Part shown: in pieces, positions 1 to 39,901 of the stretch
How the letters are laid out: each line of letters starts with the position of its first letter
How positions within the stretch are numbered: the stretch's first letter is position 1
NCBI GenBank assembly: GCA_003151775.1
Contig: PLYK01000132.1
Coordinates: 24,343-64,243, forward strand
Direction of reading: 5' to 3'
Source: Geobacter sp.
Lineage (GTDB): Bacteria; Desulfobacterota; Desulfuromonadia; Geobacterales; Pseudopelobacteraceae
DNA: 39,901 nucleotides
Notes under the pieces: model-generated
What the model saw: only the letters and a program-made list of their open reading frames with translations
The model's database searches: none
What the model was told of the DNA's origin: nothing
Program-made: the position numbers and the translations under genes

Positions 1-3
1 ATT

Positions 4-1926
4 TTATTGTCTTTTCTTGGCTTTGCTCTTTACCGGCTTTGCGGACTTGCCCTTTTTAAACGTCTTCGTCTTCTTTCCCTTTCCGGACTTGACTTTCTTG
101 TGCCTTCTGCCGATCTTGCTGCTGATCTTGTGGGGCTCGGGATTGAACTCCTCTCGGATATTGTTCAACAATACCGAGGCCTCTTCAAGATTGGGGTCAG
201 CATTTTTGGCCGCTTCGAGCATCTCTTTCGCCTCGGTAAGCCGGCCTGTCTTCAGGTAGAGACGTCCCAGGGCATTGAGGGAGCGGGCGTGGTCCGGTTT
301 GAGTGCCAGAGCCTTTAAATAGCTGGCAATAGCATTGTCATAATCCTTCTTGAAATCGTAGATCAGGCCCAGCTTGTAGTGGTTGTTGGGATCATCGGGG
401 AAGAGTTCCGCCGTCCCCTTGAGCAGGTCGGTAACCTCGTCGTAGCGCTTGTCCTTGACATAGAGCGAAACCAGGGCGTTGCGCGTTTCCACATCGTCTT
501 TCTGCTGCACCAGAACCTTATTATAATGCTCAATGGCTTTGTCGTTCAAGCCCTTGACCTTGTAGAGGGCGGCAATCTCCCGGTTTGCATCCACATTATC
601 GGGCGACTGTTTCAGCACCGCCTGATACCCCTCGATGGCCAGGTTCGTTTCCTTGTTGCGGGCAAAGAGCCGCGCCAGCTTGAGCTGGATATCGGGGCTG
701 TTGGGTTTGAGCTTGAGAAATTCGCCGTACTGCTCCACCGCCTGGGCGCTGCTTCCGCGGTTCAGGTAGATATCAGCCAGGCGCAGCCTGGCATCGGCAT
801 TCTGCGGTTTGACCTGAACAGCCTGTCTGTAGGCCACCACTGCCTCGTCCAGCAGATCCTGTTTCTCATAGAGAATGCCCAGGTTAAGGTACACGTCGCT
901 TTTGGCGCTGTTCCGGTAAACCGCTTCCTTATAGGCGGCAACGGCTTCTTTATCCATGCCGGCTGAGCGGTACAGGTTGCCGAGTTTTTCATACGCCGCC
1001 ACTGCATCGGGCTGTTCCTTGATGGCCGTCTTCAGCCTCTCGAGCTCCTTTTCCAGCTCTGTCTGAGGCGGGGTTGCGGCCGGAGGCGCGGCAACCGCGG
1101 GGGAGGGAGAAGCGGCCGGAGGCGGGGCGGCCGGAGGCGTCTTTCCTTTGCCGCCCAAGAGCCTTTCATACTCGGCCTGTTTGCTTGCTCCTTTTATGGT
1201 GTAGATATCGGCCATCATCAGATGAATCTCGCGATTTTGGGGGTTGGAGACGGCGGCCTTCTTGAGCTCGTCCAGCGCAGGATCCAGTTCATTGCGCTCC
1301 AAATGGATTCCGGCAATGCCCATATGAGCCTTCCCGGAATCCGGATCGGCCGCCAGCGCCCGCCGGTACTCCTCCAGCGCCTTGTCCTGCTGACCGATGG
1401 CAACGTAGATCTCCGCCAAGCCGGTAAACACACCGGCGTCATCGGTCAATTCGCGGCCGGCTTCGTCGAAGTAATAGATGGCCAGGGGATAAACCTTGCG
1501 CTCCGCCAGGATCATCGCCATGGCCTTTTGATATTTGGGGTCGGAAATCGACGACAGGCCGCGGGCCAACTCAACCGAGGCCTCGTCATTCATCCCCTTT
1601 TGGGCGTACAAAAGCCCCAGATTGCCGCTTGCCAGGGGGAAGGATCGTTCCAGTTGCAACGCCTTGCGATATTCCGCAATCGCCCCGTCCTGATTGCCTG
1701 CCCGCTCGAACTGTAATGCGGTGACATAGTGGCCGGCAGCGCCGTCAGGACAGAGGGAGAGGATATCCGCTTCGGTCTTGTGTATCCGGGCTTCATCGCG
1801 GAACTGCCCCAGCTTCCCCGTAAGCTCCAGGGCCTTGGGGCATTTGTCGGCCCCGAATCCCCAGGTGAAACCGGTCAGCATGAGCACCGCGCAGGGCAGG
1901 GCAAGATATGTGCGAATCATAGGCAT
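4..1926 (-). CDS. Exported multi-TPR repeat protein
   Basis: Probably an exported scaffold or protein-interaction protein. A hydrophobic N-terminal segment (MIRTYLALPCAVLMLTGF) looks like a signal peptide. Two blocks of tetratricopeptide repeats follow, each repeat with the usual Ala/Gly/Tyr/Pro spacing (for example LYAQKG, AYKEAVYRN, LKLKPNSPDIQL). A Pro/Ala-rich linker of about 30 residues separates the blocks near residues 260-295, and the last 40 or so residues are very rich in lysine. The start at 1926 is preferred because an AAGGA lies 12 bases upstream and because the longer frame to 2061 would begin inside a predicted -35 box. Met48 of the longer frame (1920) is an alternative. No enzyme domain is seen and the partner is unknown. 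It is divergent from the HDOD gene. The lysine tail may bind polyanions such as envelope polymers; this is inference. Confidence 0.85.
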   Translation of the reverse strand: MPMIRTYLALPCAVLMLTGFTWGFGADKCPKALELTGKLGQFRDEARIHKTEADILSLCPDGAAGHYVTALQFERAGNQDGAIAEYRKALQLERSFPLASGNLGLLYAQKGMNDEASVELARGLSSISDPKYQKAMAMILAERKVYPLAIYYFDEAGRELTDDAGVFTGLAEIYVAIGQQDKALEEYRRALAADPDSGKAHMGIAGIHLERNELDPALDELKKAAVSNPQNREIHLMMADIYTIKGASKQAEYERLLGGKGKTPPAAPPPAASPSPAVAAPPAATPPQTELEKELERLKTAIKEQPDAVAAYEKLGNLYRSAGMDKEAVAAYKEAVYRNSAKSDVYLNLGILYEKQDLLDEAVVAYRQAVQVKPQNADARLRLADIYLNRGSSAQAVEQYGEFLKLKPNSPDIQLKLARLFARNKETNLAIEGYQAVLKQSPDNVDANREIAALYKVKGLNDKAIEHYNKVLVQQKDDVETRNALVSLYVKDKRYDEVTDLLKGTAELFPDDPNNHYKLGLIYDFKKDYDNAIASYLKALALKPDHARSLNALGRLYLKTGRLTEAKEMLEAAKNADPNLEEASVLLNNIREEFNPEPHKISSKIGRRHKKVKSGKGKKTKTFKKGKSAKPVKSKAKKRQ

Positions 1927-1949
1927 GTTCTTGGGTTGTCCTTGTGATC

Positions 1950-2015
1950 GGTGTCCTGCGCGGTTAATCCATTCCTTGCCGGAATTAGTGCGGCGGACTA
2001 ACCGCACAGGACACC
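1950..2015 (-). promoter_or_regulatory. Long inverted repeat in the TPR gene leader
   Basis: Arms 1950-1966 and 1999-2015 are complementary over 17 bases with one mismatch (GGTGTCCTGYGCGGTTA). Inside the loop a second small hairpin (ATTCC/GGAAT, 1971-1985) is nested. It lies between the predicted transcription start (about 2026) and the start codon (1926), so it would fold in the mRNA leader. No U-tract follows, so it is not a simple terminator. It may be an mRNA-stability or regulatory element, or the footprint of a small mobile repeat. Confidence 0.6.
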
Positions 2016-2032
2016 AGATCGAATGTCGGGGG

Positions 2033-2061
2033 ATTATACACAGCACGTGGTCAGAATTCAA
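2033..2061 (-). promoter_or_regulatory. Sigma70-type promoter for the TPR gene
   Basis: On the minus strand a -35 TTGAAT (2056-2061) and a perfect -10 TATAAT (2033-2038) are separated by 17 bases. Transcription would begin near 2026 and give a leader of about 100 nt containing the inverted repeat. Confidence 0.7.
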
Positions 2062-2173
2062 TTATTTAGGCAAATATCTTTGATTATTTACATTTTTATG
2101 CAATAATTTTCACCTGTATAACACCTGCCGGGCATACTCCGCTTGCATGCCGTAAGCAGCAAGGAGCAGCGAG

Positions 2174-3019
2174 ATGAATCAAGAGCTTGAGGCGTTGATC
2201 ATGAATGCCAGTGACCTGCCCACCATCCCGGTGGTCGCAACCAAGGTCATGCAACTCATAGAAAGCGAAAACACCACCTCGGAAGAGCTGGCCAAGATAG
2301 TGGCGTCCGATCCGGCCGTTGCCGCCCGTGTCCTGAAGATCTCGAACTCGTCCTTTTACGGCTGCCAGCGCCAGATCCAGACGCTGTCCCATGCCATCAT
2401 GATCCTCGGTTTCAGCACCCTGAAAAGCCTCGTGGTGGCGGCTTCGCTCAAACAGGTTTACAAGCCCTACGGCCTTACCGAGAAAATGCTTTGGGAGCAC
2501 TCTTTCGGCGCCGGCCTGGCCGCCCGCATCATCGCCGGCGCAAGCCGGCTGGTAAATGAGGATGAGGCCTTTCTGGGCGGCCTGTTCCACGATATCGGCA
2601 AGATCATCATGAACAACATGGACAGCAAGCAATTTCAAAGCGTCATGCAGAAATGCTACAATGACCGGATTTCATTTCTGGAGGCCGAACGACAGGTATA
2701 TCCCTACAACCATGCAGAAGTTGGCGCGCTGGTCATCAAGAAATGGAACTTCCCCGAGATCCTGATGCATGCCGTCCTGAAGCACCACACCTTCGATTTC
2801 GACGCCGACGAAGATCCATATCGGGTACGGCTGGCCTGCGTTGTCGGGCTGGCAAACCTCTTCTGCCACAGGGTAGGGGCGGGCATGCGCGAGCCGGAGG
2901 ATTTTGCGCTCCACGAGACACCGCCTGCCATCATTCTCAACATCGATGAGGAACAGTTGAACTTTATGCTTGAAACCTTCGTGGAGGCATTCAACCGGGA
3001 CAAGGTCTTGTTCAGCTAA
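2174..3019 (+). CDS. HDOD-domain signalling protein
   Basis: A single HDOD domain occupies nearly all of the 281 residues. The N-terminal helices contain the typical DLPTIPVVATKVMQL segment. The central part has ISNSSFYG and a degenerate HD motif (FHDIGKIIMNN). The C-terminal part has NHAEVGALVIKKWNFP followed by HAVLKHH. HDOD proteins resemble HD phosphohydrolases but usually lack catalysis and act as output or adaptor modules in chemotaxis, cell-cycle or second-messenger signalling. The start is supported by AAGGAG at 2161 with good spacing. No receiver or GGDEF domain is attached. The neighbouring TPR gene is divergent, so a functional link is not implied. Family assignment is secure; the biological process is unknown. 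Confidence 0.9.
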   Translation: MNQELEALIMNASDLPTIPVVATKVMQLIESENTTSEELAKIVASDPAVAARVLKISNSSFYGCQRQIQTLSHAIMILGFSTLKSLVVAASLKQVYKPYGLTEKMLWEHSFGAGLAARIIAGASRLVNEDEAFLGGLFHDIGKIIMNNMDSKQFQSVMQKCYNDRISFLEAERQVYPYNHAEVGALVIKKWNFPEILMHAVLKHHTFDFDADEDPYRVRLACVVGLANLFCHRVGAGMREPEDFALHETPPAIILNIDEEQLNFMLETFVEAFNRDKVLFS

Positions 3020-3086
3020 AAAGGGCGTTCAAACGCGCCACAACCGCTTTCGCGTCTTTTTTCCAGCGCCTTTTCACTGGTTTTTT

Positions 3087-3195
3087 TCAGCAATGTCCGG
3101 TTAGGAAATTGCATTCGACTGAAACATGCTCTAAAGTCCCCCCTCCCCTTGCGGGAGGGGGAGCTAACTGCAAATACCAAACCGGACAACGCTGA
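3087..3195. repeat. Nested inverted-repeat element with GC-rich palindrome
   Basis: The 324-base gap between the HDOD gene and def holds a symmetrical element of about 109 bp. The outer arms begin TCAGCAATGTCCGGTT (3087-3102) and end in its near complement (3180-3195). The similarity continues inward for about 27 bases per arm with a few mismatches. At the centre is a GC-rich palindrome (about 3136-3163, CTCCCCTTGCGGGAGGGG). The same kind of core occurs near 30.24 and 35.35 kb. No coding potential is seen. It may be a MITE-like or REP-like element. Confidence 0.6.
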
Positions 3196-3284
3196 GTTTT
3201 TATTGAACAATCGATGCATCGTCCTCCCGCTGATCCGCCTGATCGAGTCTGTCACACCCCCGTGCTGCCAATCAAGATGATAAA

Positions 3285-3313
3285 TTGATTTTTTTTATCC
3301 GAAATAGTATCAT
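3285..3313 (+). promoter_or_regulatory. Promoter of the def-fmt operon
   Basis: A -35 TTGATT (3285-3290) and -10 TATCAT (3308-3313) are separated by 17 bases, followed by an AT-rich discriminator. The start of def lies about 25 bases downstream of the predicted transcription start. Confidence 0.6.
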
Positions 3314-3343
3314 AATAAATTAGAATACGTCGCAAGGATGTCT

Positions 3344-3859
3344 ATGATCCGCACAATTCTCACCTATCCCAACCCCGAACTCAAGAAAAAGTCGGCGCCC
3401 GTCGCTGTTATCAATGATTCCCTGCTGCAACTGGTCAAAGACTTGGCAGAAACCATGTACGACGCACCGGGGGTCGGCCTGGCCGCACCACAGATCGGCG
3501 TGCATCAGCGCGTTATCGTGATCGATGTCTCCGCCAAGGACGAACAGCCTGAATTGATTGTGGCAATCAACCCGGTCATTGTCCATGCCGAGGGAGAATC
3601 GTATGAAGAGGAGGGCTGCCTTTCCGTCCCCGGCTATGCCGCCAATGTCCGCCGCCATGCCAGCGTGGTGGTCAAGGGACTGGACCTGGAAGGGAACGAA
3701 AAGAGCTGGCGGGCAGAAGAACTGCTGGCCATTGCCTTCCAGCATGAGATCGATCATTTGGACGGGGTTCTCTTTGTCGATCACCTTTCGCCGCTCAAAC
3801 GCGACCTGTTCCAGCGCAAACTCCGCAAGGCCGCCGAAGAGAAAGGGGGCGACAAATGA
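3344..3859 (+). CDS. def: Peptide deformylase
   Basis: Removes the formyl group from the N-terminal methionine of new proteins; a cytoplasmic metalloenzyme. All three family motifs are present: GVGLAAPQIG, EEGCLSVPG (Cys metal ligand) and QHEIDHLDG (two His ligands and the catalytic Glu). Length (171 residues) is normal. The start at 3344 is chosen over the ATG at 3338 because AAGGA (3334-3338) overlaps the upstream ATG but sits five bases before the second one. The stop overlaps the fmt start in an ATGA, so deformylase and formyltransferase are translationally coupled, the common bacterial arrangement. A second, more divergent deformylase lies at 30966-31472. Confidence 0.96.
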   Translation: MIRTILTYPNPELKKKSAPVAVINDSLLQLVKDLAETMYDAPGVGLAAPQIGVHQRVIVIDVSAKDEQPELIVAINPVIVHAEGESYEEEGCLSVPGYAANVRRHASVVVKGLDLEGNEKSWRAEELLAIAFQHEIDHLDGVLFVDHLSPLKRDLFQRKLRKAAEEKGGDK

Positions 3860-4818
3860 CCGGCTGGCGGGTGATTTTCATGGGGACCCCGGAATTTGCG
3901 TGCTCCACATTGCAAGTGCTCATAGATCGCGGTGAACAGTTGCTGGCGGTGGTTACCCAGCCGGACCGGCCCAAAGGACGCGGCCAGAAGCTAAAGCCGC
4001 CGCCGGTCAAGGAACTGGCGTTACGTCACGGCATCCCGGTGCGCCAACCCCTCAAGGTACGCGACCCGGCCTTTATCGAAGACATTGTGCGGCTCAAACC
4101 GGATGTGATCGTGGTGGTGGCCTTTGGGCAGATCCTTCCCACGGCGCTCCTGAAAATTCCCCCCCATGGCTGCATCAACGTCCATGCCTCGCTTTTGCCC
4201 CGTTACCGCGGGGCCGCACCGCTCAATTGGTGCATCATCAACGGCGAGAGCGAAACCGGCGTTACGACCATGCTGATGGACGCCGGCCTGGATACAGGCC
4301 CAATGCTGCTCCACCGGTCAACACCCATTGATGAAAACGAGAATATTGCCGCACTCCACGACCGCATCTCAATGATGGGCGCACAACTGTTGGCCGAGAC
4401 CCTGGATGGGCTCAAAGCCGCCTCCATACCGCCGCGGGAACAGGATAACGCCAGTTCCTGTTATGCCCCCATGCTGAAGAAGGAGGATGGGCTGATCGTC
4501 TGGTCCCGTGACGCCCGCGCCATCCATAACCAGGTGCGCGGCATGAGCGTCTGGCCCGGCGCCTATACCTTTATGGACGGCCAGATGCTAAAGATCTGCC
4601 GCACGCGGGCCGGCAGCGGCAGCGGCCAACCGGGTACGGTGCTGCGGGCTGGCAAGGGGACGCTCGAAATTGCCTGCCTGACCGGGAGCCTGATTATCGA
4701 AGAGTTGCAGACAGCGGGAAAAAAACGATTGGATTCGGCCAGTTTCCTGGCTGGTTGCCCGGTTTCGGAAGGTTCCCTGCTTGGCGGTGAAATCAGCGGT
4801 GGGGATAGACAGCAATGA
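3856..4818 (+). CDS. fmt: Methionyl-tRNA formyltransferase
   Basis: Transfers a formyl group from 10-formyltetrahydrofolate to initiator Met-tRNA in the cytoplasm, producing the substrate whose product def later deformylates. The N-terminal formyltransferase domain begins with VIFMGTPEFA and carries the folate-site segment VHASLLPRYRGAAPLNW, with the conserved Asn/His/Asp triad region in this half. The C-terminal OB-like tRNA-binding domain includes NQVRGMSVWPGAY. Length (320 residues) is typical. Both ends overlap neighbours by four bases (ATGA), with def upstream and the DUF116 gene downstream, indicating one operon. Identification is secure. Confidence 0.96.
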   Translation: MTGWRVIFMGTPEFACSTLQVLIDRGEQLLAVVTQPDRPKGRGQKLKPPPVKELALRHGIPVRQPLKVRDPAFIEDIVRLKPDVIVVVAFGQILPTALLKIPPHGCINVHASLLPRYRGAAPLNWCIINGESETGVTTMLMDAGLDTGPMLLHRSTPIDENENIAALHDRISMMGAQLLAETLDGLKAASIPPREQDNASSCYAPMLKKEDGLIVWSRDARAIHNQVRGMSVWPGAYTFMDGQMLKICRTRAGSGSGQPGTVLRAGKGTLEIACLTGSLIIEELQTAGKKRLDSASFLAGCPVSEGSLLGGEISGGDRQQ

Positions 4819-5612
4819 CCGGCGCCAAAGGAACCAACACCCCGCCCCGCAAACGCCTGTTCATCTCGCTGATGGGCTTCACCTGCCTGATCTTGGTGGG
4901 GCTTATCTTTCTTGCCTGGTGGGTTCCCAATCGCGGCCTTGCCAACATCCACCCCCAACTGCCCAATATCGTCGGTATCGCCGTGGTGGTGCTTTCGGGC
5001 GTCGCCATTCTGGGGACCGGCCTTTTGGTCTTGACCACCGCCCTGGGCAAGGATATCTTTTTCACCCGCTTCATGCGCCTGGTGGTAATCAAGTTTCTCC
5101 TGCCGATGATCGAGTTGGTAGGGCGCGGGCTGGGGCTTGACAAGGACAGTATCCGCCAATCCTTCATTGCCATGAACAACAGCCTGGTCATCTCGCAGCG
5201 CCAGAAGGTCAGGCCCGACCGCATCCTGGTGTTGCTCCCCCACTGCATACAGCTTTTCGACTGCGAGATCAAGGTCACCGGCGACATCAGGAAATGCGTG
5301 CAGTGCGGCCGTTGCGACATCAAGGGATTGGTGGGCATCGGCCAGAAATACCATGTGGACATATCCGTGGCCACCGGTGGCACACTTGCCCGTAAGGTGA
5401 TCGTGGAAAAACGCCCCAAGCTGGTGCTGGCCGTGGCATGCGAGCGCGACCTCACCTCCGGCATCAAGGACTGTTACCCCTTGCCGGTAATCGGCATTCT
5501 CAACAATCGCCCCTTCGGCCCCTGCTTCAATACCACCGTCGATACCGCCAAGATCGACGAGGCCCTGAGCCAGGTGATTATCCTGGAAGAGCCGGCCTCG
5601 CCAACCGCCTGA
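4815..5612 (+). CDS. DUF116 membrane protein with Cys-rich motif
   Basis: Two hydrophobic segments near residues 15-36 and 50-74 place the N-terminal third in the membrane. The cytoplasmic remainder is the DUF116 domain. It contains PHCIQLFDC (Cys144 and Cys150) and the cluster CVQCGRC (Cys161, 164, 167), then further cysteines in ACERDL, KDC and GPCF. The Cys spacing suggests an iron-sulfur or other metal site, but the biochemical role of the family is not established. It overlaps fmt by four bases, so it is co-expressed with the N-terminal formylation and deformylation genes. This adjacency occurs in Geobacter-type genomes as far as I recall. A role in methionine or tRNA chemistry is only a guess from context. 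Confidence 0.85.
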   Translation: MTGAKGTNTPPRKRLFISLMGFTCLILVGLIFLAWWVPNRGLANIHPQLPNIVGIAVVVLSGVAILGTGLLVLTTALGKDIFFTRFMRLVVIKFLLPMIELVGRGLGLDKDSIRQSFIAMNNSLVISQRQKVRPDRILVLLPHCIQLFDCEIKVTGDIRKCVQCGRCDIKGLVGIGQKYHVDISVATGGTLARKVIVEKRPKLVLAVACERDLTSGIKDCYPLPVIGILNNRPFGPCFNTTVDTAKIDEALSQVIILEEPASPTA

Positions 5613-5624
5613 AACACAACTTGT

Positions 5625-6038
5625 CTACAGGTTACGCCAGCGGGTCATGAATTCTGCCGGAGAAAGGATGGGCGTTCCTTCGAATTCTCCAAGGCGTTTC
5701 AGGTGCTCGTCCCCGAAAACGATGCAGGCGGCGCGGGCCTTTTGGGCGCATTCGAGGAACTTGTCGCCGACCGGATCGGCCTCGACTGCATGCAGGTCGT
5801 TGTCGATGACAACAAAAACGATTTGTTGTCTGGTTTTGAACAGCTCCAGAAGCTCTTTCAATTCGGGCTCCCCGGCCAGGCCCATGCGAGCGAGAACTTC
5901 CAGGTACTCAGTAAGGATTTCCGCACAGAGACAGATGGTGACCTGACCGGTTTTCCACAGGTCGATGATCAGCCGCGGCGTTCCTTTCGGGCTCAAAAAG
6001 GAAGAAATAAAGGCATTCGTGTCGATGACAACCTTCAC
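5625..6038 (-). CDS. PIN-domain toxin, module 1
   Basis: A 137-residue PIN-domain protein of the type annotated as putative toxin-antitoxin toxin. It begins MKVVIDTNAFISSFLSPKG, giving the first acidic residue. The second is in AEILTEYLEVL, and further acidic residues follow in VEADPVGDKFLE and FGDEHL. PIN toxins are Mg-dependent RNases that cleave tRNA, rRNA or mRNA when the antitoxin is lost. It follows the ribbon-helix-helix antitoxin gene with a four-base ATGA overlap, the standard module layout. The ends converge with the DUF116 gene, leaving 12 bases between stops. The RNA target cannot be read from sequence. Confidence 0.85.
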   Translation of the reverse strand: MKVVIDTNAFISSFLSPKGTPRLIIDLWKTGQVTICLCAEILTEYLEVLARMGLAGEPELKELLELFKTRQQIVFVVIDNDLHAVEADPVGDKFLECAQKARAACIVFGDEHLKRLGEFEGTPILSPAEFMTRWRNL

Positions 6039-6280
6039 CGACTTGCCCGTGTCTCCCGGATGATCCGGTCAACGTCCTTGGCGTTTACCCCAAGCTTATC
6101 GGCCTTGGCGCCGATACGATCCCAAAGGTCATCCACTACCTGGGAGAGGTCCGCTTTACGGACATAGTTCTCGATCAGCTCCCGCATTTTCTCGCTGGCG
6201 GTCTTCCCCTCCATGCGGGAGACACGCTGGAACCGCTCCTTGGTCTCATCGTCGATACGAATCACCATCTGCCTGGTCAT
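6035..6280 (-). CDS. Ribbon-helix-helix antitoxin, module 1
   Basis: An 81-residue antitoxin candidate. The N-terminus (MVIRIDDETKERFQRV) matches a ribbon-helix-helix DNA-binding fold: a short beta strand, then helices containing GKTASEKMRELI. The C-terminal half (residues 45-81) is helical and acidic/basic, likely the toxin-wrapping segment. GAGGTGA just before the ATG at 6280 is a good ribosome-binding site. The gene precedes and overlaps its toxin by four bases. A palindrome and a strong promoter lie directly upstream, fitting autorepression by the toxin-antitoxin complex. This last point follows from family behaviour and was not seen directly. Confidence 0.85.
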   Translation of the reverse strand: MTRQMVIRIDDETKERFQRVSRMEGKTASEKMRELIENYVRKADLSQVVDDLWDRIGAKADKLGVNAKDVDRIIRETRASR

Positions 6281-6298
6281 GGCTCACCTCGTCTATAT

Positions 6299-6338
6299 TG
6301 TATATACATACTATACAAATCGTGCCGTTTGGTGTCAA
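6299..6338 (-). promoter_or_regulatory. Promoter and operator of toxin-antitoxin module 1
   Basis: On the minus strand a consensus -35 TTGACA (6333-6338) and -10 TATAGT (6310-6315) are separated by 17 bases. Directly downstream is the perfect 10-bp palindrome TGTATATACA (6299-6308), which overlaps the expected transcription start. It is a good candidate operator for the ribbon-helix-helix antitoxin. Confidence 0.7.
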
Positions 6339-6380
6339 CATGAGTATCTGCGGCTTAACCAGTCAGGCGTCCGCTTCCTT

Positions 6381-6767
6381 TTACCATTCCACTTGTACCG
6401 GATAGCTGCTGATGTGCGTATCCGGGGTGAGTATGGTCATGCCGCCGGCAATGGCCTGGCAGATGAGGATGCGGTCGAATGGGTCTTTGTGATATTCAGG
6501 CAGGCGGGACAATTGCAGCACGGAGGCTTCATCCAGAGGCAGAGTATCGATCTGGTGGCGGATACGGTTGTTTTTGATGAAGTCGTGCGCCGGTTCGGGT
6601 AGTGGCAATTTACCCAACTTGTTTTTTACAATAATCTCCCAAGCCGAGGCAACGCTGAGAAAGACATCGTTTGCCGGTTCGGCAAACAGCCGCCGGGCAT
6701 TCGGGGAGAGTTCCCGGCTGTCGGCTACCAGCCAGAGAAACGAACAGGTGTCCAACAGGATATTCAT
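6381..6767 (-). CDS. PIN-domain toxin (VapC-like), module 2
   Basis: A 128-residue PIN RNase. The acidic active-site residues are visible in order: LLDTCSFLWLVAD (Asp6), VASAWEIIVK (Glu), KDPFDRILICQA (Asp) and LTPDTHI (Asp). This arrangement fits the VapC-like group often paired with Phd/YefM antitoxins. The start overlaps the antitoxin stop by four bases. It is unrelated in sequence to the PIN toxin of module 1 beyond the shared fold, so the two modules are not a recent duplication. The cellular RNA target is unknown. Confidence 0.88.
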   Translation of the reverse strand: MNILLDTCSFLWLVADSRELSPNARRLFAEPANDVFLSVASAWEIIVKNKLGKLPLPEPAHDFIKNNRIRHQIDTLPLDEASVLQLSRLPEYHKDPFDRILICQAIAGGMTILTPDTHISSYPVQVEW

Positions 6768-7009
6768 TGCTCCTCGCCAGAGAACAATGCGATAGTTTCG
6801 TCCGGCAGCTCATCGAAAAATGAAGCCGGCACCGAGAATGTCCCCTTGGCAAGACCAATCGGACGTTTTTCATGAGACTTGGTGGCGATGGGGCGTATTT
6901 CCGCCACGGGTTTATTCCGTTTGCAGAGAATAAAACTCTCTCCCTTGGCAACCTCGTCAAGGTAATGCGACAGGTGTGTTTTTGCTTCTTGGACATTTAT
7001 TGTGTTCAT
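6764..7009 (-). CDS. Phd/YefM-type antitoxin, module 2
   Basis: An 81-residue antitoxin. The N-terminus MNTINVQEAKTHLSHYLDEV and the following GESFILCKRNKPVAEIRP are the classic Phd/YefM DNA-binding and dimerisation segment. The C-terminal tail (LPDETIALFSGEEQ) would bind and block the toxin. It overlaps the VapC-like gene by four bases. No Shine-Dalgarno sequence is seen before the ATG, and the best promoter would start transcription only a few bases upstream, so a leaderless mRNA is possible. The start is fixed by the family's N-terminal pattern. Confidence 0.85.
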   Translation of the reverse strand: MNTINVQEAKTHLSHYLDEVAKGESFILCKRNKPVAEIRPIATKSHEKRPIGLAKGTFSVPASFFDELPDETIALFSGEEQ

Positions 7010-7018
7010 GATGGTTTA

Positions 7019-7047
7019 ATAGTAGATCATTAACCTGACCAGGTCAA
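7019..7047 (-). promoter_or_regulatory. Promoter of toxin-antitoxin module 2
   Basis: On the minus strand, -35 TTGACC (7042-7047) and -10 TACTAT (7019-7024) are 17 bases apart. The inverted repeat TGACC-A-GGTCA (7036-7046) overlaps the -35 and may be an operator. The predicted transcription start (about 7012) is nearly at the start codon (7009). Between 7048 and 7222 I see nothing further. Confidence 0.55.
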
Positions 7048-7222
7048 TAGTTTAAGTACTCATTTGGCGTAGTTTGAGAGTGGAACAAACCGGGGACTGG
7101 AAGCAATCGACATATTTTTAGAAAGACGCTTTTGAGGAAACAACTTAGCATCTTGGAAGCCCCAGATGTGTTCCTTTGTTAAAGGGGGACTTGATCGTTA
7201 GCGGAAGATCGATGTTAATCAG

Positions 7223-7945
7223 CTATTTCATTGCACCCAGAAACAGCCCCTTTAGCCGTTCCCGTGGCAGGTTTGCCGGCACGTCTTCGGCAATCACCTT
7301 TCCCAGTGCCATGACATAGACCCGGTCGGCGATGGCGAAGACCGCATCGACATTCTGTTCAACTATGAGCATGGCTGTTTGGTATGAGTCTCGTATACCC
7401 CTGATCGTCGTGAAGCTCTTTTTCAGGGCTGCCGGTGCAAGGCCGAGGGAGGGCTCGTCGAGAAGGAGGAGCTTCGGCCGCAACATCAGCGCACGGCCGA
7501 GGGCGAGCATCTGCTTTTCGCCGCCACTCAGATCGCCGGCATCGTATTTTTGCCGTGCCGCCAGTTCGGGAAATAGGGCGAAGACTTCGGCCATGCGGGA
7601 GGTGGCAAGTCCCTTGTCCGTGAGGGTGTAGCCACCTATAGCAAGATTCTCGGTAACAGTCAGGTCGTCGAAGACCATATTCCCCTGCGGCGAGTAGGCT
7701 ATTCCGAGGGGCACGTTGTCGGACGGCTTGTTGCCGTTAATCCGTGCGCCGTGGTAAAGGATATCCCCCTTTCTGGCCGCCAGCATACCGATGACGCTTT
7801 TCAGCACCGTCGATTTCCCCGCGCCGTTCGGGCCGATGATGGCGACTATTTCACCCGGCATCACAGTTAGCGAGACACCTTGCAGAACCGGTTTCCGGTT
7901 GTAACCTGCTTCAAGGTCGATGATTTCCAGCACCGGTCCGCTCAT
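7223..7945 (-). CDS. livF: Branched-chain-type ABC transporter ATPase LivF
   Basis: Cytoplasmic ATPase of a branched-chain amino acid/amide-type (HAAT) importer, powering transport together with LivG. Walker A GPNGAGKST, signature LSGGEKQML and Walker B LLLLDEPSLGLAP are all present, followed by the switch His region in VEQNVDAV. Length (240 residues) is normal. It overlaps livG by four bases and is the last gene of the long minus-strand run. Codon use is GC-rich, like the flanking core genes and unlike the AT-rich genes upstream. The true substrate is uncertain, since HAAT systems also carry urea, amides or aromatic acids. Confidence 0.93.
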   Translation of the reverse strand: MSGPVLEIIDLEAGYNRKPVLQGVSLTVMPGEIVAIIGPNGAGKSTVLKSVIGMLAARKGDILYHGARINGNKPSDNVPLGIAYSPQGNMVFDDLTVTENLAIGGYTLTDKGLATSRMAEVFALFPELAARQKYDAGDLSGGEKQMLALGRALMLRPKLLLLDEPSLGLAPAALKKSFTTIRGIRDSYQTAMLIVEQNVDAVFAIADRVYVMALGKVIAEDVPANLPRERLKGLFLGAMK

Positions 7946-8667
7946 CCCAGATATGCCTCGATCACTTCGGAGTTCTCCCGCACCTGCGCGGGCTCGCCGT
8001 CAGCGATCACCCTCCCCCCCGCCATGACGATCAACCGGTCCGAAACCTCCATGACCGCTTCCATGTTGTGCTCGATGACAAGAACGCCGATTCCCTCGTC
8101 CCGCATGTCGCGCAGCAGGCCGAGGATCTTCACCGTCATCTCCTGGTTCACCCCGGCAACCGGCTCGTCGAGGAGCAGCAGGGCCGGATCGAGGGCGCGG
8201 CAGCAGGCGAGGTTCAGGAGCTTCTGTTGGCCGTAGGAAAGTTCACCCGCCGGCTCTTCGGCCTTGTCGGACAGCCCGACAAAGGCTAGAAGTTCCTGCG
8301 CCCGCTCACGGTTCTGCCGCTCCTTCCCCTTTTTCAGGGAAGCAAAGAGGGAAGCGCCGGGGTTGAAGGCGAGCATGACGTTGTCGAGGGTGGAGAGTTT
8401 CTTGATAGTGCGGAGGTTTTGAAAGGTACGTCCGATCCCGGCAGCGGCTACGGCATAGGGGGGCTTGCCCGTGATCTCCAGCGAGTTGAAGCAGATCAAG
8501 CCGCTGTCTGGCACGTGATAACCGCAGATCATGTTGAAGAGTGTCGTCTTTCCCGCGCCGTTGGGACCGATGAGGCCCGTGATTGCGCCTTTGGCTATGG
8601 TGCAGGAAACCTCCGTTACCGCTTTAACACCGTCGAAATGCTTGGTCACCCCTCTGATTTCAAGCAT
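7942..8667 (-). CDS. livG: Branched-chain-type ABC transporter ATPase LivG
   Basis: Second ATPase of the HAAT importer. Walker A GPNGAGKTTLFNM, the LivG-typical insertion GIGRTFQNLR, signature LSYGQQKLL and Walker B LLLLDEPVAGVN are visible, then VIEHNMEAVM. The C-terminal GEPAQVRENSEVIEAYLG is characteristic of LivG. Length (241 residues) is typical. It overlaps livM by eight bases and livF by four, so the three are translationally coupled. Function is inferred from the family; substrate specificity resides in the binding protein. Confidence 0.93.
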   Translation of the reverse strand: MLEIRGVTKHFDGVKAVTEVSCTIAKGAITGLIGPNGAGKTTLFNMICGYHVPDSGLICFNSLEITGKPPYAVAAAGIGRTFQNLRTIKKLSTLDNVMLAFNPGASLFASLKKGKERQNRERAQELLAFVGLSDKAEEPAGELSYGQQKLLNLACCRALDPALLLLDEPVAGVNQEMTVKILGLLRDMRDEGIGVLVIEHNMEAVMEVSDRLIVMAGGRVIADGEPAQVRENSEVIEAYLG

Positions 8668-9565
8668 CTTCTACTTCTTTACGCTCCTTGGGATGGGCGT
8701 TGAAGGCATATTCGCCGAACAGTCCTTGGGGGCGGTACATCATACAGAGGACCAGGAGCACGCCGTACAGTATCTGCCGCACGTTGGCGGCGACGGCGTT
8801 GGGAAGACCGACGAAACGGAGGATTTCCGGGAGTGAGACGAGGAAGGCGGCCCCGGCGACAGAGCCCTTGAGGCTTCCCGCACCGCCGATGATGACTATG
8901 GAGAGGATGAAGATCGACTCCATGACCGTGAAGCTCGTCGGGTCGATGTAGCTGATATAGACCGCATAGAGGCCGCCGCCGATGGATGCCAGGGCCGCGC
9001 CAATGACAAATGCTGCCATCTTGTAAGCGGTGACGTTCTTGCCGAGGGATTGGACGAAGATTTCGTCCTCCCGGATCGCCTTGAGAATTCTGCCGAAGGG
9101 GGAGTTGATGAGCCGGTTCAGGAAGAGGTAGACGGCGATACCTATCGCCGCGACGAGGCAGAGAAAGGCGCCGTGGGACGGCAGGGGAACGCCGAAGACG
9201 CTGGGCTGGGGAATGCCGGGGATGCCCATGGGGCCGCCGGTGAAGGAGACCCAGTTATTCAGGATGCTGAAGACGATGATTTGGAAGGCGAATGTGGTTA
9301 TTACGAAATAGTCGTCTCGGGTGCGGAGTGACGGCCAGGCGATGAGAAAGGCGATTGCTGCGGTCAGGATGACTCCTGTCGGGAGACAGAGCCAGAAGGG
9401 AATGCCTGCCTTGAGGGAGAGGAGCGCGGTCGTATACGCGCCGATTCCGTAGAAGGCAGCATGGGCCACGGAGATGAGGCCGGTGAAGCCTGCCGGGAGG
9501 TTCAGGGACATGGCGACGATGGAGTATATCCCGATCATGATGAGGATGTGGAGCAGGTACTCCAT
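8660..9565 (-). CDS. livM: Branched-chain-type ABC permease LivM
   Basis: Inner-membrane permease of the HAAT importer, forming the channel with LivH. The 301-residue protein has about eight hydrophobic segments. It carries LivM signatures: a start with SIVAMSLNLPAGFTGLISVA, the central FGRILKAIREDEIFVQSLG loop that couples to the ATPase, and IIGGAGSLKGSVAGAAFLV near the C-terminus. It ends YRPQGLFGEY, typical for the family. The start overlaps the livH stop by one base. Composition is GC-rich throughout. Confidence 0.92.
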   Translation of the reverse strand: MEYLLHILIMIGIYSIVAMSLNLPAGFTGLISVAHAAFYGIGAYTTALLSLKAGIPFWLCLPTGVILTAAIAFLIAWPSLRTRDDYFVITTFAFQIIVFSILNNWVSFTGGPMGIPGIPQPSVFGVPLPSHGAFLCLVAAIGIAVYLFLNRLINSPFGRILKAIREDEIFVQSLGKNVTAYKMAAFVIGAALASIGGGLYAVYISYIDPTSFTVMESIFILSIVIIGGAGSLKGSVAGAAFLVSLPEILRFVGLPNAVAANVRQILYGVLLVLCMMYRPQGLFGEYAFNAHPKERKEVEDA

Positions 9566-10452
9566 CAGACCTCCGCCTTACGTATCTTCTTGCCGAAGAA
9601 GCCCTGGGGTCTTAGGAGGAGGAAAAGGAGAAGGACGATGAAGGCGATGGCGTCCTGCCACTGAGAGGAGATTTTCCAGACGCCGAAGTTCTGGGCAAAG
9701 GCAAGGAGAAAGGCACCCAATGCAGCACCGGGGATACTACCCACCCCACCGATGATGACCGCCACGACCCCCATCATAAGGGCGTTCATTCCCATTGTCG
9801 GGGTCATGTCGGTGTCGAAGGAGATGAGGATTCCGGCTATACCCGCGAGGGCGGAGCCGATGGCGAAGGCGATTAGGATTACTTTGTCCGTGTCGATGCC
9901 GGTTACAAAAGCAAGTTCAGGATTGGCGGCGACTGCTCGCATATAGATTCCAATTCTTGTAAACCTCATACAAATCAGACACAAGATTACCAACGAAACA
10001 CCAACTACAATTGTCACCAGTTGGATAGGTGTTATACGGGCTCCAAGTATATCACTGCCTTCGGTGACCATTCCGTCTCTTATACTCTTTGTCTCATCAC
10101 CATAAATTAAAGAAATAATATTTTGCAAAATAATATAAATGCCAATAGAAGCAAGTAACAAGACCAAAGGAGAAGCAGTATTAAAACGCAGGTACCGGTA
10201 TGGTCCAAGCTCAACAAGGATTGCTATAAATAGCGTTAAAACTATTGCCAGCGGAATAGAATAGTATAGTGGAAGGTATAGAATGCGATATAAAAAGAAA
10301 ACCAAATATGGACCTAATGTATAAATAGCACCGTAACTAAAATTAAAAAATTTAGCAGTAGAATATATTATACAAAAGCTTACACCTATAATAGAATATG
10401 CACTTCCAGTTGCTATTGAATTTACTATCAATTGTATGCACGTATTACTCAT
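9565..10452 (-). CDS. livH: Branched-chain-type ABC permease LivH, mosaic composition
   Basis: Second permease of the importer, 295 residues with about eight membrane segments. Family landmarks are SIIGVSFCIIYSTAKFFNFS at the N-terminus, the coupling loop GIYMRAVAANPELAFVTGI and GGVGSIPGAALGAFLLA near the C-terminus. The oddity is composition. The N-terminal half (about 9950-10452) is strongly AT-rich, with many ATA and TTA codons. The C-terminal half uses GC-rich codons like livM. The reading frame is intact across the change. No clear Shine-Dalgarno precedes the ATG at 10452, so translation may depend on coupling to the binding-protein gene 11 bases upstream. A recombination joint within the gene is the simplest reading. 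Confidence 0.88.
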   Translation of the reverse strand: MSNTCIQLIVNSIATGSAYSIIGVSFCIIYSTAKFFNFSYGAIYTLGPYLVFFLYRILYLPLYYSIPLAIVLTLFIAILVELGPYRYLRFNTASPLVLLLASIGIYIILQNIISLIYGDETKSIRDGMVTEGSDILGARITPIQLVTIVVGVSLVILCLICMRFTRIGIYMRAVAANPELAFVTGIDTDKVILIAFAIGSALAGIAGILISFDTDMTPTMGMNALMMGVVAVIIGGVGSIPGAALGAFLLAFAQNFGVWKISSQWQDAIAFIVLLLFLLLRPQGFFGKKIRKAEV

Positions 10453-10463
10453 GATTGTTATAA

Positions 10464-11585
10464 TTATTGATTTAGTAATTTAAATTTGTTATTTGATACG
10501 ACATAAATTGATATATTCTTATTTTTATTATCACCATTGTTATTGAATTCGATCCGTCCGGTAACTCCATCAACAAAAAACCCTTGTTTTTTTATTTCAG
10601 ACACAATTCCTTTTCGGGATTTGTCTGTGGCCTTTTCTATAGCATTTATAATAACTTCCGCGGCATCATATCCCAGAGGTGCATAACTAACGACCTTACC
10701 ATATTTACGTTCATATTCTTTGAAGAATTTTACTGCCTTCGGGGAAACACCTCGATCAGGAGCAATAAAACTAACAATTGAACCCTCTCCAGCATTACCA
10801 GCCTGTTGCAAGAAGGCACTACCATAGCACCCATCGCCTGCAATCGCCGTGGCTTTTAACCCCATCTCTTTCATTTGCCTAACAAAAGGGGCACCCATAT
10901 CATATGTTGCTCCTATAACAACATACTTTGGATGCAACTCCTTGAGCTTTGCAATAAGCGTCTTGTAATCGCGTGACTCTTTTTTTGCGCCCTCAAAGGC
11001 CACAATATTTCCACCGGCAGACCTGAACTTATCACGAAAGGCATTGGCAAAGCCTAAACCGTAAGACGTTAAATCGTTCACAATTGCTACCGGCGCTATA
11101 GGATCTTTTGAAAGCAAGTATAATGCAAGAAACGGGGCTTGATCATCATCTGTGGGCGGGATCCTAAATAAGGATTGGTATCCTAATTGCGTAATTCTTG
11201 GGTTTGTAGGCACCGGCATTGCGACCGGCATTCCATTTTTTGCATAAACTTCTGCAGCGGCACTCATACAACCACTGGTTAAATGCCCGACAACAGCTAT
11301 ATATCGAGAATCTTGGCATATTTGATTGGCAATCGCGACGGCTGTTTTAGGGTCACCTTGATCATCAAACAATTGATAATGAATAATAGCGTTGCTGTCT
11401 AGATTGAGTTCATCAAAAGCCATTTTAGCTCCATTAGCAGTATCCTTACCATTTTCTGCAAGGGTTCCTGTAAGTGAGCTAACAATTGCTACATATACCG
11501 CAGGCTTACGAAATCCAAACGCAATAACGCCGGTAACAATGATCAATGAAATGCAAACAACAAGCCATGCATAATTCTTATTCAT
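10464..11585 (-). CDS. Branched-chain-type periplasmic binding protein
   Basis: A type I periplasmic binding protein of the Leu/Ile/Val (LivJ-like) family, the substrate-capture component for the adjacent LivHMGF. An N-terminal hydrophobic segment (residues 4-24) acts as signal or membrane anchor and has no lipobox. The mature part starts VYVAIVSSLTGTLAENGKD and includes AVVGHLTSGCMSAAAEVY and the hinge regions typical of the fold. It ends in an Asn/Lys-rich strand. The start at 11585 is preferred over 11600 because AGGAGGG sits just upstream. It lies 24 bases after the radical SAM gene. Composition is lower in GC than livM-livG-livF, so it belongs to the imported part of the run. The ligand is unknown. 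Confidence 0.88.
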   Translation of the reverse strand: MNKNYAWLVVCISLIIVTGVIAFGFRKPAVYVAIVSSLTGTLAENGKDTANGAKMAFDELNLDSNAIIHYQLFDDQGDPKTAVAIANQICQDSRYIAVVGHLTSGCMSAAAEVYAKNGMPVAMPVPTNPRITQLGYQSLFRIPPTDDDQAPFLALYLLSKDPIAPVAIVNDLTSYGLGFANAFRDKFRSAGGNIVAFEGAKKESRDYKTLIAKLKELHPKYVVIGATYDMGAPFVRQMKEMGLKATAIAGDGCYGSAFLQQAGNAGEGSIVSFIAPDRGVSPKAVKFFKEYERKYGKVVSYAPLGYDAAEVIINAIEKATDKSRKGIVSEIKKQGFFVDGVTGRIEFNNNGDNKNKNISIYVVSNNKFKLLNQ

Positions 11586-11609
11586 ATTCTCCCTCCTCAT
11601 CCGAAGAAA

Positions 11610-12881
11610 TTAGCCCTTCATTTCTGTCTCTAAATCTCGAAGGTTTTGAACATGCTCCGCTACTTTAGCCTCCCAACCTATTGGAAGTAAGTCGCCAGCT
11701 CTGTCACGGAATGGGCATCCATGATAAATACCGTATCCTTTGTATCCAATTGAATTAAAGGGAATGCTATTATAAGCAAATCCATGTTTCTTATAATGAT
11801 TGCGGTATGGATTGTTCGCAATTGCCTTAATAAGTGCATACTCTTGGTGAACATTACCCAAATAATTGTTATCAGTACCGTCAGTCTCATCTGGGCAACC
11901 GCAACAAGGATATATTCTTCCTCGTGCATTAATGTAAAGTCCATAGGGCAACTGCGAGCATGGCAAACCGCCTAAGTATGGTGACGCACCCCCAAAAGGA
12001 ATACCTAATTCTTCATTTAACGAATAAATTCCCTCAGCAATTTTGAGCATTCGCTCCTTTGAAATGTATAAACCGCGTCGCTTTCTCCAGTCTGCATTTC
12101 GTGTAAGCCCAACCGGCACGGGAGGATCAAGATCAACAAAAATGCGTCGTTCTGCTTTAAGCCGGTATATTTTCTCTATATCATCTATACCTTGTGGGGT
12201 AATAACACTTTCAAGTCCCAACCGAGTCCAACCCGTTGGGCTATCCTCAGCTGCAACGCCGGTCATTATAAGTTTCTCCTCTTCACAGGAAAATACAGGC
12301 GGTTCGTTGAAGCCAACTGCAATCAACTGCTCAAGAATATGATTTCGTTTTTCGGCATATCCCTTAAGACCAACAAGACTGTCCTCTTTATCGTTGTTGA
12401 AGGAGTGAAACTTCAACATTATGCTGACACGTAATTTTTTTAGATATTCGATAAGTTCACGTGGCTTAAGACCATGTACTTTCAAACATTGTGACTCGTC
12501 AGCCAATATCGAACCATTGGTAAAAACGACCATCCACATATTAAGCATTTCACTTGCAAACTCTATGAAATCGACAAAACCGCTCTCTTGGAATGGTTCC
12601 TGATCACCAACTAGTTTAGCACTTTTACATCCTAATGTGGCGGCATCCTTAAAAATAGACTTAAGTTGTTCAATATTCAATTTTGAAAGGCTGCCTTGCT
12701 TGTTTCTGACAAATTCGCGCTCGTCTGTCTCAACAAAACAATAACGACACTTGAGGTTGCATTTATTCTGACATGGATAATCAAAGTCCATGGTTAGCAG
12801 TGCAATGGCTTCTCTATCAATATATTTTTTTATGGTTGCTTCAGGGTATTGCCAACCAATCAGTGAGTTAACCCAAGTCAT
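11610..12881 (-). CDS. Radical SAM protein with SPASM-like C-terminus
   Basis: A 423-residue radical S-adenosylmethionine enzyme. The cluster motif CNLKCRYC (Cys41, 45, 48) binds the [4Fe-4S] cluster that cleaves SAM. The following LKSIFKDAATLGCKSAKLVGDQEPF fits the SAM-binding barrel. The C-terminal third has more cysteines (LPCSQLPYGLYI, YPCCGCPDE, HGCPF), which look like a SPASM or twitch-type auxiliary cluster domain. The substrate is unknown. No small precursor-peptide gene lies next to it, since the gaps on both sides are under 30 bases. GGAAG is positioned before the start. It is tightly packed between a membrane protein gene and a transporter binding-protein gene, an unusual setting. 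It could modify a peptide, a nucleoside or a transported molecule. Confidence 0.85.
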   Translation of the reverse strand: MTWVNSLIGWQYPEATIKKYIDREAIALLTMDFDYPCQNKCNLKCRYCFVETDEREFVRNKQGSLSKLNIEQLKSIFKDAATLGCKSAKLVGDQEPFQESGFVDFIEFASEMLNMWMVVFTNGSILADESQCLKVHGLKPRELIEYLKKLRVSIMLKFHSFNNDKEDSLVGLKGYAEKRNHILEQLIAVGFNEPPVFSCEEEKLIMTGVAAEDSPTGWTRLGLESVITPQGIDDIEKIYRLKAERRIFVDLDPPVPVGLTRNADWRKRRGLYISKERMLKIAEGIYSLNEELGIPFGGASPYLGGLPCSQLPYGLYINARGRIYPCCGCPDETDGTDNNYLGNVHQEYALIKAIANNPYRNHYKKHGFAYNSIPFNSIGYKGYGIYHGCPFRDRAGDLLPIGWEAKVAEHVQNLRDLETEMKG

Positions 12882-12909
12882 AAGCAGACTTCCAATCGAA
12901 TTTGATATG

Positions 12910-14787
12910 TCATTTTATGTGACTTAATTTGCAAGTATTAGATTCATTTATATCAAAAAATATTTTATTTAGACCAGATCGTATTGCAGAAGCAATATCA
13001 TTGTTTATACCAGAAGCTGCCATCGAAGCAAGGTCGAGAACTGGAGAGAATGAAAGGTGGACATCAGATTTCCTGCCATTACTTAAACTATCGTCAAATC
13101 CAATAAAAAATACCCAACAATCGAGATCTGGTTTGTTTTTATCTCTAATAGCAAAGAAATCAGAGGGGAACTGGAAGGTCCTAACTATAGTTTTTTCACT
13201 TCCATCACTTCCTTTAACTGGACGACTTGAAATGCGAACATCTTTTTGGAATATATCGAGACAGTCATCAATACAACGGAAAATAAACTTATCTGCTATT
13301 TCATCATCAGAAGCATCAATATTCAGTCCATGGTACCCAAGAAGCACATCTTTAAGTTTTCCCCATCCTAACTGTTCCGGGTGCTCCGACGCAGACGAAT
13401 CAGCAAGAGTTCCAAAGCCGTCATGAAATTGGTTTACTTTTCTAATGTTCTCTTGATCAATTTTAGTAAATTTTGACGAAGGAATAAATGATTCCAAGTC
13501 TGCGCTGAGAATTTTACGGGGAATCCATGAATTATTAGCAGTCACAACAAAACCTTTCTTGATTTCATGAGCAACTGTAGCACAGTCTACAAATTCTACC
13601 GATTGTTTATCAACTCCTTTGGAATAAGCAAATATTCTTTTCCACACACCTTTATTGTTGGAATGAAAATCATGAAATGCCTCAAGAAATCCAATCCATT
13701 CATCAAAGTCACTAGAATTTCTAAACCTAAAAATATTGATTGGTGATTTTGGCATAACAGTATAAAACTCGAATCTATGATACCAACTCTCTAGAGAACT
13801 AACTATTTTTTCGATTGTTTTTATATAATATGCGAACGAAGTAACATGTAAAAGTACTCCTGGAAACTGTCGTTCCAGTGTTTCTGTTTCAAAATACCGT
13901 CCAATTGCTACGGACATGTATGCATAATGAGGACGTTCATCTTTGTAATCGATAATTCTTTTCGAAATTTTAACTACTGTGTCATCTTCACCGTCTTTGG
14001 GCGGATTAATGCCAGGTGCAAGAAGAGGATGCAGAGCGACCAGGTGAAATTTTTCTACCTGATCGCACATTCCTAAAAGTGCTTCTGCCATATTTTCATC
14101 ATCATTATTTGTTTTCAGTTCCATTGCTGAATCAGATATGGCACGAATCCGTTCTGCAGTTTGCCTTGTAGTGGCCACTGTTTGAATGGTACGACTAAGA
14201 ACAGATAATGAAGCAAAAGTCTTCTGGACTTGAGTAGATACTTCGCTTATTTTACCATACGTGCTGTTTATTTCTGTATTTGTTCCATTAAGTTTAGTTC
14301 CTAAATCACCAATACTATTAAATGTGTTAGCGATAACTGACGTTATCACTGCAAGAAAGCCTGCTGAAATTAAATCTTTTGCCCATCCAAGATAAATACT
14401 AACAGATCTTACATCAGGCCTATGCTCAGCAAAATCATTTAGTGATGATATGAAAGCCAAATATGTTCCAACTAAAAAAACAACAAACCATAGATTTGGG
14501 AAATGCCAAAGCCGTCTTCCAAATTCAGCGAATCTGATAAATATAGGAATTGTAGTAGTTTTAGCAAACCTTGAATGTGCGAAACTCAACGAGCCAAAGA
14601 TAATAAAGACCAGCGTAACTACGCAAAATATAGCCAGTACTATCGCAGGAATGGTTGTAAATAGCATTAGAATCCATGCTAAGATCAACAATGCAATTGA
14701 AATACCGAAAGGAATAATAATTTCTCTAAACGACAGGATTACGTTATTTGATTGTGGTGAGACTTCTGGCGTGGCGACATCATTCAT
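12910..14787 (-). CDS. Unrecognised membrane protein with large soluble domain
   Basis: I do not recognise this 625-residue protein. Hydrophobic segments lie near residues 22-44, 46-68 and 97-116, with a weaker fourth at about 128-152. A Ser/Thr/Asn-rich heptad-like stretch, probably coiled coil, follows at about 155-225. The remaining 400 residues are soluble and mixed alpha/beta, with a Trp/Phe-rich region (RFRNSSDFDEWIGFLEAFH) and no motif I can name. The start at 14787 follows AGAGGG; an upstream ATG at 14820 is an alternative. It is AT-rich with codon use unlike flanking core genes. It sits between the RES gene and the radical SAM gene with gaps of 43 and 28 bases, suggesting co-transcription. 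A membrane sensor or effector is possible, but this is inference. Confidence 0.7.
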   Translation of the reverse strand: MNDVATPEVSPQSNNVILSFREIIIPFGISIALLILAWILMLFTTIPAIVLAIFCVVTLVFIIFGSLSFAHSRFAKTTTIPIFIRFAEFGRRLWHFPNLWFVVFLVGTYLAFISSLNDFAEHRPDVRSVSIYLGWAKDLISAGFLAVITSVIANTFNSIGDLGTKLNGTNTEINSTYGKISEVSTQVQKTFASLSVLSRTIQTVATTRQTAERIRAISDSAMELKTNNDDENMAEALLGMCDQVEKFHLVALHPLLAPGINPPKDGEDDTVVKISKRIIDYKDERPHYAYMSVAIGRYFETETLERQFPGVLLHVTSFAYYIKTIEKIVSSLESWYHRFEFYTVMPKSPINIFRFRNSSDFDEWIGFLEAFHDFHSNNKGVWKRIFAYSKGVDKQSVEFVDCATVAHEIKKGFVVTANNSWIPRKILSADLESFIPSSKFTKIDQENIRKVNQFHDGFGTLADSSASEHPEQLGWGKLKDVLLGYHGLNIDASDDEIADKFIFRCIDDCLDIFQKDVRISSRPVKGSDGSEKTIVRTFQFPSDFFAIRDKNKPDLDCWVFFIGFDDSLSNGRKSDVHLSFSPVLDLASMAASGINNDIASAIRSGLNKIFFDINESNTCKLSHIK

Positions 14788-14830
14788 TACGCAACCCTCT
14801 TTTAAAGTAATGCTACACAAAAAATTGCCA

Positions 14831-15844
14831 TCACCGACAACTGCTAAACATTATTTTGATGTCATCAATTCGATACTGAGAAACATCCTTCCCCATCACC
14901 TTAGTATCATTAAATATCGCATAATTTATCCCCGGCCCCATCGCGCTGCGATAAATAACGCCATCATAACCAATCGTCTTTATATACTCGCACAGATACT
15001 GACTCGGCAAATATTCAAGGTGCGCGAAGTGCGGCAATACCGGCATAGTCAACTCCTCACCCAGCCGGCACAGATACTCCATATAACGCCGGAACAGTTT
15101 CAGAATGGTATCGTCAAGCTCAAAAGGCGAAACGGTCTTGCGCGGGTTCTGCAGATCAATCAACTTCAACGAATCTTCCACATCGAGCTCGGCAACGCAA
15201 ACCAATTCGCCCTTATGAGGCCTGATTTCGGCTACTGCCGTCGCGGCATCAGAGGCGACATACAGACACGGTATCCCGACAGGATTGGCCCGCCCGTTTC
15301 CGGCCTGCTTCTCCGGCGGCTTTCCCATCTGGTCGATGGAATACAGATCCTGCTGGTCACACATCCTGGCGCGGTAAACCTTGGCTGGGGCTCTTCCCTG
15401 TAAAAATTCAAAAGGCTTTTCAATTTCCTGTATCTTCTTGATGTTTTTCGGGAAGTAGCGGTTTCGATGCTTCAATTCTTCTCGAAAATCCTCCCATTCC
15501 TGGACCGCAGATGCATCGTTCTCCACGACCGGGGCATATTTCTTGTGGAAGATTGTGTTATCGTCGAATATCAGCACCAACAGGGTTTCGGCCTTGACCG
15601 GGTCGAGTCTGTCAAAAAGGCCCCAATCACTGCGTATAAGCGCTTCCAGGCTCGAAGCATCAGGAGAACCGCTTTCCTCGTAAACTCCGATCAAAGCTTC
15701 AAAATAATCCACCAGCTCAGGCGGATCAATGAGCTTGACACCTCGGCTACCACAATACTCGCAATCCCCGGTTTCCTTGGCGGATTGTTCAATCTGTCGA
15801 GCAAGAAAGTTATCGCCTATACAGTTACCGCAACACTTCTTCAT
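14831..15844 (-). CDS. RES-domain protein with N-terminal zinc-ribbon and helical domain
   Basis: A 337-residue protein ending in a RES domain, a family known in RES-Xre toxin-antitoxin systems as NAD+-degrading toxins. Expected key residues are visible: Arg158 (VYRARM), Ser198 (LYVASDA) and Glu206 (AVAEIRPH), with GRANPVGIP before them. The N-terminus has two CxxC pairs (Cys5/8 and Cys28/31), a likely zinc ribbon, followed by a helical region of about 100 residues of the kind annotated as HEPN/RES N-terminal. No Xre-type antitoxin gene is adjacent. The ATG lies four bases after the stop of the sce7725-like gene, so translation is coupled. It is larger than plain RES toxins, so activity may be gated by the N-terminal part. 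NAD+ degradation is inferred from the family. Confidence 0.82.
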   Translation of the reverse strand: MKKCCGNCIGDNFLARQIEQSAKETGDCEYCGSRGVKLIDPPELVDYFEALIGVYEESGSPDASSLEALIRSDWGLFDRLDPVKAETLLVLIFDDNTIFHKKYAPVVENDASAVQEWEDFREELKHRNRYFPKNIKKIQEIEKPFEFLQGRAPAKVYRARMCDQQDLYSIDQMGKPPEKQAGNGRANPVGIPCLYVASDAATAVAEIRPHKGELVCVAELDVEDSLKLIDLQNPRKTVSPFELDDTILKLFRRYMEYLCRLGEELTMPVLPHFAHLEYLPSQYLCEYIKTIGYDGVIYRSAMGPGINYAIFNDTKVMGKDVSQYRIDDIKIMFSSCR

Positions 15845-15848
15845 CTGC

Positions 15849-16790
15849 TTACGCCCCGAGGAAGTGCTCGATCAACTCGATATGATGCTGCATGGAAAGC
15901 TTCTTTGCGTAGCCGAGACCGGGATAGTGTTCCTGCTCATGTAAGGTCATATACTCCTGAACGGCTTCTGAGCGGAAGATCATCGAACCGCGGCGGTTTA
16001 CATCGTCAACAAGTTTCTGCAACGCCTCCAGGAATTTCCCCCTGGGATCGACCGGAGAATTTGTCCGATCCGACACGTAATGCTTAATGTACATGTCATT
16101 ATCTTCGTTGCTGTGGAGATAGGTCAGATGGATGGCAACCGCGTATGCCGGACCACCGGTTTCCATGTAATCATCTCCCACTATCAGAAAGTCCCCGAAG
16201 CCGTTTACACCCTCATCCATGTACGTTATGTGGAGGTCCGAGAAATGCTCTCCTTCGGGATGCTCCCGATTCTTCCGGTGGATAAAACCGTCGCGGATGA
16301 GAATACGTTGATTGTCCCTGAAATGACGGCGATACAGACGGCTGCAAAACTGTTCGATGAAGATATGGTTTGTGATGACATCATAACTGGCCAAGGCTTC
16401 ACCTAGTTCCCTGCTCCCCTCTGCGTAGCCGTAGTGGATAATGCTGACTGGCTTGGTCTGAGCAGCGCAAAAGGCCTGAATGTCAGCCAGCGATGAATCT
16501 TCACTGATGATGTAGCCTATGGAAAATTTGTCATAGTCGGAGAGGAGATCATCGATTATTTCGTCAAAAAGAAGGGTGCCGTCGTTTCGCAGTTCTCCGT
16601 AAACCGGATTGACTATGAGAGTGAAGCGTGTGTTGTGTTCGACCAATTTTTCGATTGTGCGGGAAAGTCCGGAAAGGTTACGTTTGACCGGCTCTATGAT
16701 GGGGATGATATTGGCGCGGGCCATCCGTTCCGCATTCTCCCGGATGGTGATCAGGTCATACTGTTTCCCGCGAAAATAGGGATAATACAT
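15849..16790 (-). CDS. sce7725 family protein (T4 beta protein-like)
   Basis: A 313-residue protein starting MYYPYFRGKQYDLITIREN. This resembles the sce7725 family and, more distantly, phage T4-type beta proteins with a probable TIM-barrel-like fold. Recurrent strand-helix units are visible (IIPIIEPVKRN, TLIVNPVYGE, SIGYIISED, VSIIHYG, NHIFIEQ). The molecular function of the family is not known to me. The sce7725 and sce7726 names come from neighbouring Sorangium cellulosum loci, and the two families are also adjacent here, which supports both calls. AGGAGGG just before the ATG is a strong ribosome-binding site. Gaps to the neighbours are 19 and 4 bases. A role in conflict or defence is inference from its partners. 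Confidence 0.75.
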   Translation of the reverse strand: MYYPYFRGKQYDLITIRENAERMARANIIPIIEPVKRNLSGLSRTIEKLVEHNTRFTLIVNPVYGELRNDGTLLFDEIIDDLLSDYDKFSIGYIISEDSSLADIQAFCAAQTKPVSIIHYGYAEGSRELGEALASYDVITNHIFIEQFCSRLYRRHFRDNQRILIRDGFIHRKNREHPEGEHFSDLHITYMDEGVNGFGDFLIVGDDYMETGGPAYAVAIHLTYLHSNEDNDMYIKHYVSDRTNSPVDPRGKFLEALQKLVDDVNRRGSMIFRSEAVQEYMTLHEQEHYPGLGYAKKLSMQHHIELIEHFLGA

Positions 16791-16809
16791 GCACCCTCCT
16801 CAGTAGAAA

Positions 16810-17739
16810 CTACGTCAATGCAAGGCAATCTCCGATATCTGCATTCAATGCGTCAACAAACCGCTCTTGCTCGGCACAGCCCAACCGGCAGTAGAGCGAC
16901 AGCGCCTTCAGTGAGGGTGGGACCGCCGTGATGAATTCGTGCAGCCGCCGGCTGTTTCCCCGTTTTTTCAAGACCTTCACCATGGAATCATGTGCCGCTT
17001 CCGGAGAGAGGGAACAGAAATGCTCACGACAGGCCTGATACATGCGGGCATTGGAGACATTCGGTACAGCGCCGAAATGCGTTTTGACAATCTGTTCATA
17101 CTCACTACTTCTCAGGGAATCAAAGATCACCGCTGGTTGCGCCGCATGCTTCAACGATACAGGGACGCGGACGGTACGAATAGTGTTGCGGTCGGTGAGG
17201 ACCAAGAGGCCGATATCCTCTCCCACCGCTCTTGCCACCTTTTCCGCTTGCGAGGCGGACGTTATCACGTTAATCTTGTCGAAGACCTGCCGGTAGGCAG
17301 CTACCTGGCGGGACAGGCGCTCCATGCTGTCATAGGCGGACTTGATTTCGTACACTGTGCTGGTCCCATTGAGAAGCACCGTGTCCGCTTTGCAGTTCCC
17401 GGCGCGGAACTCCGTCAGCATGCAGGTAGTGGTAAGCGAATGCACCCCGAGCAGGATTTTCTGGGCGATGACGTTCTTGTATATGTATTCGTTCCGGTAC
17501 GACCGGAACATGAGCGCATAGACCTGGTCGAAGAACTCCCGCAAGGGGATTGCCGGATCAAGAACATGCACGAAGGCAGCTTCCCTGAGAATGGCCGCCG
17601 CCATGGACGAACGGCCCGTCGCGGCAAGCTCTTTTATGACAGTTGTCGAAAAGAGCCGCGCCAGGGTTGGCCCGTGAAACGATGATGATTTTAGTGTTGT
17701 TCTGTTCATATATTCAGAATAGCTCATCCAGCCATGCAA
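16810..17739 (-). CDS. sce7726 family protein, PD-(D/E)XK nuclease-like
   Basis: First gene of the ten-gene run, matching the sce7726 family by recognition of its pattern. The central region contains a nuclease-like signature: Asp119 in NCKADTVLL, then Glu131 and Lys133 in VYEIKSAYD, with an upstream Glu in RNEYIYKNVI. This is the D...ExK pattern of PD-(D/E)XK enzymes, which cleave nucleic acids. The helix after ExK (RLSRQVAAYRQVFDKINVIT) fits restriction-like folds. Start choice is uncertain: ATGs at 17739, 17727 and 17709 are in frame and none has a strong Shine-Dalgarno. A good promoter lies about 200 bases upstream. Nuclease activity is a prediction from the motif only. Confidence 0.75.
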   Translation of the reverse strand: MHGWMSYSEYMNRTTLKSSSFHGPTLARLFSTTVIKELAATGRSSMAAAILREAAFVHVLDPAIPLREFFDQVYALMFRSYRNEYIYKNVIAQKILLGVHSLTTTCMLTEFRAGNCKADTVLLNGTSTVYEIKSAYDSMERLSRQVAAYRQVFDKINVITSASQAEKVARAVGEDIGLLVLTDRNTIRTVRVPVSLKHAAQPAVIFDSLRSSEYEQIVKTHFGAVPNVSNARMYQACREHFCSLSPEAAHDSMVKVLKKRGNSRRLHEFITAVPPSLKALSLYCRLGCAEQERFVDALNADIGDCLALT

Positions 17740-17936
17740 TTCCAGCGGCTTCGGTCATTTTGCACGTTTTCTCAAAACAAAAAAACCACCCCATCAGCCC
17801 AAAGCTGACACGAGCGGCCTTCTCCCTACTCAAAATGGCCCCACCAGCGTGAAACCATCTTCATCCTCCCTTAACTGCACCGCGTTTTTAGCGCCACGAT
17901 CATGGAAAATATTGAAACCAATCGCAATAATGCGCA

Positions 17937-17964
17937 GTTATACTCTTATTGTTCTTAATGTCAA
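17937..17964 (-). promoter_or_regulatory. Promoter for the sce7726-to-liv gene run
   Basis: On the minus strand a perfect -35 TTGACA (17959-17964) and -10 TATAAC (17937-17942) are 16 bases apart, within the 341-base gap between the sce7726-like gene and the selenoprotein gene. Transcription would begin near 17930, giving a leader of about 190-220 nt. Apart from this promoter and the hairpin at 18012-18036, I see nothing definite in the gap. Confidence 0.6.
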
Positions 17965-18011
17965 CAGGTAGGCGAGTATCTCTTCCTTCTTGGTAATATC
18001 CTTACACTGAG

Positions 18012-18036
18012 ATTTTGCAGACAGCGTCTGCAAAAT
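18012..18036. terminator. Hairpin after the selenoprotein gene, possible terminator
   Basis: A perfect 11-bp inverted repeat (ATTTTGCAGAC, loop AGC, then its complement) lies 45 bases beyond the stop of the selenoprotein gene. A/T-rich stem ends could serve as part of a bidirectional terminator. There is no long U-tract outside the stem, so the call is tentative. Confidence 0.45.
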
Positions 18037-18080
18037 TGGATTCAACGGAAAGACGGGCAGTGCCTGGAATATCTTTTCCG

Positions 18081-18335
18081 TTATTCAACTTCAATCTCCG
18101 CCAGCATATCCAAGGCAAAATTCTTGGCCCTGCCGCCGGGTGCGATCGCGCCGTAGGCGATCGCCTCACGGAGTTCAGCGTCCGTGGCGCCATAGGACTT
18201 CGCGGCCGCGAAGTGCTTCTTCAGTCAGGTGGGGCACCCCACGGCGATGGCGCACCCCACGCGGATCAGTTCGCGCGTGCGGCCGTCCAGCACCTCTTCA
18301 TACTCGTAGTCGAGAAACTTCTTGCGGATTTTCAT
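18081..18335 (-). CDS. AhpD-like (CMD family) selenoprotein with in-frame UGA
   Basis: An 84-residue carboxymuconolactone decarboxylase/AhpD-family protein whose frame is interrupted only by TGA at 18225-18227 (codon 37). Reading it as selenocysteine gives VGCPTULKKHF, that is Cys34-x-x-Sec37-x-x-x-His41. This matches the catalytic CxxC-x3-H pattern of AhpD, with Sec in place of the second Cys. Family-typical sequence continues smoothly after the codon (SYGATDAELREAIAYGAIAPGG) to a TAA at 18081. A strong AAGGAGG precedes the ATG, and a SECIS-like hairpin follows the UGA at suitable spacing. AhpD-like selenoproteins are known in Geobacter-type bacteria. The likely role is thiol/selenol redox or peroxide defence in the cytoplasm. 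It follows glnE by 55 bases. Annotation software would split or miss it. Confidence 0.88.
18198..18227 (-). promoter_or_regulatory. Bacterial SECIS-like element and UGA Sec codon
   Basis: UGA occupies 18225-18227. After 17 nt (which include the 5' arm) comes the apical loop GGCC (18204-18207), closed by the six-pair stem CUUCGC/GCGAAG (18208-18213 and 18198-18203). Bacterial SECIS elements place a short loop, with G in its first two positions, about 16-37 nt after the UGA, and this hairpin meets both criteria. It would bind SelB. Confidence 0.8.
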
Positions 18336-18355
18336 GTTTTTCCCCTCCTTTCATC

Positions 18356-18391
18356 AGGGACTCGGAATTAACTGATATACTCCGAGTCCCT
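18356..18391 (-). promoter_or_regulatory. Hairpin between glnE and the selenoprotein gene
   Basis: A perfect 11-bp inverted repeat (AGGGACTCGGA, 18356-18366 and 18381-18391) starts at the last base of the glnE stop codon and ends just before the AAGGAGG of the selenoprotein gene. No U-tract follows, so it is more likely an mRNA-processing, stability or attenuating structure than a full terminator. Confidence 0.55.
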
Positions 18392-21300
18392 CACGCCGAT
18401 TCCCCCAGTATCCTGGCGTAACAGTCGCGGATTCTGCCGGTCGTTTCTTCGTAATCAGTGATCAACGCAGCGCCTGGGTTCTTCAGCGCAGGATCATAGC
18501 CCAAGTGCCGGGCCAGTTTGTTCATGTAGCTTTTCGATCCGGCAAGGTCGTTTACCGAGTAGTCGTGGATGATGCGCAGGCGGTTTTCCAGCCTGCGCAG
18601 AAACGTAAATCCTAAGAGCAGCGCCTCGGCGTTGTTTTCCGGCAAAAGCCCCAAGGCGCCGATCTCCTTGAGGGCCACGATGGTGCTGGTGGTTCGCAAC
18701 TCGGGATAGCTGCAACCGTACTTGAGCTGAAGATACTGGGTAACGAATTCCACATCTACGATCCCGCCCCGGCCGGTCTTGATATTGTATCTGCCGCTCT
18801 TTTCCCGCGCCAGTTCGTTCTCCATGCGCATCCGCAACCGATGGATCTCGTGACGCCCTTTGTCGTCAATCGAGGTGCCATAGACCGTATGACGGATCAC
18901 GTCGTGCAGTTGGAAGCCCAGCCTCTCATCCCCCAGCACCACCCGGGCCTTGGTAAGCGCCTGACGTTCCCATATCTGCGCCTCCTTGCGGTGATACTCA
19001 AGGAACGAATCAAGAGAGGTAACCAGCGGGCCTGCGTTGCCCGACGGCCGCAGGCGGGTGTCGATCTTGTAGACATACCCCTCACGGGTCTGCATGCTCA
19101 AAATCGAGATGATCTTTTGGGCCAGCTTGGCAAAGTATTCATGGTTGGTGACCTGCTTCTCGCCGTTTGTGCCCCCCTGGCGGTCATAGACGAAGATAAT
19201 GTCCAGGTCGGAATGGTAGTTGAGGTCGCCTCCTCCCAGTTTACCCATGCCTATCACCGCCAGCGATGCCTCGGCATCGCTCCCCTCGAAGCGGAACATC
19301 GGGCGCCCGAAGCGTTTCAACTCCTGCACCGCCAGATGGTAAGCCGCCCCCAGGCAGGCCTCTCCCAGCACGGTCAACTGGGCGGTGGCCTCACCCTGAC
19401 CCAGCTTGCCGTGAATGTCGTTCAACCCTATGCGCAGAAATTCTTCGTTACGGTAACGCCGCAGCACGTCCAACTGATCCTCGAAATAGTCGGTTCGCTC
19501 CAGCAGGCTGTCCAATTCCATGCCCATCATTGCCCTGGGCTTGAGCGTGGAGGCATTACTGCTGACCACCAAGCTGTCCAACAGCTCCGGATGGCTGATC
19601 AGTCTCTTGGAGAGGAATTCGGACATACCGAACAGGGACACCAGCAGTTTGAGCGTCTCGCGGTTTTCGGCCAGCAGGGCATAGTAGGAGGAACGGGTGC
19701 CGATGGTGAGCAGAAAACGTTCCAGATTGGCAAGGGCCATATCGGGATCGGGCGACAGAAAGATCTCCTGCAAAAGCAGTGGAGCGATCTTTTCCAGGAT
19801 ACGGCGGCCACGCTCGGTAAGGTTGCCGCTTTCGGGGCCGCGCCGGAGCGACTGCAGGTTTTCGTAGGCGCGCTCCACGTCCTCGAAACGGCGTTCAGCC
19901 AGCATGTCCTTGACCAGATCGGGATCGGCGTTGGTATCGAGGAAAAGGAGCACACGGGGGTCCACATCCTGTTTGAGCTTCTCGTCGCGGGAATGGAACA
20001 GATTCCCGTAGATGGCCGAAACATTGCTGCGATGTTCTTCCAGCGTTTCCAGAAATCGCTCCGGGCCATTGGGGCGCAGGAAACCACAGCGCCTGGCCAG
20101 CGCCCGCAATTCTTCCTTTTTGGCGGGCAGGTTGTGGGTCTGACGCTCCTGAACCACCTGGATGCGATGCTCGACCGTCCGCAGAAAGCGGTAGGCCCCG
20201 GAGAGTTTGCGGTGGTCGTCGTCAGTGATCAGGCGCGCCGTCAGCAGGGTATCCAGCGCTTTGAGCGAATTGCGCTCCCGCAGGTTGGAGTTCTTGCCGG
20301 CATAGACCAACTGCAGGGCCTGGACGAAAAACTCGATCTCGCGTATGCCCCCCCGTCCCAACTTGAGGTTGGCCTCCCCTTCCATGGAGCGGGCCAGGGA
20401 GGCATCGATCTTCTGCTTCATGAGTTTCATATCCTCGATCAGGTTGTAATCGAGGTATTTGCGGTAGACGAACGGCTGGAGCATCTTCAGCAACCGGTTG
20501 CCCAGTTCCAGGGAACCGGCCACGGGCCTCGCCTTGAGCATGGCCGTACGCTCCCAGGACTGGCCCCACGATTCGTAGTAGATCTCCGCCGAACGCACTG
20601 AAACCGCCATATCGCCGGATTTGCCCTCCGGCCGCAGCCCCACGTCCACCCGGAAGACAAAACCATCCCCGGTAGCCAGGGAGAGGGCCTTGCTGATCAT
20701 CTCGCCCAGTTTGTTGAAAAAAACATGCAGCGAGACAACACCCTTCCTGCCGCCGGGACCGTTCTCAATCCCGCTGGTCTCGCCCCGGCCCGACTCGTAG
20801 AAGTAGATGATGTCGATGTCCGAGGAGAAGTTCAGCTCATTCCCGCCCAGTTTGCCCATGCCGATCACGGTCATCTCCGCTTCGCGAGGCCCATCTTCGC
20901 TCTCCATCAGGGGCAGGCCGAATTCCCGGACCAGGGAGCGGCGGCAGACCTCGTAGGCCACCTGCAGCGATGCGGACGCCAGGCTGGAAAGTTCTCCGGT
21001 CACCTCCTCCAGCGATGCAAGGCCGTTCAGATCGCGAGCGGCGATGCGCAGTATCTCTACCCGCTTGAAACAGCGCAATACCCGGAGCAATTCCGTGAAA
21101 TCGGTCGTATCATCCACCTGGGAACGCAGGACGGTCAGCATCTCGCCCTCCCTTCGGGCAAGATCGATGGCATTCTCCAGAAACAGCCGGCGGAATGCGG
21201 CGGGGACCTTGTAGATCAGGTTAACCAGAAACGGCGAAGAGCCGCACAGCAGAATAAACTGCCCCAGGCGCTTTCTGCGTTGCGCAACCTCTGCCAGGTC

Positions 21301-21561
21301 TTCGGGCGGGATGACCCCGGCCAGGCGTTCAAAGGCGTTGAGAGCCAAGTCGGGCACGGGGGTCAATAGCGAGCCGGCAACAATGTGGTACAGGGAATCG
21401 AGGGAAAAGAACGAGCCGATCAGGATGACGTTTTCAGCCGAGCGTTCGCCGTGGAGATAGCCGAGGGACTCCAGGAAGGCGGCCAGTTCCCGCGTACGGC
21501 CGCCATGGTCGAAAAGGCCCATGATACGGTTGAATTCCCGGAAAAACCGTTCCCCGTGCAT
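18391..21561 (-). CDS. glnE: Glutamine synthetase adenylyltransferase/deadenylylase
   Basis: Bifunctional enzyme that adds AMP to, or removes it from, glutamine synthetase in response to the PII protein, tuning nitrogen assimilation. The protein has 1056 residues. The N-terminal deadenylylase domain carries GMGKLGGNELNFSSDIDIIY. The C-terminal adenylylase domain carries GMGKLGGGDLNYHSDLDIIF. Each shows the GS...D-x-D nucleotidyltransferase signature, and GRGGIREIEFFVQ and GRGGIVDVEFVTQ follow in the matching helical domains. It begins three bases after mtnA; the Shine-Dalgarno is weak (AGGTAT), so coupling to mtnA is likely. The extreme N-terminus may be uncertain. Family assignment is secure. 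Confidence 0.95.
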   Translation of the reverse strand: MHGERFFREFNRIMGLFDHGGRTRELAAFLESLGYLHGERSAENVILIGSFFSLDSLYHIVAGSLLTPVPDLALNAFERLAGVIPPEDLAEVAQRRKRLGQFILLCGSSPFLVNLIYKVPAAFRRLFLENAIDLARREGEMLTVLRSQVDDTTDFTELLRVLRCFKRVEILRIAARDLNGLASLEEVTGELSSLASASLQVAYEVCRRSLVREFGLPLMESEDGPREAEMTVIGMGKLGGNELNFSSDIDIIYFYESGRGETSGIENGPGGRKGVVSLHVFFNKLGEMISKALSLATGDGFVFRVDVGLRPEGKSGDMAVSVRSAEIYYESWGQSWERTAMLKARPVAGSLELGNRLLKMLQPFVYRKYLDYNLIEDMKLMKQKIDASLARSMEGEANLKLGRGGIREIEFFVQALQLVYAGKNSNLRERNSLKALDTLLTARLITDDDHRKLSGAYRFLRTVEHRIQVVQERQTHNLPAKKEELRALARRCGFLRPNGPERFLETLEEHRSNVSAIYGNLFHSRDEKLKQDVDPRVLLFLDTNADPDLVKDMLAERRFEDVERAYENLQSLRRGPESGNLTERGRRILEKIAPLLLQEIFLSPDPDMALANLERFLLTIGTRSSYYALLAENRETLKLLVSLFGMSEFLSKRLISHPELLDSLVVSSNASTLKPRAMMGMELDSLLERTDYFEDQLDVLRRYRNEEFLRIGLNDIHGKLGQGEATAQLTVLGEACLGAAYHLAVQELKRFGRPMFRFEGSDAEASLAVIGMGKLGGGDLNYHSDLDIIFVYDRQGGTNGEKQVTNHEYFAKLAQKIISILSMQTREGYVYKIDTRLRPSGNAGPLVTSLDSFLEYHRKEAQIWERQALTKARVVLGDERLGFQLHDVIRHTVYGTSIDDKGRHEIHRLRMRMENELAREKSGRYNIKTGRGGIVDVEFVTQYLQLKYGCSYPELRTTSTIVALKEIGALGLLPENNAEALLLGFTFLRRLENRLRIIHDYSVNDLAGSKSYMNKLARHLGYDPALKNPGAALITDYEETTGRIRDCYARILGESA

Positions 21562-21564
21562 GGA

Positions 21565-22605
21565 TCAGATACCTGCTGCCTTCCTGAGCCCAAAGAGGTA
21601 GTCGCCGCTGACAATCCCCTTTTCGGTAATGATGGCGGTAATGTAACGGGCCGGCGTAACGTCGAAGGCCGGGTTGCGTACGCTGATCCCCGTGGGGGCG
21701 ATGGCAATCCCTTTGATATGGGTTACCTCGCACGCATGGCGCTCCTCGATGGGGATCTGGCTGCCGTCGCTCAGGGAGAGGTCCAGGGTTGAGACCGGCG
21801 CGGCCACATAGAAAGGGATATTGTTTTCTTTGGCCAGCACGGCCACCGAATAGGTGCCGATCTTGTTGGCCGTGTCGCCGTTGGCGGCGATCCGGTCGGC
21901 CCCCACCACGCAGCAGGTAATCTCGCCGCGGTTCATGAAAAAACCGGCCATGTTATCGGAGATCAGGGTGGCGGGAATCCCCTCCTTGACCAGTTCCCAG
22001 GCGGTCAGACGAGCCCCTTGCAGCCAGGGACGGGTTTCGTCGGCAAAAACCTTGATTGCCTTGCCCGCCTCGTGGGCGGCGCGAATCACCCCCAGGGCGG
22101 TGCCGTAGCCAGCGGTCGCCAGTCCTCCGGCGTTACAGTGGGTCAGGATCGTGGCCCCCTGGGGGATCAGGGTGGCCCCCCATTTGCCGATGTTGCGGCA
22201 GATGGTCAGGTCCTCCTCTTCGATACGGATGGCCTCCTTCTTGAGTACCTCGCGGATCTGATCGAGGGTCTTGCTGCGGCTGGCCTCGGCCACCCGCTTC
22301 ATCCGGTCGATGGCCCAGAACAGGTTGACCGCCGTTGGGCGTGTGCGGGCCATGACCTCGCAGACGTTCTCCAACTGACGGAAGAATGACTCATGGGTGT
22401 CGGCTATGATCCCCCGCGCTCCCAGGGCAATCCCCATAGCCGCCGCAACGCCGATGGCGGGAGCCCCCCGGATGATCATCCCCTTGATGGCCTCGGCCAC
22501 GGATTTAAAATCCTCGTAGGTGTTGTAAACCTCTTCTCCCGGCAGACGGGTCTGGTCGATCATGATAACGGCGTTGTCGCGCCACTCGATGGTGCGAAAG
22601 GACAT
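21565..22605 (-). CDS. mtnA: S-methyl-5-thioribose-1-phosphate isomerase
   Basis: Catalyses the isomerisation of 5-methylthioribose-1-phosphate to 5-methylthioribulose-1-phosphate in methionine salvage. Conserved parts are [13 protein letters not shown] near residue 50, [19 protein letters not shown] with the catalytic Cys, and [19 protein letters not shown] with the catalytic Asp. Length from the chosen start (346 residues) is typical. The start at 22605 is preferred to 22653 because AAGGAG sits six bases before it and [10 protein letters not shown] is the usual family N-terminus. The downstream glnE is three bases away. No other methionine-salvage genes are in view. Confidence 0.95.
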
Positions 22606-22727
22606 GCAAAGCTCCTTGCAGTACGTTATTGAAACTGCTTGATATTGTATCACGGAGGCCCGGACTCAGGCAATCATTTCAACCGGGACGGCGCCCTTTT
22701 TCCTTGCCGCACCCCGACAGCACTGCT

Positions 22728-22792
22728 AAACTTAGTTTCCGTCCGGAAAGGGTTCGTTTCTCATCCGGGGTTTCCGGACGGACACTAAACTT
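22728..22792. repeat. Inverted repeat upstream of the helicase gene
   Basis: Arms 22728-22749 and 22771-22792 are complementary over 22 bases with three mismatches, with a core of TTTCCGGACGGA-type sequence and a 21-base spacer. It lies between the divergent mtnA and JAMM-DinG genes. It may be a dispersed repeat, a regulator-binding site or a cruciform. No ORF is involved. Confidence 0.55.
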
Positions 22793-22846
22793 GGAAAAAG
22801 ACCTGCCGCCGGCACACTGTCTGTATGAAAGAAGTCCATAATCACA

Positions 22847-25354
22847 ATGCACAAGTATTTTAGCGACGACGCGTTGCTGCTGATGCGCCACGAGATAGAG
22901 GCCGCCGCCGGCAACGAGGTCTTTTTCATAGGCCGGGCCAATGTTGACGGCATCGTTTTCGAAACAGAGGCCATTGCCCGCGGCGGCAAACAGGCCGTAC
23001 CCGCCATCCTCACCCGCGCCGCCTGCGGCGACGTGGTCATCCACAACCACCCCTCCGGCGACCTGACCCCTTCCGGGGCCGACATGGACATCGCCTCGGT
23101 GACCGGCAACCAGGGGATCGGTTTCGCGATCATCAACAACGACTGCACCCGTTGCTACCAGGTGGTGTCTCCCTTTACCGAGAAAAAGGGTGAAATGCTC
23201 TCGTTGGAGGAGATCGCCCGGGCATTCGCGCCGGACGGGATCATGGCCCGCCTCAAGGGGTACGAGCAGCGCGACGAGCAGGTACGAATGGCCTTCGCCG
23301 TGGCCGAGGCGTTCAACCACGATCACGTGGTTCTGGTGGAAGCCGGCACCGGCACCGGCAAATCCCTCGCCTACCTGGTGCCGGCCATCCTCTGGGCGAT
23401 ACGCAACAACCAACGGGTGGTGGTCTCCACCAACACCATCAACCTCCAGGAACAGTTGATCCGTAAGGACCTCCCCTTTCTGGCGCGCACCTCAAAGGTG
23501 GAATTCAAGGCAGTGCTGGTCAAGGGACGCGGCAACTACGCCTGCCTGCGCAAGCTGGAAAATGCCGAGGCCGAGCCCTCCCTGTTCCCGGACGAGGCGG
23601 CGGCGGAGTTGACCGCCATCATCGAATGGAGCCGCAGCGCACAGGACGGCTGCCGCAGCGACCTGGCCTTCACGCCGCGGGAAGGCGCCTGGGAAGAGGT
23701 CTGCTGCGAGGCGGACCAATGCAGCCGCTCCCGCTGCAAGCATTTCAACCGCTGCTTCTTCTACCGGGCCCGGCGTGAGGCCTCGGCCGCCAAGGTGCTG
23801 GTGGTCAACCACGCCCTGCTGCTGTCGGACATCGTGCTGCGCAAGGAGACAGGCTACGACGCCACCGCCATCCTGCCCCCCTTCACCCGCCTGATCTTCG
23901 ACGAAGGGCACCACCTGGAGGATGTGGCCACCAGCCATCTCTCACTGGTCATCTCCCGCGGCGGCATCCTGCGCCAGTTGCATCGGCTGGTCCCCCAGAA
24001 GGCCAACCGCAGCGGCCTCCTGACAATCATCTCCGCCCGTCTGGCCCGCGATATGCCGGACACCATGGAGGCACTCTATACCGAGCTGTCGGCCCTGCTT
24101 GAGAGCCACCTGCTTCCCAAGGCCCACGACCTGGCCGGCCTGACCGAGCAGAGCATGGACTGGCTGGCCCTGGCCGTTGAGCGGGAAACCGGGGATGAAG
24201 GGGGGAGGGAGCGCAAGCTGCGCATCACGCCGGTGGTGGAACAGGGCGCCTTCTGGCAGGAATGCCGCCAGCGGGTCCATGCCCTGGCCGACGCGGTAAA
24301 CGACTACGTCTCGGCGCTGCGCAGCCTGCTGCGCCGCAGCGAGGACCTGCCTGACAAACTGCGGGAAAAACTGGCCGACCAACTGCTGGATGCCGGCGGC
24401 ATCGAGGGTCGTCTCCGGACCATGGCCGACGGCCTTTTGTTTTTCATCTCCGATGCCGAAGGTTACTGCCGCTGGATCGAGGCCCGCTCCGGCCACCGCG
24501 GCGTGCAGGCCCGGCTGTGCGCCGCGCCGCTGGACATCTCGGGCCTGGTCAAGGAAACCATCCTGGACCGGATCAAGACCATCATCGTCACCTCTGCCAC
24601 CCTGACCGTGGGGGGCGATTTCGGCTACCTGAAAAAGCGCACCGGCTTTGGTCTTCTGGGGCCTGAGCGCCTGAGGGAACTGCGTCTGGCTTCCCCATTC
24701 GACTACGCCTCCCAGGTCTTCGCCGGCATCCCGGAGGATATGCCCGAACCGACCGCACCCGGATTTCGTCAAGCGCTGGAAGAGCGCATCCTGCGGGCCG
24801 TGTCCATCTCAAAAGGCGGGGCTTTTATCCTGTTTACCTCCTACGACCTGCTCAACCGGGTCCATGGCGCGCTGGCGCCGGAACTGGCGAGACAGGGGCT
24901 GGTGGCTCTCAAACAGGGCGAAACCGGCCGCCACGCCCTGCTCTCCCGCTTCCGCAAGGAGAACAACGCCGTACTGTTCGGCACCGATTCGTTCTGGGAA
25001 GGGGTGGACGTCAAGGGGGAGGCGCTCAGACTGGTCATCATCGCCCGGCTCCCCTTCCAGGTGCCGACCGAACCGGTACAGCAGGCCCGCACCGAGCAGA
25101 TCCAGGCTGCCGGGGGCGATCCTTTCCGCGAATTCTCCGTTCCACAGGCGGTGATAAAATTCCGCCAGGGGTTTGGCCGCCTGATCCGCAGCAGGGATGA
25201 CCGCGGCGCTGTGTTGATCCTGGACCGGCGGGTAATCACCAAGAACTACGGCAGGATCTTTCTGCGGTCCCTGCCCGATACGGCAGTGGTGAAGGGGGAT
25301 TCGGAGGAGGTTTTTACGGGAATGGAGGCGTTTTTTAACGGGCTGCCCTTGTAA
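22847..25354 (+). CDS. JAMM/RadC-like domain fused to DinG-family helicase
   Basis: An 835-residue fusion. Residues 1-110 form a JAMM/MPN metalloprotease-like domain of RadC type, with metal motif His66-Asn-His68-Pro and Ser76-x-x-Asp79. From about residue 140 on it is a DinG/XPD superfamily 2 helicase: Walker A EAGTGTGKS (about 165-173), an iron-sulfur cysteine set beginning at NYACLRK and continuing CEADQCSRSRCKHFNRC, the DEGH box near residue 351 and the C-terminal GTDSFWEGVDVKGEALR and FRQGFGRLIR motifs. XPD-like helicases unwind DNA during repair. The JAMM part could be a hydrolase or a structural module. The start lacks a clear Shine-Dalgarno. Helicase assignment is secure, but whether the JAMM domain is active is not known. 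Confidence 0.92.
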   Translation: MHKYFSDDALLLMRHEIEAAAGNEVFFIGRANVDGIVFETEAIARGGKQAVPAILTRAACGDVVIHNHPSGDLTPSGADMDIASVTGNQGIGFAIINNDCTRCYQVVSPFTEKKGEMLSLEEIARAFAPDGIMARLKGYEQRDEQVRMAFAVAEAFNHDHVVLVEAGTGTGKSLAYLVPAILWAIRNNQRVVVSTNTINLQEQLIRKDLPFLARTSKVEFKAVLVKGRGNYACLRKLENAEAEPSLFPDEAAAELTAIIEWSRSAQDGCRSDLAFTPREGAWEEVCCEADQCSRSRCKHFNRCFFYRARREASAAKVLVVNHALLLSDIVLRKETGYDATAILPPFTRLIFDEGHHLEDVATSHLSLVISRGGILRQLHRLVPQKANRSGLLTIISARLARDMPDTMEALYTELSALLESHLLPKAHDLAGLTEQSMDWLALAVERETGDEGGRERKLRITPVVEQGAFWQECRQRVHALADAVNDYVSALRSLLRRSEDLPDKLREKLADQLLDAGGIEGRLRTMADGLLFFISDAEGYCRWIEARSGHRGVQARLCAAPLDISGLVKETILDRIKTIIVTSATLTVGGDFGYLKKRTGFGLLGPERLRELRLASPFDYASQVFAGIPEDMPEPTAPGFRQALEERILRAVSISKGGAFILFTSYDLLNRVHGALAPELARQGLVALKQGETGRHALLSRFRKENNAVLFGTDSFWEGVDVKGEALRLVIIARLPFQVPTEPVQQARTEQIQAAGGDPFREFSVPQAVIKFRQGFGRLIRSRDDRGAVLILDRRVITKNYGRIFLRSLPDTAVVKGDSEEVFTGMEAFFNGLPL

Positions 25355-25465
25355 TGCCGATATCAAGTCAGTGCCTGGACGACGCGGTATATCATCAGGG
25401 TGCGGTTAACCCGTTTTACATCAGGATCGGGCATGTATTTTATTCTCCGCGATGCTATTAATGAA

Positions 25466-25504
25466 TTGCGTTGGCGACGGCCTGAGTTTATAACAGGATA
25501 ACTC
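25466..25504 (+). promoter_or_regulatory. Promoter and possible operator of the binding protein-kinase-regulator operon
   Basis: -35 TTGCGT (25466-25471) and -10 TATAAC (25489-25494) are 17 bases apart. The interrupted inverted repeat GAGTT-N11-AACTC (25484-25504) spans the -10 and transcription start. It could be an operator, perhaps for the operon's own response regulator. Confidence 0.5.
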
Positions 25505-25537
25505 GGTTATACGCAAGCCTTAATAAGGAGCAGTCAG

Positions 25538-26452
25538 ATGGTGGCAACATCGTTCAGAACGGTCACGGTCGTGATCCTCTGGCTCACCGTTCTTCCCTGC
25601 GTCGCCTCGGCCGAGGAACCGGTCAGAGTGGTCGGCACGGTATCTCCATTGAGTGACATTGTCCGCAAAATCGGGGGGCGGCACGTGGTAGTATCGACCG
25701 TTCTCGCTCCGGGCGTGTACCCCTCCGAATACGTTTTTCGCGAAGGCTTCCTGGGAAGGATGACGGGCACGGAACTGGTCATCCGTATCGGCGAGAGAGG
25801 CGACCCCTGGAGCGACCGTCTTATCGCTTTTGCCGGTCCGGGGGTCGTGGTCATCAACGCCGCCCGCAGGGAAGATCTTGCCGTGGCGAGCCGTTTCGCG
25901 GGACCGCGCGAACCGGGAGCCGCCGTTTCTTCCGTTCCACAACTCTATGTCTGGCTGGACCCCCGCATCGTGCGCGACCGCATCGCCCCCGCTGTATTGC
26001 AGGCCCTGATCGAGCTGCGCCCCGCCAGGGCAGCGGATTTCAAAAGCAACTCCCGCCGCTTCTTTTTTGAACTGACAAAGATGGATAACGAAGCCGGCGC
26101 CCTGCTGGCACAGATGCCTCCAAAGCCGTTTATCGCCCAAACCGGGGCCTGGAGCTTCTTCTTCAACCGCTACGGCCTGATGCCCGTGGAGGTGATCGCG
26201 CCCGACGAAAAGGCAGAGATCAGTGCGGAGCGGATGTCGAGAATGATCGCCAGGGGCCGGCTTGCCGGGGTTCACCTCATCTTCCGCGACCACCGCCCCC
26301 CCAGCCGGCCGCTCACGCAGATCGCCAAAAGGATCAACGCCGCCATTTTGCCGCTGGGGGTGATGGGAAACGAACATCCGGGCATGATGGGCAGCACCTA
26401 CCTCGAGATGATGCAGTTAAATATCAGAAAACTGCTCGTGGCGTTTCACTGA
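25538..26452 (+). CDS. ZnuA/TroA-fold binding protein lacking usual metal histidines
   Basis: A 304-residue exported protein with a signal peptide (cleavage likely near VASAEE). The fold matches cluster A-I metal-binding proteins: TVSPLSDIVRKIGG, then YVWLDPRIV, AWSFFFNRYGL and LPLGVMGNEHPG, ending TYLEMMQLNIRKL. The three histidines normally found in PHxYEP, HVWLDP and the HxAFGYF region are replaced (PSEY, YVWLDP, TGAWSFF), so classical zinc or manganese binding is doubtful. No ABC permease or ATPase gene is nearby. Instead a histidine kinase starts one base after its stop. It is best read as the sensory periplasmic partner of that kinase. AAGGAG precedes the ATG. Confidence 0.82.
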   Translation: MVATSFRTVTVVILWLTVLPCVASAEEPVRVVGTVSPLSDIVRKIGGRHVVVSTVLAPGVYPSEYVFREGFLGRMTGTELVIRIGERGDPWSDRLIAFAGPGVVVINAARREDLAVASRFAGPREPGAAVSSVPQLYVWLDPRIVRDRIAPAVLQALIELRPARAADFKSNSRRFFFELTKMDNEAGALLAQMPPKPFIAQTGAWSFFFNRYGLMPVEVIAPDEKAEISAERMSRMIARGRLAGVHLIFRDHRPPSRPLTQIAKRINAAILPLGVMGNEHPGMMGSTYLEMMQLNIRKLLVAFH

Positions 26453-26453
26453 C

Positions 26454-27389
26454 ATGCGACTGCTCCGGCGCTTGTTCAATCCGGTGATGGCGTTGATCGC
26501 CGTCCAGGTGGTCTGGATCACCCTGGTGGTCTGCTGGATTTACTGGTTTATCGGCAAGCACCGCGAGTTTAGCAACCTGGCCGAGAAATACCGGCCGGAA
26601 CTGCTGGGCCACGGGTACAACTGGCCGGTCATGGCCGAAGGACTGGTCATGCTGGTGGCCATCCTGGTCGGCGTGTACGTCATCTTTCACTATTGGAACC
26701 GCCAGTCGAACCTTTACGCCCAGCAGCGCAACATCATCTCCCAGGTAACCCATGAACTGAAATCGCCACTGGCCTCCATCCAGCTTCACCTTGAAACCAT
26801 CCGTCTGCGGCGGCCGTCGGGCGAAAAGCTGGACAACTTCGTGGGCACCATGCTGGCCGATACGGAGCGCCTGCACTACCTGATCAACAACCTGCTCATG
26901 GCGGCGCGCCTGGAGCAGCGCCGCAGACCGCCCGAGCGACGTCTGACCGATGTTTCCGCACTTCTGGAAGAACAGGTGGAACGGGAACGGAGCAGGCTCC
27001 CCCAGGGGGGAAACATCTCCCTGGAGTCGGAAGCGGGGCTCAAGGCCTCCGTCGATCCCGAAGAGATGGGCATGGTGCTGCGCAACCTTTTTGAAAACGC
27101 CGGGCTCTATTCCCCGGAGAGTCCCGATATCTCCGTAACCCTGGACAGAACAGGGTCGCAGCTCGTTCTCTCGGTCAGGGACTGTGGGCGCGGGCTGGAA
27201 AAGAAGGAGCTGAAAAGGGTCTTCGAGATGTTCTACCGCGTCAGGCAGGCGGGCGAACATGTGCGGGGAACCGGGTTGGGGCTGTATATCGTTCAGTCGG
27301 TCGTCAAGGGATACGGCGGAACGGTCGGTGTAACGAGCGAAGGGCTGGGCAAAGGAAGCACCTTTACCATCAAACTCCCCGCTGCTTGA
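26454..27389 (+). CDS. Membrane sensor histidine kinase
   Basis: A 311-residue sensor kinase. Two membrane helices (about residues 12-34 and 62-80) enclose a short loop of about 27 residues, too small for a ligand domain. This fits signal input from the binding protein encoded just upstream. The phosphoacceptor His is in VTHELKSPLASI. The ATP-binding domain shows LFENAGLYS (N box, with Ala-Gly instead of the common Ala-Val/Ile-Lys), DCGRGL, FYRV and GTGLGLYIV. The ATG lies one base after the upstream stop, with no independent Shine-Dalgarno, so translation is coupled. The response regulator follows after ten bases. Confidence 0.9.
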   Translation: MRLLRRLFNPVMALIAVQVVWITLVVCWIYWFIGKHREFSNLAEKYRPELLGHGYNWPVMAEGLVMLVAILVGVYVIFHYWNRQSNLYAQQRNIISQVTHELKSPLASIQLHLETIRLRRPSGEKLDNFVGTMLADTERLHYLINNLLMAARLEQRRRPPERRLTDVSALLEEQVERERSRLPQGGNISLESEAGLKASVDPEEMGMVLRNLFENAGLYSPESPDISVTLDRTGSQLVLSVRDCGRGLEKKELKRVFEMFYRVRQAGEHVRGTGLGLYIVQSVVKGYGGTVGVTSEGLGKGSTFTIKLPAA

Positions 27390-27399
27390 GGTTAATCGT

Positions 27400-28107
27400 A
27401 TGATGACAAACGACAAACCCCATATCATGCTTGTCGAGGACGAGATCCACCTGGCGCGCGGCATCTGTTTCAACCTTGAGGAGGAAGGGTGCCGCGTCAG
27501 CCATTTCGACTCGGGCGAAAAGGCGCTGGTCACCCTGGAGGTGGAGCATTTCGAACTTATCATCCTGGACGTCATGCTCCCCGGCATGGACGGTTTTCAG
27601 GTCTGCCGTGCCGTGCGCAAGCTGGACCCGCGCGTGCCGATCCTCATGCTGACAGCCCGCTCCGAGGATAGCGACCGGGTGGAAGGGCTGGAGAACGGAG
27701 CCGACGACTACCTGACAAAGCCGTTCAACCTGATGGAGTTTCTGCTGCGGGTCAAGGGGATGCTGCGGCGCTCGTCCTGGTATCGGCCCGAGCCGGTGGA
27801 GGAGGGATACCGTTTCGGCTACAACGAGGTGTTTCTGCTCTCCTACCGCGCCCGCACCGCCCAGGGGGAAATCGACCTGACCGAGATGGAGGTGCGGGTC
27901 CTGTCGCTCTTCTTCCAGAAGGAAGGCGAGATCATTCCGCGGGGCGAGTTGCTCCAGTCTGTATGGGGCTACACCAGCGACACCGAGACCAGAACCCTGG
28001 ACAACTTCATCGTCCGTCTGCGCAGGTACTTCGAGCCCGATCCCGGCAAACCGGTCCATTTCCAGACCGTGCGCGGGGTGGGGTATCGCTTCAGCCGGCA
28101 GGCCTGA
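27400..28107 (+). CDS. OmpR-family response regulator
   Basis: A 235-residue regulator. The receiver domain (residues 8-122) has the acidic pocket LVEDE, phosphoacceptor Asp in LIILDVMLPGMDG, and LTARSE and DYLTKPF with the conserved Lys. The C-terminal winged helix (about 140-235) shows LTEMEVRVLSLFF, GEIIPRGELLQSVWG and RTVRGVGYRF, typical of OmpR/PhoB. It is the transcriptional output of the upstream kinase. Its last 17 bases overlap the end of the convergent molybdopterin oxidoreductase gene. The targets are unknown; the repeat at 25484-25504 is one candidate site. Confidence 0.93.
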   Translation: MMTNDKPHIMLVEDEIHLARGICFNLEEEGCRVSHFDSGEKALVTLEVEHFELIILDVMLPGMDGFQVCRAVRKLDPRVPILMLTARSEDSDRVEGLENGADDYLTKPFNLMEFLLRVKGMLRRSSWYRPEPVEEGYRFGYNEVFLLSYRARTAQGEIDLTEMEVRVLSLFFQKEGEIIPRGELLQSVWGYTSDTETRTLDNFIVRLRRYFEPDPGKPVHFQTVRGVGYRFSRQA

Positions 28108-30121
28108 CCCCCCGCCCCCGCACCTCCACCGCCACATCGTACAACGTGCTCCCCCTCCCGCCATCCGTCAGGCGTTGCGACGTCAGGGCGTTCACGCCCC
28201 GCTCGCCGGGGCAAAACTCCCGCCACCAGACCCCTTCCGTTACCACCGTCCCCGCCGGGACCCGCTCCGTAACCCTCAGGACGAATTCCACCTCGCCGAG
28301 GCCGTTTAAGGCCGTCACCCCCTGGCCGTCAGCCAGACCCCGCTCAGCCGCATCCTGCGGGTGCATCATCAGCGTCATCCCACCCTGCTTACTCCGAAGG
28401 TCCTCCTGCTCGTAAAAACTGGAATTGAGGGCAAAGGTCGTGGTTGCCGGCTGCAGGCGCAAGGGAAAGCCGTCCCCCGCGGCATGGGTGGGGAGCAGGC
28501 GCGGCAGGGGTTCCGGCTCCCGGTCGTTGCGAATCTCGATCCTGCCGGAGGGGGTCTTCCAGTCGCCTTTGGGCTCCGAGGGGGGCGTTAGCAGCACCGG
28601 TTCCCCATCCCGCAGGCGCTGGGTCGTCGCCCTATCCCGCCAGGGGGTGTCAAAATCGAGCAACTGCCCCACCAGGTCGTCGACCGACAGCCTAAAAAAG
28701 GGGTCGTCCCATCCCATGCCATTAGCCAAAAGCGAAAACACCTCCCAGTTGGATTTGGCCTCCCCCACCGGGGGTATGGCCGCAGAGCAGCGCTGGCTGT
28801 GGTAACCGCCGTAACATCGGTACAGATCGGGCTGCTCCAGGGACGAGGTGGCCGGCAGGAGGATGTCGGCATAACGGGCCGTATCGGTCAGAAAGCGCTC
28901 ATGCACCACGGTGAACAGGTCGTTGCGCTCTAGGCCCTTTATGACGGCGTTCTGGTCGGGCGTCGCGGCGGCCGGGTTGGAATGGTAGACGTACAGGGAC
29001 ATGACGGGCGGGTCGTCCAGCCCGGTCAGCGCGGCCCCCAGTTGATTCATGCTCACCAGGCGGGTCGGCCGCGCCATGAAGTCCTCCCGCGTGACCCGGT
29101 GCAGGGGAAATGCGCCCCCGGTTGAGGCACCGGGGAAGACGCCGCCGCCGGGCCGCTGCCATGCCCCGCTGAGGGCGGGCAGGCAGGCGATGGTGCGGAC
29201 GGTCATGGCCCCGTTGCCGTAGCGGGTCAGGCCGCTCCCCAGGCGGACGAAGGGCGCCTTTGCAGCCACAAACTCCCGCGCCAGGCGTTCGATGACGCCT
29301 GCTGGCAGCCCGCAGGCCGCCGACATCCGCTCCGGGGCGCAATCGGGCAGCACCTTGCCGGCGAACTCCTCGAACCCGAGCACGTTATCCCGGATAAAGG
29401 CCCGATCCGCCAGCCCGTCGCGGACCATGACGTGCATCATCCCCAGGGCCAGGGCGCCGTCGCCGCCGGGGCGCACGATGAATGCCTCGTCCGCCGTCCC
29501 GCAGGTCGGCGTGCCATAGGTGTCGATGGCCCACAAACGGGCGCCGCGCCGCCGGGCGGCCTGGGCGTCCCGCATGGCGTGGATGCTGGTGGCGACGGCG
29601 TTGATCCCCCACAGGATCACCAGGTCGCTTTGCTCCATCTCCGTCGGCTCCATGGCCGGGGTATCCCCCATGACCGCCTTCCACCCCGCATCCTTGGCCG
29701 GAGAGCAGATGGTCCGCTCCAGACGCGATGCCCCCAGCTTGTGGAAAAAGGGATGGCCGCTGTTCCTCTGCACCAGCCCCATGGTGCCGGCGTAGGAATA
29801 GGGGAGGACGCATTCCCCCCCATAGCTTGCGATCAGCCCCTTCCAGCAGGAGCAGATGCGCTCGATCGCCTCTGCCCAGGACACAGGCTCGAAACGTCCC
29901 TCCCCCTTGGGGCCGGTGCGCATCAGCGGGGTCTTCAGGCGGCGCGGCGAGTGGACCGTGCGCTCATAGTGATTCATCTTTGGGCAGAGCAGACCCCGGG
30001 TCATGGGATGGTCAGGGTCGCCGGAAACGCGCACGGCGCGGCCATCTTCCACCTCCACCAGCATGCCGCAGGCGTCGGGGCAGTCATAGGGGCAGACTGA
30101 GCGAACAATGTTGGGGCTCAT
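28091..30121 (-). CDS. Molybdopterin-dependent oxidoreductase (bis-MGD family)
   Basis: A 676-residue cytoplasmic-type enzyme of the DMSO reductase superfamily. The N-terminal [4Fe-4S] motif is CPYDCPDAC (Cys10, 14, 18) followed by LLCPK. Next come the cofactor-binding stretches (RLKTPLMRTG, WAEAIERI), then ERTICSPAKDAG, where the likely Mo-ligand or neighbouring Cys lies, and a C-terminal MGD-binding domain (MHPQDAAERGL). No twin-arginine signal or partner Fe-S/membrane subunit gene is seen, so electron partners are unknown. It resembles formate dehydrogenase/thiosulfate-type anaerobic dehydrogenases. The start at 30121 follows GAAGG; 30154 is an upstream alternative. A perfect TATAAT (30155-30160) lies upstream, but the -35 is poor. 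Confidence 0.88.
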   Translation of the reverse strand: MSPNIVRSVCPYDCPDACGMLVEVEDGRAVRVSGDPDHPMTRGLLCPKMNHYERTVHSPRRLKTPLMRTGPKGEGRFEPVSWAEAIERICSCWKGLIASYGGECVLPYSYAGTMGLVQRNSGHPFFHKLGASRLERTICSPAKDAGWKAVMGDTPAMEPTEMEQSDLVILWGINAVATSIHAMRDAQAARRRGARLWAIDTYGTPTCGTADEAFIVRPGGDGALALGMMHVMVRDGLADRAFIRDNVLGFEEFAGKVLPDCAPERMSAACGLPAGVIERLAREFVAAKAPFVRLGSGLTRYGNGAMTVRTIACLPALSGAWQRPGGGVFPGASTGGAFPLHRVTREDFMARPTRLVSMNQLGAALTGLDDPPVMSLYVYHSNPAAATPDQNAVIKGLERNDLFTVVHERFLTDTARYADILLPATSSLEQPDLYRCYGGYHSQRCSAAIPPVGEAKSNWEVFSLLANGMGWDDPFFRLSVDDLVGQLLDFDTPWRDRATTQRLRDGEPVLLTPPSEPKGDWKTPSGRIEIRNDREPEPLPRLLPTHAAGDGFPLRLQPATTTFALNSSFYEQEDLRSKQGGMTLMMHPQDAAERGLADGQGVTALNGLGEVEFVLRVTERVPAGTVVTEGVWWREFCPGERGVNALTSQRLTDGGRGSTLYDVAVEVRGRGVRPAG

Positions 30122-30213
30122 GAAAATTTCCCTTCCAGAAGTGCGGGATAACATATTATACTCAGTTTCGATCTTACGAGTAGAGAAAATCCTCTATGAC
30201 GATAAGAGAAAGT

Positions 30214-30369
30214 CTCTTGCAAAAGTCCAAAAAGTCCCCTCCCCCCTTGCGGGGGAGGGTTAGGGTGGGGGGGAAGTTTGCCGTGAAATCTGCGTGTTGC
30301 AGCTTCACCCTCCCCCCAGCCCCCTCCCATGAAGGGAGGGGGAGTCAATTTGCAAGAGTTTTGCAAGAG
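30214..30369. repeat. Inverted-repeat element with two GC-rich palindromes
   Basis: A 156-bp symmetrical element between two divergent genes. Its ends are perfect 11-bp inverted repeats (CTCTTGCAAAA at 30214-30224, complement at 30359-30369), with a second near-copy at 30349-30358. Inside are two inverted GC-rich palindromes, one centred at about 30249 (CTCCCCCCTTGCGGGGGAGG) and one at about 30330 (CCCTCCCATGAAGGGAGGG). The core resembles those at 3.1 and 35.35 kb and all share AAGTCCCC at one edge. No coding potential is seen. Confidence 0.6.
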
Positions 30370-30401
30370 CCTCAAGAAAGACCGCATCCCGTGGGGGGTA
30401 T

Positions 30402-30962
30402 ATGACGTTGCAGCCTGACATCCTGCATTATGCCGTATCCGTTGTCGGCAAGGACCGTACCGGCATCGTGTCCGGCATTGCCGAAGCGCTCTTCCGGCTC
30501 GGCTGCAATATAGCCGATTCCAGTTGCACCATGCTGGCCGGCGAGTTTGCCGTGATCCTGATCGTATCCCACGAAAAACCGTTCAGCAAGAGCCGCCTCC
30601 ATGACGAACTAAAGCCGGTCTGCGACGGGCTCGGCATGTCCCTGGCCGTTCGCGCCCTGCATGCCGACGAGATTGCCCGCCTGGAGACCCAGGGAGAGAT
30701 CTGCCTGATCTCCGTCTACGGAGCCGACCAGCCGGGCATCGTGTACCGCGTGACCCATGAGCTGGCGGAGCGCGGCGTCAATATCACGGACCTGAATACC
30801 AAGCTGATCGGCACGCCCGACGAGCCGGTCTATGTGATGATGCTGGAGGCGGCCCTGCCGGAGGGGCAAACCCCCGAAGAGCTTGAGGCGTTGCTGGGAA
30901 ACCTGAAAAAGGAGCTGAACGTGGAAATCGGCGTGCGGGTGGTTACGCCGGTGGCCCTCTGA
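30402..30962 (+). CDS. Two-ACT-domain regulator, GcvR-like
   Basis: A 186-residue protein made of two ACT domains. The first begins LHYAVSVVGKDRTGIVSGIAEAL and the second CLISVYGADQPGIVYRVTHELAERG. Both have the Gly-rich turn used for amino-acid binding. This layout matches GcvR, which regulates glycine cleavage through GcvA, and similar orphan ACT proteins. No glycine-cleavage genes are present here. It is the first gene of a run with the second deformylase (3-base gap) and the AMMECR1 gene (8-base gap), suggesting a common transcript. The ligand is unknown. Confidence 0.85.
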   Translation: MTLQPDILHYAVSVVGKDRTGIVSGIAEALFRLGCNIADSSCTMLAGEFAVILIVSHEKPFSKSRLHDELKPVCDGLGMSLAVRALHADEIARLETQGEICLISVYGADQPGIVYRVTHELAERGVNITDLNTKLIGTPDEPVYVMMLEAALPEGQTPEELEALLGNLKKELNVEIGVRVVTPVAL

Positions 30963-30965
30963 CAT

Positions 30966-31472
30966 ATGGCGACTCAACCCATTCTGCGGTATCCGCACCC
31001 GGTGCTTAAAAAGGTCTGCCACCGGGTAGAAGCCATCGACAACGTACTACATACCCTGGTCCGGGACCTGCTCGACACCATGCGCGACGGCCCCGGATCG
31101 GTGGGGGTAGCGGCGCCCCAGATCGGCGTGACCCTGCGGGTCTGCGTGGTGGATGTATCGGCCAGCCGGCACGGCAAGGATGACAACCACGGCCAACTGT
31201 GCATGATCAACCCGGAGATCACGGCCCGGAGCGGGACGGCCGTCATGCGCGAAGGGTGCATGAGCGTGCCTGACTATACCGGGGATGTGGAACGGGCCAC
31301 GGAGATCACGGTCCGGTATGACGAACCCGGGGGGGCCGAGCGGGTCTTCACTGCAACCGGCTTCGAGGCGGTGGCCATACAACACGAGATGGACCACCTG
31401 GACGGGGTCCTGTTTCTGGACCGGATCGTCTGCCTGAAGACCGGCCTGTTCCGGCGCAAAAATTATAGGTAG
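30966..31472 (+). CDS. def: Second peptide deformylase
   Basis: A 168-residue deformylase paralogue with all three catalytic motifs: GSVGVAAPQIG, REGCMSVPDYTG (Cys ligand) and QHEMDHLDG. Compared with the deformylase at 3344, it has Met in place of Leu in EGCLS and an extra Asp-Tyr-Thr after the Pro. It may have different substrate preference or drug sensitivity; this is inference. It follows the ACT gene by three bases and is not linked to fmt. The start follows the upstream stop closely, so translation is likely coupled. Confidence 0.93.
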   Translation: MATQPILRYPHPVLKKVCHRVEAIDNVLHTLVRDLLDTMRDGPGSVGVAAPQIGVTLRVCVVDVSASRHGKDDNHGQLCMINPEITARSGTAVMREGCMSVPDYTGDVERATEITVRYDEPGGAERVFTATGFEAVAIQHEMDHLDGVLFLDRIVCLKTGLFRRKNYR

Positions 31473-31480
31473 GAGGCGGC

Positions 31481-32029
31481 ATGGCGGAACTCTTGACCAA
31501 AAAGGAACAAAAGGAATTGCTGAAGATCGCCCGCGACACCATCGTTGCCTATGTCGCCAACGGCCTGATCCCTCCCGTCGAGACTACCTCAAAGGGGCTT
31601 GCCTGCGAAAACGGCTGTTTCGTGACCATCAAGCAGAAACAGCATCTGCGGGGCTGCATCGGCAACTTCGTCTCGGACAAGCCGCTTTTCAGGCTGGTCC
31701 AGGAGATGGCCGTATCGGCCGCAACCCGCGACCCGCGCTTCTACCCCATGAAGCGCCCGGACCTGGATGACTTCAACCTTGAGATATCGGTGTTGTCCCC
31801 GCTGGAAAAGATCACATCGGTTGACCAGATCCAGGTGGGGAAACACGGCCTCTATATTATCAAGAACAGCTACCGCGGCGTACTGCTCCCCCAGGTGGCC
31901 ATTGAATACGGCTGGGATCGGGAGACCTTCCTGAAACACACCTGCACCAAGGCCGGTCTGCCCGAGAACGCATGGCAGAAGGAGTGCGACATCCATATCT
32001 TCAGCGCCCTGGTGTTCGGAGAACCGTAA
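31481..32029 (+). CDS. AMMECR1-domain protein
   Basis: A 182-residue protein consisting of an AMMECR1 domain, shown by the signature LRGCIGNF and the following region (SAATRDPRFYPM, LDDFNLEISVLSPLEKI, GVLLPQVAIEYGWD). In many bacteria this domain (AmmeMemoRadiSam protein A) is next to Memo and radical SAM genes; neither partner is adjacent here. The molecular function is not established. AGGAGG lies at good distance before the start. It is the last gene of a three-gene group and ends 27 bases from the convergent kinase gene. Confidence 0.92.
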   Translation: MAELLTKKEQKELLKIARDTIVAYVANGLIPPVETTSKGLACENGCFVTIKQKQHLRGCIGNFVSDKPLFRLVQEMAVSAATRDPRFYPMKRPDLDDFNLEISVLSPLEKITSVDQIQVGKHGLYIIKNSYRGVLLPQVAIEYGWDRETFLKHTCTKAGLPENAWQKECDIHIFSALVFGEP

Positions 32030-32056
32030 TCGCGAAACGACCCCCGCAACACAACA

Positions 32057-34288
32057 CTAGCCGGCCGCTGCCGTTTTCAGTATCTCGGTCAGACGTTCAT
32101 ATAAACGGGATTGGCGGACCGGCTTAAAAAGATATCCTGCGAAGCCGTTTTTGCCGAAGTGCGTTACATCGCTCGGTCGAGTCAGCGGCGTTACCATGAT
32201 CAGGCTCGTGCCGCTGATGTGATGATCTGCCCTGATGTTCCGTGCCAGTTCCGCTCCATCCATGTCCGGCATATTCCTGTCCAGCAGGGCGACCCGAACC
32301 GGTTTCCCGCATTGGGCTGCCGCACGAAGCGCCAGCAGGGCGGATTGGCCGTCCGGCGCTTCAAGGCAGACACACCCCCATGATGTCAACGCACTGCATA
32401 TCTGCCTGCGGCAGGCCTGATTGTCGTCCGCCACAAGAACGCTTATCCCGCTGAGACCATTGCACGGCTCCCCCGCGGTTGTCCCCATCCCCTGCTGCAA
32501 TTCCAGACCGGCGGTAAACCAGAAGGTAGAACCGGCTCCCTCCCTGCTTTCGACGCCGATATGGCCGCCCATCAGCCCCGCCAGTTGCTTGCTGATGGCA
32601 AGCCCCAACCCGGTACCGCCGTATTTACGCGAGGCCGATCCATCCACCTGGGTGAATTGGTCGAAGAGGCCCGCCAGATGATGCTGTGGTATGCCGATGC
32701 CGGTATCGGCAACTGAGACGCGCAGCTGTACGTGCTGCCCGTCTCTGCTGTCGCACTGAACGTGAATGACCACCTCGCCGCGGGCAGTAAACTTGACGGC
32801 ATTACCCACCAGGTTGATGACAATCTGTCGCAGCCTGCCCGGGTCGCCACGCAGCAGCAAAGGCGCCTCGGGGTCAATCAGGCAAACCAGTTCGAGCCCT
32901 TGTTCATAAGCCTGCGTGGCAAACATCTCCGTTGTTTCCTCCATGGCGTCACGGAGGCTGAAATCCAGTTTCAGCAAATGAAGCTTCCTGGCTTCAATCT
33001 TGGAAAAGTCAAGGATATCGTTGATGAGTTCCAAAAGGCTCATGCCGCTGCTGTGGACGATCTCGGCATAGGCGCGCTGCTCGTCGTTCAGGTTGCTTCT
33101 CAGCAGCATGTCGTTCATGCCGATGACGCCATTCATGGGTGTCCGGATCTCATGGCTCATGTTGGCCAGAAATTCGCTCTTGGCCCTGTTGGCTGCTTCG
33201 GCCTGTTCCTTTGCGCGCAGCAGTTCATCCTGAAGTTGAATGCGAGTCGCTATCTCAGACTCAAGGAGCCTATTCCGATCCGCCACCTCCCGCTCCCGGA
33301 TATCCTGTTCCGCGAGTCGGGCCTGCAGGAGCTTGGCGCGGGTAAAAATCTGAATGGAGAACGCCCCGCTGATCAGGATGAAAGCCCCCAGAGCACCGGA
33401 TACAAATAGAAAAACATGGGGTGAATTGGCATTGCCGTAGGAGGTGTCGGGGGAAAAAAAGGCCAGGGAAAGCGGCGTATCCGGGATAGGGATTCGGGAA
33501 CCCCGCATGTGCAGGGAGACTTTTTCAGGCGTTACAATGCTGAACGAATGAATCTCGCCCTCTTTCAATTCCCGGGGATCGGGCAGAAGCCCGGGAGGCA
33601 AACCGCCGCCGACCCGCTGGGTGCTTTGAAGGTATGACCCGTCCATGATGAGCGCATCGGTTCGCCCCGCCTCCTGGCTTTCCTCTTCGACAAAGCGCGT
33701 AAAGACCTGGCTTGTGTCGACCCAGGCGATTACGAATCCCGCCGGGGTTTCCTTGAAGACGACCGGGGAAACGAGGATAAGGTCGTTGTAGCCGTCATGG
33801 CTATCCAGAAACATCCGGCTTTTACCGGGAGAGGTTGACAACTGTGCCCGCCAGCCACCCTTTCCCTCCGCAGGAGGTGTACCGGACAGGACCTCTCCCT
33901 TTGGTCCTAAAATCAGAATACGGCTGAAAATCGGCTTATCGGCGATGATCCTTCTATTTTCGTAGGAAGCGGCAAATTCGCGGAGCGCGTCAAGACTGGC
34001 GCCTAGTCCGTACTCCATCGACATGCCGAGCGCCCTGTTTTCAAAATACAACGAAAGTTCCCGCGAGCGGGCGATGCTTTGGATGTCGTTTAAGCGCTCC
34101 TGGAGAAAATAACTGACGGCAATGGCTCGTTTCTCGGTCCCCTGGATGATGCGGATGGAGGTATAGCGCTGTAGCTCCCGCTGTGACTCATACTGGGCAA
34201 TCACCAGATATGCCAGGTAGCCGACCAGGGCTACCCCCAGCAGGTAGGGCAAAAAACGACGCGGTATCGATGCCGGTGAAAGGTTCAT
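32057..34288 (-). CDS. Hybrid sensor histidine kinase with receiver domain
   Basis: A 743-residue membrane hybrid kinase. An N-terminal helix (about 12-29) and a second (near 295-315) enclose a large periplasmic sensor region of Cache type (for example [29 protein letters not shown]). A helical linker leads to HisKA ([16 protein letters not shown]) and HATPase ([33 protein letters not shown]). The C-terminal receiver domain has the Asp in [11 protein letters not shown] and Lys in YLFKPV. The start overlaps the stop of the binding-protein gene by four bases, so the two are coupled and may sense a shared ligand. No HPt or regulator gene follows, so the downstream partner is elsewhere. Confidence 0.92.
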
Positions 34289-35181
34289 TGCGCGCGGTAA
34301 TCACTGCCTGTAAAAAATTCCGGGAAATAGCGGACAGAGGACGGATAATATTTTTTTACGATCTTCAGGTAACTGCCGTCTTTTCTCGACTTTTCCAGGA
34401 ACTGGTTGAAGGCCCTGCACAGGTTCACGGCATCCTTCGAAAAGGCGACCCCCATCAGTTGTTTGTTCGAGACGGGTCCAATAACCTTGAACCTTCCGGG
34501 CCATTTTCCCAAGGCTATCAAGGCATCGGGGAAGTCGAGGATGGTCATCTCCGCCTCTTTTTTCAGCAGCGCCGGCGCCAGTTCGTTCAGTTTGCCCTTG
34601 AAACAGATCACCTCGGCGCCGGTCTCAGACAGCTTGTAGAGCGATGGATCGAGGCAGGTCTTTTCCAGGGTCAACACGCTCTTGCCCTCCATCAGCGCCT
34701 TTGTCCCGGAGATATCCCGATCTAGGGCGCCGGTCGGTTTTATCGGCCTGACCTTCGATCCTGCCAGGGCTACCAGCCAAACCTGGCTGGGAAATACCGG
34801 CGCTGAAAACGTGAACACCTTTTCCCGCCAGGGGAGGATGGTAAAGCCGTTGGCGATCAGATCCCCTTTGACCGGCGTTTCTTCCAAAAATTCAACCTTG
34901 CTGCCTGTCACCTTGACCTTGTGGCCGGCAAGATCCTGGACGATTGTGTCCCAGCCGGCAGGGACATATTCGTATCTCACCCCGATACTGGCGGCAAATC
35001 CCTTGAGCAGTTCAACATCCATACCATCGCCGGAACCGCTGACAAAGTTGGCATAGGGGACGCCCAGATGGCGCAGCACTCCTCGCTGCCGGATCTCCGC
35101 CAGGTCTGCCGCGAGGGCGGAAGCCATGCAGCAGGGTAGCATAACAGCCGTAATGACAATTGCAGCAATGATTCTTTTCAT
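34285..35181 (-). CDS. Family 3 periplasmic binding protein
   Basis: A 298-residue exported binding protein of family 3 (amino-acid type), with a signal peptide ending near SALAADL. Family features include [62 protein letters not shown] and the C-terminal [31 protein letters not shown]. No permease or ATPase genes accompany it. The next gene is a hybrid histidine kinase, overlapping by four bases, so it is likely a periplasmic sensor module. Family 3 domains are also found fused directly to kinases. GGAAGG precedes the ATG. The ligand is unknown. Confidence 0.9.
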
Positions 35182-35217
35182 GGCGCCTTCCTCTAAAACC
35201 TTTATTTACAACAGCGC

Positions 35218-35273
35218 AGGTAAAGAAATGCGAGGGTCCCGCGGGCATTAACATCCTGCGGGACCCTCGCATT
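35218..35273 (-). terminator. Strong hairpin terminator downstream of ppdK
   Basis: A 19-bp stem with one G-U-type mismatch (arms 35227-35245 and 35255-35273, nine-base loop) is followed on the minus strand by TTTCTTTA. It lies 112 bases past the ppdK stop. It fits a rho-independent terminator for ppdK, insulating the binding-protein gene downstream. Confidence 0.75.
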
Positions 35274-35302
35274 CAGGCCCTGTTTCGGGGAGGGCGCTAT
35301 TA

Positions 35303-35383
35303 CCTTGTAAAACTTGAAATAACGCATATAGTCCTCTCCCCCAGCGGGGGAGGGGACTTCCCAAAATAGTTAGTGTTACAAGG
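35303..35383. repeat. Short inverted repeat around a GC-rich palindrome
   Basis: CCTTGTAA (35303-35310) and its complement (35376-35383) bracket the palindromic core CTCTCCCCCAGCGGGGGAGG (about 35334-35353), which carries AAGTCCCC on the minus strand. The arms are partly extended inward with mismatches. It resembles the elements at 3.1 and 30.3 kb in overall design but has different outer arms. Confidence 0.5.
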
Positions 35384-35385
35384 CA

Positions 35386-38046
<2,661 letters not shown>

Positions 38047-38135
38047 AGTGCTGCCTCCTCACAGATAATAGTGAATCATGCTTTAAACCGGCTAAAAACT
38101 TTTATCCATAATTAAAATAATAAGTTAAGCGAGCT

Positions 38136-38163
38136 ACTATAGCGCAGAAAAACAAAAACTCAA
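38136..38163 (-). promoter_or_regulatory. Promoter of ppdK
   Basis: On the minus strand, -35 TTGAGT (38158-38163) and -10 TATAGT (38136-38141) are 16 bases apart. Transcription would start near 38130, leaving a leader of about 85 nt, AT-rich and without obvious structure. Confidence 0.6.
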
Positions 38164-38184
38164 CTCAAAAATAAGAAAAGGGGC

Positions 38185-38625
38185 CTATTTCAGATCCCAA
38201 CTGTTGATATCGGCGTTCTTCCCTTCGCCCCCCTTGACGCCGTCGGCGCCATAGGAGTAGAGGTCGTAATCCCCATGCTCGCCGGGCGAGACATAGAGAA
38301 AGTCATTGCCCCAGCCATCCTTGGGCACGTTTTTGCTCTCCAGGTAGCCCCCCTCTTTATAGTTCTTGGGAATGACCCCCACGGCCGGCTTTGTCACCAG
38401 CGAGTTCAAACCCTGCTCCGTAGTGGGGTAGACGCCGTTGTCGAGCTTATACAGTTTGAGCGCCGACTCCAGGCTTCTGATCTGGGTCTTGGTGGTCTGA
38501 ATCTTGGCGTCATCTGTGCGGCCCATGATCTTGGGCCCGACCAGCGCTGCCAAAAGCGCCAGGATTACGATCACCACCATAATCTCGATAAGGGTGAAGC
38601 CGCTCCTGTTGTGGAATTGTCTCAT
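38185..38625 (-). CDS. gspG: Type II secretion major pseudopilin GspG
   Basis: A 146-residue pseudopilin. The prepilin peptidase site and hydrophobic helix are visible at the N-terminus (SGFTLIEIMVVIVILALLA, cleaved after Gly, with Glu5 of the mature protein). The GspG C-terminal signature follows: GVYPTTEQGLNSLVTKP, PKDGWGNDFLYVSPGEHGDYDLYSYGADG, ending WDLK. It would form the growing pseudopilus of a type II secretion system in the inner membrane. No other gsp genes are adjacent, so it is orphan in this window. The start at 38625 follows GGAGGAGACGGAG; the longer frame to 38703 adds residues unlike a pseudopilin leader. ppdK lies downstream on the same strand, with its own promoter. Confidence 0.93.
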   Translation of the reverse strand: MRQFHNRSGFTLIEIMVVIVILALLAALVGPKIMGRTDDAKIQTTKTQIRSLESALKLYKLDNGVYPTTEQGLNSLVTKPAVGVIPKNYKEGGYLESKNVPKDGWGNDFLYVSPGEHGDYDLYSYGADGVKGGEGKNADINSWDLK

Positions 38626-38847
38626 ATCTCCGTCTCCTCCATCAGTATGATTCCGTGCTTCATGAATTTTACATGAACCCGAACGCATGGCAAGGCTTTT
38701 CACATGGGGGCGGGCGCCTGGCGCAAAAGGACCAGCTTCTGCCTCAAATGAGGTGGAGAGTCGGCCGACGGCGACGGTGCTGCTATTAGCAACACAAATG
38801 ATTTCAAGGCATTATACATAATTATCCTTTTGGCACATGAAATGTAC

Positions 38848-38875
38848 TAGACAGTTTAAAAAAGTACCATAGAAT
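38848..38875 (+). promoter_or_regulatory. Promoter of the cytochrome c7 gene
   Basis: -35 TAGACA (38848-38853) and -10 TAGAAT (38870-38875) are 16 bases apart. Transcription would start near 38882, about 43 bases before the start codon. The rest of the gap back to 38626 shows nothing clear. Confidence 0.55.
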
Positions 38876-38924
38876 TATGGGAACGAATATTTCAGCAGCA
38901 CAAAACAAACAAGGAGAGATGACT

Positions 38925-39191
38925 ATGAAAAAGACCGTAATCGCCATGCTTGCCATCGTAGCTTTTGCCGGGACAGCTTTTGCCGCCGACGTGATCCAAC
39001 TGAAAAAAGGCGTCACGTTCAATCACAAGGCCCACCAGGAAAGGCTGAATGACTGCACGAAATGTCATGCCACCGCAGCCGGCGGCAAGATCGAAGGCTT
39101 CGGCAAGGACTGGGCCCACAAGACCTGCAAGGGTTGCCACACCGAAATGGGCAAGGGCCCGACCTCCTGCAAGGCCTGCCACAAGTCGTAA
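38925..39191 (+). CDS. Periplasmic triheme cytochrome c7 (PpcA family)
   Basis: Small electron carrier of the Geobacter PpcA family, passing electrons through the periplasm towards outer-membrane cytochromes during extracellular reduction. A signal peptide (MKKTVIAMLAIVAFAGTAFA) is followed by a mature part of about 68 residues with three CxxCH heme sites: CTKCH, CKGCH and CKACH. NHKAHQ and WAHKT supply axial histidines. Sequence around GKIEGFGKDWAH and EMGKGPTSC closely resembles PpcA. The start at 38925 lies eight bases after AAGGAG; the longer frame from 38877 is rejected. Which of the paralogues (PpcA-E) it is cannot be decided here. A terminator follows at 39219. Confidence 0.95.
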   Translation: MKKTVIAMLAIVAFAGTAFAADVIQLKKGVTFNHKAHQERLNDCTKCHATAAGGKIEGFGKDWAHKTCKGCHTEMGKGPTSCKACHKS

Positions 39192-39218
39192 CCGTTTGAG
39201 CGGTTGACAAACATCATG

Positions 39219-39252
39219 AGAGGGCGGCATCGGCGCTGCCCTCTTCCTGTTT
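39219..39252 (+). terminator. Terminator after the cytochrome c7 gene
   Basis: An inverted repeat with one mismatch (GAGGGCGGC at 39220-39228 and GCTGCCCTC at 39235-39243, six-base loop) is followed by TTCCTGTTTC. It is 28 bases beyond the stop and fits a rho-independent terminator with an imperfect U-tract. Confidence 0.6.
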
Positions 39253-39305
39253 CATCCCTTGACAGTCACAGGATTTGCATATTTAATCGTCGAAGCAAAA
39301 TAAAG

Positions 39306-39901
39306 TCAGCGCAGCGCCAACTCCATCTCCTCCAGCCGCTTGATCCGGTCCCGCAGTACGGTGGCGCTTTCAAAATCAAGCGTCTTGGCCGCCGCCAGCA
39401 TCTCCTTGCGCAGTTTCCTGACCAGCTTGGGAATCTCCTTGGGCGCCACGTACTCCTCTGTCGTCTCGGCCACGCCGCCCGCCGGGGTGTAGTAATCCTT
39501 CTCCTCGATGGAGTCCAGGATCGTGCGCATCCCCTTTTTGACCGTCTCGGGGGTGATGCCGAACTCCCGGTTATAGGCCAGTTGCCTGGCGCGGCGGCGC
39601 TCGGTCTCGTCGAGGCAGGCCTGAATGGAACGGGTCACAGTATCGGCGTACATCAGCACCCGGCCGCCGACATTGCGGGCGGCCCGCCCGCAGGTCTGGA
39701 TCAGGGAGCGGGCGGAACGGAGGAACCCTTCCTTGTCGGCGTCCAGGATGGCCACCAGCGAAACCTCCGGCAGGTCCAGCCCCTCCCTCAGCAGGTTGAT
39801 GCCAACCAGCACGTCGAATTCTCCCAGCCTGAGATCGCGCAGGATCTGCATGCGCTCGATGGTGTCGATGTCCGAGTGCAGGTAGCGCACGCGGACGCCG
39901 A
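39306..39901 (-). CDS. uvrB: Excinuclease ABC subunit B, C-terminal part
   Basis: The 3' end of a gene running off the window, so only the last 198 residues are visible. Helicase motifs are present: [29 protein letters not shown] and [12 protein letters not shown]. The family-specific [14 protein letters not shown] and a C-terminal UVR motif ([20 protein letters not shown]) follow. UvrB verifies DNA damage and loads UvrC in nucleotide excision repair; the UVR motif contacts UvrC. The sequence is intact to the window edge, with no sign of truncation. Confidence 0.95.

Follow-up and report, generated by a model that had tools for sequence, protein, structure and literature searches.

An in-frame joint inside a livH-like permease gene probably unites two related liv operons within an acquired genomic island

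Introduction

Importers of the branched-chain amino acid/HAAT class (LivJHMGF, UrtABCDE) are built from a Peripla_BP_6 binding protein, two BPD_transp_2 permeases and two ATPases, encoded in a single operon. Genes of a single operon can have conflicting histories, and such mosaic operons arise by horizontal transfer and in situ gene displacement. Genomic islands, in turn, are recognized as inserts missing in congeners, with partly foreign composition and with toxin-antitoxin genes among their cargo.

Here we describe a locus that shares features with all three systems, located in a stretch of 39,901 nucleotides (the window). All importer parts are present according to Pfam: a binding protein, two BPD_transp_2 permeases and two ATPases (P0001, P0002, P0003, P0009, P0010). 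Unlike the described Liv and Urt operons, the operon also holds radical-SAM and membrane-protein genes, and its class is assigned from sequence. The permease encoded by livH scores far under the curated NCBIfam equivalog cut-offs (121 of 379 bits for LivH, 140.2 of 250.3 bits for UrtB) and is therefore not filed as LivH proper. The locus resembles mosaic operons in the conflicting histories of its genes; unlike in these, the seam is intragenic, and livH apparently serves as a seam repeatedly, in unrelated hosts. It differs from typical genomic islands in that the window holds no tRNA gene, a Pfam scan of 14 island proteins gave no integrase, and no repeats were found at the island ends, nor any of note inside it. 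A title-level search of the literature returned nothing on a radical-SAM/Liv operon or on joints inside such permeases.

Results and Discussion

The composition step inside livH is real and exceeds chance. The gene is a single open and intact frame on the minus strand (9565-10452), continuous as the earlier note had described it, and its GC3 changes from 0.26 (48/183) in codons 1-183 to 0.76 (85/112) in codons 184-295. The change point at codon 183 (~9903) has an LLR of 35.1, and 1000 shuffles reached no more than 9.1, which bears out the sharp change proposed in that note. Its description of the codons holds as well: ATA and TTA occur 11 and 5 times in the 183 codons of the AT-rich part, then 2 and 0 times in the following 112, and the 3' part of livH is GC-rich together with livM, livG and livF (Table 1). 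The AT-rich 5' part itself is larger than the half assigned to it originally, making up ~60% of the gene, with the step at ~9.87-9.95 kb.

Table 1. Coordinates of the island and of its features in the window
Feature	Position	Strand	GC3	Basis or remark
Whole insertion (genomic island)	5620..18072	.		between DUF116 gene and probable selenoprotein gene adjoining glnE
PIN (PIN_3) gene 5625-6038 and RHH_1 gene 6035-6280, toxin-antitoxin-like pair	5625..6280	-		Pfam
PIN gene 6381-6767 and Phd/YefM antitoxin gene 6764-7009	6381..7009	-		Pfam
livF-like ATPase gene	7223..7945	-	0.685	Pfam ABC_tran
livG-like ATPase gene	7942..8667	-	0.777	Pfam ABC_tran, BCA_ABC_TP_C
livM-like permease gene	8660..9565	-	0.791	Pfam BPD_transp_2; nearest relatives Nitrospirota, 70%
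3' part of livH, host-like	9565..9903	-	0.76	GC3 change point
Inferred joint, loop-motif region of livH	9870..9951	-		change points and support intervals
5' part of livH	9904..10452	-	0.26	GC3 change point
livJ-like substrate-binding protein gene	10464..11600	-	0.325	Pfam Peripla_BP_6
Radical SAM/SPASM protein gene	11610..12881	-	0.347	Pfam; 56% to L010
HP636, 636-aa protein, predicted N-terminal membrane spans	12910..14820	-	0.253	hydropathy
RES-domain gene, sce7725-family gene, sce7726-family gene	14831..17739	-		Pfam, NCBIfam, GC (0.49-0.55)

When all sites are taken into account, the change point falls at 9940 (~codon 171), irrespective of whether the gene alone, 8660-11600 or 7223-14820 is considered, with a support interval of 9931-9951 for the gene alone and 9870-9951 for the wider stretches. 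This position lies in the conserved loop MRAVAANPELA of LivH. No GC3 difference separates the 5' part of livH from HP636 (p 0.85) or LivJ (p 0.14); the deviation from the radical-SAM gene is slight (p 0.047), and that from LivM is strong (p 3.6e-31). In its 3' part, livH is indistinguishable from LivM (p 0.50) and from host GlnE (p 0.91; GC3 0.77). The AT-rich block extends past livH upstream, with its other edge at ~14,929. As to whether close homologues share the step, the nearest ones, L009 and L011, do not (GC3 0.59/0.61 and 0.57/0.60). In 14 relatives divided at the corresponding position, the step never exceeds 0.16, versus 0.44 in the window; L092, which shares its order with the window, has a strong step at another codon.

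The draft genome (2.95 Mb, 145 contigs, completeness 84%) carries the window on contig C96, and livH belongs to an insertion of ~12.45 kb that is missing in 5/5 same-genus genomes, the flanks being 87-95% identical at the nucleotide level. Congener nucleotide matches end at window position 5619 and restart at 18,070-18,089; in 5/5 congeners the DUF116 gene adjoins the glnE region, representing the empty site, which is flanked by two convergent genes. The island cargo comprises two PIN toxin-antitoxin-like pairs, livF, livG, livM, livH, livJ, the radical-SAM/SPASM gene, HP636 and the RES/sce7725/sce7726 genes. An Rfam scan of 5000-19000 gave no match up to E = 1. HP636 is 44-47% identical to its counterpart in L010 and has no Pfam or NCBIfam match and no sequence match in the PDB set; its structure model is unusable (mean pLDDT 33.6). 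A plasmid search with the radical-SAM protein yielded distant matches only (11 records, 24-26%). Upstream of HP636, a RES-domain gene is followed by the sce7725- and sce7726-family genes, the latter with a PADLOC match named cll (E 6e-17). At the right island edge, a small minus-strand gene (18081-18335), which presumably encodes an AhpD-like selenoprotein, contains one in-frame TGA within a CPTU motif; the gene occurs in the congeners as well.

A comparison with relatives offers a greater level of detail about the origin of the single genes. We considered 19 loci from a single scan of 84,980 species, with the distant L026 and L027 set aside. The window LivM, LivG and LivF are nearest to the Nitrospirota loci L009, L011 and L024 (70, 58-61 and 60-61%, respectively), and L010 is the nearest locus for LivJ, the radical-SAM protein and HP636 (65, 56 and 44%); other ingroup loci having LivJ reach only 24-31% for that protein. 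L018, which is present in the LivH-half trees, is absent from those of LivJ and LivMGF. The LivJ tree joins the window with L010 (support 100) and rejects the window with L009 (p-AU 2.8e-59). The LivMGF tree places the window with L009/L011/L024 (support 100) and rejects the window with L010 (p-AU 7.8e-5). This conflict indicates that the operon itself is mosaic. LivM is missing in 5/5 congeners and, at the limits used and with the own genome included, matched in 2/147 relatives, 2/141 genomes of the order and 11/395 of the phylum. As livMGF are missing in 5/5 same-genus genomes, the GC-rich transporter is not resident in the genus; the host-like composition of these genes points either to a long stay in GC-rich hosts or to a donor that was GC-rich itself.

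Separate trees of the two LivH halves, suggested in the earlier note as a check, did not bring out a strong topological conflict. These trees hold 26 rows, without L017, L023, L024, L025, L091, L004 and L005, which have a partial or no LivH 5' part or are distant paralogues. In the 5'-half tree the window stands beside the Nitrospirota loci L009/L011 (support 92/87, not starred) on an end branch of 0.87, the longest of the 14-row ingroup, followed by L019 (0.77) and L015 (0.72). In the 3'-half tree it is again close to L009/L011, with an end branch of 0.031. Placing the window with L010 for the 5' half is not rejected (p-AU 0.069). Hence, divergence and composition change between the halves, and their topologies do not clearly conflict. 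The similarity of LivH to eight relatives, taken relative to that of L011, is reduced ahead of codon 188 and normal beyond it, a pattern reached in 6/2000 permutations. None of the 19 loci provides a close relative, or donor, of the 5' half (best match 55%). Although LivJ is close to that of L010, the LivH 5' part has no special likeness to the L010 protein, so that the 5' half and the present LivJ did not necessarily arrive together. Gene conversion from an own paralogue was considered and rejected, as other LivH-like matches in the genome are only 25-35% identical; a second copy of the joint region was not found in the genome.

We consider it likely that livH is a mosaic in which two related liv operons were joined in frame by recombination, with the joint lying within the gained island. 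The shift of composition and similarity at codons 170-188 and the gene-tree conflict agree with a recombination joint inside the gene, as originally suspected, and the lack of clearly conflicting trees for the LivH halves tells against it. The protein-similarity change point (codon 188) is located slightly downstream of the all-sites composition point; with the third-position and protein-divergence changes falling within ~20 codons of one another, recombination of AT-rich and GC-rich family members is the simplest explanation. The first ~170-185 codons of livH would then be compositionally of a piece with the livJ/radical-SAM/HP636 block, and the 3' part with the host-like livM/G/F. Homologous recombination probably took place at the conserved loop motif, leaving an intact permease, and the chimeric product would probably be working. 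Since the joint is situated inside a 12.45-kb island gained by the lineage, neither half of livH is native to the genus.

The structure model of LivH, which has no sequence match in the PDB set, gives a hint at the consequences of such a joint. In this model (mean pLDDT 80.4, from 13 sequences), short helices at 166-176 and 178-183 lie between long helices at 142-164 and 188-211, and the PDB entries matching best are permeases, PsaC and BtuC among them, though the matches are weak (E 3e-4 and above, TM ~0.5). In permeases of this type, such a loop touches the ATPases. The joint would then keep the ATPase-contacting half together with its own livG/livF, and the ligand-facing half would have been swapped.

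The same data could also arise without any recombination, if in an operon of single origin the 5' part of livH and the upstream genes had drifted fast and toward AT, with 3' livH and livMGF keeping or gaining host composition. Such a history agrees with the shared nearest neighbors of both LivH halves, with the lower GC3 of the first part in 12/14 relatives, though by no more than 0.16, and with the lower conservation of LivH 7-100 relative to 190-290 in all listed pairs except L082/L083. We nevertheless regard it as improbable, because the step of 0.44 concerns mostly synonymous sites and is placed to a few codons, and we know of no mutational cause for a GC3 step of this size within one gene. 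Moreover, close pairs with a common history retain the 5' part (95% for L009/L011, 94% for L082/L083), and the LivJ and LivMGF trees conflict.

An assembly chimera, in which the liv operons of two organisms were merged at the conserved motif and no such mosaic exists in one cell, appears to us similarly hard to credit. The draft state of the genome, with 145 contigs and 84% completeness, invites the suspicion; a false join at a homologous conserved motif would be in frame too, and the contig of L024 stops at livH codon 156, as though the region were hard to assemble. However, the AT-rich block is internal, and both island ends lie in genus-syntenic chromosome on one contig, so that two false joins would be required. 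Furthermore, the joint is without a repeat elsewhere in the genome, and L092 displays an independent livH step on a 303-kb contig. Finally, it is very unlikely that, as first proposed, foreign genes were attached via the joint to a transporter which the lineage already possessed: host-like GC3 of 3' livH (0.76) and livMGF (0.69-0.79) next to 0.77 in host GlnE would suit it, but livMGF sit inside the same insertion as the AT-rich genes, 5/5 congeners lack both and have an empty site, LivM is nearly confined to this genome within the order (2/141, own included), and the closest LivMGF are from Nitrospirota.

Beyond the mosaic gene of the window, LivJ, the membrane protein and radical SAM seem to form an exchangeable front end and LivM/G/F a stable engine, with livH as the recurrent seam at which the two meet. 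Several partial lines of evidence support this idea, and none of them proves it. Change points were computed for 14 loci (the window, L092 and 12 others, with L011 and L016 outside the count), and were judged by the LLR value itself. The LLR exceeds 7 in 10/14 loci, with the AT-richer side upstream in 10/10. In 7/14 the change point falls within livH: besides the window, at ~codon 87 in L092, codons 32-34 in L013, L014 and L018, codon 19 in L017 and codon 114 in L015. Only those of the window, L092 and L013 are strong; as the first livH codons represent a hydrophobic helix, weak early change points may be ordinary. In L092 the step at another livH codon is accompanied by a different upstream module, with a different LivJ (26%) and a radical-SAM neighbor that groups with the B12-binding type.

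Pairs of loci with close LivM (at least 84%, n = 13, not mutually independent) provide a second line. Identity of LivH 7-100 is 77-97% in the seven pairs with close LivJ (83-93%), 44-62% in the four with foreign LivJ (26-44%) and 94-95% in the two without LivJ. Across 19 rows, LivH 101-166 and 190-290 track LivM (partial r ~0.9), and LivH 7-100 does so weakly (partial r 0.51; 0.40 without L084 and L086-L090). A general rule that the LivH 5' end always goes with LivJ was rejected: in a partial Mantel-type test on 19 rows, r between LivJ and LivH 7-100 is 0.54 (0/2000 permutations) and drops to 0.10 without the six rows L084 and L086-L090 (family f26), so the link rests on one family block and is not claimed.

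A third line comes from gene remnants in the 19 loci. Pieces of the LivH 5' end occur outside livH itself in L083 (5031-5105), L009 (8140-8208) and L011 (1289-1348, E 0.03); all three span residues 10-38 and adjoin AAA or toxin-antitoxin cassettes. A LivM piece in L010 (8304-8405) overlaps and then runs past an MNT-HEPN pair. All four pieces are on the operon strand, and the five Liv proteins gave no match up to E 0.1 against the opposite strand of the 19 loci; a weak plus-strand LivM match in L010 (E 0.076) looks like chance, and LivG/LivF matches outside their genes are other ATPases. In L025, livH is retained only from ~codon 155-169 onward. The livH scraps, which like the cassettes lie upstream, fit repeated cassette entry at livH, but unequal crossing-over between related operons would leave similar remnants. 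As blastn matches often start at conserved motifs, joint positions read from nucleotide matches are biased toward motifs.

A more far-reaching version, which we regard as doubtful, is that cassettes enter upstream of livH with their own livH 5' end and that the frame is restored at a few conserved motifs, whereby one engine would be re-targeted across phyla. The cassettes might consist of LivJ, a membrane protein and radical SAM of several kinds, and also of AAA/DUF4143, MNT-HEPN and PIN genes, and can be likened to elements that invade a gene and rebuild its end. If livH is indeed a recurrent seam, it would represent a natural form of importer re-targeting, in which the side toward the binding protein is replaced and the ATPase-contacting side is retained. 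The loci would then offer a natural set of chimeric permeases for asking which half sets specificity, and a case of traceable operon mosaicism with joints inside a coding gene.

The neighborhood of the relatives displays additional variation. The type of radical-SAM partner (SPASM or B12-binding) varies among otherwise similar liv operons across the family (for instance in L009, L012, L013, L014, L020 and L092), and the variable gene is found near LivJ, often with a membrane protein unrelated between loci. MNT-HEPN DNA is 92% identical between L010 (7646-7997) and L021 (10892-11243), located in the livM-livG gap of one operon and in the livH-livM gap of the other, as though such toxin-antitoxin cassettes shifted within liv operons.

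A separate observation concerns the livH frame in relatives. In passages of one account of ABC-transporter genes, frame transitions are treated chiefly as translational coupling, and livH is not named there (PMC3711429). In L082 (~636), L083 (~7428) and L092 (~6919), which belong to three families, the livH frame switches precisely at a nine-T run (C-T9-GCC), the only run of 8 or more T within these loci. Judged from the sequences, the site is likely to be one of programmed -1 frameshifting, transcript slippage or phase switching. The part of livH behind the run is under protein-level selection, as differences between L082 and L083 by codon position number 34, 14 and 133 over 681 bases.

Follow-up and report, generated by a model that had tools for sequence, protein, structure and literature searches.

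Gene organization of the locus

The window, a stretch of 39,901 nucleotides, carries a small gene of the GSU3128 family in which a single UGA interrupts the frame. The features that define the locus are as follows.

18335-18081, minus strand: GSU3128-family AhpD-like selenoprotein gene, 84 codons plus TAA, assigned from NF041047, Pfam CMD, and Oryzomonas orthologues
18348-18344, minus strand: Shine-Dalgarno sequence GGAGG, 8 nt before the ATG
18227-18225, minus strand: in-frame UGA, very probably selenocysteine (Sec) residue 37, the last of CxxU, assigned from the sequence and homologue comparison
18214-18197, minus strand: SECIS-like hairpin ACUUCGC-GGCC-GCGAAGU, with a 7-bp stem and zero synonymous variation in codons 41 to 46
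21561-18391, minus strand: glnE, directly upstream of the gene, assigned from Pfam GlnE and NF008292

Read on the minus strand, the gene begins with an ATG at 18335-18333 and ends with a TAA at 18083-18081. The UGA, at codon 37, is the sole in-frame stop ahead of this TAA and breaks the frame under translation table 11. Reading through it gives the motif C34-P-T-U37-L-K-K-H41, that is, CxxUxxxH. An earlier reading made from the sequence only had described this same Cys-x-x-Sec-x-x-x-His pattern, and it was also correct on the 84-codon frame, the strong Shine-Dalgarno sequence, and the position of the UGA; the minus strand, which it did not give, is added here. A purine-rich, Shine-Dalgarno-like sequence precedes most orthologues as well.

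The upstream gene glnE also adjoins the orthologue in many relatives (L006, L007, L015, L018-L023, L026-L028, and others), and the two genes are possibly cotranscribed. As glnE is the sole recurrent neighbor, found in some relatives, with unrelated neighbors in other clades, the neighborhood gives no functional hint. Perfect 11-bp inverted repeats lie on both sides of the gene, at 18356-18391 and 18012-18036. The first of these, in the space that separates the gene from glnE, resembles a small insertion, since it is absent from the Oryzomonas loci L006 and L007, where the Shine-Dalgarno sequence directly follows the glnE stop codon.

Just downstream, an island on the minus strand (14831-17739) encodes in series a RES-domain protein (HEPN/RES N-terminal) and proteins of the sce7725 and sce7726 families, the last of which matches the PADLOC "cll" model with 60 bits. 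None of these three genes turned up next to the orthologue in those relatives that were searched. The region 7223-12881, also on the minus strand, holds genes for branched-chain amino acid ABC transport, which encode two ATPases, two permeases, and a binding protein; positions 11610-12881 encode a radical-SAM/SPASM protein.

Family assignment and conservation of the UGA codon

The 84-amino-acid product matches NCBIfam model NF041047, "GSU3128 family (seleno)protein," with 145.5 bits (cut-off, 110; E value, 3.6e-43). Residues 1 to 82 align with positions 1 to 83 of the 84 in the model. The product also matches Pfam CMD (55.4 bits) and the AhpD core domain TIGR00778 (35.4 bits; cut-off, 27.8). 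Its closest relatives are Oryzomonas orthologues with 95% identity, which makes the host a relative of Geobacter. The gene is a GSU3128-family selenoprotein gene, and it is not new: the family has been known as such since 2006, when Geobacter sulfurreducens and G. uraniireducens were reported to have a "distant AhpD homolog" as one of their selenoproteins (PMC1794560). It has also been listed with CxxU (PMC9312934), and NF041047 was named as a CxxU selenoprotein family in 2026 (PMC13188914). The earlier reading had called the gene hidden, but with this published record and its recognition by NF041047 it does not escape present-day annotation. Its family is a short and distant relative of AhpD, not AhpD proper.

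The comparison covered 58 genomes with a match over the NF041047 cut-off, made up of 48 in the taxonomic family and 16 in a sample of the phylum, 6 of them shared. Exactly one TGA is present in all 58, and the UGA lies at codon 37 in each of the 71 loci that were inspected in detail. Over the NF041047 cut-off, no sequence with Cys at this site was seen; CxxC occupies the aligned place in nine more distant superfamily relatives (L090-L098) and in L031. The check proposed earlier, a search for homologues in which codon 37 specifies Cys or Sec, thus succeeded, and the residue that relatives carry in place of Sec is Cys, not Trp. Downstream of the UGA the protein is conserved, with ordinary synonymous change in its codons.

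A conserved hairpin follows the UGA

The hairpin stem starts 10 nt past the UGA and the GGCC loop (18207-18204) 17 nt past it, the latter being exactly the distance that the sequence-only reading had given; the structure is conserved across homologues. Synonymous variation was compared with the expectation from codon usage in 45 distinct nucleotide sequences, with genus g7 left out. Codons 41 to 46 (CAC TTC GCG GNC GCG AAG) present zero synonymous changes across these sequences, and the ratio of observed to expected synonymous diversity is 0.83 for codons 1 to 36 and 0.81 for codons 47 to 82. The lowest six-codon windows all overlap the hairpin stretch, and when six other codons were drawn at random 20,000 times, no draw was as low. 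This pattern indicates that the third bases of codons 41 to 46 are fixed by the RNA and not by the protein.

Across the 45 sequences outside g7 the stem measures 6 to 7 bp and the loop starts 17 nt after the UGA, with the loop variants GGUC, GGCC, and GGGC, in which the first base is always G. Because the stem codons are invariant in this set, there is no covariation to count. A small apical loop with a guanosine is the criterion for a bacterial SECIS (PMC1088965), and the GGCC-loop hairpin has both; the same hairpin is kept in five more distant UGA relatives (L085-L089). A search of the window with Rfam returned nothing at gathering thresholds. Folded by itself, the 49-nt region has an unremarkable energy (z = 0.47), and single-sequence folding was set aside as uninformative evidence for a SECIS.

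Genus g7, which belongs to the same taxonomic family, shows a different arrangement. Four of its loci (L052, L053, L058, and L064) present a stem of 6 to 8 bp whose GGCA loop lies 20 nt past the UGA; on inspection of their sequences, the usual stem, with a 17-nt distance to the loop, is absent. Both hairpins can form in L044, an apparent intermediate. In L045-L049 and L051 the 17-nt stem is retained, and its loop is CCUG or UCUG. The residues under the moving RNA are changed too, with Phe42 replaced by Tyr or Ala and Glu47 by Ala. There is about an even chance that in g7 the SECIS slid one codon downstream and pulled the protein residues along. The displacement may be a new observation and, if true, this subclade would allow a direct measurement of how RNA signal and protein sequence are traded off against each other.

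Selenocysteine machinery in the host and in relatives

The genome from which the window comes is 84% complete and contains selA (608 bits), selB (375 bits), selD (360 bits), and a tRNA-Sec with anticodon UCA (73 bits) located 130 bp upstream of selB. The four genes selA, selB, selC, and selD, whose presence had been proposed as a check, are thus all there. Neither of the findings named beforehand as telling against a selenoprotein, namely, missing sel genes and close homologues without Cys or Sec at the site, applies here. The selD gene (L041, C48:7307-8230) is itself a selenoprotein gene, with TGA at the active-site codon (AAG-U-AAK).

In the 76 genomes of the taxonomic family, selA scores over its cut-off in 44 of 48 carriers of the gene versus 16 of 28 noncarriers. 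Two of the carriers without selA, G008 and G036, were rejected as counterexamples; both are 66% complete bins that have selB, to which G036 adds tRNA-Sec and a selD that contains UGA. A third, G017, looks nearly complete and has no selA and neither selB nor tRNA-Sec over the cut-off. It keeps a formate dehydrogenase with one UGA, so that this bin probably lacks some contigs, and it was likewise not retained as a counterexample to the Sec reading. No such hint is present in G027, a 99% complete MAG in which SelA is absent, SelB and tRNA-Sec give nothing over the cut-off, and SelD has Cys. Its gene, with an intact hairpin, sits on a 290-kb contig (L065, the same as L017). Missing contigs or a recent loss of the Sec system, which would leave a stranded selenoprotein gene, could explain this pattern, and a near-complete MAG that carries the gene without detectable Sec machinery may be a new observation.

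Predicted fold and proposed redox mechanism

The spacing of Glu22, Cys34, Sec37, and His41 equals that of Glu118, Cys130, Cys133, and His137 of Mycobacterium tuberculosis AhpD, whose five-residue relay also includes His132 (PMC3141380). The residue matching His132 is Thr36, and the relay is incomplete. A sequence search of the PDB retrieved 3bey, 7y4r (RclX), and 5dik (AhpD) as solved relatives. The AlphaFold model is all-helical, with a mean pLDDT of 78.8 and an unreliable stretch of 12 residues at the N terminus, and its best Foldseek matches are these same CMD/AhpD structures, with weak E values (best, 5e-3).

Taken as a whole, the data are almost certainly best explained by SelB-dependent insertion of Sec into a GSU3128-family thiol/selenol oxidoreductase. 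The involvement of SelB is deduced from the conserved hairpin together with the full set of sel genes. SelB loaded with Sec-tRNA(UCA) would bind the hairpin, whose start lies 10 nt past codon 37, and the UGA would be decoded as Sec rather than as a stop. The product would be a short, all-helical protein of the CMD/AhpD type in which a helix begins with the redox pair C34-P-T-U37, Sec37 replaces the second Cys of AhpD, and Glu22 and His41 are predicted to assist. Such a pair could reduce a peroxide or a protein disulfide, leaving a Cys34-Sec37 selenenylsulfide that a dithiol donor would then re-reduce. From its fold and residues, the protein is most likely a thiol/selenol oxidoreductase, either a disulfide reductase or a peroxidase.

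Alternative explanations

The broken frame under table 11 and the ordinary folding energy of the region are what would be expected if the UGA were a genuine stop codon or a sequencing mistake, which would make the frame a pseudogene or a pair of short peptides. The same UGA is, however, found in all of the loci inspected and all of the genomes over the cut-off, and the protein remains conserved past it with ordinary synonymous change; conservation on either side of the UGA refutes a stop or an error, whose probability is practically nil. Decoding as another amino acid, by a near-cognate Trp or Cys tRNA or by general read-through, would fit G027, which keeps the gene and hairpin but has a Cys-containing SelD, no SelA, and neither SelB nor tRNA-Sec over the cut-off. 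Against it stand the full Sec machinery of the host genome, a hairpin constraint that is limited to the codons used by a bacterial SECIS, and the Cys, rather than Trp, found at the site in relatives, and such decoding is extremely unlikely. The UGA is very probably read as Sec at residue 37.

A selenoprotein could also be a metabolic carboxymuconolactone decarboxylase instead of a redox protein, as the Pfam name of the domain (CMD) and weak matches to PcaC models would suggest. The score with the PcaC model TIGR02425 is nevertheless 27.7 bits, far under its cut-off of 155.7, and the protein retains CxxU and, from the AhpD relay, Glu and His, whereas members of the gamma-CMD group are without CxxC (PMC3141380). 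Among the neighbors in the loci read, no genes for aromatic degradation were seen. A decarboxylase is accordingly highly unlikely, and an oxidoreductase with Sec37 in its active site is preferred.

Comparison with known systems

At 84 amino acids, the GSU3128 family offers a compact model of Sec insertion, in which one 18-nt hairpin overlaps conserved active-site codons and is almost unchanged across a class of bacteria. The locus further illustrates that a true UGA-recoded gene can be recovered from raw sequence without tools.

The protein has in common with AhpD of the M. tuberculosis type the helical core and the arrangement E-x11-C-x2-C/U-x3-H, but it differs in its length of only 84 residues, in having Sec for the second Cys, and in having Thr for His132; ahpC was not seen among its neighbors in the loci read. 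RclX (7y4r), 3bey, and 5dik, short redox proteins of the CMD type, are its best solved relatives, both by sequence and by model, with approximately 31 to 38% identity in structural alignments, and unlike the window protein they contain Cys. AhpD-like 1 and AhpD-like 2 of marine metagenomes share CxxU in a protein of the AhpD/CMD type and are listed as separate families (COG2128; pfam02627) (PMC2398784). With the GSU3128 family itself (NF041047), the gene shares the whole length, CxxU at residues 34 to 37, and the host group, and it shows no difference that matters; the window is set apart by a small inverted repeat of 11 bp in the glnE-to-gene interval.
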